From NCBI GenBank assembly GCA_017512145.1, contig JAFWHB010000001.1:1-48717 (forward strand): DNA of 48,717 nucleotides. Direction: 5' to 3'. The first letter of the stretch is position 1; each line of letters opens with the position of its first letter. Shown piece after piece: positions 1-48,717 of the stretch. A program made the translations under genes and the position numbers. This stretch comes from Mogibacterium sp. GTDB taxonomy: Bacteria > Bacillota > Clostridia > Peptostreptococcales > Anaerovoracaceae. Under the pieces are notes generated by a model. It ran no database searches. It was not told the DNA's origin and saw only the letters and a list, made by a program, of their open reading frames with translations.

Positions 1-1135
1 ATCAGCAAAGCTTGATACGATCGTACTCAATGAGGGTCTTGAAACAGTCAAGCAGTATGCGTTCGACAACTGCAAGGCTCAGACAGTAGTTCTTCCTACA
101 ACTGTCACAACACTTCACAAGAACGCATTCCGCGCTCAGACAGCAAGAGACAAGGTCAAGGTAGTCACAGAGCTCGCACTCGCAGATCTTCCTGCAGGAG
201 TTGCACAGACAAGTGATCACCATGTAATCGAGAACGTAGCAGATTTCGCAAACGAAGTAGCTGAGCAGATCGAAGCACTTCCTTCACAGGTAACTGCAGA
301 GGATAAGGAAGCTGTTCAGGCTGCAAGAGCTGCATATGACAATCTTGTAAAGGCAAACGGAGCTGACCTCATTTCCGATGCAGATGTTGCTAAGCTCGAA
401 GCAGCAGAGGCAAGAATAGACAACATCGAAGCTCAGGAAGCACAGAAGGCTGCAGAAGAAGCTCAGAAGAAGGCTGAAGAAGCACAGGCTGCTGCAGAAG
501 AGGCTCAGAAGAAGGCTGAAGAAGCACAGAAGGCCGCTGAAGAAGCTCAGAAGGCTGCCGCTGAAGACAAGATAGCTGCTGAAGAAGCACAGAAGCTTGC
601 AGAAGAGGCTCAGAAAGCATCCGAAGAAGCACAGAAGCTCGCAGAAGAGGCTCAGAAAGCATCCGAAGAAGCACAGAAGCTTGCAGAAGAGGCTCAGAAG
701 GCATCTGAAGCATCTGAGAAGGCATCCGCAGAGAACAAGGCTGCCGCTGAAGCAGCGCTTGCTAAGGCAGTAACAGCACAGGCTGCTGCTGAGGCTGCAA
801 AGGCTGAAACACAGCAGATGCTGCTCGAAGCCAAGTACACACCTGACAAGGTCAAGATCAAGAAGGTCGTAAGAGGCAAGAAGAGAGCTAAGATCAGCTG
901 GAAGAGAGTCAAGAAGAACACTAAGGGCTACGAGATCAGAATCATCAACAAGAAGACTGGCGAAGTAGTCAAGACTGTTAAGGTTAAGCAGGCTAAGAAG
1001 AACACCATCAAGAAGACTGTCAAGAAGCTCAAGAAGGGCAAATACAAAGTCCAGGTAAGAGCATACAATCAGGCAGTAGGACAGACATTCTATGGTAAGT
1101 GGTCCAAGGCCAAGACCGTAAAGATCAAGAAATAA
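1..1135 (+). CDS. BspA-like leucine-rich-repeat surface protein, 3' part (5' end outside window)
   Basis: The reading frame is open from the window edge (codons begin at base 2) to TAA at 1133-1135, giving about 377 residues. The first ~60 residues are a BspA/LRR_5-type repeat (asparagine- and leucine-rich text around 'LETVKQYAFDNC' and a 'TTLHKNAF' unit). About 60 further residues lead into a long Ala/Glu/Gln/Lys heptad-like stalk (about bases 410-820) with repeated EEAQKLA/EEAQKAS units, which is almost certainly coiled coil. The last ~95 residues are a lysine-rich fibronectin-III-like domain ending in 'KWSKAKTVKIKK'. The same stalk-plus-cap arrangement ends the protein at 37470-42191, so the two are paralogous. 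No LPXTG motif or hydrophobic tail is present; the basic cap may hold the protein at the wall (inference). A terminator follows directly. Confidence 0.85.
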   Translation, partial: SAKLDTIVLNEGLETVKQYAFDNCKAQTVVLPTTVTTLHKNAFRAQTARDKVKVVTELALADLPAGVAQTSDHHVIENVADFANEVAEQIEALPSQVTAEDKEAVQAARAAYDNLVKANGADLISDADVAKLEAAEARIDNIEAQEAQKAAEEAQKKAEEAQAAAEEAQKKAEEAQKAAEEAQKAAAEDKIAAEEAQKLAEEAQKASEEAQKLAEEAQKASEEAQKLAEEAQKASEASEKASAENKAAAEAALAKAVTAQAAAEAAKAETQQMLLEAKYTPDKVKIKKVVRGKKRAKISWKRVKKNTKGYEIRIINKKTGEVVKTVKVKQAKKNTIKKTVKKLKKGKYKVQVRAYNQAVGQTFYGKWSKAKTVKIKK

Positions 1136-1159
1136 GCAGTTCCTGATACTGCAAAGACA

Positions 1160-1194
1160 GGGATGCCGCAATGTTGCGGCATCCCTATTTTCTT
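1160..1194 (+). terminator. Rho-independent terminator of the BspA-like gene
   Basis: A 12-base perfect inverted repeat (1160-1171 against 1174-1185, GGGATGCCGCAA and its complement) is followed by TATTTTCTT. It lies 25 bases after the stop codon and just before the promoter of the next operon. Confidence 0.85.
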
Positions 1195-1221
1195 GTGATG
1201 ATCACATTGTGATGTTATAAT
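1193..1221 (+). promoter_or_regulatory. Promoter of the wall-polymer operon with an overlapping palindrome
   Basis: TTGTGA (1193-1198) and TATAAT (1216-1221) are separated by 17 bases, close to the sigma-A consensus. A palindrome TGTGA-TGA-TCACA (1194-1206) overlaps the -35 box, and TTGTGATG occurs twice. The placement fits an operator whose binder would block RNA polymerase; the binding protein is unknown. Confidence 0.7.
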
Positions 1222-1249
1222 AAGCTATTAAACTATGTGTGAGGACAAG

Positions 1250-2302
1250 ATGGACAGCAAGAGCAGAGTTATCCTGGAACTTCTGGGAGAGATCCACCAG
1301 ATATGCAAGAAGAATGACATCCTGTATTATCCGGATGATACCGATGATTATCCTTACTCCATGACGATCATGATGGACGCTAAGGGTCTTCTCAAATTCC
1401 TTGAAGTTTACGACGGGGATACAGAACATAGAGTTCTCGAGTGGAAGGGCAATAACAACCGTATATCCGGCGATGTCGTGAGATACGTCAACACAGACAC
1501 TTTGTCGGTGATGCCCGGAAGACTTGCAAGAGAGCTCTATCTTGGCATGTTCGTAACTATCAGGACGACAGGACTCTCGGGGAGCCTGTGGAGATTCGTC
1601 GACAGAGGACGCAATCACTTTGGCTTTGCCGGAACTGAGCGGCGTTCTGCTGCGATGAACAAGATCGCTGCCGGAGTGCAGAAGTCCATGATCAGGAAGA
1701 CCAAGGGCGAGATCAAGAAGAAGAGCGTAACGGAGATCACCTATGATGGGATCAGCCTGTATGCCAAGAAGGACTCGCTGCTTGCACGTAATCCTGAGGC
1801 AGGCCTTAACAAGCTCATCATCAGGAGACCTAACGACGATGAATTCATCTGTGATGAGACCATGTCCTACAGAGAATTCGATTTCTCGGAGGAGAGGAAG
1901 GTCCTCGCGTCTTTCGAGCGCGAGATCAGCGTAGCGAGGCTCAAGAGGAACAGGGGCGAAGAGAAGAGACTCGAGTGCGTATACGTATCACTCGCAAGTC
2001 ACTGCAGATATACCCTGGCAACAGACCTCCTGAGCAAGTACAGCTATGAAGAGATAATAAATGGCGCCGGTGAGGCTCCGATCAAGGGCATCCTCAAGAG
2101 ATACCTCTCGCAGGCTGCCAAGATCAGGGACAATGGAGGCTCCGCATACATAGGAGACGAATTCACAGCAGTTATCAACAAGCTCTTCCCTAAGGTCAAC
2201 ACAGACGAGCTCTACAAGAATACGCCGGATGTCTACTATGAAGGCATCAAGGTCTACGACTGGAAGGGCGATCTTATCGCAACATACGGAGGAAGGAAAT
2301 GA
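1250..2302 (+). CDS. Degenerate LicD-family paralogue, probable non-catalytic protein
   Basis: A 350-residue cytoplasmic protein. Its N-terminus (VILELLGEIHQICKKNDILYY) parallels that of the next gene (ILVQLLREIDEICRKNDIRYY), which is a true LicD nucleotidyltransferase. However, the GGT...GFIPWDDDID catalytic block is missing: the text passes straight from 'ILYYPDD' to 'MTIMMDAKGLLKFLEVY', as if about 20 residues were deleted. The remainder is not recognised. I chose ATG 1250 because GAGG lies 5 bases upstream; an in-frame ATG at 1235 lacks a site. The stop overlaps the start of the next gene (ATGA), so translation is coupled and a role as partner of the active LicD is plausible (inference). 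The reading frame is intact, so it is not an obvious pseudogene. Confidence 0.65.
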   Translation: MDSKSRVILELLGEIHQICKKNDILYYPDDTDDYPYSMTIMMDAKGLLKFLEVYDGDTEHRVLEWKGNNNRISGDVVRYVNTDTLSVMPGRLARELYLGMFVTIRTTGLSGSLWRFVDRGRNHFGFAGTERRSAAMNKIAAGVQKSMIRKTKGEIKKKSVTEITYDGISLYAKKDSLLARNPEAGLNKLIIRRPNDDEFICDETMSYREFDFSEERKVLASFEREISVARLKRNRGEEKRLECVYVSLASHCRYTLATDLLSKYSYEEIINGAGEAPIKGILKRYLSQAAKIRDNGGSAYIGDEFTAVINKLFPKVNTDELYKNTPDVYYEGIKVYDWKGDLIATYGGRK

Positions 2303-3930
2303 GCACCAAGCTACAGGGCATACTCGTTCAGCTCCTCCGCGAGATAGACGAGATCTGCCGCAAGAATGATATAAGATATTACCTCTGGGGAGGCACCTGC
2401 ATCGGACAGCTCCGCCACGGAGGCTTCATCCCATGGGATGATGACATAGACATAGTAATGCCTCGCAAGGACTACGAGAAGTTCGAGGCTATCATAGATG
2501 ACTGCATGCCTGAGGGAAGAGACCTCGTAAGTGTCGGAAGATACAGCACTTACACCAATCCGATCCCTCGCTACATGGATCTCACCACGACTGCTCTGAG
2601 GAGGGGCAGACTCGGTGACGGCACTGTATGCGGCGAGTGCATCGAGATCTTCATACTCGACCCGATGCCAAGAGACAAGGCAGCGCAGGACGAATGGAAG
2701 AAGCTTCTATATGTATACTGCGAAGTTCTCTGTACAGGCTGGGTACAGGCCAAGAGAAGACTCCGCAAGGACTTCATAGATATCGGGCTTTACCGCAAGT
2801 ACCGCAAAGAGCAGAGCAGCAAGGGCCGCGAGGCTGTACTTGCTGAGCTTGAGGGCATGTTGTTTAATATCGATGAAGAGGATTCAGACACATACTGCCT
2901 GAGGTGGATGCCGAGAGGTCTCTACGAGATCCCTATCAGATGCTATGGCACACCTAAGGATGTAATATACGAGGGCATGCATGTCCTCGGACCGGAGAGA
3001 CCTGCAGAGATGCTCCAGCTGTATATCGGCTATTCCTGGAGGAATCTCCTTCCGCCGGATGCAAGAGAGCCTCACAAGACCAAGATCAACCACGGTCTTG
3101 CAGCAGGTAACTGCGAGAGAGAATTCTGGCAGGTCATGAGCAATGCCGAGATGGCAGACATCCTGCAGAAGTGCAAAGACCTCAGCATGGATTACTATGA
3201 GATCAGGCACAATCACTTTGTCGACAGGACCAGGCCGTCGGTCAAGTATGTCCAGACCAAGACTGCCAAGCTCGCCGGCGAATGCGGAATTGAGCGGATG
3301 AGATCCGACAACAAGCTGGCTCTCAAGGTCCTCGACGAATACATAAGAATGCAGAGGAGCGCCCTCTTCAGATACAACGACATTGTTATCCCGATGGATG
3401 ACGAGCTTGTCGACATCGCAGTCAGGGCACTGTTCGAAGAGGCGAGAGTTCCGCATGCATTTGACATCCTACATACAAGGAACAAGGGCGGCGCTGTCCT
3501 GACAGAGCTGCAGCAGCATTACTACAGAGCAGCCAAGGACTTCCTCAAGATGTCTGTGCATCTTGACGAGGGAGAATATGAAGAGGCTGAGAATATCGCC
3601 AAGGCATACGATGAGGTGTTCCCGGGCCACAGATGGCTTCAAAGATGCAGGGTGCGCATAGCGCATGATCTGGCAAAGTCACAGGAAGACTGGGCAAATC
3701 TCAGAGATCTCGCGGCTGCAGGGCTCGAGGCATATCCGGACGACGACATGCTCCAGAAGAGATATGCAGATGCTCTCTGGGAGACTGGCGAACACGATAA
3801 GGCCGATGAGATATATCACAAGGTAGCAAGGAAGTCTATCAACGGACTTCTGCTGCGCGAAATGAAAGAACACGGAATAGAGGAGGCTGCACTCAAGCTT
3901 GACGCTAAGGTGTGGGAATTCGACAACTAA
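2299..3930 (+). CDS. LicD-family phosphotransferase with long C-terminal TPR-like extension
   Basis: A 543-residue protein. Residues 1-60 carry the LicD signature: GGTCIGQLRH at 31-40 and GFIPWDDDID at 42-51, the metal-binding acidic cluster of this nucleotidyltransferase-fold family, which attaches phosphocholine or related phospho-groups to teichoic acids and glycans. Most LicD proteins are about 270 residues. Here residues ~380-543 add helical, TPR-like text rich in acidic and aromatic residues. No licA, licB or licC (choline kinase, transporter, cytidylyltransferase) lies in the window, so the transferred group is unknown. The start has a strong GGAGGAAGG site and overlaps the upstream stop. 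The stop TAA overlaps the next ATG. Confidence 0.85.
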   Translation: MSTKLQGILVQLLREIDEICRKNDIRYYLWGGTCIGQLRHGGFIPWDDDIDIVMPRKDYEKFEAIIDDCMPEGRDLVSVGRYSTYTNPIPRYMDLTTTALRRGRLGDGTVCGECIEIFILDPMPRDKAAQDEWKKLLYVYCEVLCTGWVQAKRRLRKDFIDIGLYRKYRKEQSSKGREAVLAELEGMLFNIDEEDSDTYCLRWMPRGLYEIPIRCYGTPKDVIYEGMHVLGPERPAEMLQLYIGYSWRNLLPPDAREPHKTKINHGLAAGNCEREFWQVMSNAEMADILQKCKDLSMDYYEIRHNHFVDRTRPSVKYVQTKTAKLAGECGIERMRSDNKLALKVLDEYIRMQRSALFRYNDIVIPMDDELVDIAVRALFEEARVPHAFDILHTRNKGGAVLTELQQHYYRAAKDFLKMSVHLDEGEYEEAENIAKAYDEVFPGHRWLQRCRVRIAHDLAKSQEDWANLRDLAAAGLEAYPDDDMLQKRYADALWETGEHDKADEIYHKVARKSINGLLLREMKEHGIEEAALKLDAKVWEFDN

Positions 3931-4736
3931 TGGAAACAATAAGACTGATAATAGATGAACACAAGCTTCTCGGTCATCAGCTGTACAAGCTGGCCAAGTC
4001 CGACCTCGAGAAGAAATACAGAGGCGCAGCTCTCGGATGGTCCTGGGCGCTGGTCAAGCCAATGATCAGGATCTTCGTATTCTGGTTTGCGTTCACCGTA
4101 GGTATGAGAGGCGGCAAGCCGGTAGAGGGCTACCCATGGATCCTCTGGCTGATCGCAGGCTTCCTGCCATGGTTCTACATGCAGGACATGCTGACAGGCG
4201 GCGCAGGATGTATCAGGAAGTACAAGCATCTTGTAACCAAGATGAAGTTCCCGGTATCGACGATCCCGACCTTTGAGAGTATCGCGAATATGTACGTGCA
4301 CTGGGTTCTCCTGGCGATAACAATAGTCATATTCGCCCTTGCAGGACATCTGCCGGATATATATTTCCTGCAGATTCCGTTCTACATGCTGCTGATGTTC
4401 ATGTTCTTCACGGTATGGGCTCTGTTCTCGGGCCTGCTGGCTGCAATGAGTGTCGACTTCCTCAATCTGGTGAAGTCCTTCACAACAGCCATCTTCTGGC
4501 TCTCGGGCATCATGTACAATGTAGATTCCATACACAATCCGACGATCAGGCTGATCCTCAAGTTCAATCCGATCACCGTTATCTGCGGCGGATACAGAAA
4601 ATGCTTCATATACAAGCAGTGGTTCTGGCAGGATCCGGTTGAGCTTCTTTGCTTCTTCGTTACACTCGTGGTGTTCGTGCTGCTCGCACTCTGGGCATTC
4701 AAGAAGCTCCGCAAAGAGATACCGGACGTCCTCTAA
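3930..4736 (+). CDS. tagG: Polysaccharide/teichoic acid ABC exporter, permease (TagG/Wzm-like)
   Basis: A 268-residue ABC-2 type membrane protein. The cytoplasmic N-terminal helix leads into the family motif 'KKYRGAALGWSWALVKPM', followed by about six hydrophobic segments. The family forms the transmembrane channel that carries undecaprenyl-linked wall teichoic acid or O-antigen across the membrane, paired with an ATPase, here the next gene. ATG 3930 overlaps the licD stop (TAATG), which suggests coupled translation; an alternative in-frame start at 3912 would lie inside licD. The length fits the family. The symbol is by family; substrate identity is inferred from the neighbouring glycerophosphotransferases. 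Confidence 0.88.
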   Translation: METIRLIIDEHKLLGHQLYKLAKSDLEKKYRGAALGWSWALVKPMIRIFVFWFAFTVGMRGGKPVEGYPWILWLIAGFLPWFYMQDMLTGGAGCIRKYKHLVTKMKFPVSTIPTFESIANMYVHWVLLAITIVIFALAGHLPDIYFLQIPFYMLLMFMFFTVWALFSGLLAAMSVDFLNLVKSFTTAIFWLSGIMYNVDSIHNPTIRLILKFNPITVICGGYRKCFIYKQWFWQDPVELLCFFVTLVVFVLLALWAFKKLRKEIPDVL

Positions 4737-4763
4737 TCAATATCAGGAGAGAATATTAAACAC

Positions 4764-5498
4764 ATGTCAACAGACAAAGAAATCGCGATCAGGTTCGATC
4801 ACGTAACAAAGGAATACAAGCTATACAAGAATGACAAGGCCAGATTCAGAGGACTGTTCAACAAGAACGTCAAGTACAAGATCAACAGGGCGGTCAACGA
4901 TCTTTCATTTGTCATCAACAAAGGGGATTCGGTCTCGCTCATCGGCCGTAACGGCGCCGGCAAGTCAACTATCCTCAAGATAATAACCGGCGTAACATAT
5001 CCGACCAAGGGTGAAGTCGAAGTACACGGCAAGATCAGCGCGCTGCTCGAGCTGAGCGCCGGCTTTGACCAGACCTTCACCGGCAGGCAGAACATCTATC
5101 TCAAGTGCGAGCTTCTAGGCTTCACAAGAGAAGAGATCGCCGAGCTCGAGCCGGACATCATTGAATTTGCGGACCTCGGAGACTATATCGACCAGCCGCT
5201 GAGATCGTACTCAAGCGGAATGAAGGCAAGACTCGGATTTGCCATCAGCGTCAATGTAAGACCTGACATACTCATCATCGATGAGGCACTTTCCGTAGGT
5301 GACCGTAACTTCCGTAAGAAGTGCATCGCCAAGGTAGACGAGATCATGCAGAAGGAAGACGTAACACTTCTGTTCGTTACCCACTCCCTGGAGACAGCCA
5401 AGAAGTTCTGCACAAGAGGCATCGTTCTCAACAAGGGAACCAAGCTGTTCGACGGTGGCATTGATGAGGCCATAGAATTCTACGAGGCAAGAGAATAG
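4764..5498 (+). CDS. tagH: Polysaccharide/teichoic acid ABC exporter, ATPase (TagH/Wzt-like, short form)
   Basis: A 244-residue ATPase. Walker A GRNGAGKS is at 61-68, the signature SYSSGMKAR at 148-156, Walker B ILIIDE at 169-174 and the switch histidine in FVTHS at about 207. The N-terminal text 'FDHVTKEYKLYKNDKARFRGLF' is typical of the TagH/Wzt polysaccharide-export subfamily. It ends right after the nucleotide-binding domain and so lacks the long C-terminal region of Bacillus subtilis TagH and the substrate-binding domain of some Wzt proteins; chain recognition must then rest elsewhere. It pairs with the permease upstream. An AGGAG sits rather far (about 13 bases) from the ATG. The stop overlaps the next GTG start (TAGTG). 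Confidence 0.9.
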   Translation: MSTDKEIAIRFDHVTKEYKLYKNDKARFRGLFNKNVKYKINRAVNDLSFVINKGDSVSLIGRNGAGKSTILKIITGVTYPTKGEVEVHGKISALLELSAGFDQTFTGRQNIYLKCELLGFTREEIAELEPDIIEFADLGDYIDQPLRSYSSGMKARLGFAISVNVRPDILIIDEALSVGDRNFRKKCIAKVDEIMQKEDVTLLFVTHSLETAKKFCTRGIVLNKGTKLFDGGIDEAIEFYEARE

Positions 5499-6628
5499 TG
5501 ATAATAATCAAGTTGATCAAATCAGTTCTGAATCTGATATATCGCCTGATGTGCCTCGGAGATACTAAGAAGAAGGTCCTCTTCATGAGCAGGCAGAGCA
5601 ATGAGCCGTCGCTTGATTTCAGGCTTATCAGCGATGAGATCGAGCGTAGCCATCCTGACTACAGGACAGTCATGATGTGCCGCAAGGTCGGCGCAGGGCT
5701 TGCGGGCAAAGCATCTTATGCGCTGTATGTCCTCAGGCAGATGAGCCAGATGGCAGGATCGAGAATGGTAGTTCTCGATTCTTATTGTGTTCCCGCAAGC
5801 ATTCTTAAGCACAGATCACATCAGACCATCGCTCAGATCTGGCATTCCATCGGAACCATGAAGAAGAACAGCTACAGCATCCTCGACGAGCCTGAAGGCC
5901 GTTCTTCTAAGATAGCTTATGCACTAGATATGCATAAGAACTACGACATCATTATCTGTGCGGGCGAGGGCTATAGGAACTATCTTGCCGAGAGCTTCAA
6001 CTATCCGCCAGAGGCTCTGACCATACTTCCGCTCCCGAGGACAGACGTTCTCAGGGATGAAGAGGCGAGAGCCCTGAGGAGGGCCGGGATATTTAAGGCC
6101 CATCCGGAGCTTGCGAAGGGCGTGAACATCATCTATGCTCCGACCTTCCGCAAGGGCATGGACGAGCAGGAACCATTCAGGAAGGCTGTTACAGCACTTA
6201 AGGCTGCAGCCGCAGAATACGGAGACAAATACAATCTCATCGTCAAGGCGCATCCGCTGTCTGAAGTGGAGTCGGATTATCCTGAATACTCGACCATGGA
6301 CATGCTGCCGGCAGCTGATTTCTTCATCAGTGATTACAGCTGCGTTATATATGAGGCAGGAGTAATGAAGATACCATTCTTCTTCTATGCATATGATTAT
6401 GAAGAATATATGTCTAGAAGAAGTGTGTATATAGACTATGCTAATGAGATCCCGGGAGGGATGTATAAGAAGGCGTCGGACCTGCTCGAAGCAATTGACA
6501 GCGGCAGATACGATACTAAGGAGATGGAAGCATTCATAGACAAGTATGTCGATCTGCCTGATGGCAGCGCGGCTGAGAAGTTTGTAGAGCTTCTGTTCAG
6601 CAAATCGGAGGGCACAAGTGGACACTAA
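5498..6628 (+). CDS. CDP-glycerol glycerophosphotransferase family protein, short (TagB-like)
   Basis: A 376-residue member of the TagB/TagF/TarL glycerophosphotransferase family, which adds glycerol- or ribitol-phosphate from a CDP-alditol to a lipid-linked acceptor at the cytoplasmic membrane face. Motifs: QIWHSIG at 113-119 (family QxWHG, with Gly replaced by Ser), YAPTFR at 213-218, KAHP at 250-253 and SDYSCVIYE at 278-286. The basic/hydrophobic N-terminal helix is a likely membrane contact. Start is GTG 5498, overlapping the tagH stop. The length matches primases of the TagB type, so it may add the first unit before the larger paralogues downstream extend the chain (inference). Confidence 0.82.
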   Translation: MIIIKLIKSVLNLIYRLMCLGDTKKKVLFMSRQSNEPSLDFRLISDEIERSHPDYRTVMMCRKVGAGLAGKASYALYVLRQMSQMAGSRMVVLDSYCVPASILKHRSHQTIAQIWHSIGTMKKNSYSILDEPEGRSSKIAYALDMHKNYDIIICAGEGYRNYLAESFNYPPEALTILPLPRTDVLRDEEARALRRAGIFKAHPELAKGVNIIYAPTFRKGMDEQEPFRKAVTALKAAAAEYGDKYNLIVKAHPLSEVESDYPEYSTMDMLPAADFFISDYSCVIYEAGVMKIPFFFYAYDYEEYMSRRSVYIDYANEIPGGMYKKASDLLEAIDSGRYDTKEMEAFIDKYVDLPDGSAAEKFVELLFSKSEGTSGH

Positions 6629-8030
6629 AGCAGTTCTCAGAAATTTAAGGACTAAGGGTATAAGCGAGACCATCAAGATCGCTAAGAATAAGAACAAGAG
6701 ATTAGAGGCAGAGAGGATAGACAAACTCGCTAACTGCTTCCTTGCTCTGATGGATGAAGGCGTTGCTGCCATCGATAAGGCAGAGAACAAGGAAGAGAGG
6801 AAGAAGATCTCTGCTCTTCTCAAGGCTCAGGAGGATATCCTCACAGAGAAGCAGCCTAAGGCAGCCAAGGAATACCGCAAGAGACTCAAGGCAAGGACGA
6901 TCAAGGAGCAGATCCCTGCGATCTATGCCGAAGAGGCTAAGAAGCCTGTCGAGAACAAGGTCATCTTCATGGAGAACGGCGGATCGCCATCACCTACAAA
7001 CAAAAAGCTTTCCGAGGTTATCAAGGAGCAGGGCAAGTACAAGGTCGTATATAAGGGCCTGCATGTCCGCAAGGTTTCTGATGCGGAGTACTTCCACAAT
7101 TCGCTCGGATTCATCAAAGCTCTCGGAACAGCCAAGGTTCTCTTCCTCTCGACAGCTAACGACTTCCTCAGCTATCTCGACATAAGACCGGAGACCAAAG
7201 TCATCCAGCTCTGGCATGGAGTCGGCATGTTCAAGAAGGTCGGCTACAGCACTGTAGACAACTCCCACTTCGGTAAGAGCGCTAAGGACAGAGAAGAGTA
7301 TGATCAGTACCGCAACTACACATATGTAACAGTTGCAGGCGAGGAGCAGATCTGGACCTTCGAGGATGCTTTCAGGATCAGCAGGGATACCGGAACATAC
7401 AAGGCGATCGGAATCGCCCGCACGGATGTATTCTTCGATGAGGAATACTATAAGGAAGAACTTGAAAAGCTCTACGAGGCTTTCCCGCAGACAAGAGGCA
7501 AGAAGCTGGTGCTCTATGCTCCGACCTTCAGAGGCGCAGTTGCCAAGGCTAAGGCTCCTGACCAGCTCGACATCCGCAAGATGGCAGAGGCTCTGTCTGA
7601 TGAATACGTGCTGCTGATCAAGCACCACGGACTTTGCAAGGAGAAGCCACCGATCCCGGAGGATCTCGAGAATGTCTTTGCCTTTGATATGAACAAAAAC
7701 AAGGTACTGACAATCGAGGGACTTCTCGGTATCGCAGACATCCTGATAACAGACTACTCTTCAGTAGGATTTGAGTTCGCAATCAGGGAGAAGCCGATCA
7801 TCTTCTTCGCTTACGACCTCGATGACTATCTCGATCAGAGAGGTATGTACTACGATTACCAGGAGATCACACCGGGACCTATCTGCAAGACAACAGACGA
7901 GATCACGGACTTTATCACTAATATAGATGAGAGATTTGACCTTGAAGAGGTCAGAGCTTTCAGGCAGAAATACGTCGGAGCATGCGACGGACACGCTATT
8001 GAGAGAACTATAGCCCTGATGGAGGAATAA
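6618..8030 (+). CDS. CDP-glycerol glycerophosphotransferase family protein, middle-sized
   Basis: A 470-residue paralogue of the preceding gene. Residues 1-110 are charged and helical, probably a membrane- or partner-binding region. The catalytic domain follows, with QLWHGVG at 197-203, YAPTFRG at 300-306, KHH at 335-337 and TDYSSVGFEFA at 378-388. The paired histidines and the SDYSS-type motif are the family's CDP-alditol site. Start is GTG 6618 with GGAGGG 6 bases upstream; it overlaps the previous gene by 11 bases. Its role may be chain extension or a second unit type. Whether the substrate is CDP-glycerol or CDP-ribitol cannot be read from sequence. Confidence 0.82.
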   Translation: MDTKAVLRNLRTKGISETIKIAKNKNKRLEAERIDKLANCFLALMDEGVAAIDKAENKEERKKISALLKAQEDILTEKQPKAAKEYRKRLKARTIKEQIPAIYAEEAKKPVENKVIFMENGGSPSPTNKKLSEVIKEQGKYKVVYKGLHVRKVSDAEYFHNSLGFIKALGTAKVLFLSTANDFLSYLDIRPETKVIQLWHGVGMFKKVGYSTVDNSHFGKSAKDREEYDQYRNYTYVTVAGEEQIWTFEDAFRISRDTGTYKAIGIARTDVFFDEEYYKEELEKLYEAFPQTRGKKLVLYAPTFRGAVAKAKAPDQLDIRKMAEALSDEYVLLIKHHGLCKEKPPIPEDLENVFAFDMNKNKVLTIEGLLGIADILITDYSSVGFEFAIREKPIIFFAYDLDDYLDQRGMYYDYQEITPGPICKTTDEITDFITNIDERFDLEEVRAFRQKYVGACDGHAIERTIALMEE

Positions 8031-8035
8031 TATCT

Positions 8036-9748
8036 ATGAAGGGAACATTTGTAACAGACCATACGACTGATGATTATCAGGTGACTGAGCTGTGGTGGGA
8101 GAGAATATTCCTGCACTTCACTGTTGAGACAACAAGAGATGAGAATGTCACTTTCGGTCTCCGTAACTTCAACCGTAAGAGAAGAAGACCTAAGAGAGGC
8201 GAGAGATCGAGCCAGATCATCGACATGCCTATCTTCCAGGAGATCCCTATCAAGCCGGAGAAGGTCATCAAGGAGAACGGCAAGTGCCGCTACGAATTTG
8301 TCATCAATATCACTGCGGTCAAGGGAACATCCTTCCTCGACAATGGTAAGTGGCAGGTACAGGCCAATGTACCTGGCGAGGAGCCTTTCACATGCTCTGT
8401 AGCATATGATCTTGCTTATCAGCTCGATGACAAGTCCCGTATCTTCAAGTACGACGACGGTAAGTATTCGTATGATATGTCCTTCAACACCTACTCAGTT
8501 GACGGCAAGACACTGAGCCTTATGATCAGCTCCCACTTCATGATCGAGAACAAGACATGGAACAGGAGAAGATACGTCCAGGAGGCACTGACCTTCAGGG
8601 GCAAATTCGACAGAATCCACATGTATGCAGCCATCACGATGATGAGAGCATATTACGGAGTCGTAGAGAAACTGTCTCCTAAGCATGGCGACAAGATCAT
8701 GTTCATGACCGAGACAAGACCTTACCTCTGGGGCAACCTCAAATACATCGATGACAGGATCAAGGCAAGAGGCCTCGACAAGGACTTCAATATCACATAT
8801 TCACTCCGTGACGCTGTAGGAACTCACAAGAGCGCACTTAGCTGGGCGAATATGATCACCAAGATCGCAAAGCAGGACTTCATCTTCGTTGATGACTATG
8901 TTCCTGTATTCGGATTCATCAATCTCGCTGACCGCACCAAGCTGATCCAGGTATGGCACGCGGGCGAGGGCTTCAAGGCCGTAGGTTACTGCAGATTCGG
9001 CAAAGCCGGAACTCCGTATCCTGTAGGCTCCTGCCACAAGCAGTACGACTATGCGATCACAGGTTCTGAGAGACTCGTTCATGTATACAGCGAGGTATTC
9101 GGACTTCCTGAGGAGAACTTCCTCCCTGTAGGAATGGCAAGACTTGACGGCTTCCTCGATCCGGACAAGATCGCCGAGTTCAAGAAGAACTTCTATGCTG
9201 AGCATCCTGAGCTCGAGGGCAAGAAGATCATCCTCTTCGCTCCGACCTACAGAGGAACAGGACAGAAGGTCGCATTCTTCGACTATGACAAGCTCGATCT
9301 TAAGCAGATCTATGACTTCTGCGGCGATGAGTATGTCTGGGTTTACAAGATGCATCCGTTTGTCATTGATAAGCCACCTATTCCTAAGGAATATCAGGAC
9401 AGGATCATAGACCTCTCATCTTATGAGAACATCAACGATCTCTACTATATTACAGAGATTCTGATCACTGACTATTCATCGGCATACTATGAATTCGCTC
9501 TGATGGACAAGCCGGTCCTCTTCTTCACATATGACAGAGAGAGCTATGAGCTGACAAGAGGCGTCCACAAGTCAGTCAAAGACGATGCTCCGGGCAAAGT
9601 CTGCGACACCTTCGAGGAACTGATGGATGCACTTAAGAATAAGGATTACGATTTCGAGAAGACTGCAAAGTTCCGCGAGGAGAACTTCAGCAACTACGAC
9701 GGAAAGGCAGCAGACAAGATCATCGATACGATACTTCTGCACAAGTAA
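8036..9748 (+). CDS. CDP-glycerol glycerophosphotransferase family protein, large, with N-terminal beta domain
   Basis: A 570-residue third paralogue. Residues 1-180 form a beta-rich domain of the kind that precedes the catalytic domain in some TarL/TagF-like polymerases. The catalytic domain carries QVWHAGEG at 305-312, APTYRG at 402-407, KMHP at 438-441 and TDYSSAYYEFA at 478-488. GGAGG lies 8 bases before ATG 8036, only 5 bases after the previous stop. A large polymerase following a short primase-like member resembles tagB-tagF or tarK-tarL logic. Product (poly-glycerol-phosphate or poly-ribitol-phosphate) is not determined by the sequence. Confidence 0.82.
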   Translation: MKGTFVTDHTTDDYQVTELWWERIFLHFTVETTRDENVTFGLRNFNRKRRRPKRGERSSQIIDMPIFQEIPIKPEKVIKENGKCRYEFVINITAVKGTSFLDNGKWQVQANVPGEEPFTCSVAYDLAYQLDDKSRIFKYDDGKYSYDMSFNTYSVDGKTLSLMISSHFMIENKTWNRRRYVQEALTFRGKFDRIHMYAAITMMRAYYGVVEKLSPKHGDKIMFMTETRPYLWGNLKYIDDRIKARGLDKDFNITYSLRDAVGTHKSALSWANMITKIAKQDFIFVDDYVPVFGFINLADRTKLIQVWHAGEGFKAVGYCRFGKAGTPYPVGSCHKQYDYAITGSERLVHVYSEVFGLPEENFLPVGMARLDGFLDPDKIAEFKKNFYAEHPELEGKKIILFAPTYRGTGQKVAFFDYDKLDLKQIYDFCGDEYVWVYKMHPFVIDKPPIPKEYQDRIIDLSSYENINDLYYITEILITDYSSAYYEFALMDKPVLFFTYDRESYELTRGVHKSVKDDAPGKVCDTFEELMDALKNKDYDFEKTAKFREENFSNYDGKAADKIIDTILLHK

Positions 9749-9761
9749 CAGGAGGTAAATC

Positions 9762-10499
9762 ATGAGCAAGAATCTGGCTATCATATTTGCCGGCGGCAGC
9801 GGTGTCCGCATGGGCGCAGGCAAGCCAAAGCAGTTCCTGGAGATCGACGGAAGGCCTATCATCATTCATACTCTGGACATCTTCGAGGACCATCCTGCAA
9901 TAGATGAGATATACATTGCCTGCAAGGCTGACTATATCAGCAAGCTCAGGAAGTTAGTCAGGAGATATGACATCACCAAGGTCAAGGACATAGTTCCGGG
10001 AGGCACTACAGCTCTTGGCTCTGCATACAATGCACTTCAGGCTGCTAAGAAGAATAATGAAGACGATGCCATCGTTCTTATCCATGACGGAGTAAGACCA
10101 TGTATCACAAATGATCTCATCAACGAGGTAATCGCTGAGACCAAGGCGAAGGGAGCCGCAGTCACATGCACTCCTATGTTCGAGACACCGGTCCTCAGCA
10201 AGGAAGGCATCGTTGTAGAAGAGTCTCCTAAGAGAGCATGGTGCTACACAGCCCAGGCTCCGCAGAGCTTCAGACTCGGAGACATCCTCGGAGCTCATGA
10301 AGAGATAAGGAAGGACAATCCGGAATATACAGATATCGTCGACAGCTGCACACTTATGCGCAAGCTCGGAAGAGATGTAGCCATAGTAAAAGGCCCCCGC
10401 AGTAATATCAAAGTTACTACTCCGGAAGACCTCTACATTTTCAAGGCTATGCTCGAGTACAAGAGAACCAAGGATACCTTCGGTGTCACAGGCGAATAA
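9762..10499 (+). CDS. IspD/TarI-family cytidylyltransferase
   Basis: A 245-residue cytidylyltransferase. The nucleotide-binding motif GGSGVRMGAGKPKQF is at 11-25, HDGVRP at 108-113, and 'NIKVTTPEDLYI' near the end. The family makes CDP-methylerythritol (IspD) or CDP-ribitol (TarI). Its place as last gene of a teichoic-acid operon, after three CDP-alditol-using transferases, favours a TarI-like role; IspD remains possible because the two are hard to separate by eye. A strong AGGAGG precedes ATG 9762. No TarJ-type alcohol dehydrogenase (ribulose-5-phosphate reductase) is visible nearby; the adjacent minus-strand gene is an extended SDR instead. Confidence 0.8.
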   Translation: MSKNLAIIFAGGSGVRMGAGKPKQFLEIDGRPIIIHTLDIFEDHPAIDEIYIACKADYISKLRKLVRRYDITKVKDIVPGGTTALGSAYNALQAAKKNNEDDAIVLIHDGVRPCITNDLINEVIAETKAKGAAVTCTPMFETPVLSKEGIVVEESPKRAWCYTAQAPQSFRLGDILGAHEEIRKDNPEYTDIVDSCTLMRKLGRDVAIVKGPRSNIKVTTPEDLYIFKAMLEYKRTKDTFGVTGE

Positions 10500-10516
10500 G
10501 CCGAGGCGCCCCGGCT
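10499..10516. terminator. Small hairpin between convergent genes
   Basis: AGCCG (10499-10503) pairs with CGGCT (10512-10516) over the 15-base gap between two convergent stop codons. There is no clear U-tract on either strand, so terminator function is doubtful. Confidence 0.25.
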
Positions 10517-11585
10517 ATCTGTTCTCAGTTATCTCATAATTGGATATCATGCGGCCAACGCCTTCGGCTACGGATACTTTAGGTGTCCAGCCGAGGGCTC
10601 TTATTTTGCTGTCATCAAGGCCGATGAATTTGGCAGGATTGTAGCTTGCCGCCTGCGACTGGTCGATGTTCATGACGAGCTTGAGACCCTTCTCAGGTCT
10701 GCATGCGATGAAGGCCTCTGCAAGCTGGCGGATCGAGATGATGCTGCCGGAGTCTGCGATGTTGTAAGCCATGTCATCACCCTTGAGAAGCACATAGAAG
10801 ATGCCGGAAACCGCATCAGCTACGTATGTGTATGCTCTCTGAGATGAGCCATCGCTGTTCATGACGATGTCCTCGCCGCGGAATACGTTGGCGGCAAAGT
10901 CAGCCTGGACTCTTCCGTCATTAAGTGCAAGTCCCGGGCCGTAGATATGAGCAAATCTAGGCAGCTTGCAGTCGATGCCGTACTGCGCCCTGAAGGATGT
11001 GCAGATGGTCTCTGCAGCGCGCTTTCCCTCGGAGTAGCATGACCTCGGGTTGAGACAGTCGATATAACCATAGTCGGTCTCGCTGATACGCTCGGTTCCT
11101 GCAGGTACCTGGCCGTAAACTTCGGATGAAGACATGAGGACAAAGCCTTTGCTCTTCTTCTCTACTGCGAGATCGAGGAGGTTGAAGGTGCCCATCAGAT
11201 TAGCGCGGATGGTTGATGTCGGTGCAGCCTTGTGCTCTCTTGGTCTTGCAGCACTGCCTCCGTGGAAGATGTAGTCAACGGGTCCGTCATAGCATACAGG
11301 GATGCTTACATCCTGAACGATCAGCTCGATGTCATCTCTCTCAAGAAGCGTGCCGAAAATGCCGCGGGCCTTCTGCTCATTCCTGACAAGAGCAAGAATC
11401 CTGATGCCCATATCCATGCTGTCATTGAGTCCGAGCATGGTGTAGAGGACGTAGGACGGAATCATGCCGCTGGCGCCTGTAATGAGAACAGTAGTGCCAC
11501 GGAATCTCTCCCATGGAAGATCTTCGGAGATAATTCTCTCAACATCCTCTGTGATTATAGAATTTTCAAATTTGTCGATTTTCAT
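10515..11585 (-). CDS. NAD-dependent epimerase/dehydratase (extended SDR, UDP-glucuronate decarboxylase-like)
   Basis: A 356-residue Rossmann enzyme. The cofactor motif GASGMIP is at 37-43, catalytic Ser in 'LMSSSEVYG' near 152-154 and YSEGK at 184-188 (YxxxK). The 'NPRSCYSEGKRAAE' context resembles the UDP-glucuronate decarboxylase/dTDP-glucose dehydratase branch of nucleotide-sugar SDRs. It is convergent with the TarI/IspD-like gene. ATG 11585 is chosen because GAGG lies 8 bases upstream; the preceding GTG codon has no better site. Its substrate is unknown: either an NDP-sugar for decoration of the polymer or a CDP-linked intermediate made by the neighbouring cytidylyltransferase (inference). 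Confidence 0.8.
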   Translation of the reverse strand: MKIDKFENSIITEDVERIISEDLPWERFRGTTVLITGASGMIPSYVLYTMLGLNDSMDMGIRILALVRNEQKARGIFGTLLERDDIELIVQDVSIPVCYDGPVDYIFHGGSAARPREHKAAPTSTIRANLMGTFNLLDLAVEKKSKGFVLMSSSEVYGQVPAGTERISETDYGYIDCLNPRSCYSEGKRAAETICTSFRAQYGIDCKLPRFAHIYGPGLALNDGRVQADFAANVFRGEDIVMNSDGSSQRAYTYVADAVSGIFYVLLKGDDMAYNIADSGSIISIRQLAEAFIACRPEKGLKLVMNIDQSQAASYNPAKFIGLDDSKIRALGWTPKVSVAEGVGRMISNYEITENR

Positions 11586-11616
11586 CACAATAACCTCACA
11601 TTAAAATTGCATTCTT

Positions 11617-11622
11617 ATTATA
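11617..11622 (-). promoter_or_regulatory. Extended -10 promoter of the minus-strand SDR gene
   Basis: On the minus strand TGCTATAAT gives a TATAAT box with the extended TGn element, about 30 bases before the start codon. It diverges from the plus-strand promoter at 11631-11659, with the two overlapping back to back. Confidence 0.6.
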
Positions 11623-11630
11623 GCATGAAA

Positions 11631-11659
11631 TTGTCATTCACTGTTATCTGTGATACAAT
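11631..11659 (+). promoter_or_regulatory. Promoter of the NlpC/P60 gene
   Basis: TTGTCA (11631-11636), 17-base spacer, TACAAT (11654-11659). The predicted leader is about 60 bases and includes a short palindrome GCGGA-CTA-TCCGC at 11689-11701. Confidence 0.65.
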
Positions 11660-11729
11660 ACATCCGATTATGGCTTTGATTAATATAGGCGGACTATCCG
11701 CTGCTATGAGTATATAAGGACACGCAATA

Positions 11730-12848
11730 ATGGACAAAGGTTACTACAAAGTAGAACTTAACAGAAAACCAAGACAGGTCATCATCAAGACACCGGCAGA
11801 GCATACCAAGGCCAAGGCTGATTACTTTGGCGACGAGCTCGGCAAGTCGTATACAAGAGTAGAGGGAAGCCTTCGCCGCAACAGACGCAAGGTTGCTCTC
11901 ATTGCAGGCGCTGCATCGATTCTTATCGCAGTAGGCGGTATCACTGCAGCAGCTATTGCAACATCTCTTCCTTATACTGTCAAGATCGGCGGCGAGAAGG
12001 TCGTTACGGTCAATGGCAAGAATGAGGCAGAGGCTGTAGTGCTCGGAGTAGTCAAGGACTTTGCACCGGAGGGCGCTAAGGTCAAGGCGGTAACCTCAAC
12101 AGATGCGATCAAGGTCGAGGCAGCAGATATGAGCGACAAGGAAGATGCTGTAGTAGTCGACGACGCTATTGCAACTGTCAAGGATGCTCTCGCAGCTGAA
12201 CCTGAAGAGGCACAGGTAACAGTTGTCAGCACAGGCAAGGAGATCGAGGAATTCACACCTGAGACCGTCTATATCCAGGATGATACGATGCTTGCAGGTG
12301 AGGCGGTAGTAGAGACGGAGGCCAAGGCCGGCAGTGCTGAGGTCTCATACAGATACACTTCGGTTAATGGCGAGGTCACCAATAAGGATGAGCTTGCCAG
12401 GACCGTTCTCGATGAGGGCGTTGCAGCAGAGATCCGCAAGGGAACTCTCGGACTTCCTGAGGGAGAAGACTGGCAGACATACGAAGGAGATCCTGTCTAC
12501 AGCGATGGAGAAGATCTCACCAAGACAGCTCTCAACTATCTCGGAGCTCCATATAAGTACGGCGGCAAGAGCCTTACCAATGGTATCGACTGCGTACAGT
12601 TCATCAGACAGATGTATGCTAAGTACGGAATCAGCCTCCCTAACGGCAAGAATGCTCTCAAGCACGTAGGTATCAGCGTTTCGTATGACAAGGCACAGCC
12701 TGGAGACATCATCTGCTACAGCAACCACTACGCTCTCTACCTTGGCGATGGCAAGATCGTCCACGCAACACGTAATGGTGGAGTAGTTGTCAGGAACAAC
12801 GCTAAATTCCGTAAGATCGTAACAGTAAGAAGAGTCGTAGGCAACTAG
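11730..12848 (+). CDS. G5-domain NlpC/P60 cell-wall hydrolase, membrane-anchored
   Basis: A 372-residue protein with a basic cytoplasmic N-terminus, one transmembrane helix at about 54-80, an extracellular spacer, a G5-like segment at about 185-240 (ending 'SVNGEVTNKDELARTV') and a C-terminal NlpC/P60 domain from about 262. The catalytic Cys is C288 in 'GIDCVQF' (family usually DCSGF) and the histidines are H333 in 'NHYALYLG' and H345 in 'IVHATRNG'. The family cleaves peptide bonds in peptidoglycan stems, usually gamma-D-Glu-to-diamino-acid. G5 domains bind wall polymers or zinc. A C39-like protease-fold gene follows 14 bases later and is probably co-transcribed. Confidence 0.88.
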   Translation: MDKGYYKVELNRKPRQVIIKTPAEHTKAKADYFGDELGKSYTRVEGSLRRNRRKVALIAGAASILIAVGGITAAAIATSLPYTVKIGGEKVVTVNGKNEAEAVVLGVVKDFAPEGAKVKAVTSTDAIKVEAADMSDKEDAVVVDDAIATVKDALAAEPEEAQVTVVSTGKEIEEFTPETVYIQDDTMLAGEAVVETEAKAGSAEVSYRYTSVNGEVTNKDELARTVLDEGVAAEIRKGTLGLPEGEDWQTYEGDPVYSDGEDLTKTALNYLGAPYKYGGKSLTNGIDCVQFIRQMYAKYGISLPNGKNALKHVGISVSYDKAQPGDIICYSNHYALYLGDGKIVHATRNGGVVVRNNAKFRKIVTVRRVVGN

Positions 12849-12862
12849 ACAGGAGAAGAATC

Positions 12863-13726
12863 GTGTCACGGAGATCTGTTCAGACAGCAGTGATTGCGGC
12901 GATCGGCATATGCTTTGTCGCTGCAGGGCTGCTCCTGATGAGGCCGGAGAAGACTGATTATCCTGACATCGACATTCCTGATCCTCCTGAGCTTGATCCT
13001 GTAAGCATGGACATGCCGGACAGTTCAAGAGGGGATACCGCTGATGCTTCAGTCACTAATGTCAGCGGTGATACATATCTGTACAGGATTTTCAATCAGA
13101 AGGCCGGTTACAATAATTATTCCAAATATCTGAGCGCGCATGGATGTTCAACCTGCGCGCTTACAACTATATTGAGAACTACTGTCCCGGAGCTTGCGGA
13201 GCTGACGCCTGACAGGACCCTGACCGAGATCCTGCCGGAAGCTGCCGGACAGGAGATTTTTGACAAGAACTTTGGCAAAGCCATGAAGCTTCAGATGCCT
13301 GTAACTCTCTCGGGCATGACGAAGGTCCTTGACCGCTACGGAGTCGAGTACAGACGTCCGGACGCTGACAAGACCAAGTGGGCCGGAGAGATCACAAGCT
13401 GGCTTCTCGGTGGAGACCCGGTGATCTTCACCTTCGGCAATGCAAGCGAGGCACATCTCAGCAGGAATACTCATACAGTATTGCTCCTGGGACTCGACAG
13501 GGACGGACACGTCATCATCGGCGACTCCCTTCACAAGAGCGCAGCGCACTGGGGCATGGATGGCCTGGTCAAGCGCACAGACCTGACAGTGGAGGAAATG
13601 CTTTCCTTCGTCAGGACGGAGAACTGGCAGATCCTTAAGGATACCGTCAGCGATTCGCATATATTCTATAAGAATTCATCAGACAGAGGCTATCTGCTGG
13701 TGAGGAAGAGCAATAATAACAACTAA
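12863..13726 (+). CDS. C39-like (papain-fold) cysteine peptidase, membrane-anchored or secreted
   Basis: A 287-residue protein with an N-terminal hydrophobic helix (about 7-26) acting as signal anchor, a Pro/Asp-rich linker, and a C39_2-type domain. Likely catalytic Cys is C95 in 'AHGCSTCAL', His H204 in 'NTHTVLLLG' and an acidic residue D221 in 'IIGDSL'. The substrate is unknown; related extracellular proteins process peptides or wall material. Start is GTG with AGGAGAAG upstream, 14 bases after the NlpC/P60 gene, so the two form a wall-remodelling pair. The C39 assignment rests on the Cys/His/Asp pattern rather than on overall similarity. Confidence 0.7.
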   Translation: MSRRSVQTAVIAAIGICFVAAGLLLMRPEKTDYPDIDIPDPPELDPVSMDMPDSSRGDTADASVTNVSGDTYLYRIFNQKAGYNNYSKYLSAHGCSTCALTTILRTTVPELAELTPDRTLTEILPEAAGQEIFDKNFGKAMKLQMPVTLSGMTKVLDRYGVEYRRPDADKTKWAGEITSWLLGGDPVIFTFGNASEAHLSRNTHTVLLLGLDRDGHVIIGDSLHKSAAHWGMDGLVKRTDLTVEEMLSFVRTENWQILKDTVSDSHIFYKNSSDRGYLLVRKSNNNN

Positions 13727-13758
13727 GTATTCAGAACTAATATCAGAGATATAGAGTT

Positions 13759-14721
13759 ATGGAGAACAAGAGACTATACGCAGCTATCAACAACAGGAAG
13801 GTCGCGATCATCGGAGCGGGATTCGTAGGATCATCGATCGCATACGCTTTGACCATCAGGAACCTCGCTAATGAGATTATTCTCATCGACGTCAACAAGA
13901 CAAGGGCACAGGGTGAGGCGATGGACATCCAGCACGGCATCCCGTATATGGGAACTTCTTCAGTACGTGCAGGTGACTACTCAGACTGCAAGAACTGCGA
14001 CCTCATCATCATCACAGCCGGAAGACCTAGAAGAAGTGGCGAGACCAGACTCGACATGATCGCCGACAACATCGGTATCATGAAGAATGTAGTCGATCAG
14101 ATCAAGCCTTATTACACACACAGTGTAATCATGGTCGTTTCCAACCCGGTAGACATCATGACATACAAGATCGACGAGTGGATGGATCTTCCGAACGGAA
14201 TGGTCTTCGGTACAGGATGCATCCTCGACACTTCAAGACTTGTAAGATGCATCGCAGACTACACCAACCTCAACACTGAGGCTATCAAGTGCAATATCGT
14301 CGGCGAGCACGGTGATTCCCAGTTCCCTGTATGGAGCAGACTCACCATAGCAGGACTTACAATGGAAGAGTACTGCCAGAATGTCGGCCTCGAGTGGGGC
14401 GATGAGCAGAAGGACCGTCTCCATGAGCAGGTAAGAAAGATGGGCGCAAGCATTATCGATGCCAAGGGCAGGACTCACTATGGTATCGCTACATGTGTAT
14501 GCTCACTTGCAGATGCTGTTCTTAACCAGAGACCGACTATCGCACCTGTATCTTCACCGCTTCAGGGTGAATACGGGATCAGCGGAGTTTCGATCAGCAT
14601 CCCTTCGATCGTAGGAGTCAGAGGAGTAGAGCACAGGCTTCAGGAGAACTGGACCGAGGAAGAGAAGAAGATGCTCCGCATCAGCGCTGACAGACTCAGC
14701 GAGAAGCTCGCAGCACTTTAA
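13759..14721 (+). CDS. ldh: L-lactate dehydrogenase-family enzyme with malate-type residue in the substrate loop
   Basis: A 320-residue NAD-dependent dehydrogenase. The cofactor motif GAGFVG is at 19-24, catalytic His H184 in 'GEHGDS', substrate-binding Arg R160 in 'DTSR' and R97 in 'GETR'. Family-wide these mark L-lactate/L-malate dehydrogenases, and GETR together with Thr239 ('KGRTHYGIA') favour lactate. In the specificity loop 'TAGRPRRSGETR', however, Arg91 occupies the place of the lactate-specific Gln102; Arg there is the malate/oxaloacetate determinant. Substrate may therefore be oxaloacetate or another 2-keto acid. No good Shine-Dalgarno sequence precedes ATG 13759. A hairpin follows the stop. 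Confidence 0.85.
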   Translation: MENKRLYAAINNRKVAIIGAGFVGSSIAYALTIRNLANEIILIDVNKTRAQGEAMDIQHGIPYMGTSSVRAGDYSDCKNCDLIIITAGRPRRSGETRLDMIADNIGIMKNVVDQIKPYYTHSVIMVVSNPVDIMTYKIDEWMDLPNGMVFGTGCILDTSRLVRCIADYTNLNTEAIKCNIVGEHGDSQFPVWSRLTIAGLTMEEYCQNVGLEWGDEQKDRLHEQVRKMGASIIDAKGRTHYGIATCVCSLADAVLNQRPTIAPVSSPLQGEYGISGVSISIPSIVGVRGVEHRLQENWTEEEKKMLRISADRLSEKLAAL

Positions 14722-14730
14722 GATAATTAG

Positions 14731-14755
14731 ATGCAGGTCAGTTACTGACCTGCAT
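14731..14755 (+). terminator. Perfect 11-bp hairpin between ldh and the oxidoreductase gene
   Basis: ATGCAGGTCAG (14731-14741) and its complement (14745-14755) flank a TTA loop. Only a weak T-containing tail (TGTTG) follows, so it may be a partial terminator, attenuator or mRNA-stability stem. It ends 10 bases before the next gene's ribosome site. Confidence 0.5.
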
Positions 14756-14778
14756 TGTTGATAATGAGGATAATAACA

Positions 14779-15774
14779 ATGAGAAGAATCAGGATAGGAG
14801 TACTTGGGCCTTCTGAGATCGCCTTCAGGAGAACAGTACCGGCAATCATTAACAGCAACAGCGCCGAATTCGCAGGCATCGCTCATGCGAGCCTTGAAGA
14901 ATATCCAACGCAGTCTGCGTCCCACGCAGCTAAGTGTGACAAATTCGCCGAAGCCTACGGCGGCATGATCTATGACAGCTTTGGCAGCATGATAGAAGAT
15001 GACAGCATCGATGCTGTATATATTCCGCTGCCTCCGGATGCTCACGGAAGGTGGGCAAGGGCGGCTATGGCCGCAGGCAAGCATGTGATGCTCGAGAAGC
15101 CTTCTACAACATCCGCGAAGGAGACCGAAGAGCTCGCAGGGATCGCTGCAGACAGCGGACTTGCGCTGCATGAGAACTATGCCTATGCATATCACAGGCA
15201 GATAGTAGTACTTGAGGACATCGCATCTTCTGGAAGGATCGGAGAACTCAGGCTCATAAGGGCGACCTTCAGCTTCCCATACAGGGGCGCTGACGATTTC
15301 AGATATCACGCTGACAGAGGCGGTGGTGCCATAATCGACTGCGGTGGATATCCTGTGAACCTCGCCAGCAGATTCCTCGGAGAGTCCGCTCATGTCACTT
15401 CATCTGTAATGGGGACCTCGAGAGGCCATGACGTCGACACCTACGGCGCTGCAATGCTCGAGGGTGAGAGCGGCCTGACAGCTCAGATATCCTGGGGAAT
15501 GGATAATGCCTACAGATGCAGCATAGAGCTATGCGGCAGCACGGGCATGGCTGCAACCGAGAGAGTCTTCACTCCGCCTGCTGAGATGGAACCTGTGATT
15601 ACCATCCGCGATAATTCAGGCATAGAGGAGATCGTTGTATCAGCAGACGATCAGTTCGCAAGATCTGTGGATTACTTCTGTGACTGCATAGCAGACCCGG
15701 ATCTCAGAGCCAGAAGATATGATGAGATCATCAGGCAGGCAAGACTTGTACAGGAGATAATAGATAATAAGTAA
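14779..15774 (+). CDS. Gfo/Idh/MocA-family oxidoreductase
   Basis: A 331-residue two-domain oxidoreductase. The N-terminal Rossmann start is 'IRIGVLGPSEIA'; the family motif 'EKPST' is at 106-110, followed by the C-terminal sheet domain with 'GGGAIIDCGGYPVNLASRFLG'. Enzymes of this family oxidise or reduce sugars, inositols or NDP-ketosugars with NAD(P). The window context of envelope polymers suggests a sugar-modifying job, but the substrate cannot be read. ATG 14779 is chosen because GAGG sits 9 bases upstream and the text from there matches the usual family N-terminus; upstream in-frame starts at 14755 and 14764 lack sites. Confidence 0.8.
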   Translation: MRRIRIGVLGPSEIAFRRTVPAIINSNSAEFAGIAHASLEEYPTQSASHAAKCDKFAEAYGGMIYDSFGSMIEDDSIDAVYIPLPPDAHGRWARAAMAAGKHVMLEKPSTTSAKETEELAGIAADSGLALHENYAYAYHRQIVVLEDIASSGRIGELRLIRATFSFPYRGADDFRYHADRGGGAIIDCGGYPVNLASRFLGESAHVTSSVMGTSRGHDVDTYGAAMLEGESGLTAQISWGMDNAYRCSIELCGSTGMAATERVFTPPAEMEPVITIRDNSGIEEIVVSADDQFARSVDYFCDCIADPDLRARRYDEIIRQARLVQEIIDNK

Positions 15775-15804
15775 CGAAGCCGCTGCTGTGAATGCAAACA
15801 AATA

Positions 15805-15834
15805 CGCTCCCGCGAGCTAAAGCGGGAGCGTTTT
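15805..15834. terminator. Bidirectional terminator
   Basis: CGCTCCCGC (15805-15813) pairs with GCGGGAGCG (15822-15830), followed by TTTT on the plus strand and preceded by an A-rich stretch that gives a T-tract on the minus strand. It separates the convergent oxidoreductase and PaaK-like genes. Confidence 0.8.
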
Positions 15835-15843
15835 CTATATAGT

Positions 15844-17133
15844 CTATTTGACCTTGCAGACGATCATTCTGAGCTTGCCATTGTCATCCGGCGGGAGGTT
15901 GTCCTTCCATTCGAAGGTGATGTTGAACGGATGCTTGAATTTGGCCTCGAGCTGAGCGCGGAGATCAGCTTCGACCTCTTCGACAGTCCTGTCAGATTCA
16001 GCCTCGTTGTGAACAGCCTGGACTGTAACATTGTGATAGTCTTCCTGGATGAATCTTATCTGGATGACATCGCTGCAGTGAGCGATGATCGGAGCGATCT
16101 CGAAGAATGTGGTGACTTCGCCTGTCTCATACTTGAAGGCATCATTCAGACGGCCCTGAACACCAGTGATGAATCTCTCGCCATCCCTTACTTCGGATGC
16201 GACCTTGTCTCCGACTACATAGTTGATGAGCGGAAGGTCCTTCTTGAAGAGCGGCGTTACAGCGAGCTTGCCTTCATCTGCAAGATGTCCCTCATCATCG
16301 TAAATGTTGACAACAAAGGAATCATGCCATATCTGATGATCGTCCTTGCCAGGGAGCTTGACCATGCAGGCTCCGGCCTCAGCGGTGCCGTAGGAATCGA
16401 TCATGTTAGGACCGAGCACTTCCTTGAACAGAGCACGTGCTGCATCGTCGATCTTCTCTCCGGTAGGGCAGAAGAACTTTGGCTGCCAGACAGGAATCTT
16501 ATTCTTGCTTGCATACATGCACATCCTCATCAGCTCGGTCTTGTTCATGTACAGGAAGTCCGGCTTGTACTCATTGACCTGACGGATCATCTCTGTCTCA
16601 GGCGCATACTGATCGAGGAAGGCTCTTCTGAGTATACCGATCCTCTGAAGGATGGTGTCCTTGCCGCCTGTGACGCTGTGTGCGCTCTTGCGGCTCATGG
16701 TCTTGCCGATGAACGGATTGTAACCTGCTGCAAGCATGACTCTGAACCAGTTAGCCATGAGATATGCCTTCTCGCGAGGTGACATGAGGAGCATGAGAGG
16801 CTCTCCCGAAGAACCGCTGGTCGTGTCATGGAACCATTCTGCGTACTTAGGATTCTTAGCCTCCTCCTTCATCCATGCGCGGAGCTCTTCCTTGGTGAGA
16901 AGCGGCAGCTTGGCGAGGTCCTCGGCACATCTGATGTCCGATGGCTTAACGCCTGCCCTGTCAAAGCGTTCTCTGTAGAAAGGAACTTTATACGCGGCCT
17001 TCATGAGAGAACGGATCCTGCGGTTCTGTATCTTGACGAGCTTGTCATAATCCTGAGGAAGTGAAAGCTTCATCTTGGGCAGATCGAAGAAGATCTGGAG
17101 ATTTACGAATTTTTTCTGGTATTTGTCAAACAT
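15844..17133 (-). CDS. PaaK/CapK-like adenylate-forming enzyme
   Basis: A 429-residue ANL-superfamily protein related to phenylacetate-CoA ligase and to capsular CapK proteins. The phosphate-binding loop TSGSSGEP is at 105-112 and the adenylate motif 'DSYGTAEAG' at 246-254, with a C-terminal 'FEWKDNLPPDDNGKLRMIV' lid. It probably activates a carboxylate as acyl-AMP; in CapK-type genes near polymer loci the role is poorly known. I chose ATG 17133 because AGGAG lies 5 bases upstream; the open frame extends 72 codons further without a site and with low-complexity text. It is monocistronic, between two terminators. Confidence 0.8.
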   Translation of the reverse strand: MFDKYQKKFVNLQIFFDLPKMKLSLPQDYDKLVKIQNRRIRSLMKAAYKVPFYRERFDRAGVKPSDIRCAEDLAKLPLLTKEELRAWMKEEAKNPKYAEWFHDTTSGSSGEPLMLLMSPREKAYLMANWFRVMLAAGYNPFIGKTMSRKSAHSVTGGKDTILQRIGILRRAFLDQYAPETEMIRQVNEYKPDFLYMNKTELMRMCMYASKNKIPVWQPKFFCPTGEKIDDAARALFKEVLGPNMIDSYGTAEAGACMVKLPGKDDHQIWHDSFVVNIYDDEGHLADEGKLAVTPLFKKDLPLINYVVGDKVASEVRDGERFITGVQGRLNDAFKYETGEVTTFFEIAPIIAHCSDVIQIRFIQEDYHNVTVQAVHNEAESDRTVEEVEADLRAQLEAKFKHPFNITFEWKDNLPPDDNGKLRMIVCKVK

Positions 17134-17209
17134 ATTAGCTCCTGTCTGCTGCCTGTAACTTTGAAAAATACAATAGCTACAAGCTTGACTTTGGTTATTG
17201 CTGGCTTGT

Positions 17210-17282
17210 ATTATAACATAACTCACGGAAACATTAACATTTATTAATGTTAAGAAATAATTGCAACCATTTAAGTTATAAT
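17210..17282. promoter_or_regulatory. Divergent promoter region with AT-rich palindrome
   Basis: Between the divergent PaaK-like and L,D-transpeptidase genes lies TTAACATT-TATT-AATGTTAA (17234-17253), an 8-bp palindrome. A minus-strand TATAAT (17215 to 17210) serves the PaaK-like gene, and a plus-strand TATAAT (17277-17282) serves the transpeptidase. Neither has a convincing -35 box. The palindrome lies upstream of both, which suits a shared regulator (inference). Confidence 0.5.
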
Positions 17283-17331
17283 ATATTAGCTGAAAATGGG
17301 TAAATATTTTTATGAAAGCAGGAGACTTATT

Positions 17332-18636
17332 ATGAAGATAACTAAACACGCAAGAATACTGTCACTGGTACTTGTACTGATGATGGCACTCTCAACTGCA
17401 ATGGTATTCGCAGAAGAAGGAGCCCCTGCAGATCAGACAGAACAGACAGTTGAAGAGCTCATGCTCGAAGGCCTTGATCTCCCTGAAGGAGAAGTGGTAG
17501 TCGGCGAGCAGGCTGCAGAGGCGGTTGCAGACGAGGCTATGATGGATGGCGAAGTGACACCGCCTGTAGATCCACAGCCACAGCCACAGGCTGTTTTAAC
17601 TGCAACAGCTACCAAGAAGTATGCTAATGATGCATCTGATAATGGATATATTTTGAACTGGACCATCAGTGATCCGTCCGTAATAGCTTATTATCAGATC
17701 TTCCTGAACGGCGTAAATGTTACACCATATGTAGTATCAGTTAATGATGTAGTACAGACCGCTCAGCCACAGTTTATTTCTGCATATGCTAATAAGTGTG
17801 AGATCCTTGCACCTGTAGGTGGAGCTAACTATTATGTTGTAGCACTTGGCCCTGCACAGCCGATTTATTCGAATCCTGTTACAACTATCGTCGAGGCTGG
17901 TGACGTTCTCGATGAGATCAGATTCGAGAATCACGGACTGGTATGGTACGGCAGAACCAAAAAGAAGGTCAAGATCTACTCAACAGCCACGGGCAAGAAG
18001 GCCGTAGCTACCCTTCCTAAGAACACATATGTAAGAGCTATCGGCAAGTACCCTAAGAAGGTTCCTAAGTTCAAGCAGCCAACCAAGGTACAGGTTGAGA
18101 CCAATGATGGATTAGTAGGCTGGCTCAGGTACTCAGACCTCAAGGGCGGAGTCAAGGGACATATCGATGTCAAGCATGACTACTCACGTTCCGTTAAGGA
18201 AGCATTCGTCAACTACAAGGGATATTCCAGTACATCCAAATATCTGATCTGGGTAAGCCCGAGAATGCAGAGAGCGTATGTTTTCGAAGGATCCAAGGGC
18301 AATTGGAAGCTCGACAGGACCTACAGAGTAACCACCGGTAGATTCAGCCATCCGACATCCGCATACCAGACAGGCATCTTCAAGAAGAAGGCCAAGGTAT
18401 TCAAGGTAACTGAGAAGGGCAAGAGATACTACTTCAAGTACGCAAGCTACTTCGGCAGCGGTGTATCCTTCCATACAGGAACATGGTGGGCAGCAAGCAA
18501 CAAGAGAAGAGGCTCTGTTGTTAAGTCAGGTAAACCTGGAACATTCGGATGTCTCAGAATGTACACTGACGAGGCTCACTGGATCTACGAGAACGTTCCA
18601 ATGGATTCAATGACAGTAGTTACTAAGAAGGCATAA
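17332..18636 (+). CDS. Secreted L,D-transpeptidase (YkuD) with N-terminal Fn3-like and SH3-like domains
   Basis: A 434-residue exported protein. Signal peptide residues 1-27 (MKITKHARIL...AMVFA), then an acidic/Pro-rich linker, an Fn3-like segment at about 90-190, an SH3-like segment at about 205-275 ('VKIYSTATGKKAVATLPKN'), and a C-terminal YkuD domain. Catalytic residues: H381 in 'FHTGTWW' and C407 in 'GTFGCLRM', with R409. The family cross-links peptidoglycan (3-3 bonds) or links proteins to it. The usual S-x-G-C motif is T-F-G-C here. The mature protein is lysine-rich. ATG 17332 has AGGAG 7 bases upstream; the earlier ATG 17296 has none. A terminator follows. Confidence 0.85.
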   Translation: MKITKHARILSLVLVLMMALSTAMVFAEEGAPADQTEQTVEELMLEGLDLPEGEVVVGEQAAEAVADEAMMDGEVTPPVDPQPQPQAVLTATATKKYANDASDNGYILNWTISDPSVIAYYQIFLNGVNVTPYVVSVNDVVQTAQPQFISAYANKCEILAPVGGANYYVVALGPAQPIYSNPVTTIVEAGDVLDEIRFENHGLVWYGRTKKKVKIYSTATGKKAVATLPKNTYVRAIGKYPKKVPKFKQPTKVQVETNDGLVGWLRYSDLKGGVKGHIDVKHDYSRSVKEAFVNYKGYSSTSKYLIWVSPRMQRAYVFEGSKGNWKLDRTYRVTTGRFSHPTSAYQTGIFKKKAKVFKVTEKGKRYYFKYASYFGSGVSFHTGTWWAASNKRRGSVVKSGKPGTFGCLRMYTDEAHWIYENVPMDSMTVVTKKA

Positions 18637-18660
18637 TCCTGCACACAATAACAATAAATA

Positions 18661-18691
18661 ATGGAGAAGTCCGGAAGGTCTTCTCCATTTT
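18661..18691. terminator. Bidirectional terminator
   Basis: ATGGAGAAG (18661-18669) and CTTCTCCAT (18680-18688) form a stem with a T-tract after it and an A-rich stretch before it, between convergent transpeptidase and ATP-grasp genes. Confidence 0.75.
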
Positions 18692-18729
18692 TAATGATTG
18701 CTTATTCGTGTGATTCTGATGGCAGATCT

Positions 18730-19914
18730 CTATTCTGCTGCGACTGTTATGCTGATATGCTTCCTTGCCTCGTCAAGTGTGGCAATGGCCTGATCCAGGG
18801 TGTCTCCCTTGGTGATGATGTGGCCTATGCGGTGAGGTCCTATCTTGAAAGCGCTGACCTTGGTGCCGAGCTTGCGGTCGAACTGGACTTCGACGATGTC
18901 AGGATTTGCAGGATTCTCATCTGTCTGAGCCTCGAGTGTTCCTGTGACATTGCTGTAGATCAGGTGGCATGCACATGGATTCTGCTGATCTGTAGGGAAG
19001 TCAGCGTGCTCTCCCATGGCAACCTTGATCATATTCTCATAGTAGTCAAATCCATAATATATGGATACAAGTTCAACAAGGCATGTACCGCCGGCTCTTC
19101 CGCCGATCTCAAGTACATAAGGCTTGCCGTCCTTGAGGATGAAGTCTGCATTGACAGCGCAGTTGTCGAGCTTCATGGCGCGGACTGCGTCAGCCAGAGT
19201 CTTCTCCATGTCTTCCATTACTTCAGGCGCTGCATCATATGGTGCCCAGTGACCAATAGGAACTCCTACATCTCCGTCAAAGACATAGTCTCCGTGCGGC
19301 ATGCAGAACTCGAGCTTGCCATCCTGTACGAAAGCCTGTGCTCCGCACTCTTCGCCTTCTATGAACTCTTCAACGATGAAGGAATCCGATCTTGAAACAG
19401 CCTTGGCTGCAGCTCTTGCAGCCTCGAATTCATCGAGGGAATCAATCCTTGTGATGCCTCTGCTGCCGGATGAGTCAATAGCCTTGACCATCATCGGCAT
19501 GCTGAAGTCAGCAAGGGTATCAGCGTAGTTATCGTCATCATATCTGACGATCCTGAACTTGGCGGTTCTGACGCCATTTGCCTGATAAGCCTCTTTCATG
19601 AGGATCTTGTCTGTCGCTATTGCGGCAGCCTCTGCCGAGAGACCCGGGAGACCAAGAGCGTCGCAGACCTTGCCGACTGTGATTATTGCTACATCGGTTC
19701 CGGATGTGACGATTCCATCGATCTTCTCCTCACGGGCGATCTTGAGGATGGCCTCGTAGTCGGTCGTGTTCTCATAGTAGACCTTGTCTGCAATCTCAAA
19801 TCCCGGATAATTGCCCGGAATGCTGGTTACGATTACGTAGATGCCCATGCTCTGGGCTTTCTTGATGAGCGGTACCTGGTAGATGCCGGCTCCGAGAATC
19901 ATGAGTTTCTTCAT
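18730..19914 (-). CDS. ATP-grasp carboxylate-amine ligase-like protein
   Basis: A 394-residue ATP-grasp enzyme of the PurK/CarB/BioC-like layout. The N-terminal pre-ATP-grasp fold is 'KLMILGAGIYQVPLIKKA'; the ATP-binding Lys is about K144, the glycine-rich loop 'DSSGSRGI' 147-154, the adenine-contact segment 'VEEFIEGEE' 181-189, and metal ligands are in 'NADF' (255-258) and 'LEIGGRAGG' (268-276). Such enzymes form an amide or other C-N bond through an acyl-phosphate. It lies downstream of and in the same direction as a CsbB-like glycosyltransferase (37-base gap), so it may modify a precursor or the sugar decoration; the substrate is unknown. Confidence 0.8.
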   Translation of the reverse strand: MKKLMILGAGIYQVPLIKKAQSMGIYVIVTSIPGNYPGFEIADKVYYENTTDYEAILKIAREEKIDGIVTSGTDVAIITVGKVCDALGLPGLSAEAAAIATDKILMKEAYQANGVRTAKFRIVRYDDDNYADTLADFSMPMMVKAIDSSGSRGITRIDSLDEFEAARAAAKAVSRSDSFIVEEFIEGEECGAQAFVQDGKLEFCMPHGDYVFDGDVGVPIGHWAPYDAAPEVMEDMEKTLADAVRAMKLDNCAVNADFILKDGKPYVLEIGGRAGGTCLVELVSIYYGFDYYENMIKVAMGEHADFPTDQQNPCACHLIYSNVTGTLEAQTDENPANPDIVEVQFDRKLGTKVSAFKIGPHRIGHIITKGDTLDQAIATLDEARKHISITVAAE

Positions 19915-19951
19915 TTATATACTCCTTGAGTGTTGCCTTGTATTAATGTGG

Positions 19952-20917
19952 CTATTTGTGGGTCTCGTTGTTCCTGGCCTTCTCGCCGGTGTAGACCTGC
20001 CGCACGACAAATTGCGGGTTGTTGGTCGCATCCTGGAACAGCCGCCCTATGTACTCTCCTATAAGACCGAGAGTGAACATGATTATCCCTGAGAAGAAGC
20101 AGAGGGCGATCATGATGGATGACCAGCCGAGTGCTACTGACGGAAGTACCAGCTTGCGGATCAGGATGACGATCGCACCGATGATGCCGATCACAGACAG
20201 GAACATTCCCATGTACTGAGCGAATCTCAGCGGAACGATCGAGAAGCCCATGATGTTGGACCAGAGGCCGACCAGCTTCTTGAAGCTGTATCCGGATGTT
20301 CCGTATGCTCTGTCAAAGTGTTCTACCGGTACGCTGGCGATCTTGTCGAGTGATGTCGTTCTCAGGAAAAGTCCCTGAAGGTGTGTGTACTTGCTCTTGT
20401 ACTGAACAGCGTAGTCACGGACATACTTGCGGATGATGAAGAAACTTGAAGTCTTCATGTCCTTAGGCTTGCCGATGAGGATACGGACTGTGGTGAAATT
20501 CATCCATGTACCGATGCTCCTTATAGGGCTCTTGTACTTGCGCTCAGGATAGTAAGCATAGACGATATCGTAGCCTTCATCTATCTTGGCAAAGAGCTTG
20601 GCAAGCTGTGACGGGTGAGTCTGCATGTCATCATCCATGGAGATGATGAAGTCGCCTTCGGCATAGTTCATTGCTGCAAGTGAAGCGTTGTGCTGACCGC
20701 CGTTTTTCGCAAGCTCTATGATCTTGACATAATCATAGTCATCCGCGAGAGCTCTCAGTTCTCTGACAGTCTCGCCGTCATCAGGTGAGCAGTCATCTGC
20801 GAGGACGAATTCATAAGGGACTTTGCCCATCTTCTCCATCTCAGCAGCAGTCTCCTCGACCACCTGGCGAATGGTGTGTGATGATTTATAACATGGTATT
20901 ACGATTGAATAAAGCAT
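19952..20917 (-). CDS. GT2 polyprenyl-phosphate glycosyltransferase with C-terminal membrane helices (CsbB/ArnC-like)
   Basis: A 321-residue enzyme. The GT-A catalytic domain has 'DDCSPDDG' at 41-48 and 'SMDDDMQT' at 93-100, then 'LQGLFLR' and two transmembrane helices at about 230-300. The family transfers a sugar from an NDP-sugar to undecaprenyl phosphate on the cytoplasmic face (CsbB, GtrB, ArnC). The sugar-lipid then needs a flippase and a GT-C enzyme; a Wzx-like protein and a YfhO-like protein are encoded divergently next door. ATG 20917 is chosen for GAGG 8 bases upstream; the frame extends 18 codons further without a site. The ATP-grasp gene follows in the same transcript. Confidence 0.85.
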   Translation of the reverse strand: MLYSIVIPCYKSSHTIRQVVEETAAEMEKMGKVPYEFVLADDCSPDDGETVRELRALADDYDYVKIIELAKNGGQHNASLAAMNYAEGDFIISMDDDMQTHPSQLAKLFAKIDEGYDIVYAYYPERKYKSPIRSIGTWMNFTTVRILIGKPKDMKTSSFFIIRKYVRDYAVQYKSKYTHLQGLFLRTTSLDKIASVPVEHFDRAYGTSGYSFKKLVGLWSNIMGFSIVPLRFAQYMGMFLSVIGIIGAIVILIRKLVLPSVALGWSSIMIALCFFSGIIMFTLGLIGEYIGRLFQDATNNPQFVVRQVYTGEKARNNETHK

Positions 20918-20938
20918 TAACAATACCTCATTTTTCAG

Positions 20939-20978
20939 TGATTGATGGGGCCGGAAGATGTATATCTTCAATCAGCCC
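20939..20978 (-). ncRNA. Candidate pseudoknot in the 5' leader of the glycosyltransferase gene
   Basis: Plus-strand segments TGATTGA (20939-20945) and TCAATCA (20968-20974) are complementary. GGGC (20948-20951) and GCCC (20975-20978) are also complementary, and the pairings cross, as in an H-type pseudoknot. GAAGAT/ATCTTC (20954-20959, 20964-20969) makes an inner hairpin. In the minus-strand mRNA this lies about 15 bases before the GAGG ribosome site. No known riboswitch is recognised. Confidence 0.35.
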
Positions 20979-21066
20979 ATACCTTTTCTAAATTTACTAC
21001 ATCTGACAGGAAAATAAAAGGGAAGAATGCATAATGCTATTTATAGAGAATTCTTCCTATATATTG

Positions 21067-21075
21067 TGGTATAAT
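21067..21075 (+). promoter_or_regulatory. Extended -10 promoter abutting the Wzx-like start codon
   Basis: TGGTATAAT (TG at 21067-21068, TATAAT at 21070-21075) has no convincing -35 box. The ATG at 21085 is 9 bases downstream, so a transcript from here would be leaderless or nearly so. An alternative longer start at ATG 21034 has a GGGAAG about 8 bases upstream. Confidence 0.5.
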
Positions 21076-21084
21076 CAACTAACT

Positions 21085-22374
21085 ATGGACATAAAGACTT
21101 TGCTTACAAGAACCAATAATGTCAAGAGGAGCTCGTACCTCTGGAACGCTATAAATGCATGCGTTTCGGCCATGGTATCTCCGCTGATCCTCATTGTCAT
21201 CACAAGATCCAATCCGACAGATCTTGAGGATGCCGGTATCTTCTCGATAGCTTTTGCTGTCGCCAATCTGCTGCTGTTCCTGGGACAGTACGGATTCAGG
21301 AGATTCCAGTCGTCAGATGTTAATGAGAGATACAGCTTTGAGGAGTATTACGGCATCAGATTCATCACCTGCGCGGCGATGATGATAGCGGCTCTCGGTT
21401 ATTGCGTCTTTGGCACGTATGCAAGGGGTTATTCGGCTAAGAAGTTCGCAGTTATCATGCTGATCTGCGCTCTCAAGCTGGTCCAGGCGTTCTCGGATGT
21501 CATCCACGGAAGGATGCAGCAGCTCGGAAGGCTCGATGTAGCAACGAAGTCATCCTGCTCAAGATATATATGCGAGATCCTGTCGTTCTGCATCGTATAT
21601 ATTGCAACGCACAATCTGCTGGCTGCTTCATGCGCTTGTGTCATTGTATCTGTGATCGTATTCTTCATCACCTCATACAATGTGGGCAGAGATTACTGCA
21701 ATTACAAGCCTAGCTATGACAGAGCAGCCATGAAGAGGCTCTTCATCGAGGGCTTCCCGCTCTTCCTGAGTCTCTTCCTTAATATGTATATCAGCAATGC
21801 GCCTAAGTATGCTATCGATGCGTACCTGACTGAAGATGTACAGGCGATATACAATCTGGTATTCATGCCTGCGTATGTCATCAGCCTGATCGCACACTTC
21901 ATCTTCAATCCGATCCTCACAAGCTATGCAGAGGTGTGGGCCAGGAAGGAATTCGGCAAATTCAGGCGCCTTGTCCTGAGGCAGTGCGGCGTTGTCACCG
22001 GACTTACGCTGCTCGCCATACTCGTTGCCGCAACCTTCGGTATACCGGTACTTTCGTGGATATACAAGGTCGATCTTGCAGAGCACAAAATGTCTCTCTG
22101 CGTCGTTGTAATAGGAGGTGGAATGCTCGCTTTCGCGACATTCTTCAACACGGTCATCACTATCGTGAGACTTCACAGGACGCTCCTTTACAGCTACGGA
22201 GCGACAGCACTTGCGGCGCTGGTACTTTCTAAATATTTCGTTGTCAACTACGGCATAATGGGTGCTGTGGTAATGTATACGGTCCTGATGACAGGACTTG
22301 CTTTCATACTTGCAGTTATAACTTTCAGCAAGATCAGCAGAGAATCCAGACGCTTTGCTGCGAAGGCTGACTAG
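21085..22374 (+). CDS. Wzx-like polysaccharide flippase (MOP superfamily)
   Basis: A 429-residue integral membrane protein with about 12 hydrophobic segments and Arg/Lys-rich cytoplasmic loops, typical of Wzx/RfbX polysaccharide transporters. These move undecaprenyl-linked sugars or repeat units to the outer face of the membrane. It sits between a CsbB-like glycosyltransferase (divergent) and a YfhO-like protein (18 bases downstream), so it may flip the single-sugar lipid made by the former for the latter. ATG 21085 (MDIKTLLTR) has no ribosome site but lies 9 bases after an extended -10; ATG 21034 would add 17 residues. Confidence 0.8.
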   Translation: MDIKTLLTRTNNVKRSSYLWNAINACVSAMVSPLILIVITRSNPTDLEDAGIFSIAFAVANLLLFLGQYGFRRFQSSDVNERYSFEEYYGIRFITCAAMMIAALGYCVFGTYARGYSAKKFAVIMLICALKLVQAFSDVIHGRMQQLGRLDVATKSSCSRYICEILSFCIVYIATHNLLAASCACVIVSVIVFFITSYNVGRDYCNYKPSYDRAAMKRLFIEGFPLFLSLFLNMYISNAPKYAIDAYLTEDVQAIYNLVFMPAYVISLIAHFIFNPILTSYAEVWARKEFGKFRRLVLRQCGVVTGLTLLAILVAATFGIPVLSWIYKVDLAEHKMSLCVVVIGGGMLAFATFFNTVITIVRLHRTLLYSYGATALAALVLSKYFVVNYGIMGAVVMYTVLMTGLAFILAVITFSKISRESRRFAAKAD

Positions 22375-22392
22375 GGAACCTGGGAGGGTGCT

Positions 22393-25323
22393 ATGGAAGA
22401 AGGTAAACATTACAGCCAACTTGATACAGAGATAGTGAGAACAGAGCTGGAGAAAAAACAGAAAGGCTACGGACTCTGGCTGCAGCTTCTCATATTCACA
22501 GTGATCTTTCTGATCACAGCGGCCGGAGCTTACTCATATTTCATAATGGGTAACTCCACATTCCTTACAGCGGCCAAGGACGGTAACAAGGACGGAGCTG
22601 CACAGATCTACCCTTCATATGTAGCAGTCAAGCATATAATTCAGGGACTGCTGGCAGGAGAGGGATTCAGCGCATGGAACTGGAGCATCGGTCTTGGCGG
22701 CGACAACTGGAACATGTTCTCGGCAAAGCTTGCCAACCCGTTCACATACCTGATCATTGCAGCACCTGAGGACAAGATGGACATTGCCTACACGCTTGTA
22801 GCGGTGCTGAGGCAATACTGCGCTGGCGTCGCATTCATGTTCCTTGGGAAGCGTGCCGGACTTGACCACTTCCAGAACATCATCGGCGGACTGACATACT
22901 CATTCTCGATGTGGATGATCATGACGGTCACAGCACAGAGCGGCTTTGACAATGCTGCCATTCTGTTCCCGCTGCTTGTACTTGGTGCAGAGAAGATATG
23001 CGAAGGCGAATCGCCATTTCTGTTCATAATATCTGTATTCTTCCTGCTCTCATCGGGAGTCATCTGGGGCTATGCCTCGGGCATAATGATCATCATTTAT
23101 TACCTGGTGAGACAGATACTGAACGGAGAGATAATCCACTTCGGCAGATTCCTCAAGATCTCCGGAAGGTTCATCGTCTGCGGGCTTACAGGAATACTCC
23201 TTGCATCGTTCTTCGTTGCATCGATATTCTTCAGCATGCAGTCAGCATCGCATGAGACAGGCGCTGCTGAGGCGACATGGTTCACGATGAGGCAGTACCT
23301 CTCGGCTCCGATCGCACTCTTCAAGGCGGTCTCCACAGGAGCCCCTTCATACAGCGCGATAGGACTTCCGGTCATAGGTATCATTCTGATGCCGATGATC
23401 TTCGGAGGAATATTCAGAAGACACCCACAGTCAGTCATGGCGCTTGCCTGCCTTGCCGGTACGCAGATACCATTTGTCTGCAGGATGTTCAACGGCTTCA
23501 GCTACGCATCCGGCAGATGGTTCTACATGGTAGCATTCTTCATGACATGGGCTACCATCGAGAACCTCAATGAGAAGACCTTCGGCAAGCTCTGGAAGTG
23601 TCTGATCATGGAGCTCTGGCTTGTCGTCACATCGGGCTGGGTCATAATGAGATATTTCTACTTCCATATCTCAGGCAAGAAGACAGCTCTTGCAGCGATT
23701 GCCGGACTGATGGCAGGAACCTTCATCGTCATCGTAGGCCATATCAAGTACAGAGAGTACAAGAATCCGGGCGGCTTCACGAGATTCGTCAAGAGCGTAG
23801 CGGCTGTCCTGATAACCATGGCTGTGATGGTAGATGCTATGGAGATCTCCGTACTGGCGTCCTTCTCACACGCACATGACGGGGTTGAAGGATATGCTTA
23901 TGTAGGCGAGATCTATGAAGGCATCCACAAGAGCGGAGAGCGCGTCATACCTCAGCTTCAGGAGGCTGACCCTGAGTTCTTCCGGAGCGATCACAAGGGC
24001 GGCTACTACGGTATCAAGACAACCGGAGCCGGCATCAATGAGAACATACTCTTTGGCAACAGGTCAGTATACACCTGCTTCTCATCTGCGCCGAGCGCAT
24101 GGCATCAGTACAACCGTGCTGTCGGTAACTGCGCGGGCAATTACCGGAGAACTCTCATTCAGGGCAATGACAACAGAGCGATGCTCGACTACCTTATGGG
24201 CGTCAAGTACTTTGTCGGCAACTCGATCAACAACGAGATAGATGATAACTTTGGCTCAGACTACGTACCTTACGGATACACCAAGTATGGCGACGTAGAC
24301 GGCTATGAAGTCTTCGTCAACAACCACTGCATGGGTCTTGGTACGACATATACCCAGTACATCACAGAGTCTGAGTTCGAGCAGTACCCGAGCCTCGCAA
24401 GGGAACAGGTGCTGATGGAGACAGCAGTAGTACCTGACGAGTACGCAGATAAGATCGAAGGCGTAAAGCACGCAGATCCTAAGGACATAATCACCGATGA
24501 GACGTCTGTTGACTACGAGATAGTCGAGACAGAAGGCATGACCTTCGGAGAGGACGGACACAGCTTTACCATAAATGACCCTGACAAGGGCGCTTTCAGG
24601 CTGGTCATTCCGGAGGTTCACAACGCTCAGATCATCGTTGCTATAGAGAACCTCAGGAGGAAGGATCTAACATACGAAGAGTACAATACTCTTCTGTACG
24701 GATTTGTTCCTGATGAGGGAGATAACAGCCTGCCGGCTCAGATAAGAAGACGTTCCTTCAAGGACGATACGAGCTACAAGATCAAGGTCGAGAAGGAGAA
24801 CATCAAGAAGGCAGCAAAGTGTGAAAACGGCGGAGTCAGAGGCATCAACGACCTCATAGACTTTGACATCAACCTCGGATACTTTGACTACATCAAGGGC
24901 AAGATCAAAGTAACGATCGACGATTCCGGATATTACACATACGACAACATCAAGGTATACGCTATACCGATGGAGAACTACGATGCGAATGCTGAGATCC
25001 TTGATTCAAGGAAATACCAGATAACCACCTTTACAGATGATTATGTGGATGGAACAATCAGCAGCGCAGAGGACAGTATTCTCTATCTTTCCATCCTGAG
25101 GGACAAGGGCTGGAGTATATATATCGACGGCGAGAAAGCCGAGAAGATAGAAGACGTTAATATTTCTTTTACGGGCACAAGGATCCCTGCGGGCGAACAC
25201 AGAATAGAGCTGAGGTATGCATATCCTCACTTCTGGCTGATAGCCGCACTGACGTGTCTGGGACTAATAATGCTGATCATCGTAATGGTGATCTATCACA
25301 GGAGGAAACATGAAAAAGCTTAG
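22393..25323 (+). CDS. YfhO-family GT-C-like membrane protein
   Basis: A 976-residue protein with a cytoplasmic N-terminus, about 12-13 transmembrane helices in residues 25-500, a large extracytoplasmic domain (about 500-950) and a final helix before a basic tail. The early loop text 'AAQIYPSYVAVKHIIQGL' and 'WSIGLGGDNWNMFSAKLANPF' is characteristic of YfhO proteins. In Bacilli, YfhO acts with CsbB and GtcA to glycosylate lipoteichoic acid; the GT-C fold transfers a sugar from polyprenyl phosphate outside the cell. GGGAGGG precedes the ATG. The 3' end overlaps pgi by 14 bases. Confidence 0.85.
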   Translation: MEEGKHYSQLDTEIVRTELEKKQKGYGLWLQLLIFTVIFLITAAGAYSYFIMGNSTFLTAAKDGNKDGAAQIYPSYVAVKHIIQGLLAGEGFSAWNWSIGLGGDNWNMFSAKLANPFTYLIIAAPEDKMDIAYTLVAVLRQYCAGVAFMFLGKRAGLDHFQNIIGGLTYSFSMWMIMTVTAQSGFDNAAILFPLLVLGAEKICEGESPFLFIISVFFLLSSGVIWGYASGIMIIIYYLVRQILNGEIIHFGRFLKISGRFIVCGLTGILLASFFVASIFFSMQSASHETGAAEATWFTMRQYLSAPIALFKAVSTGAPSYSAIGLPVIGIILMPMIFGGIFRRHPQSVMALACLAGTQIPFVCRMFNGFSYASGRWFYMVAFFMTWATIENLNEKTFGKLWKCLIMELWLVVTSGWVIMRYFYFHISGKKTALAAIAGLMAGTFIVIVGHIKYREYKNPGGFTRFVKSVAAVLITMAVMVDAMEISVLASFSHAHDGVEGYAYVGEIYEGIHKSGERVIPQLQEADPEFFRSDHKGGYYGIKTTGAGINENILFGNRSVYTCFSSAPSAWHQYNRAVGNCAGNYRRTLIQGNDNRAMLDYLMGVKYFVGNSINNEIDDNFGSDYVPYGYTKYGDVDGYEVFVNNHCMGLGTTYTQYITESEFEQYPSLAREQVLMETAVVPDEYADKIEGVKHADPKDIITDETSVDYEIVETEGMTFGEDGHSFTINDPDKGAFRLVIPEVHNAQIIVAIENLRRKDLTYEEYNTLLYGFVPDEGDNSLPAQIRRRSFKDDTSYKIKVEKENIKKAAKCENGGVRGINDLIDFDINLGYFDYIKGKIKVTIDDSGYYTYDNIKVYAIPMENYDANAEILDSRKYQITTFTDDYVDGTISSAEDSILYLSILRDKGWSIYIDGEKAEKIEDVNISFTGTRIPAGEHRIELRYAYPHFWLIAALTCLGLIMLIIVMVIYHRRKHEKA

Positions 25324-26542
25324 TATTGATCTTAGTAACGCACCAGCAGATATCTGCAAAGAGTATGACAAGGCTCTTGCTATCATGGCAGAGCTCAGAG
25401 AAGACAAGGAAGACTACACAGGCTGGGTAAACTGGCCGGCAACCATTCCTGAAGAGTGGATGAGCAAGATGGAGTCTGTAGCTGAAGTCGTAAGAAGCAA
25501 ATGCGACAAGCTGATCGTAATCGGTATCGGAGGCTCCTACCTCGGAACAGCTGCTGTTATCGAGGCACTCGGCGGCTCAAAGCCTGGCTATCCTGAAGTA
25601 GTTTATGCCGGCAACAACATGAGCGGCTACTACCTTGCTGGTCTTGAGAAGGTCGTCAAGGACAATGAGACATGTGTATGCGTTGTCTCCAAGTCAGGCG
25701 GCACAATGGAGAGCAGACTCGCATTCAGCGTTATCAAGGGCTGGATGTATGAGAAATACGGCAGAGAAGAGACTGCCCGCAGAATCGTTGCGATCACCGA
25801 TCCTCACAAGGGTATCCTGAGAGAGGAGGCAAATGCAGAGGGTTATGAGACCTTCGAGATCCCATCGAACATCGGTGGAAGATATTCAGCATTCACACCT
25901 GGAATCATGTTCCCTCTCGCAGTTGCAGGAGTAGACATCCGTGCATTCGTCGGTGGCGCTCTTGAAATGTCAAAGGACGAAGAATACTGGAAGGAAGAGG
26001 GCGTTAAGTATGCTCTTACAAGACATGCTCTCAACGAGGCGGGCAAGGATATCGAAGTAGTTGAGTACTATGATCCTTCACTCAGACTTATCGGAGAATG
26101 GTGCAAGCAGCTCTTTGGTGAGAGCGAGGGCAAAGAAGGCAGAGGACTCTTCCCTGCATCACTTACTTTCTCGACAGACCTTCACTCAATGGGACAGTTC
26201 CTGCAGGAAGGACACCAGATCTTCTTCGAGACAGTTATCAATATCCTGAACAGAGACAAGGACGTTACCGTTCCTGAGTCAGCAGGCGCTGATCTTGCAG
26301 GAAGATCCCTCAACGACATCAATCTGATGGCAGTAAAGGGTGTTATGGCAGCACACAGGAAGGCAGACATTCCAATCGTCAGGATCGATGTTGAGGATGT
26401 TACTGAGGCTTCACTCGGACAGCTCCTGTACTTCCTCATGATGACCTCCGCTGTAACAGGTAAGCTGATGGGTATCGATCCGTTCAATCAGCCGGGCGTT
26501 GAGGATTACAAGCAGGAGATCCGCAACCTTCTCGGACAGTAG
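25310..26542 (+). CDS. pgi: Glucose-6-phosphate isomerase
   Basis: A 410-residue cytosolic enzyme converting glucose-6-phosphate and fructose-6-phosphate. Family motifs: 'IGIGGSYLG' at 71-79, 'SKSGGT' at 127-132 (phosphate binding), 'GRGLFPASLTFSTDLHSMGQ' with the signature His, and 'EGHQIFFET'. This is the short bacterial form. AGGAGG lies 7 bases before ATG 25310, inside the end of the YfhO gene, so the two are translationally coupled. Coupling to an envelope sugar gene suggests supply of hexose phosphate for NDP-sugar synthesis as well as glycolysis (inference). No clear terminator follows. Confidence 0.95.
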   Translation: MKKLSIDLSNAPADICKEYDKALAIMAELREDKEDYTGWVNWPATIPEEWMSKMESVAEVVRSKCDKLIVIGIGGSYLGTAAVIEALGGSKPGYPEVVYAGNNMSGYYLAGLEKVVKDNETCVCVVSKSGGTMESRLAFSVIKGWMYEKYGREETARRIVAITDPHKGILREEANAEGYETFEIPSNIGGRYSAFTPGIMFPLAVAGVDIRAFVGGALEMSKDEEYWKEEGVKYALTRHALNEAGKDIEVVEYYDPSLRLIGEWCKQLFGESEGKEGRGLFPASLTFSTDLHSMGQFLQEGHQIFFETVINILNRDKDVTVPESAGADLAGRSLNDINLMAVKGVMAAHRKADIPIVRIDVEDVTEASLGQLLYFLMMTSAVTGKLMGIDPFNQPGVEDYKQEIRNLLGQ

Positions 26543-26577
26543 TTTCTGGCGGTTTTCTTAAAATTTATACAAGAATG

Positions 26578-26606
26578 CCGACAATCATAATGAAAAATTA
26601 TAGAAT
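26578..26606 (+). promoter_or_regulatory. Candidate promoter of the first K/W-rich protein gene
   Basis: CCGACA (26578-26583), 17-base spacer, TAGAAT (26601-26606). It is a moderate match to sigma-A elements, 33 bases upstream of the ATG. Confidence 0.4.
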
Positions 26607-26639
26607 TTCTGTATCCAGAAGGAACAGAAAGGACTAATT

Positions 26640-28391
26640 ATGATCAGGAAAGAACTGGCTAAGAGAATAAGCGCGCTGATGCTGACCTTCATGTTGACAC
26701 TGTCGATGTCAGGATTTGCGTTTGAGGATGTTTTCGCTTCTACTGAAGAAGAGGCGGCTCAGGCTCAGCAGATCACTACTGAAGAATCCATAGATAATGC
26801 TGAGATTGCTGAGCAGCCTGCTGCAGCAGAGACAGCAACCGAGGCAGAGGCTGCGCCGGCCGAACAGACCGAAGTGCAGACTGAAGAGCCTGCAGCTGAT
26901 ACCGGGGCTGAGGCAGCTGAAGAGGCAGCAGAGGAACCTGCTCCTGAAGAAGCAGTTCCTGCTGAGGAAGAGATCGTGCCTCTGCAGCCTGAGGAAGAGC
27001 TTCTCGGTGAAGAGGCTATGATGGCGGTTCCTGCACCTATTACCATCACCGAATATCTTATTACAAATGCACAGGCAGACATCAGATGGAATGCTGTTCC
27101 TGATGCAGCATCATATAAGGTATTCTGCAATGGGGCACAGGTAGCAGCCGTAGTTGTACCAATCACAGATGCTTCCGGACTGATTACCGAACTCAAGGGA
27201 ACCATCCTGTATCTTCAGGCTTCTACTGAATATACTTTCAGGATCGAGGCATACGGAGCAGATGGCAGCATAATTGCAGGTTCAGACAATCTGGTCCTCA
27301 GGACCAAGAGAACACTTCCTGCGAGCATCAACAATGCTGTTAAGCTCCCAAGTGGTGCCGGAGTTCTCAATCTGAGAGAGATCATAGGCGAAGATGCAAG
27401 CGGCTACAGCGTTGTGCAGGGAAGCTGCACTGATGGCAAGGGCTATGCTTACTATATGATGGTATCCTCTGCCAACCAGATGGGCAGAGTCGCTAAGATA
27501 AGACTGGCCGACAGTACCCTTATGGGAGTATCTGAAGTATTTGATGTTTATCATGGCAATGGAATGTGCTATGATAGCAAGCGAAATCGTCTTGTCTCCT
27601 GTACATACCATGACAGCAGGCAGAGAGTATACTTCATCAACCCTGATACTCTCGCTTCGATGGGAACAGCGAATGTCCGCTTTGACAACTACAAGGGCGC
27701 AGGCGCTGACTCCATCAGTGCAAATGACAGGAAGAAGGGCCTCACAGCTATTGCTTACAACAGCACATATGACTGCTATGTATCAATGCTGAGCAGCTAT
27801 CATGATATCGTCATCTATGATGCAGAGACACTTCAGGCTATCGGCAAGGCATGCACCAAGGTAACTGCAGATTATCCTAAGGTCTGGCAGTCAATGGACG
27901 CAGATGATGAATATGTATACTTCCTCCTCAGCAAGGGCGGTAGCGAGCAGCCGAATAACATCGTGCTCTGCCTTGACTGGCACTCAGAGAAGCTCGCCCA
28001 GATGAAGGAGCAGGGGAAGACTTTCATCGAGAAGTCCTGGAACTGCGGTACCGGCGACGGAAGACCGACCACAGTTATCAAGCTCGGAGTCCCTTACGAG
28101 ATCGAGAGCATGTTCCACGTTCCAGTAGGCAACGGACTGTCCTCTTTCTATCTTTCGGAATACCACAGTGATCCATCATACAAGACCGTAACCAAGAAAG
28201 TTAAATACAAAAAGAAATGGAAGAAGGTCTGGAAGAAGGTAAAGTGGAAGAAAGTCAAGAAGAAGGGCAAGTGGAAGTGGAAATATAAAAAGAAGAAGGT
28301 CTGGAAGTACAAGACCAAGTACAAGACAGTCACGACACAGGAGAAGTACAACGCCAAGCAGAATTATGTATACAATCTCGGCATATTCTGA
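26640..28391 (+). CDS. Secreted propeller-like protein with lysine/tryptophan-rich segment (copy 1)
   Basis: A 583-residue exported protein of no recognised family. Order: signal peptide 1-33; acidic Ala/Glu low-complexity linker 34-137; Fn3-like domain about 138-225 ('SYKVFCNGAQV...YTFRIEAYGAD'); a repetitive beta, propeller-like domain about 230-515 with repeated 'YHGNGMCYDSKRN', 'IAYNSTYDCYV' and 'DDEYVYFLLSKGG' units; a 46-residue Lys/Trp/Tyr segment at 519-564; and a short beta tail ending 'NYVYNLGIF'. The K/W segment has 27 Lys, 6 Trp, 4 Tyr and no acidic residue. It seems to be inserted between two strands of the last repeat. AAAGGA precedes ATG 26640. No terminator separates it from tagO 38 bases downstream. 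The paralogue is at 32186. Confidence 0.8.
   Translation: MIRKELAKRISALMLTFMLTLSMSGFAFEDVFASTEEEAAQAQQITTEESIDNAEIAEQPAAAETATEAEAAPAEQTEVQTEEPAADTGAEAAEEAAEEPAPEEAVPAEEEIVPLQPEEELLGEEAMMAVPAPITITEYLITNAQADIRWNAVPDAASYKVFCNGAQVAAVVVPITDASGLITELKGTILYLQASTEYTFRIEAYGADGSIIAGSDNLVLRTKRTLPASINNAVKLPSGAGVLNLREIIGEDASGYSVVQGSCTDGKGYAYYMMVSSANQMGRVAKIRLADSTLMGVSEVFDVYHGNGMCYDSKRNRLVSCTYHDSRQRVYFINPDTLASMGTANVRFDNYKGAGADSISANDRKKGLTAIAYNSTYDCYVSMLSSYHDIVIYDAETLQAIGKACTKVTADYPKVWQSMDADDEYVYFLLSKGGSEQPNNIVLCLDWHSEKLAQMKEQGKTFIEKSWNCGTGDGRPTTVIKLGVPYEIESMFHVPVGNGLSSFYLSEYHSDPSYKTVTKKVKYKKKWKKVWKKVKWKKVKKKGKWKWKYKKKKVWKYKTKYKTVTTQEKYNAKQNYVYNLGIF
28194..28331 (+). repeat. K/W/Y-rich coding segment, copy 1
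   Basis: A 138-base segment encoding 46 residues (K27, W6, V6, Y4, T2, G1). It matches 33542-33679 with six base differences, all AAA/AAG swaps in lysine codons, so the encoded peptide is identical. Confidence 0.95.
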
Positions 28392-28429
28392 TCCTGCTCT
28401 GAGACTAATACAAGCAGAACAATGAAATA

Positions 28430-29587
28430 ATGGAATTAACATTCTACCTAAGAAGAGTAATAGAGGCGATCCTGATCGGAACGGTAGTATCTGCTCTGAC
28501 GACTCCTCTCAGCATCAAGCTTGCCTTCAAGTTCGATATCATCGACAGGCCAAGAGATGACAGAAGAGTTCACAACAGACCTATACCGAGATTCGGCGGG
28601 ATGGGGATCTTCGTCGGATCGATGGTCGCGATGATAATCCCTGCCACGATGAATAACAACATCAGGATCGCAATGATGGGAGGCCTACTTATGTATGCGC
28701 TGGGAGTAGCGGATGACATAGCAGACCTCCGTCCTGCTGTAAAGTTTGCGGGCCAGCTGGCCATCGCAACACTTATGTACAGCATGGGTATCCGGATCAG
28801 GTTCTTCAACGCACTTATAGCACCGGCTGCAGGATCCAAGACAGTTGTCTTCCTGGGGGCCGGTCTTGCGTACGTTGTAACGGTTCTCTGGATCGTCGGA
28901 ATTACCAATGCAGTAAATCTCATGGACGGCCTTGATGGCCTCGCGGCAGGTTCGATGGCTATCATGGCGCTTTCTCTTGCGTATGTTGCTTACATACACG
29001 GAATCAGGCTCGGCATGATGCCTGTCTGCATAGCGCTTTGCGCTATTGCCGGAGGCTGCATCGGATTCCTGCCGTACAATTTCTCGCCTGCGAAGACCTT
29101 CATGGGCGACGGAGGAGCGCTTTATCTTGGCTACATGATATCGGTGCTGTCTGTCATTTCGCCTCTTAAGAGAGCGACGATGGTCGGAGCTATCATCCCG
29201 ATGCTCGTACTTGCAGTGCCTATCTTCGATACAGCATTTGCAATGCTGAGAAGAATGGCCAGACAGGAGTCCATCATGAAGGCGGACAAGGGCCACCTCC
29301 ATCACCACCTCATGGCTGCAGGCTTTGGCCAGAGGAGATCGGTACTCATCATATACGGTATCGTAGGAATCATGGGTGTAGTCGCAGTGCTCATCAGCAG
29401 GGCTTTGTACAAGGATGCGTTCTTCCTGGCTTTGATCGCTCTGTTGTTCCTCATGATCATTATCGTACCTAAGCAGCCTAAGAAGGATATAATGAGTATC
29501 CTCACTTACGACACTGCCAAGGCACCGGAGGAACTGCACGAGGACGCGGAAGTCCCGCCTGCAGAAGATGACGAAGAACAAGAATAA
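28430..29587 (+). CDS. tagO: Undecaprenyl-phosphate N-acetylglucosamine-1-phosphate transferase (TagO/WecA family)
   Basis: A 385-residue polytopic membrane enzyme with about 11 helices. It transfers a phospho-sugar, usually GlcNAc-1-P, from UDP-sugar to undecaprenyl phosphate, the first step of wall teichoic acid and related polymers. Catalytic motifs: 'GVADDIADL' with D95-D96, 'NLMDGLDG' at 163-170, 'GDGGALYLGY' at 226-235 and 'HLHHHL' at 289-294, the last typical of the WecA/TagO group rather than MraY. The C-terminal ~25 residues are acidic. No good ribosome site precedes ATG 28430; translation may depend on the upstream gene. LCP and acyltransferase genes follow. Confidence 0.9.
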   Translation: MELTFYLRRVIEAILIGTVVSALTTPLSIKLAFKFDIIDRPRDDRRVHNRPIPRFGGMGIFVGSMVAMIIPATMNNNIRIAMMGGLLMYALGVADDIADLRPAVKFAGQLAIATLMYSMGIRIRFFNALIAPAAGSKTVVFLGAGLAYVVTVLWIVGITNAVNLMDGLDGLAAGSMAIMALSLAYVAYIHGIRLGMMPVCIALCAIAGGCIGFLPYNFSPAKTFMGDGGALYLGYMISVLSVISPLKRATMVGAIIPMLVLAVPIFDTAFAMLRRMARQESIMKADKGHLHHHLMAAGFGQRRSVLIIYGIVGIMGVVAVLISRALYKDAFFLALIALLFLMIIIVPKQPKKDIMSILTYDTAKAPEELHEDAEVPPAEDDEEQE

Positions 29588-29598
29588 CAGAGGACAGA

Positions 29599-30867
29599 AT
29601 GGCAAAGACTCGCAAGAAGAAAAAACAATCCCCGATATTCCCATCGAATAATATATACAAGATCATACTCATCATCATGGCGCTGATAGCTATTGCTTTC
29701 CTCGCCCTGATGACTGTTGTTAAAGCGCTTCCGACAAGCATCACCATGCCGCTTATAGCTGTCATGATCGCGATGCTGATAGTCGCATGCCTGCTGTTTG
29801 CAAGGAAGAGCAGAGTTCTGAGGATACTCGGACTTGTAGTGGCTATTCTCTTTGTAGCCATCTACGGAATGGGAATCCATTACCTCAGATCGACATATGC
29901 AATGTTCTCCAACATTGCAGCTGAGAGTTCGCAGATCTCATCTGAGAGCGGCAAGGACATAACACAGGAGGCGTTCAACGTCTATATCACCGGAATAGAC
30001 CAGTGGTCCAAGGAGAAGGGTCTCGACCTCGAGAGAAGTGACGTCAACATGATCGTTACGGTCTGCCCGCAGACACGCAAAGTCCTCCTCACATCAATTC
30101 CGAGAGATGCCTATGTTCCGCTTCACCGCACAGGAACCATGGACAAGCTGACACATACCGGTATCTATGGTGTGGACGAGACCATCAACACCATCCAGGA
30201 CTGGACCGGAATCGATATGGACTACTACGTCAAGGTCAACTTCAATGCATGCGTAGATATCGTCAATGCCATCGGAGGCATCGATGTTGAATCGCCAAAG
30301 GCATTCAAGTCCAAGATCTCCAAGTATAAGTACAAGAAGGGCTGGAACCATCTGAACGGCAAGCAGGCTCTCTACTATGCCCGTGAGCGTGCGGCCTTCG
30401 AAGGCGAGGATCAGCTCAGAGTAAGGAATCAGCTGCAGGTCATGGAGGCTGTACTGAACAAAGTCATGACCTCATCAACTTTGCTCACCAGCTACGGCGA
30501 TATCATGAAGACTCTCGGAGACGAGATGGAGACCAATATGCCGCAGTCGGATATCGAGTCGCTGATCCGCATGCAGCTCACAGATCTCGGCGCCTGGGAT
30601 ATCCAGTCGCAGAGAATGTCCGGAGACTACGAGATGGAAGTCGTAGCATCTATGGACGCAAGCAACAAATACACTGTACTCAAGATCACACCGAGCGTAT
30701 TCGATTCCTGCATTGATGCAATCAAGCAGACGATGAACCCGACCGAAGAAGAGATACAGCAGGCAATAGAGAACAAGAAACAGGCATCTCTGAGGAACTT
30801 CATCAACAGCCTCAGGGGCGGCAAGGCTGAAGAAGGGGAGACAGAAGAACAGGCAAATGAAGGCTAG
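29599..30867 (+). CDS. LytR-CpsA-Psr (LCP) family polymer-peptidoglycan ligase
   Basis: A 422-residue protein with a basic N-terminus, three closely spaced transmembrane helices (about 21-42, 50-68, 74-93) and an extracytoplasmic LCP domain. LCP marks: 'FNVYITGID' at 126-134, 'RSDVNMIVTV' at 146-155, 'LLTSIPRDAYV' at 163-173 and 'LNGKQALYYARER' with the conserved Arg residues that bind the polyprenyl pyrophosphate. The family transfers wall teichoic acid or capsule from lipid carrier to peptidoglycan. GAGGA precedes ATG 29599, 11 bases after tagO, fitting a first-and-last-step gene pair. The C-terminus is acidic and overlaps the acyltransferase by 11 bases. Confidence 0.92.
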   Translation: MAKTRKKKKQSPIFPSNNIYKIILIIMALIAIAFLALMTVVKALPTSITMPLIAVMIAMLIVACLLFARKSRVLRILGLVVAILFVAIYGMGIHYLRSTYAMFSNIAAESSQISSESGKDITQEAFNVYITGIDQWSKEKGLDLERSDVNMIVTVCPQTRKVLLTSIPRDAYVPLHRTGTMDKLTHTGIYGVDETINTIQDWTGIDMDYYVKVNFNACVDIVNAIGGIDVESPKAFKSKISKYKYKKGWNHLNGKQALYYARERAAFEGEDQLRVRNQLQVMEAVLNKVMTSSTLLTSYGDIMKTLGDEMETNMPQSDIESLIRMQLTDLGAWDIQSQRMSGDYEMEVVASMDASNKYTVLKITPSVFDSCIDAIKQTMNPTEEEIQQAIENKKQASLRNFINSLRGGKAEEGETEEQANEG

Positions 30868-32020
30868 GATATATAAGTACGATAATGTCAAAGCTTTCCT
30901 GATTTTCCTTGTAGTTATCGGGCATATGACTACTGACTATGTTTCGGATTCGCACATGGTCAGATGGATCACTCTGTGGATATACACATTCCATATGCCT
31001 GCATTCATCTTCATTTCCGGACTTGTCCACAAGCACTACATAACAGAAGAAAAAGCCGCGCTCGGAGTCAGGGGTGAGACCCGTCTCCGCGCCGACAAAG
31101 TATGGGGCTTCTTCCTCTGCGGATACGGACTCAAGCTGTTCCTGCAGCTGACAAGAACACTTATGGGACAGAACCCTCTCTGGCATACAATTGCCGAGCC
31201 GGGGATCCCATGGTATCTGTTCGTAATGGCAGAGTACGAGCTCCTCTTCTATTTGATGAGAAAGCTCGATGACCACATCAGGCCGGGCTACATGCTGGCA
31301 GGAGCCTTTGCACTCAGCTCGATCGTCGGATACTTCCCGGTAATAGGCGACACCTTCTGCCTGTCGAGGATGATCAACTTCCTGCCGATCTACATGATCG
31401 GATACTACATGGACATGAAGAAAGTCCTTCCTATCTTCGAGAGCCGCAGGGCAAAGCGCGCAGGCTGGGTCGTCATCGCAGCATCGCTCGTCATCTGCTG
31501 CATGGGCAAATGGAGCATGTACAGCTGGCGCAAATGGTTCACAGGCCGCAGATCTTACGAATTCCTGGGAGACTTCTTCGAGCACACTCTTCAGAACGGC
31601 TGGTGGATCAGACTCTGCGTATGGGCAGTCGCAATAATACTGACAATAGCAATCGTCTCTGTAATACCTGACAAAGACCTTGGCTACATAACAACCATCG
31701 GCGCAAGAACACTTAACATCTACTTCTGGCACAGACCGGTCTGCTACCTCTTCAGGAACTGGAAGGTACTTCCGAATCTGGTCATGCTGTTCGGCGGATC
31801 ATATAACGCAGCCGTCGCAGGCCAGGTAAGAGGCCTTGCCTTTGGCGGGAGCACATTCTCGATGCTCGCAGGCCTGATAGTCTACTGCCTGATCGGCGCC
31901 CTGATGACAGCCTTCTTCGGCATGAAGATATTCGAGCATCCGACCAAGGAGCTCATGGACCTCGGAGCGAAGATCGCAGCAAAGATCACCGCACTCAGGA
32001 GCAAAGAGCAGCAGGCATAA
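30857..32020 (+). CDS. Acyltransferase 3 family membrane protein
   Basis: A 387-residue polytopic protein with about 10 helices. Its N-terminus 'YDNVKAFLIFLVVIGHM' and 'YTFHMPAFIFISGL' match the acyltransferase-3/OafA and fucose-O-acetylase-like group; the early His in 'VIGHM' is the conserved catalytic position. The family moves acetyl or other acyl groups onto sugars of surface polymers. It overlaps the LCP gene and ends before a terminator, so O-acetylation of the polymer started by TagO is the simplest role (inference). Confidence 0.82.
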   Translation: MKARIYKYDNVKAFLIFLVVIGHMTTDYVSDSHMVRWITLWIYTFHMPAFIFISGLVHKHYITEEKAALGVRGETRLRADKVWGFFLCGYGLKLFLQLTRTLMGQNPLWHTIAEPGIPWYLFVMAEYELLFYLMRKLDDHIRPGYMLAGAFALSSIVGYFPVIGDTFCLSRMINFLPIYMIGYYMDMKKVLPIFESRRAKRAGWVVIAASLVICCMGKWSMYSWRKWFTGRRSYEFLGDFFEHTLQNGWWIRLCVWAVAIILTIAIVSVIPDKDLGYITTIGARTLNIYFWHRPVCYLFRNWKVLPNLVMLFGGSYNAAVAGQVRGLAFGGSTFSMLAGLIVYCLIGALMTAFFGMKIFEHPTKELMDLGAKIAAKITALRSKEQQA

Positions 32021-32046
32021 GGGCAATCAATAAAATCAACAGATAT

Positions 32047-32079
32047 GCGGGGAAAGCCGGCAAGGTGATCCCCGCTTTT
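32047..32079 (+). terminator. Terminator of the tagO-LCP-acyltransferase operon
   Basis: GCGGGGA (32047-32053) and TCCCCGC (32069-32075) form a stem with a 15-base loop that itself contains GCCGGC. TTTT follows. Confidence 0.7.
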
Positions 32080-32136
32080 CCGTTGCTTAAATAATGTTAA
32101 TAAAGCCTAACCGGACTGATTCGAAGTGTTAATATA

Positions 32137-32142
32137 TATACT
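32137..32142 (+). promoter_or_regulatory. Candidate -10 of the second K/W-rich protein gene
   Basis: TATACT in an AT-rich tract, 43 bases before the ATG; no good -35 box is visible. Confidence 0.3.
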
Positions 32143-32185
32143 GAACAAACATATTGAATTGTTAAGGGTTAAAGGAGAAGGATAA

Positions 32186-33838
32186 ATGCTTAAGAAAATA
32201 TCTGCCATCGCTATGTCATTAATAATGTTTGTATCGATGTCAGAGTTCGCATTGATGGAGGTCTTTGCGGAGGATGCTTCCGGACAGACGGAGACTGAGC
32301 TGGCTAAGGATGCCGGGATGACTCAGGCGCAGGCTGAGGGAAGCAGTGAGCAGGCGGATGCAAATGCGGCTGCAGATGAGACGGCAAGTGCAGAAGCCAG
32401 TGCTGCAGACAGCGATGCCGGGAACGTTGAAGCTGCTGAACAAGTTGCAGCAGAACAGGCTGCTGAAGCCACAGAGGAAGCAACTGCAGATGAAGAGGTG
32501 CCTGAAGAACTGAGCCTGGAAGCGATCCAGGAGACACTGACATATCAGACAAATGAAGCTGCTCTTGAGGGTTCTGAGGAACCTCCTGAGGAAGAGCCTG
32601 CTACTATAGAGAAGAGGTATCTGCAAAGTCAGCATATTGCCACTCCGATCCAGCAGATGACCAGCTATGGTGCAGACCTTGAGCTGAGAACTCTTATAGG
32701 AGAGCCTTCAGATGGACATGCTGTGCTGCAGGGCGCGGCAACAGACGGAGTATATGCATACTGCATGATGACATGTTCTGCAACTCAGCAGGGCAGAATT
32801 GTCAAGCTGCTGGTCGGCTCCAATGAGATTGCAGGAGTATCCGGCATACTGGATATCCATCATGGTAATGGCATGACATACGATTCCAAGAGGCATTGCC
32901 TTGTTGTAGTCGGAGCTGCAGGAAGAAGACAGCAGCTGACATACATTGATGCGAATTCTTTGATCTGCACAGGATACCGCAATGTAGCATATTCAAACTA
33001 CAAGGGAACTGATCATCCTTTCGCGCAGGGACATCAGAAGAGCGGACTCAAGAACATCGCTTACAATGCTGAATACGACTGCTACATCGCAGCTGAGAGA
33101 AATGAGTACAGCAACGTTAGCGGAGATAACTACAATCTCATGTTCTTCAACGCTGAACCGGATGAGAACGGCAACCTGCAGGCAATCGGCTTTGCGTACA
33201 GTGATATCTACGCAAAGTACAAGAAGGTATACCAGGCAATCGACGTTGATGATCAGTATGTATACTACCTGCTCAGCAAGAGCGGCAACCAGAAGAACAA
33301 CATGTTCGTTGCTACAGAGTATCATCCTGAAAAGCTTGATCCGATCAAGAATGGCGAGGTTGAATTCATAGCAGAGCCATGGAACTGCGGCGCAACTGAG
33401 AACAAGGAGATCGACGCAGTAGTCACCATCAATACAAATTACGAAGTAGAAGGACTTTACCATGTCACAGATCCTGCAACAGGTGAGAACCACTTCTACA
33501 TGACAGAGTACAACAAGGACATCAGAACCAAGACGATTTCCAAGAAAGTTAAATACAAGAAGAAATGGAAGAAGGTCTGGAAGAAGGTAAAGTGGAAGAA
33601 GGTCAAGAAGAAAGGCAAGTGGAAGTGGAAGTATAAGAAGAAGAAAGTCTGGAAGTACAAGACCAAGTACAAGACAGTCAAGGAAAAGGTCCAGTACTAC
33701 TACAGACAGGACCATATCTTCGACCTTGGCGTAATTGCAAAGGATGTCAAGGAAATCCCGGCGCCGATAGACATACCGGACGATGGCGGCGATGATGGCG
33801 AAGAGGATGAAGGAACCGAAACACCACTGAATCCATAA
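32186..33838 (+). CDS. Secreted propeller-like protein with lysine/tryptophan-rich segment (copy 2)
   Basis: A 550-residue paralogue of the protein at 26640-28391. Signal peptide about 1-28, acidic Ala/Glu linker to about 150, then the propeller-like domain with the same landmarks ('HHGNGMTYDSKRH', 'IAYNAEYDCYI', 'DDQYVYYLLSKSG', 'EPWNCGA'), the identical 46-residue K/W segment at 453-498, and a tail 'DHIFDLGVI' followed by an acidic Asp/Glu/Gly end. It lacks the Fn3-like domain of copy 1. AAAGGAGAAGG precedes ATG 32186. It has its own transcription unit between a terminator and the rpsF promoter. Function unknown; retention on anionic wall polymer is proposed. Confidence 0.8.
   Translation: MLKKISAIAMSLIMFVSMSEFALMEVFAEDASGQTETELAKDAGMTQAQAEGSSEQADANAAADETASAEASAADSDAGNVEAAEQVAAEQAAEATEEATADEEVPEELSLEAIQETLTYQTNEAALEGSEEPPEEEPATIEKRYLQSQHIATPIQQMTSYGADLELRTLIGEPSDGHAVLQGAATDGVYAYCMMTCSATQQGRIVKLLVGSNEIAGVSGILDIHHGNGMTYDSKRHCLVVVGAAGRRQQLTYIDANSLICTGYRNVAYSNYKGTDHPFAQGHQKSGLKNIAYNAEYDCYIAAERNEYSNVSGDNYNLMFFNAEPDENGNLQAIGFAYSDIYAKYKKVYQAIDVDDQYVYYLLSKSGNQKNNMFVATEYHPEKLDPIKNGEVEFIAEPWNCGATENKEIDAVVTINTNYEVEGLYHVTDPATGENHFYMTEYNKDIRTKTISKKVKYKKKWKKVWKKVKWKKVKKKGKWKWKYKKKKVWKYKTKYKTVKEKVQYYYRQDHIFDLGVIAKDVKEIPAPIDIPDDGGDDGEEDEGTETPLNP
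33542..33679 (+). repeat. K/W/Y-rich coding segment, copy 2
   Basis: Encodes the same 46 residues as 28194-28331. The six differing bases are third positions of lysine codons. Confidence 0.95.
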
Positions 33839-33852
33839 AAGCAAAAAAACTC

Positions 33853-33880
33853 TTGATATAATTTCCTATTCGTATATAAT
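33853..33880 (+). promoter_or_regulatory. Promoter of rpsF-ssb-rpsR
   Basis: TTGATA (33853-33858), 16-base spacer, TATAAT (33875-33880). The predicted start, about 33886-33888, falls inside the 5' arm of the hairpin at 33883-33910. Confidence 0.75.
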
Positions 33881-33882
33881 TA

Positions 33883-33910
33883 ATGGGCGTGTGTTTATAG
33901 ACACGCCCAT
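33883..33910 (+). terminator. Hairpin at the start of the rpsF leader; terminator for the upstream gene
   Basis: ATGGGCGTGT (33883-33892) and ACACGCCCAT (33901-33910) make a 10-bp stem followed by ATTTATTATTT. Read-through RNA from the K/W protein gene would form the full stem, whereas RNA started at the rpsF promoter would lack the first 3-5 bases of the 5' arm. Confidence 0.6.
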
Positions 33911-33925
33911 ATTTATTATTTACCA

Positions 33926-33950
33926 CTGCGCCGTGAGAGTCGGCGCCAAT
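33926..33950 (+). promoter_or_regulatory. Candidate S6:S18-binding leader hairpin of rpsF
   Basis: GCGCCG and CGGCGC (within 33928-33947) form a stem in the rpsF 5' untranslated region, about 15 bases before AGGAGG. In many bacteria the S6:S18 complex represses its own mRNA through a leader hairpin with an exposed CCG. The position fits and a CCG is present, but I cannot confirm the bulge geometry. Confidence 0.4.
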
Positions 33951-33971
33951 ATGACCACAGGAGGTGTCAAC

Positions 33972-34259
33972 ATGAGAGATTATGAACTTCTATTCGTGCT
34001 TGATCCGACTCTGGATGAGGAGACTAAGGCAAACCTCGTTGAGACAGTTAAGGCTGTAATCAACGCTGGTGGCGAGGCCGGAGAGGCTGATGTCTGGGGC
34101 GAGAGAAGACTTGCTTACAGCATCAACAAGAAGAACACTGGTTACTATGTAGTTCTTCCTTTCAAGGCTGAGGCAGACCTGCCTAAGGAACTTGACAGAA
34201 GACTCAGGATCAATGAGAACGTAATGAGACATATCATCGTAAGCCAGGATGAAGAGTAG
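33972..34259 (+). CDS. rpsF: 30S ribosomal protein S6
   Basis: A 95-residue protein matching S6 throughout: 'MRDYELLFVLDPTLDEE' at the start, 'WGERRLAYSINKKNTGYYVVLPF' in the middle and 'DRRLRINENVMRHIIV' near the end. It binds 16S rRNA with S18, which is encoded two genes downstream. AGGAGG lies 7 bases before ATG 33972; an upstream in-frame start at 33891 lies in the leader hairpin and is not used. It heads the conserved rpsF-ssb-rpsR operon. Confidence 0.97.
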   Translation: MRDYELLFVLDPTLDEETKANLVETVKAVINAGGEAGEADVWGERRLAYSINKKNTGYYVVLPFKAEADLPKELDRRLRINENVMRHIIVSQDEE

Positions 34260-34278
34260 TGAAAGGTAAGGTCCAGTA

Positions 34279-34812
34279 ATGAACAGCGTAGTACTTATCG
34301 GAAGACTTGCAAGAGATCCGGAACTTAGTTATACGCCTAGCACGCAGACCGCTGTATGCCACTTTACACTTGCTGTCGACAGACAGAGAAGGAATGGCGA
34401 AGACAGAGGCGCAGATTTCCTGCGTATCACAGTATTCGGCAGACAGGCTGAGAATTGTGGAAGATATCTCGCTAAGGGCAGACAGGCTGCAGTTCATGGA
34501 AGAATTGAGACCGGAAGCTACAAGAACAGAGAGGGTGTTACTGTATACACCACCGACATTATAGCTGACAATGTTGAGTTCCTCGGAGGAGGACAGGGCG
34601 GACAGTCAGGCCAGGGAGGATCCTTCCAGGGCGGCGGCTCATATAACTCAGCAAACAGAGGCGGCAATGCCGGATCACAGAACACCGGCTTCGGCGCACC
34701 ACAGGATGCATTCGAGGACACAGGATTTGGCGAACCGCAGGATGGCGGATTCGGCGGATTTGACGATTTCCCTGATACATTCCAGGCAGCCGAGGATGAC
34801 ATTCCATTCTAA
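34279..34812 (+). CDS. ssb: Single-stranded DNA-binding protein
   Basis: A 177-residue protein. The OB-fold domain (about 1-105) begins '[19 protein letters not shown]' and contains '[22 protein letters not shown]'. A Gly/Gln/Ser-rich linker follows, and the acidic tip 'AEDDIPF' is the docking peptide for repair and replication partners. It binds ssDNA as a tetramer. Position between rpsF and rpsR is conserved across Bacillota. GGTAAGG lies upstream of ATG 34279. Confidence 0.97.
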
Positions 34813-34832
34813 GAAAGGGGAAAGCACGAATC

Positions 34833-35081
34833 ATGATGAACAACAGACCTAAGCGCGTTAATACGGGCATGAGAAGACGTAAAGTCTGCCAGTTCTGTGC
34901 TGACAAGGATAAGAAGATCGACTATAAGGATGCTGAGACTCTCAAGAAGTACATCACAGAGAGAGGCAAGATCCTTCCAAGAAGAGTAACTGGAACATGT
35001 GCTATGCACCAGAGAGCAGTTGCTAAGGCTATCAAGAGAGCAAGAGTTGTCGCACTTCTTCCTTTCGATGCAGAGCAGTAA
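34833..35081 (+). CDS. rpsR: 30S ribosomal protein S18 (cysteine-containing form)
   Basis: An 82-residue protein with the S18 core '[19 protein letters not shown]', '[20 protein letters not shown]' and '[20 protein letters not shown]'. The CxxC plus a later Cys and His make this the zinc-type (C+) form. Two consecutive ATGs (34833, 34836) could start it; AAAGGGG lies upstream. A strong terminator follows, ending the operon; yybS, yybT and rplI, which often come next in relatives, are absent here. Confidence 0.97.
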
Positions 35082-35106
35082 GCCAAGCGCATAATGAAGA
35101 CACAGG

Positions 35107-35137
35107 ACGCCTTACCAGAAATGGTAAGGCGTTTTTC
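35107..35137 (+). terminator. Terminator of rpsF-ssb-rpsR
   Basis: ACGCCTTACC (35107-35116) and GGTAAGGCGT (35123-35132) form a 10-bp stem with a 6-base loop and a TTTTT tail. Confidence 0.9.
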
Positions 35138-35261
35138 TTTGTACACAAATGTTTTTTTACAGAAATTAGACGGGAAGTGAAGATTTTGCAGTATATCGTG
35201 GATCTGTTGTTCGACATTTTTTCGCGGAAATTGTAATATGCTCAAAACCAATGAAAGGAGC

Positions 35262-35289
35262 TTGAATATGCGCATTAAATACGTATAAT
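35262..35289 (+). promoter_or_regulatory. Promoter of hicAB
   Basis: TTGAAT (35262-35267), 16-base spacer, TATAAT (35284-35289). The ATG of hicA is 13 bases after the -10, giving a very short leader without a ribosome site. Confidence 0.65.
35268..35288 (+). CDS. Six-codon mini-ORF with strong ribosome site
   Basis: AAAGGAG (35254-35260) stands 7 bases before ATG 35268, followed by MRIKYV and TAA. Either a leader peptide or the surviving 5' end of a gene whose remainder was replaced. Its ATG directly follows the -35 box of the hicAB promoter. Confidence 0.3.
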   Translation: MRIKYV

Positions 35290-35302
35290 CATACTAAGCG
35301 AA

Positions 35303-35488
35303 ATGAAAAGGCGCGACTTGATTAAATTGCTTAAACAAGCTGGTTTCGTACTTGTCAGCAGTAGCGGAGGACATGACAAGTATGCAAGGGGCAATGAAAT
35401 AGAAATGGTACCACGACATAGAGAGCTTAATGAAATGCTTGCAAAGGCAATAATACATAGAAGGAATCTTGAGAGGTGGATGAAATGA
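35303..35488 (+). CDS. hicA: HicA-family toxin
   Basis: A 61-residue protein of the HicA mRNA-interferase family (dsRNA-binding-like fold). It starts 'MKRRDLIKLLKQAGFVLVSS', has the catalytic His in 'GGHDKYARG' and the typical end 'VPRHRELNEMLAKAIIHR'. HicA cleaves mRNA when not held by HicB. The gene order toxin-then-antitoxin with the stop overlapping the hicB start (ATGA) is usual. No Shine-Dalgarno is visible. The flanking DNA is AT-richer than the ribosomal-protein genes upstream, consistent with acquisition. Confidence 0.9.
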   Translation: MKRRDLIKLLKQAGFVLVSSSGGHDKYARGNEIEMVPRHRELNEMLAKAIIHRRNLERWMK

Positions 35489-35907
35489 AGGCTGTTTATC
35501 CTGTTCTTATCAAACAATATGGGAAAGATCATGTATCATATGTACCTGATCTTGAAATCAACACAGAGGGAAAGACCTTATATGATGCTATCGAGATGAC
35601 AAGGGATGCTATCGGTGCATGGTGCACGGGAGAGTCTGAGAGCGATGAAAATGTACCACTGCCTTCGACAGGGGAAGATGCAGTACGTAAAGCCAGAGCA
35701 AATGCTGATGGTGAGCTTGATTTTTCAGATGGCATCCTCACATATGTTGATATAGATACCGATGAGTATAGACGAAGAGTTCTGAACAGATCAGTTAAGA
35801 AGAACTGTACGATACCTTACTGGCTCAATGAGAAAGCAGAGAGACTGGGTGTGAACTTCTCCAGAGTTCTTCAGGAAGCACTGATAGGTATCATTGAGGG
35901 ACAATAA
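35485..35907 (+). CDS. hicB: HicB-family antitoxin
   Basis: A 140-residue protein with an N-terminal HicB fold ('MKAVYPVLIKQYGKDHVSYVPDLE', 'TLYDAIEMTRDAIGAW') that blocks HicA, and a C-terminal ribbon-helix-helix-like DNA-binding end ('KKNCTIPYWLNEKAERLGV' to 'RVLQEALIGI') expected to repress the operon. ATG 35485 follows GAGAGGTGG and overlaps the hicA stop; a GTG at 35476 would lie inside that site. Confidence 0.9.
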   Translation: MKAVYPVLIKQYGKDHVSYVPDLEINTEGKTLYDAIEMTRDAIGAWCTGESESDENVPLPSTGEDAVRKARANADGELDFSDGILTYVDIDTDEYRRRVLNRSVKKNCTIPYWLNEKAERLGVNFSRVLQEALIGIIEGQ

Positions 35908-35939
35908 CGCAGAAATGCAGATAGAAGCCAAAATGTATT

Positions 35940-35950
35940 TGTTATACAAT
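35940..35950 (+). promoter_or_regulatory. Extended -10 promoter abutting the polymerase-like gene start
   Basis: TGTTATACAAT carries TG at 35940-35941 before TATACA/TACAAT. The ATG at 35958 is 7-9 bases downstream and has no ribosome site, as in the Wzx-like gene at 21085. Confidence 0.45.
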
Positions 35951-35957
35951 TAGATTG

Positions 35958-37265
35958 ATGGCAAAAAACAACAAAAACTCAACTAAGCGGACAACCGGGA
36001 ATAATGATAAATACCTATCGGACTATCTCGCAGTAGTTCCATCTCTTCTGATGCTCTTAATGATTGCCCTGATGCTGATTCTGGACATTTCTCTTCCGCA
36101 AATGGCAGACAAACAGTACGAGGACTTTCCAGCTATCTTCAGGGTGATGAATTATGTTGCGGTACTTTCGGGTGCTGCTTATTTGATTACTTTGATTCTT
36201 AGAAAAGAAAGTCAGATGCGTTGGTCGTATGCTTTCTTCGCAGGTTTTCTGGCATGTATCGCATTATCCACGGCCGTAAACGGATTGACTGACGAAGCAA
36301 TACACGGTGTTCCATACAGGAACATCGGGATATTCAATATGGCGGCTTTCATTATTATATATATGATGTCAGCCAGTCTTATACGAAGAGATCAATTCAA
36401 AGACTTCATCCTTCTCGTGTATATTGCGATCGCAGATCTGATTGCGGCAGTAGTGTTTGTAGACAAATATGTGTCTGCAATTCCGGCATTCGGAGCAAAG
36501 AAAGAACTAAGTGCGATTTTCTTCAACGGTAATCATTATGGCTACTATCTTGTGATGGCGGTCCTTATCGGAACAGGCTATTACCTGCTTTCAGATGGCT
36601 GGAGAACTACCGTAGGAGGGATAAGTGCTCTACTCAACCTCATGATACTGGCAATCAACCACACTCTCGGATGCATACTTGCTGTGAGCGCAGTGATATT
36701 AGTCGTATGTATCTGTACAGTAGTGAAACTTCCGAATAATAGAAGAAGAGTTCTGATTCTTGTAGGTACTATTGGGCTGCTGGCGGCAATTGCTTTGATC
36801 ATCAGCCCTGAGCTGAGAACTGAGATCACAACATTCAGTGAGGATCTGTCGTCAATAATAGGAGGCTCGGCAAGTGGATCAGCCGGACACGGCAGACTGA
36901 AGATCTGGAGGCTGACAGCGGAATTCATTTCAGAGAAGCCATTGCTCGGCCATGGATGTGAAGGCATATCCATGAGAATGTATGCAGAGACAGCTATATC
37001 CAATCCGCACAATGAACTGCTTACATATGCAGCATATTATGGAATCCCGGCTGCAGCTTTGTATGCTCTAGGGGTGCTGTCGACGATTGCTGAGAGCCTT
37101 CGGGCAAAATCCGGAACATCATCGTGCGATAGGATCGCATGTATGGCCGCAGCCGGATATTTCATTTCATCTATAGTGGGTGTTGCAATGTTCTACACGC
37201 TGCCGTTCTTTTTCTTGTTCCTTGGAATGTCCTCGAACGCCACCAATTGTAATAATAAGCATTGA
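35958..37265 (+). CDS. O-antigen ligase/polymerase-like membrane protein (Wzy/WaaL family)
   Basis: A 435-residue polytopic protein with about 11-12 helices. The large loop text 'GRLKIWRLTAEFISEKPLLGHG' followed by 'NPHNELLTYAAYYGI' is the Wzy_C/WaaL signature (His in NPHN). The family joins lipid-linked glycan units to each other or to an acceptor outside the membrane. It stands alone here between hicAB and a BspA-like gene, in an AT-richer stretch. ATG 35958 is preferred over TTG 35955. No Shine-Dalgarno is visible. A terminator follows. Confidence 0.85.
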   Translation: MAKNNKNSTKRTTGNNDKYLSDYLAVVPSLLMLLMIALMLILDISLPQMADKQYEDFPAIFRVMNYVAVLSGAAYLITLILRKESQMRWSYAFFAGFLACIALSTAVNGLTDEAIHGVPYRNIGIFNMAAFIIIYMMSASLIRRDQFKDFILLVYIAIADLIAAVVFVDKYVSAIPAFGAKKELSAIFFNGNHYGYYLVMAVLIGTGYYLLSDGWRTTVGGISALLNLMILAINHTLGCILAVSAVILVVCICTVVKLPNNRRRVLILVGTIGLLAAIALIISPELRTEITTFSEDLSSIIGGSASGSAGHGRLKIWRLTAEFISEKPLLGHGCEGISMRMYAETAISNPHNELLTYAAYYGIPAAALYALGVLSTIAESLRAKSGTSSCDRIACMAAAGYFISSIVGVAMFYTLPFFFLFLGMSSNATNCNNKH

Positions 37266-37297
37266 GCAATCACATAGTTTTATATGATATGAAGTCA

Positions 37298-37320
37298 GGA
37301 ACTCCTATAAGGAGTTCTTT
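37298..37320 (+). terminator. Terminator of the polymerase-like gene
   Basis: GGAACTCCT (37298-37306) pairs with AGGAGTTC (37310-37317) around an ATA loop; TTTGTTTGTT follows. Confidence 0.7.
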
Positions 37321-37384
37321 GTTTGTTATAGAAAGAGAACAACGTAACCGAAATAAAACAGTACAAATAGATTCCTTTCAGTGA

Positions 37385-37435
37385 TAAAATTTAACCAGTT
37401 GTTCAGACTTAATCAAAGTCTGCTGAGGTGGTTAA
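37385..37435 (+). promoter_or_regulatory. Promoter and nested inverted repeats before the large BspA-like gene
   Basis: TGATAAAAT (-10 at 37385-37390, extended TG) is followed by TTAACCA (37391-37397) ... CAGACTT (37404-37410), AATCA, AAGTCTG (37416-37422) ... TGGTTAA (37429-37435). The two perfect 7-bp stems are separated by a 6x6 internal loop. It could be a leader hairpin or an operator at the transcription start. Confidence 0.45.
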
Positions 37436-37469
37436 TGATTGTTTATTGAAAGGAAAAAGTGGAAGTATT

Positions 37470-40400
37470 ATGAAGGAAGGACGTCGGATATTTGCCATTA
37501 TGCTGGCATTGGCTATCGTGTTCACCTATATGCCTGCAATTGCATTTGCAGATGATGGTGCGAACACTGCGTCAAGAGGTAAGACTTACCTGTATTTCGA
37601 TGGCGAGGGAGACGATTCTGTTACGTATGTTAATAGCGATGGCGTTGCGCAGACGGCATACCGTACAGCAGATGGATTTGCTTATACCCTTGTCAACTCT
37701 GATGGATCCAACACTGTCAGGATTATCGGATACAACGGAGGAAATAGCGTAATTAATGTTCCCGAGAAGATCCACAGCAGAACGGTTTCCGGATTCTCGA
37801 TCGATCCGGATGATCCAGTAGCAGGTGAAACCTACAATGGAATTACCGAAATCAATTTCCCGGAGAATGTGATCTATATCAGAACAAAGAATCTTACTCA
37901 TTTCCCAAACCTTAAATCTATAGGAGGTGTAGGCGGAAAAGAGTTTGAAAATGATTACTATTACACCAAGGGTGGAGTGCTGTATATCAAGAAAGCAGAT
38001 TCCGGAGTGAAGGCGATTCTTCCTACAGCATTGAAATCATGGGAAATGGAGAATGCTGTTTATAAAATTGTAAGCAGAGATTGCCAGGTCGAGGAAATCA
38101 CCTTATCTGAGGATCTTGAAGATTGTCAGAATATCACATCGTTTAGGAATGTTAAGTCGTACAAAGCTCCTGCTGCAAATGAGTACTACTCAACAGTTGA
38201 TGGGGTCCTCTATAATAAAGAAGGAACAAGTCTTGTCTGTTATCCGAGGATGAAAGAAACAACGGATTTCGTAATTCCTAACAAAGTTACCTATGTACAA
38301 GCTGGTGCTTTTCGGAATGTTGAAAATCTGCAAACACTCACATTTGCGCCTAATATTGAATATTTGAATTATTCTGTCTATAAGTGTAAAAAACTAGAAA
38401 AAGTAACACTTCCAGCAAGCCTGACACATGACGGATTAAGTTTCGACAACTGTCCAAACTTGAAAACAGTAGTATTTACAGCGAAGACAGCGCCTTCTGT
38501 TGAAGGCAGTATCAACTGGAATTTTAGTGGTTTAAGAGCTCTCTATTATAACAATAATGGTGTCGATTTTGAATATCCTGCAAATGGCGAGGGATATACA
38601 GAATTCATAGAATCTTTGACATCTATACTTGAGCCAATTCCTGATGATCCTGAACAGATCGTTGCCGGGCAGGTGTATGATGTTCAGCTGACACCAGGAG
38701 AGGTAAAAACCTTCTGCACGATTGCAGATAAAACAAGCAATTACGGAATATATGTTGCTTCAGAAGACAACAAAACTATTGATATAGCAGCGTTCAAAAA
38801 GGTTAGTGGTCAAGGAACTCCTGCTGTCAATAGAAATATCGTCACTTATCCGTATAGTGATACTTATCAAAATGCTTATTATAATATAGGGTTGGTATCA
38901 GGGGAGAGAGGATACTTCCAGTTCAAGTCTTGTAACTCAAATACCGACAAAACAACAGTATTCAAAGTCGTTCTCATCAAGACGCCTTTTAGTATTACTG
39001 AAATACCAGCTCAGTGTGAAGAGCTGACCATTGGAGAAGAAAAGACTGGAACGATTACTGATGAGAATCAAGTAGTAACATATCTTATAAGGACCCTCGA
39101 GAAAGTTCCAGGCCATTATTATAATTATACAATTACAGCCACAAGAAGTTCTAACCATGGAGAGAACACTTATTGGACCAGCTCCTTAACCTGTGATTCG
39201 GATGCTTTTAACCGAAGCGCACTATATGGATCAGCTGATACTGTAACAAGTTATCCGCTTTATTTAGATGGCGGCAAGGACTATTATCTTCAGATTCAGC
39301 CAAGTGCTGTCGGAGAATACAGCATATTGGTTTCTGTGGAGGATATTGAAACAGAAGAAGAAGGTGGATATGAATTTGCTGATGTCTCTTCGGGAGCTGT
39401 AGAGTCTATCGCGACAAACGAAGAAAAAACTGTTGCTACAACTTGGGATAAAGAGACCTTTACTTATGAGTTCATACCAACAGAAAGTGGCTATTATACC
39501 TTCGAATCATCTGGAACTGCTGATACTGTTGGCAGAGTTCTAAGCGGTGATGAAGTAATAAGCATGAATGATGACTCAGAGGATGCCGGCAAAAACAACT
39601 TTAGTGCGACCTTCTATGCGGAAGCAGGTCAGACATATTATCTGCAAGCAGTTCTGTATAATAGAAAGGAAGAAGCTACTTTCACGGTCAAACTGCACGA
39701 CTATATCGGCGAGCATCAGCATCAGCTGATCTATCATCCAGCGGTAGAGGGTACGCCGGAGAAGGACGGAACCAAGGCTTATTATGAATGTACAGTCTGC
39801 GGTCACTACTATCTATATGAGAATGCTAAGAGCAGGGTATATGAAGAGAATCTGACGGTTCCGTATGGATCACTGATCAAGGAATTATCATTCAGATCAT
39901 ATGATGGACTGACCGGTATCGCCGAAAGTGCAGATATCACCGATGAATCATTCTATGCCGATGGCAATAAGTTTGTAGCAACATTCGATGATGGATCTTC
40001 AGTTGAGTATAAATATGCTGAGCACACAGACGAAGATGGTGAAACCTACCGTGGCTACTATCTTGACGGAGACTGGACAAACAGAGATATCAGCGGTGAT
40101 TTCAAGATAACCGTTAAGACTGATGATGGACTCCTAAAAGCTGGAAAGAATGACGTAGAATTCTCAATTAAGCTTAGGGGTCAGGTCGTTAAGGCTATAG
40201 TTACTGTGACATGCGAAGGTCAGACCCATGTACATACTGCAGGTGAACCTGTTAAGGAGAATGTGGTTGAAGCTACTTGCGTACAGGATGGTAGCTATGA
40301 TGAAGTGACCTACTGTACAGAATGTGGCCAAGAACTCGAGCGCAAGACTATAATCGAAGAGAAGAAAGGTCATACATTCGATGAAGGTATTGTAACTAAG

Positions 40401-42191
40401 CCTGCAACATGTGAAACAGAAGGCGTAAAGACATTTACATGTTCTGAATGCAAAGTCACAAGAACTGAAGCGATTCCTGCATTTGGGCACGACTGGAGCG
40501 AACCTGAATACGTAGTCGCTGAAGACAATTCTTCAATAACAGCTACCAGAATTTGCAAGAACGATGCAAGCCATACAGAGGAAGAGACAGCATACTCTGT
40601 TTCCGAGACCACAGCTGCAAGCTGTGAGGAACCAGGTGAGGTTACATATTCAGTAACCTTCGAGAACCCGGCATTCAGCTATGACTCATGGACAGTTATT
40701 GTGGACAAAGTCGGACATGACTGGGATGAGCCAACATATGTATGGGCTGATGATCATAGCAGTATAACAGCTACAAGAGTGTGCAAGCGCGATTCTTCAC
40801 ATACAGAAGAAGAAACATCTAACAATATAACCATTGAGACGATAGATCCAACCTGTGAGACTGCAGGAAAGACAACTTATACTGCAACATTTACAAATCC
40901 TGGATTTGTCACGCAGACTTACACTGAAGAGATCAATGCACTTGGTCATAGCTGGAGCGAAGTCACATACACTTGGGCCGAAGACAATAGCACTGTAACT
41001 GCAGAGAGAGTTTGTGCTAATGATCCTGCTCATGTTGAAAAAGAGACTGCAGCGACCGTAAAAGATGAAACGCCGGCACAATATGACAAAGAAGGTCATA
41101 TCGACTATACTGCGGAGTTTGAAAATGAAGCATTCGTAACTCAGACCAAGACAGAGAGTATACCTACCCTTGAGAAGGAGGCAGAAGAGAAGCAGACAAC
41201 GGCTAGCAACGAAAGCGATATTGCTCAGGAAGCAGCAAGTGATGCCAATGAAGCTGTTGATAATGGTCAGGCAGATGCTGATTCGATAATTGCAAGCGCA
41301 AGTGATGCAGCAAATACAGCAGCAGACGCAGCTAAAGATGCAAGGGATGCGGCTCAGACTGCATATGATGCAGCTGAGGAAGAATATGGAGAGCAATCTG
41401 CTAATCCGGATGCTGCAAAGGTAGACGCTGCAAAGGTCGTTGTAGACGCAGCAGATAAACTCATTGTTGCTACAAGCACAACGGTAGCATCTGTTAAGAC
41501 TGCAGCAGCTAAATCCGCAAGTAAGAAGGCCGCAGCTAAACAGGCAGCCGCTGACAACGCAGCAATCGGAACAGCTGACGCAGTAGCAAAGGCTCAGGAA
41601 GCAGAGGCCGCAGCTAAAGAAGCTGTAGAACTTGCAACAGAAGCCAGCAACAAGGCGCAGGCAGCACTTGATGCCGCTGAGAAATATGGCGAAGATGATG
41701 AGGTCTACAAGAACGCCAAGGCTGCAGCAGACGCAGCTTCTAAGGAACTCAGCGATGCTAATGCTGCACTCGCAGCAGCCACTGCTTCTGTAACCAATGC
41801 GGAGGCAGCTAAGAACAATGCTGATCAGGCCGCTGCTGCAGAAGCTGCTAGACAGGCAGCCATCGCAGCTGCTCAACCTACTGAGATTCAGGATCTCCCT
41901 GCAGTCAAGATCTCCAAGCCAAAGGCTGCTAAGAAGGCTGTAACCGTCAAGTGGAAGAAGGTCAGCAAGAAGAACCAGAAGAAGATCGGTGGAATCGAGA
42001 TCCAGGTAGCAACTGACTCAGCATTCACCAATATCATCAAGTCGACAACTGCAGGAAAGAAGAAGACCAGCAAGAAGATCAAGGGCCTCACTTCAAAGCA
42101 GACTGTATGGGTCCGCGTTCGCGCATATAAGGATGCAGCAGACGGCAAACACGTATCTGCATGGAAGACTAAGAAAGTCAAGATCAAGTAG
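37470..42191 (+). CDS. Giant BspA-like surface protein with leucine-rich repeats, tandem modules, coiled-coil stalk and basic Fn3-like cap
   Basis: A 1573-residue exported protein. Signal peptide about 1-27 (MKEGRRIFAI...AIAFA). Residues ~60-370 are BspA-type LRR_5 repeats ('VTYVQAGAFRNVENLQTLTF'). Residues ~400-760 are beta-rich domains of unknown type, with Cys pairs in 'YYECTVCGHYYLY'. About 920-1005 are CxxC-containing segments ('YCTECGQELE', 'FTCSECKV'). Three ~76-residue tandem modules follow (1006-1236), then an Ala-rich coiled coil (about 1240-1470) and a lysine-rich Fn3-like domain (about 1475-1573). Stalk and cap match the protein at 1-1135. There is no LPXTG. BspA-like proteins mediate adhesion. 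ATG 37470 has only a weak site (GGAAG). The first half is AT-richer than the rest. Confidence 0.85.
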   Translation: MKEGRRIFAIMLALAIVFTYMPAIAFADDGANTASRGKTYLYFDGEGDDSVTYVNSDGVAQTAYRTADGFAYTLVNSDGSNTVRIIGYNGGNSVINVPEKIHSRTVSGFSIDPDDPVAGETYNGITEINFPENVIYIRTKNLTHFPNLKSIGGVGGKEFENDYYYTKGGVLYIKKADSGVKAILPTALKSWEMENAVYKIVSRDCQVEEITLSEDLEDCQNITSFRNVKSYKAPAANEYYSTVDGVLYNKEGTSLVCYPRMKETTDFVIPNKVTYVQAGAFRNVENLQTLTFAPNIEYLNYSVYKCKKLEKVTLPASLTHDGLSFDNCPNLKTVVFTAKTAPSVEGSINWNFSGLRALYYNNNGVDFEYPANGEGYTEFIESLTSILEPIPDDPEQIVAGQVYDVQLTPGEVKTFCTIADKTSNYGIYVASEDNKTIDIAAFKKVSGQGTPAVNRNIVTYPYSDTYQNAYYNIGLVSGERGYFQFKSCNSNTDKTTVFKVVLIKTPFSITEIPAQCEELTIGEEKTGTITDENQVVTYLIRTLEKVPGHYYNYTITATRSSNHGENTYWTSSLTCDSDAFNRSALYGSADTVTSYPLYLDGGKDYYLQIQPSAVGEYSILVSVEDIETEEEGGYEFADVSSGAVESIATNEEKTVATTWDKETFTYEFIPTESGYYTFESSGTADTVGRVLSGDEVISMNDDSEDAGKNNFSATFYAEAGQTYYLQAVLYNRKEEATFTVKLHDYIGEHQHQLIYHPAVEGTPEKDGTKAYYECTVCGHYYLYENAKSRVYEENLTVPYGSLIKELSFRSYDGLTGIAESADITDESFYADGNKFVATFDDGSSVEYKYAEHTDEDGETYRGYYLDGDWTNRDISGDFKITVKTDDGLLKAGKNDVEFSIKLRGQVVKAIVTVTCEGQTHVHTAGEPVKENVVEATCVQDGSYDEVTYCTECGQELERKTIIEEKKGHTFDEGIVTKPATCETEGVKTFTCSECKVTRTEAIPAFGHDWSEPEYVVAEDNSSITATRICKNDASHTEEETAYSVSETTAASCEEPGEVTYSVTFENPAFSYDSWTVIVDKVGHDWDEPTYVWADDHSSITATRVCKRDSSHTEEETSNNITIETIDPTCETAGKTTYTATFTNPGFVTQTYTEEINALGHSWSEVTYTWAEDNSTVTAERVCANDPAHVEKETAATVKDETPAQYDKEGHIDYTAEFENEAFVTQTKTESIPTLEKEAEEKQTTASNESDIAQEAASDANEAVDNGQADADSIIASASDAANTAADAAKDARDAAQTAYDAAEEEYGEQSANPDAAKVDAAKVVVDAADKLIVATSTTVASVKTAAAKSASKKAAAKQAAADNAAIGTADAVAKAQEAEAAAKEAVELATEASNKAQAALDAAEKYGEDDEVYKNAKAAADAASKELSDANAALAAATASVTNAEAAKNNADQAAAAEAARQAAIAAAQPTEIQDLPAVKISKPKAAKKAVTVKWKKVSKKNQKKIGGIEIQVATDSAFTNIIKSTTAGKKKTSKKIKGLTSKQTVWVRVRAYKDAADGKHVSAWKTKKVKIK
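40485..41175 (+). repeat. Three tandem ~76-residue modules in the BspA-like protein
   Basis: Units begin with GHDW/GHSW at bases 40485, 40713 and 40944 (228- and 231-base periods). Each has 'EPxYVWADD-SSITATRVCK', then 'SHTEEET', then a Cys in 'CETAGKTTYTATF'. The third unit is more diverged and lacks the second Cys. Confidence 0.8.
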
Positions 42192-42225
42192 TAACGCTTC
42201 AGTCACGGCAAATAATGTATCATAG

Positions 42226-42258
42226 ACAGGGAAACCACTCATAGGTTTCCCTGTTTGT
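42226..42258 (+). terminator. Terminator of the large BspA-like gene
   Basis: ACAGGGAAACC (42226-42236) and its complement (42244-42254) form an 11-bp stem with a 7-base loop; TTTG follows. Confidence 0.8.
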
Positions 42259-42320
42259 GCTATTCAGGGAAAAGCTTGAAAAATCCAACTTTTCAACACA
42301 TTTGGGTGCGTAATTGATAA

Positions 42321-42370
42321 TATAATAGGAACACACTCGCAGGGACAGAGTATTGGAATGGATACCTGCG
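42321..42370 (+). promoter_or_regulatory. Candidate -10 and leader hairpin of the VanZ-like gene
   Basis: TATAAT (42321-42326) has no clear -35 box. CGCAGG (42338-42343) and CCTGCG (42365-42370) can pair in the leader. The remaining bases of the gap show nothing else recognisable. Confidence 0.4.
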
Positions 42371-42400
42371 TAAGATGACATAGAAAGAAGGTAATATTCA

Positions 42401-42829
42401 ATGATAGATCTGATGTACAGGCTGATCTACTGGGTCTATGATATCGACCTTAAGATACTCAGCATCAATGACTCAGGCGGATACTATTTCAATGACAAGC
42501 AGCTGCACTTCATCGTGATGGGAATTGTCGGAATGGCAATGATACTCATCATTTATCCGATATTCAAGCTCCTTGCCAAGCACAACATGACGATGGTGAT
42601 CACGTTCATTTATGTGTTCACAATGATGATCGTGCTGACATTCTCGATAGAGATAGGCCAGTGGCTGGCAGGTACCGGACGGGTCGAAATGGCGGATGTA
42701 ACGTCAGGCCTTGCAGGCTTCCTGATAATGTTCTTCATATTTGCAGTGCTGAGAGGTCTGGTCCGCGGAATAGCTCAGATGGTCAGGAAGAACCAGCCTG
42801 CGCCTGAGGGCAAGCACTGGGAAGAGTAA
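42401..42829 (+). CDS. VanZ-like small membrane protein
   Basis: A 142-residue protein with about four transmembrane helices. 'DKQLHFIVMGIVGMA' at 32-46 and 'SIEIGQWLAGTGRVEMADVTSGLAGF' at 82-107 follow the VanZ-like pattern (a D/K-x-x-x-H-F near helix 1 and E-x-x-Q...R...D...N/S-x-x-G). VanZ proteins give low-level teicoplanin resistance in some hosts, but most homologues are of unknown function. GAAGG lies upstream of ATG 42401. It precedes the purine operon; co-transcription is possible but not required. Confidence 0.7.
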   Translation: MIDLMYRLIYWVYDIDLKILSINDSGGYYFNDKQLHFIVMGIVGMAMILIIYPIFKLLAKHNMTMVITFIYVFTMMIVLTFSIEIGQWLAGTGRVEMADVTSGLAGFLIMFFIFAVLRGLVRGIAQMVRKNQPAPEGKHWEE

Positions 42830-42996
42830 ATCCGAACGAGAATTGCAAACAGACCTGTAAAGGTCGGAAAACAGCTGATTTTTCAAGGGATTTATATAAA
42901 AACAACCGGATTTCAGCGATTTTTGTTTGAATCACACTTGTCATAGTGAGAGAATAAACGCGTGCTTTTGAGGTCTAAGAGAAAGGAACCACACTA
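42828..42996 (+). promoter_or_regulatory. Leader region of the purine operon with a PurBox-like word
   Basis: AAATCCGAAC (42828-42837) resembles the Bacilli PurR box core, but only one copy is present and it overlaps the upstream stop codon. GACCT-GTAA-AGGTC forms a small hairpin near 42855-42866. I find no confident promoter and no purine riboswitch pattern. AAAGGA precedes purE. Confidence 0.25.
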
Positions 42997-43488
42997 ATGA
43001 AGAAAGTCGGACTGATCATGGGCAGCGACAGCGATCTGCCTGTTGTTAAGAAAGCGGCAGGAGTGCTTGATGAACTCGGCATCCCTTATGAGGCGCATGT
43101 CTATTCAGCACACAGAACACCTGCTGAGGCAAGAGCCTGGTCACTGGCAGCAAGAGAAGACGGATTCGGAGTCATCATTGCTTTCGCAGGAATGGCAGCA
43201 CATCTTGCAGGAGCGATCGCAGCTAACACCACACTTCCTGTTATCGGTGTCCCATGCAAGAGCGCGGCTCTCGACGGAATGGATGCACTTCTCTCAACAG
43301 TAATGATGCCAAGCGGTATTCCTGTTGCGACAGTAGCTATTGATGGGGGCAAGAATGCAGCACTCCTTGCAGCAGAGATACTCGCAGTAGCAGATCCTGA
43401 CCTTGCAGAGACACTCGATGCTAAGAGATCCACAGAAGCCGAGGCAGTCCTCGTCAAAGACGCCGGCATAATGGAAAGACTTAAATAA
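42997..43488 (+). CDS. purE: N5-carboxyaminoimidazole ribonucleotide mutase
   Basis: A 163-residue class I PurE, which converts N5-CAIR to CAIR in de novo purine synthesis. Landmarks: 'GSDSDLP' at 9-15, 'SAHRTP' at 37-42 with the catalytic His, and 'AGMAAHLAG' at 64-72. The cytosolic enzyme is an octamer in the family. It needs PurK for its substrate, which is not in the window. First gene of the pur cluster; purC follows after 58 bases. Confidence 0.95.
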   Translation: MKKVGLIMGSDSDLPVVKKAAGVLDELGIPYEAHVYSAHRTPAEARAWSLAAREDGFGVIIAFAGMAAHLAGAIAANTTLPVIGVPCKSAALDGMDALLSTVMMPSGIPVATVAIDGGKNAALLAAEILAVADPDLAETLDAKRSTEAEAVLVKDAGIMERLK

Positions 43489-43546
43489 CCAGAACCCGCT
43501 GAGGCGAGTTCATCAATCTTAATTAAACTAATAAAGGAGACGGACT

Positions 43547-44227
43547 ATGAAACTTGTTTACACCGGTAAGACCAAGAACGTATTTGAGCTTGAGAATGGC
43601 AACTATCTGCTGAAGTTTAAGGATGACGTAACAGGTAAGGACGGCAAATTCGATCCAGGTGAGAACCAGATCGGACTCACAATCGAAGGCGTTGGCGATT
43701 TCAATCTTCGCATGACAGACTATTTCTTCAAGAAGATCAATGAGGCTGGAATCAGAACTCATTTCGTTAAGGTCAATCTTGATGACACAACAATGGAAGT
43801 TAAGCCTGCTAAGGTATTCGGTCACGGACTCGAAGTAATCTGCAGAATGAGAGCAGTAGGAAGCTTCATCAAGAGATACGGTGAATATATCGAGCCTGGC
43901 ACAGAGCTCCCATCATATGTTGAGACAACTTTCAAGAACGATGCACTCGGCGATCCACTGGTAACTAAGGATGGTCTTGTAGTTCTTGGAATCATGACAG
44001 AAGAGCAGTATGAGGACCTCAAGGTTATGACACAGCAGATCACCAAGATCGTAGCTGACGACCTCAAGGAAAAGGGCCTCGATCTCTATGACATCAAGTT
44101 CGAGTTCGGATACGATGCAGAGGGCAAAGTTATGCTCATCGACGAGATCGCATCCGGCAACATGAGAGTTTATAAGGACGGCGAATACATCGATCCGCTG
44201 ACACTCAACGAGCTCTTCTTCGCATAA
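43547..44227 (+). CDS. purC: Phosphoribosylaminoimidazole-succinocarboxamide synthase
   Basis: A 226-residue SAICAR synthetase joining CAIR and aspartate with ATP. Opening '[28 protein letters not shown]' is the P-loop-like start of the family (clostridial subtype). '[13 protein letters not shown]' and '[16 protein letters not shown]' complete the active site. Substrate comes from PurE, product goes to PurB (not in window). AAGGAGA precedes ATG 43547. Confidence 0.93.
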
Positions 44228-44258
44228 TCGATCTGAAAATATAAAGTAAGGAGGCCTT

Positions 44259-45686
44259 ATGGGGGGCTTTTTCGGAATTACATCTACCCAGGACTGCATA
44301 CTGGATGTGTATTTTGGCGTAGATTATCATTCACATCTGGGCACAAGGAGAGGCGGCATTGCGGCCTATGATCCTGAAGTCGGGCTTCAGAGAGAAATCC
44401 ACAATATAGAGAACGCGCCATTCAGGACCAAGTTCGAGGGCATCACCAACAAGATGCACGGAACTGCTGCGATAGGCTGCATCAGCGATACAGATCCGCA
44501 GCCTCTGCTGTTCCGCTCGGTAAGCGGCACCTATGCCATCACCATGATCGGTAAGATCGCAAACCAGGAGGAGATCATTGATCTCGTTCTGAAGGGTTCG
44601 CATGGCCATCTCGAGGCTAAGACCGGAGGCAAGATCAATCAGACTGAGCTGGTCGCAGCACTCATATCCGAGAAGGATGATCTGATCGAGGGAATCCGTT
44701 ATGCACAGGAAGCTATCGAAGGAACATCTTCCCTCCTGCTTCTCAAGGAAGACGGAACGATCATCGCAGCCCGCGATCTTGTAGGACGTCTGCCGATCAG
44801 AATAGGTATCGGCGAGCATTCGACAGCTGCAGCCTTCGAGTCATTTACACTTTCCAAAATGGGCTATGAGAATCAGAGAGATCTCGGCCCTGGCGAAATC
44901 GTGGAACTGAGACCGGACGGAGTCAGACAGCTTGTTGCCCCTGGCGATAAGATGAGAATCTGCGCATTCCTCTGGAGTTACTACGGCTATCCGACAACAT
45001 CATATGAGGGCGTCAATGTCGAGATGATGAGATATGAGAACGGCCGCATCCTTGCAAGGAACGACATTGCGAACGGCTTTGATATCGATTCAGTAGACTA
45101 CGTCGGCGGCGTTCCGGACAGCGGCACACCGCACGGCATCGGATATGCGAACGAGACACACGTTCCTTTCGCAAGAGCTTTCATCAAGTACACACCGACC
45201 TGGGCAAGAAGCTTCATGCCTACAACACAGGCTGAGCGTAACAAGGTCGCCAAGATGAAGCAGATCCCTGTAACTGAGCTTATCAAGGATAAGAGCCTGC
45301 TCTTCGTTGATGATTCAATCGTAAGAGGAACACAGCTGCAGGAGACTGTAGACTTCCTCTATGACAATGGTGCCAAGGCAGTACACATGAGGTCTGCATG
45401 TCCTCCGCTGATGTATGCCTGCAAGTATCTTAATTTCTCCAGGAACAAGAGCGATATGGACCTTCTCTCGAGAAGAGTTGTAATGCAGCTCGAAGGAGAA
45501 CAGGGTCTTGAGCATCTCGATGAGTATGCTGATGCATCAACTGCAAGAGGCAGGAAGTTCAGAGAGACCATTGCTAAGAAAATGGGCTTCGAAACACTCG
45601 AATTCCAGACACTTGACGGAGTATGTGAAGCAATCGGAATAGATAAATGCAAACTTTGCACTTACTGCTGGAGCGGTGAGGAATAG
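44259..45686 (+). CDS. purF: PurF-like amidophosphoribosyltransferase lacking the N-terminal catalytic cysteine
   Basis: A 475-residue class II amidotransferase plus phosphoribosyltransferase. PurF normally starts, after propeptide removal, with Cys in 'CGVFGI'. Here the N-terminus is 'MGGFFGITS', so Gly stands at the nucleophile position. AGGAGG is 4 bases from ATG 44259, so the start is secure. The PRPP loop 'LLFVDDSIVRGTQLQ' near 347-361 is intact. Cys235 ('RICAFLW'), Cys388 ('MYACKYL'), Cys464 and Cys467 ('CKLC') match the four [4Fe-4S] ligands of the B. subtilis enzyme (236, 382, 442, 445); Cys470 is extra. Glutamine hydrolysis should be lost; NH3-dependent synthesis may remain (inference). 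Confidence 0.88.
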   Translation: MGGFFGITSTQDCILDVYFGVDYHSHLGTRRGGIAAYDPEVGLQREIHNIENAPFRTKFEGITNKMHGTAAIGCISDTDPQPLLFRSVSGTYAITMIGKIANQEEIIDLVLKGSHGHLEAKTGGKINQTELVAALISEKDDLIEGIRYAQEAIEGTSSLLLLKEDGTIIAARDLVGRLPIRIGIGEHSTAAAFESFTLSKMGYENQRDLGPGEIVELRPDGVRQLVAPGDKMRICAFLWSYYGYPTTSYEGVNVEMMRYENGRILARNDIANGFDIDSVDYVGGVPDSGTPHGIGYANETHVPFARAFIKYTPTWARSFMPTTQAERNKVAKMKQIPVTELIKDKSLLFVDDSIVRGTQLQETVDFLYDNGAKAVHMRSACPPLMYACKYLNFSRNKSDMDLLSRRVVMQLEGEQGLEHLDEYADASTARGRKFRETIAKKMGFETLEFQTLDGVCEAIGIDKCKLCTYCWSGEE

Positions 45687-45688
45687 GT

Positions 45689-45716
45689 CTGACTGCTTCC
45701 GCAAATATGTTATAAT
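45689..45716 (+). promoter_or_regulatory. Promoter upstream of purM
   Basis: CTGACT (45689-45694), 16-base spacer, TGTTATAAT with TATAAT at 45711-45716 and extended TG. The start point near 45723 falls in the 5' arm of the following hairpin. Confidence 0.6.
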
Positions 45717-45753
45717 AATTATGACCGAGCACATGGCCCGGTCATAATTTTCC
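45717..45753 (+). terminator. Hairpin/terminator between purF and purM
   Basis: AATTATGACCG (45717-45727) and its complement (45739-45749) flank an 11-base loop; TTTTCC follows. It would act on read-through from purF more than on RNA begun at the adjoining promoter. Confidence 0.65.
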
Positions 45754-45773
45754 TAGAAGACAGAGAGGTCAAT

Positions 45774-46832
45774 ATGAATACTAAATCAAGATCTGACAGC
45801 TATGCTGCTGCAGGCGTGGACATCACTGCCGGATACAGAGCCGTAGAACTCATGAAGAGCCATATAGCTAAGACCAAGACACCTGGAGTCATGTCAGCAA
45901 TCGGTGGATTCGGCGGACTCTTCGAGCTCGACCTGGAGGGAATCAATCATCCGGTCCTGGTCAGCGGAACGGATGGTGTCGGAACCAAGCTCAAGCTGGC
46001 ATTCCTGCTGGATAAGCATGACACAATAGGAATCGATTGCGTTGCAATGTGCGTCAATGACGTAATCTGCGTAGGCGCAAAGCCTTTATTCTTCCTCGAC
46101 TACATCGCATGCGGCAAGAACGTGCCTGAGAGGATCGAGCAGATCGTTGCAGGTGTCTGTGAGGGCTGTGTTCAGTCAGGTGCAGCGCTTATCGGCGGCG
46201 AGACAGCAGAGATGCCTGGTTTCTATCCTGCAGACGAGTATGACCTCGCAGGCTATGTAACCGGAGTCGTAGACAAGGATGCGATCATCGACAACAGCCA
46301 GATGGCAGAGGGCGACATTGTTATTGCTCTTCCTTCAAGCGGCGTACATTCGAACGGATTCTCACTTGTCCGCAGAGTATTCAACCTCGAGAAGGCAGAC
46401 ATGATGGCTTTGACCGCAGGCAATACACTCCTCGGCGGCAGATCACTCGGAGAGACACTTCTCGAGCCTACCAAGATCTATGTCAAGCCGGTACTCGCGC
46501 TTCTCGAGCAGGTCAAAGTCAAGGGAATCTCCCACATCACAGGAGGCGGCTTCTACGAGAATATCCCAAGGAGCATTCCTGACGGACTCGGAGCACGAAT
46601 CGACAAGAGCGCAGTCAGAGTTCTTCCGATATTCGATCTGATCCAGCAGGTCGGAGCTATTCCTGAACATGACATGTACAACACCTTCAACATGGGCGTC
46701 GGAATGTCCATCATCGTCGGAAGAGACGATGCAGCGAAGGCCATCGAGATTCTGAAGGCTAACGGCGAAGACGCTTACATTATCGGTGAAATCATTAAGT
46801 CAGAAGATAAGATCGAGATTGTCGGACTTTAA
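45774..46832 (+). CDS. purM: Phosphoribosylformylglycinamidine cyclo-ligase (AIR synthase)
   Basis: A 352-residue enzyme closing the imidazole ring of FGAM with ATP. Family marks: 'AAAGVDITAGYRAVELMK' at the start, 'VLVSGTDGVGTKLKLAF', 'IGIDCVAMCVNDVICVGAKPLFFLDYIACG', 'LIGGETAEMPGFY' and 'HITGGGFYENIPR'. AGAGAGG lies 5 bases before ATG 45774. purN follows 75 bases downstream. Confidence 0.96.
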   Translation: MNTKSRSDSYAAAGVDITAGYRAVELMKSHIAKTKTPGVMSAIGGFGGLFELDLEGINHPVLVSGTDGVGTKLKLAFLLDKHDTIGIDCVAMCVNDVICVGAKPLFFLDYIACGKNVPERIEQIVAGVCEGCVQSGAALIGGETAEMPGFYPADEYDLAGYVTGVVDKDAIIDNSQMAEGDIVIALPSSGVHSNGFSLVRRVFNLEKADMMALTAGNTLLGGRSLGETLLEPTKIYVKPVLALLEQVKVKGISHITGGGFYENIPRSIPDGLGARIDKSAVRVLPIFDLIQQVGAIPEHDMYNTFNMGVGMSIIVGRDDAAKAIEILKANGEDAYIIGEIIKSEDKIEIVGL

Positions 46833-46839
46833 ATAATAT

Positions 46840-46868
46840 TTGAATTCCGGCGCGATATAGCGGATAAT
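46840..46868 (+). promoter_or_regulatory. Candidate promoter of purN
   Basis: TTGAAT (46840-46845), 17-base spacer, GATAAT (46863-46868). Confidence 0.4.
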
Positions 46869-46907
46869 ATAAATGTGGAGATTCGCGAATATCCGGAGGG
46901 AATTACA

Positions 46908-47522
46908 ATGAGTAACAAAGCAAGAGTAGCCGTACTCGTAAGCGGCGGCGGCACTAATCTTCAGGCTCTGATAGATGCACAGCATTCAGGACTCATAGAG
47001 AAGGGTGAGATCGTGGTTGTTATCAGCAATCGCGAGAGTGCCTATGCGATCGAGCGTGCTCGCAAGGCCGGTATAGATACTCATGTCGTAACACGTAAGG
47101 CTTGTGGCGGACAGGAAGGATTCGAAGCCAAAGTCAAAGAGATCATCGATGGCTACAACATCGATCTTATCGTGCTGGCAGGATTCCTTACAATTCTCAG
47201 CAAGGACTTCGTAACATATTACGATCACAAGATTATTAACATCCATCCATCACTCATCCCATCATTCTGTGGAGATGGATTCTATGGCATCATTCCGCAC
47301 GAGGCAGCTCTGGCAAGAGGGGTCAAGGTCACAGGAGCAACTGTGCACTATGTCAATGAGGTAGCTGACGGCGGCGAGATCATAGCACAGAAGGCGGTCA
47401 ATGTCGAAGATGGCGATACACCTGAGACACTGCAGAGAAGAGTTATGGAGCAGGCAGAATGGCTGATACTGCCGGTGGCAGTTGCGAAGATTTGCCGTAA
47501 GATCGTAGCAGAGCGCAGATAA
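46908..47522 (+). CDS. purN: Phosphoribosylglycinamide formyltransferase
   Basis: A 204-residue enzyme using 10-formyl-THF to formylate GAR. 'VLVSGGGTNLQALID' at 9-23 binds the ribose phosphate. Catalytic Asn111 and His113 lie in 'INIHPSLIPSF' and Asp154 in 'VADGGEII'. ATG 46908 is chosen for GGAGGG 7 bases upstream; an upstream in-frame start at 46875 has none. Confidence 0.95.
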   Translation: MSNKARVAVLVSGGGTNLQALIDAQHSGLIEKGEIVVVISNRESAYAIERARKAGIDTHVVTRKACGGQEGFEAKVKEIIDGYNIDLIVLAGFLTILSKDFVTYYDHKIINIHPSLIPSFCGDGFYGIIPHEAALARGVKVTGATVHYVNEVADGGEIIAQKAVNVEDGDTPETLQRRVMEQAEWLILPVAVAKICRKIVAERR

Positions 47523-47549
47523 TAATCAATAACAAACAGCAATAATCCG

Positions 47550-47610
47550 GAACTTGGCGAATATTGGCTTATAACACAACATCGCCAGGTTCTGATTTTA
47601 TAATCAGAAT
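47550..47610 (+). terminator. Terminator after purN with a second overlapping hairpin
   Basis: GAACTTGGCGA (47550-47560) pairs with TCGCCAGGTTC (47582-47592; one G-U), followed by TGATTTTA. TTCTGATT and AATCAGAA then form a second stem with TATAAT (47599-47604) across its loop, a possible -10 for the next gene. Confidence 0.55.
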
Positions 47611-47637
47611 AACTTAACGAAAGGAAGGGCTTAGAGG

Positions 47638-48363
47638 ATGGATACCTATAAGGTAATGACATTCAGTGAAGCAGTGAAGGGAAATGCTTATCCCGGACGC
47701 GGTATTGTTGTTGGCGAAACCCCTGATGGAGCCAACGCAGTGATCGCGTATTTTATTATGGGAAGATCCGAGAACTCAAGGAACAGAGTTTTCGTCAAGA
47801 AGAACGGAGCAATATATACAGAACCATTCGATATATCCAAGCTCGAGGATCCGAGCCTCATCATTTATGCGGCAGTCAGATCATTCGAGAATCATCTTAT
47901 CGTAACTAACGGCAATCAGACAGATACCATATACGAAGGACTTGTCAAGGGCACAGGCTTCCACCAGGCACTCAAGTCAAGACGTTTTGAGCCGGATGCT
48001 CCGAATCTCACACCGAGAATCAGTGCAGATCTTGCATTCGACGACAAGGGATCCTTCGAATATTCGATGAGCATTCTCAAGAGTGCAGATGCAGAGGGCA
48101 CAGCATGCAACAGATTTGGCTATGACTATGCACCGCTGCCGGGTCTCGGACACTTCATCCACACATACATGTGCGATGGCAATCCGCTCCCTACATTCTC
48201 GGGCGAGCCTGAGAGAATTGCAGTCCCGGACGATATCGACCAGTTCACAGACGAGATCTGGAATGCACTCGATGAGAACAATAAGATTTCACTCTATGTA
48301 AGATACACAAGCCTCATCACAGGCGAATACGAAGACAGACTCATCAACAAGCATACAAAATAA
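47638..48363 (+). CDS. purO: PurO-type IMP cyclohydrolase
   Basis: A 241-residue protein resembling the archaeal-type IMP cyclohydrolase family, which closes FAICAR to IMP in organisms without the PurH C-terminal/N-terminal fusion. Seen: 'GNAYPGRGIVVGETPDG' near the start, 'VIAYFIMGRSENSRNRVF' and 'EYSMSILKSADAEGTACNRFGYD'. The next gene starts as the AICAR formyltransferase alone, so the two last purine steps are on separate proteins. AAGGAAGGG lies upstream of ATG 47638. Confidence 0.82.
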   Translation: MDTYKVMTFSEAVKGNAYPGRGIVVGETPDGANAVIAYFIMGRSENSRNRVFVKKNGAIYTEPFDISKLEDPSLIIYAAVRSFENHLIVTNGNQTDTIYEGLVKGTGFHQALKSRRFEPDAPNLTPRISADLAFDDKGSFEYSMSILKSADAEGTACNRFGYDYAPLPGLGHFIHTYMCDGNPLPTFSGEPERIAVPDDIDQFTDEIWNALDENNKISLYVRYTSLITGEYEDRLINKHTK

Positions 48364-48384
48364 CGCCGGGCATGCCGGATGAGA

Positions 48385-48415
48385 GTTCGCAATTTAGTTT
48401 AATAAGAATGCGAAC
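48385..48415 (+). repeat. Inverted repeat after purO
   Basis: GTTCGCA (48385-48391) and TGCGAAC (48409-48415) flank 17 AT-rich bases. Too loose for a terminator; operator or hairpin. CCGG-GCATG-CCGG just before may also pair. Confidence 0.35.
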
Positions 48416-48432
48416 AGTAATAATCAAGATAA

Positions 48433-48533
48433 TGTCAGAAGGGAGGCTCCGCCCGGGTCACGAATGGAGCGTACCACTTATGTGGAGCAAAGCTCCATGA
48501 GTGTATCCCTGGAAGGAGCGCTCCCTTCTGACA
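48433..48533 (+). ncRNA. Structured RNA candidate upstream of the AICAR formyltransferase gene
   Basis: A 13-bp perfect outer stem (48433-48445 with 48521-48533) encloses GCTCC/GGAGC (48446-48450 with 48515-48519, G48520 bulged), CCGGG/CCTGG (48453-48457 with 48508-48512), ATGGAGC/GCTCCAT (48464-48470 with 48492-48498) and an apical CCAC-TTAT-GTGG (48474-48485). GGAGC at 48484-48488 can pair alternatively with the same GCTCC, giving a possible switch. The ribosome site of the next gene is 16 bases downstream. I do not recognise a known riboswitch. Confidence 0.6.
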
Positions 48534-48560
48534 GTAGTTAATAATTAATGGAGAATATTT

Positions 48561-48717
48561 ATGAAAGAATTCGAACTTAAGTACGGATGCAATCCTAATC
48601 AGAAACCGGCTCGCATTTATATGGATGACGGCAGCGATCTGCCTCTCGAGATCCTGAACGGAAGACCTGGATATATAAACTTCCTCGATGCTCTCAATTC
48701 ATGGCAGCTTGTCAAGG
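48561..48717 (+). CDS. AICAR formyltransferase, stand-alone, 5' part
   Basis: The first 52 codons of a gene cut by the window edge. '[20 protein letters not shown]' at 4-23 matches the start of the AICAR formyltransferase domain of PurH ('LRYGENPHQ'), here at the N-terminus of its own protein without the IMP-cyclohydrolase domain. GGAG is 7 bases before ATG 48561. It would formylate AICAR with 10-formyl-THF and hand FAICAR to the PurO-type enzyme upstream. Confidence 0.8.

What the first reader, a model, noticed from the sequence alone, without database searches (positions are those of the whole stretch)
28194..33679. Identical 46-residue Lys/Trp/Tyr segment in two secreted proteins, with only synonymous changes
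Bases 28194-28331 and 33542-33679 encode exactly the same 46 residues (27 Lys, 6 Trp, 4 Tyr, no acidic residue). They differ at six bases, all AAA/AAG lysine swaps, while the proteins around them have diverged strongly. This points to selection on the peptide or to recent local conversion. The peptide seems to be inserted between two strands of the last repeat of a propeller-like domain, in exported proteins surrounded by genes for anionic wall polymer. I infer a wall-polymer-binding module that tethers proteins without sortase.
Basis: partly seen in the sequence, partly recalled or inferred. Interest (0 to 1): 0.72.

Follow-up and report, generated by a model that had tools for sequence, protein, structure and literature searches.

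The report
Telescoping lysine hairpin on wall-protein propellers
Two secreted-looking proteins of a gut bacterium share an identical lysine-rich segment; in relatives this insert changes greatly in length while its two halves keep pace with each other, and it is predicted to be a long finger of two protein strands that likely grips the negatively charged polymers of the cell wall, which would be a new way of binding the wall.

Summary
The segment is most of a predicted beta-hairpin with ~40-residue strands and a two-residue xG turn, extending the last blade of a five-bladed beta-propeller. In 106 distinct inserts (arms 9 to 48 residues) the two arms match (r = 0.98; r = 0.94 on phylogenetic contrasts); 71 inserts of a more distant set agree, though most of them share one length. 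So this is a hairpin that lengthens and shortens in register, not a low-complexity tract. The exact identity here is best explained by recent exchange between the two genes: codon agreement exceeds every cross-genome pair while the propellers are near saturation; a second genome shows the same, a third does not clearly. The propellers share fold and a spaced pocket signature with staphylococcal phage proteins that recognise wall teichoic acid (sequence similarity itself is weak), sit before TagO-like and LCP genes in 22 of 28 loci, and related propellers are fused to muramidase and choline-binding repeats. I infer a protein that binds the cell's own teichoic acid: pocket for a sugar, hairpin along the polyanion. 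Binding is untested; sortase-free tethering is not shown.

The parts
28194..28331 (+). 46-residue K/W/Y segment, copy A
   Evidence: sequence
33542..33679 (+). 46-residue K/W/Y segment, copy B
   Evidence: sequence
26640..28391 (+). ORF A, 583 aa: N-terminal hydrophobic segment, acidic linker, FN3-like domain (weak evidence), five-bladed propeller with hairpin
32186..33838 (+). ORF B, 550 aa: N-terminal hydrophobic segment, acidic linker, five-bladed propeller with hairpin, acidic C-tail
28137..28262 (+). A: hairpin strand 1 (residues 500-541), predicted
   Evidence: AlphaFold2, block pLDDT 87-95; coordinates
28269..28385 (+). A: hairpin strand 2 (residues 544-582), predicted
33488..33610 (+). 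B: hairpin strand 1 (residues 435-475), predicted
   Evidence: AlphaFold2, block pLDDT 93-96
33617..33733 (+). B: hairpin strand 2 (residues 478-516), predicted; Lys-Gly turn at 33611-33616
27321..28388 (+). A: five-bladed propeller domain including the hairpin
32615..33751 (+). B: five-bladed propeller domain including the hairpin
32729..33451 (+). B: span of the pocket signature residues Q182 (32729), H226 (32861), N228 (32867), Q350 (33233), E420 (33443), E422 (33449)
26730..27023 (+). A: acidic Ala/Glu-rich linker, residues 31-128 (31 D+E, 0 K+R)
   Evidence: mostly pLDDT under 50
32276..32569 (+). B: acidic linker, residues 31-128 (26 D+E, 1 K+R)
   Evidence: mostly pLDDT under 50
28430..29587 (+). 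TagO/WecA-like glycosyl transferase family 4, 38 bases after ORF A
   Evidence: PF00953 6e-36; gap; the NCBIfam WecA and MraY models match below their cut-offs
29599..30867 (+). LytR-CpsA-Psr (LCP) glycopolymer transferase
   Evidence: PF03816 1.2e-39; TIGR00350 over cut-off
30857..32020 (+). acyltransferase family 3
   Evidence: PF01757
5498..9748 (+). three CDP-glycerol:poly(glycerophosphate) glycerophosphotransferase genes (5498-6628, 6618-8030, 8036-9748)
   Evidence: PF04464
2299..3930 (+). LicD-family gene
   Evidence: PF04991 6.5e-30

Best explanation
The segment is most of a predicted long beta-hairpin that extends the last blade of a probably secreted five-bladed propeller, and it likely lies along the cell's own anionic wall polymer as a cationic, aromatic comb. 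Shown by sequence: the insert's two arms keep pace in length across relatives, lysine makes up about half of it and acidic residues almost none, and the two copies of this genome share codons far beyond their propellers. Predicted: the hairpin (AlphaFold2 models of both proteins) and the five-bladed propeller. Inferred: the propeller's conserved pocket (Q, H-x-N, Q, E-x-E) holds a sugar of the teichoic acid, as proposed for the staphylococcal phage receptor-binding propellers with the same fold and signature, while the hairpin runs about 10 nm along the phosphate backbone, its lysine-richer face to the charge and its aromatic face to sugars or wall; side chains on one face of a strand repeat about every 7 angstrom, close to my estimate for an extended glycerol-phosphate unit (both distances recalled, no call). 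Tip growth and exchange between paralogues would tune hairpin length per genome to that genome's polymer. The likely job, given the usual place before TagO-like and LCP genes, is holding or organising polymer as it is attached to peptidoglycan, or non-covalent retention of the protein in the wall.
For: Hairpin: AF2 strands 435-475/478-516 in B and 500-541/544-582 in A; arm lengths r = 0.979 over 106 of 130 distinct inserts (24 with another tip, no turn glycine, or lost to the filter set aside); contrasts r = 0.944 with 40 concordant, 4 discordant, 3 one-armed of 47 nonzero, maximum 0.20 in 200 permutations; distant set r = 0.984 over 71 inserts, difference 3 or 4 in 68 of 71, most of one length. 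Composition: 52.6% K, 10.9% W, 8.4% Y, 0.5% D+E of 4516 residues in 103 inserts cut at K-bearing words; one face richer in K/R (0.71 against 0.45) in 87 hairpins. Context: Glyphos_transf x3, LicD, GT4, LCP; GT4 then LCP after the propeller gene in 22 of 28 loci. Pocket: H226, N228, Q350, E420, E422 in 109 of 109 aligned family proteins and Q182 in 106 of 109; strict signature in 114 of 125 family proteins and, among 736 ORFs, outside the family only in the four phage proteins. Fold. Phage pocket residues Gln165, Thr211, Gln330 modelled around GlcNAc of teichoic acid (PMC4901313, passages). Fusions of related propellers with GH25 and choline-binding repeats.
Confidence: 0.48

Rival explanations
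1. The hairpin is an assembly arm: its free edges or its lysines pair with other copies or with the acidic N-terminal linkers, so the proteins build a layer or fibre outside the cell; binding of wall polymer is secondary.
For: Both proteins carry an acidic linker (31 and 26 acidic residues in residues 31-128); linker charge and length correlate weakly with hairpin charge (Spearman -0.28 and 0.35 over 105 proteins, 34 skipped). Two long exposed edge strands favour sheet growth (inference).
Against: Proteins with a full hairpin and almost no acidic linker exist (P0009; P0096). The correlations are weak and not corrected for relatedness.
Confidence: 0.17
2. The hairpin is a cationic, tryptophan-rich surface that acts on membranes or walls of other cells (antimicrobial or adhesin-like), resembling a giant beta-hairpin antimicrobial peptide.
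For: K/W/Y-rich beta-hairpin composition; related propellers are fused to GH25 muramidases.
Against: Encoded before the cell's own wall-polymer genes in 22 of 28 loci; lysine is frequent on both faces, so the hairpin is not strictly amphipathic. Immunity genes were not looked for.
Confidence: 0.13
3. The propeller is an enzyme related to glutaminyl cyclases and the hairpin only positions it on the wall.
Against: No PF05096 hit in A or B or in the own genome at E 1e-10; none of 6 cyclases read carries the family signature (2 of 8 loci not read correctly), and the words GEGI, EGWG and NELE seen in the cyclases are not in A or B.
Confidence: 0.09
4. The identity of the two segments is only strong selection on the peptide with biased codons, or slippage of AAG repeats, without exchange between the genes.
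For: Lysine codons are 81% AAG here, so 21 of 27 lysine matches are near expectation; the L043 pair is not an outlier (21 of 133 cross pairs at least as high).
Against: 13 of 13 non-lysine, non-tryptophan codons match; window pair 37 of 44 and L053 pair 36 of 46 exceed all 133 cross-genome pairs (maximum 0.69); relatives vary in length and sequence; arm locking speaks against plain slippage.
Confidence: 0.1

Closest known systems
PF21311 Phage_RBD_prop: five-bladed propeller of staphylococcal phage receptor-binding proteins (phi11 Gp45, 80alpha, P68)
   Different: No Pfam match; sequence similarity weak; part of a virion there, a chromosomal gene product here; phi11's sequence has no lysine hairpin
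Bacillus subtilis TagC (major teichoic acid biosynthesis protein C)
   Same: Recalled: a propeller-type protein encoded in a teichoic acid operon. The PF21311 control search rings in B. subtilis and Methanosarcina acetivorans, one of the two over the cut-off, the answer does not say which; some phage relatives are annotated with TagC's name
   Different: TagC was not read here; that the B. subtilis match is TagC is recalled, not tested; no hairpin known to me
Glutaminyl cyclases (PF05096)
   Same: Top fold matches
   Different: Signature and cyclase words differ; no PF05096 hit
Choline-binding proteins and other non-covalent wall anchors (SLH, GW, LysM; recalled)
   Same: Non-covalent wall attachment as a principle; related propellers are fused to choline-binding repeats
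   Different: No choline-binding repeat in A or B; the hairpin is one long element inside a propeller, not a repeat domain
Beta-hairpin antimicrobial peptides (protegrin, tachyplesin; recalled)
   Same: Cationic aromatic beta-hairpin
   Different: Much longer here, inside a large protein, no cysteines in the segment

Membership tests
PF21311 phage receptor-binding propeller | Pfam model above gathering score | tested here: not met
   No hit for A, B and four relatives; 0 of 47 genus genomes over cut-off, 5 of 47 with matches below it
PF21311 phage receptor-binding propeller | five-bladed propeller fold | tested here: met
PF21311 phage receptor-binding propeller | pocket residues Gln165, Thr211, Gln330 | tested here: inconclusive
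   Q182, N228 (N for T), Q350 correspond by order and spacing, with H and E-x-E beside them; no superposition was possible and hhalign aligned only Q350 and E-x-E, weakly
PF21311 phage receptor-binding propeller | binds wall teichoic acid | not testable with these tools
   needs a binding assay
Glutaminyl cyclase PF05096 | Pfam model and conserved cyclase words | tested here: not met
Sortase substrates | C-terminal LPxTG-like motif | tested here: not met
   no LPxT in A or B; ends YNLGIF and TETPLNP; other sortase signals not tested
Choline-binding proteins | choline-binding repeats | tested here: not met
   no Choline_bind hit in A or B at E up to 1
Beta-hairpin with a two-residue turn | equal arms around a turn residue; antiparallel strand pair | tested here: met
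   arm lengths; AF2, (prediction)

The most novel reading that the evidence does not exclude
A new kind of wall-binding element: a register-locked, telescoping lysine-tryptophan beta-hairpin that works as a molecular comb or ruler along teichoic acid, whose length is set by growth at the tip and kept uniform among a genome's propellers by gene conversion, so that each strain's hairpin is matched to its own polymer.
Probability: 0.28. Interest if true: 0.82.

Novelty: new variant of a known kind. Interest (0 to 1): 0.63.

Why it matters
How wall teichoic acid is handled between export and ligation, and how wall proteins without covalent anchors are held, are open questions. A defined, length-variable polycationic element usually encoded beside TagO-like and LCP genes would be a direct handle: natural relatives with inserts from 10 to about 90 residues form a ready series for measuring binding against length. 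The arm-length test also shows how to tell a real structural element from a low-complexity tract using sequence alone.

Tried and rejected
Low-complexity or slippage tract: rejected by arm locking. Exact peptide under selection: relatives differ. Known family: no significant match to propeller or hairpin in Pfam, NCBIfam or PDB sequences; PHROGs hits of A (best E 0.0004) lie before the propeller. Module spread through the order: the exact DNA pattern for KKVWKYK is in 3 of 297 genomes, two of this genus (9 genus genomes were in the sample) and one not within any ORF of 90 codons or more; relatives with other words do occur in other lineages. In one search, 291 of 320 pattern stretches were not relatives by tblastn and were not looked at, so a hairpin on other proteins is not excluded. 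Concerted evolution as a rule: three genomes with two readable long-hairpin copies, two clear, one not; a fourth pair, put together only by equal contig length (P0004 and P0056), has different tips and speaks against a strict rule. Acidic-linker counter-charge: weak. PF04464 association: not informative. Viral structure library: 24 matches at E 0.001 or better, none named as a phi11-type protein among the 50 shown; a missing row there proves nothing. tblastn of P0009 in phage records: no match. Bacterial PF21311 members in the phylum: search did not complete. Literature: nothing on this family in the listings (titles and abstract starts only; not proof of absence); only PMC4901313 was opened, by passages.

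Rows dropped before counts: 6 of 170 proteins without anchors and 24 of 130 distinct inserts (other tips, no turn glycine, and at least one, L028, lost to my filter although it has a turn), 34 proteins skipped, single-turn hairpins only (87); one search held one duplicate locus (L019 with L057), removed, its 104 proteins were chosen by carrying the QG word, so its count for Q182 is by construction and I use instead; its 39 others are 30 from other genera and 9 divergent ones of the same genus; one search read 6 of 8 cyclase loci, 7 of 119 without the E-x-E word, 45 of 119 proteins without anchors or without a single G, the other 74 giving 71 distinct inserts. One search looked at a wrong position for the third DNA match; one search put that right.

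Full report
OBSERVATION. The two 138-base stretches exist as described and encode the same 46 residues (27 K, 6 V, 6 W, 4 Y, 2 T, 1 G), differing at six third positions, all lysine AAA/AAG. They lie in ORF A (26640-28391, 583 aa) and ORF B (32186-33838, 550 aa). The genome, 2.36 Mb in 33 contigs, holds no third copy by protein search; the weak third DNA match is a short VKWKKVNKK in the C-terminal part of a leucine-rich-repeat protein. The close relative of A in the protein search (98% identical) is named Mogibacterium sp.. Identity drops at both edges of the tract.

EXCHANGE OR SELECTION. In the aligned propeller of A and B, 57 of 110 identical-residue degenerate codons are the same, against 49.6 expected from codon usage, that is close to saturation; in the segment all 13 V, Y, T and G codons agree (product of chance matches 1.1e-6), and 21 of 27 lysine codons. 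As a control that keeps hairpin-specific codon habits, 17 hairpins from the window and the loci gave 133 cross-genome pairs with mean codon agreement 0.507 (sd 0.091, maximum 0.692). The window pair has 37 of 44 (0.84), the tandem pair of L053 36 of 46 (0.78), both above every cross pair; the tandem pair of L043 has 25 of 41 (0.61), equalled or passed by 21 of 133. So exchange between paralogues is well supported here, supported in a second genome and unresolved in a third; a fourth pair, placed together only by equal contig length, has different tips.

THE FAMILY. Searches with A and B gave 27 and 175 proteins (120 listed for B); all 125 sequences printed (A, B and 123 relatives) carry a K-rich insert at this site. 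In 47 genus genomes, 30 have a match to B; some of these have only 10-18 residues there. With a profile, 120 of 349 genomes of the family match, a good part of the listed matches only weakly or in the N-terminal part. A search with the propeller of P0029, a relative with Big_2 and FN3 domains, gave 252 proteins (120 listed); of 112 with a readable site, 82 have a K/R-rich insert. No Pfam, NCBIfam or PDB sequence family matches propeller or hairpin significantly.

IT IS A HAIRPIN. AlphaFold2 models of B and of A, from overlapping alignments of the family, both show two strands of about 40 residues with a two-residue Lys-Gly turn (B 435-475 and 478-516, block pLDDT 93-96; A 500-541 and 544-582, 87-95). 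Independent of any model, I measured the distance from the conserved word before the insert to the turn glycine, and from there to the conserved word after it. In 106 distinct inserts arm 1 runs from 9 to 48 and arm 2 from 9 to 42 residues, r = 0.979. On a tree of 93 propellers the contrasts give r = 0.944; of 47 nonzero contrasts 40 change both arms the same way, 4 oppositely, 3 in one arm; 200 permutations reach at most 0.20. In 71 distinct inserts of the distant set r = 0.984, with the arm difference 3 or 4 in 68; most of these share one length, so this set adds less than its number suggests. A further class replaces the simple turn by a tip such as RKWYNKKTKKWTTKKP on the same base, and the distant set includes inserts with two turn motifs, probably four strands. 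Growth at the tip would explain why both arms lengthen together; that is inference.

CHEMISTRY OF THE HAIRPIN. In 103 distinct inserts, cut at K-bearing words (4516 residues), lysine is 52.6%, V 13.8, W 10.9, Y 8.4, arginine 2.6, D+E 0.5. Counting cross-strand pairs from the turn in 87 hairpins, one face averages 0.71 K/R and 0.06 aromatic, the other 0.45 K/R and 0.34 aromatic: a lysine face and an aromatic-lysine face.

CONTEXT. The window carries three CDP-glycerol glycerophosphotransferases and a LicD gene, a flippase, YfhO, and after A a TagO/WecA-like GT4, an LCP transferase and an acyltransferase. In 28 loci, nearly all MAGs called Mogibacterium or Clostridiales, propeller then GT4 then LCP is found in 22; two further contigs end inside the propeller gene and four lack it. 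Ten of the 22 have inserts of 35 residues or fewer, so the place belongs to the propeller and the long hairpin is an added part. In 40 stretches with more distant propellers none shows GT4 or LCP; one hairpin propeller (L102, another genus) lies beside a CDP-glycerol polymerase. Related propellers are fused to GH25, choline-binding repeats, FN3 and a transglutaminase domain.

MECHANISM. I commit to a secreted protein that binds the cell's own teichoic acid: pocket on a sugar, hairpin along the polyanion. Shown: segment identity, arm locking, composition, codon evidence, neighbourhood. Predicted: structures. Inferred: export, ligand, orientation, tuning of length, and role near LCP. Sortase-free tethering stays possible but is not shown; the genome has four sortase-family matches.

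VERDICT. Real, more general than the finding said, and not a repeat artefact; a new hairpin-bearing variant of five-bladed propellers. The polymer-comb reading is attractive and testable but unproven.

Noticed in passing
window 26730-27023 and 32276-32569: Both proteins have a strongly acidic Ala/Glu-rich linker before the propeller (31 and 26 acidic residues, 0 and 1 basic), the electrical opposite of the hairpin; weakly correlated with hairpin charge in relatives.
   Followed up: partly
L053 (RUG13623 contig), ORF of 974 codons: The second propeller gene runs in frame into the GT4 gene, with the last propeller strand and the GT4 start apparently missing: a fusion or an assembly join.
   Followed up: no
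P0205, P0208, P0211: GH25 muramidase, choline-binding repeats, FN3 and a C-terminal propeller whose insert has two xGKWKY-type turns, probably a four-stranded version of the hairpin.
   Followed up: partly
P0027, P0066, P0068, P0083 and about ten others: A different tip (RKWYNKKTKKWTTKKPKKKYRG) sits on the same hairpin base, as if tips were exchanged as units.
   Followed up: no
L110, L112, L119, L135, L139: Other genera have differently worded lysine-rich inserts at the same site of the last blade.
   Followed up: partly
window 37428-42191: 1587-aa protein with BspA-type leucine-rich repeats and a weak PA14 match downstream.
   Followed up: no
window 2299-3930: LicD-family gene near the polymerases, suggesting phosphocholine or a similar decoration of the polymer (role recalled).
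   Followed up: no
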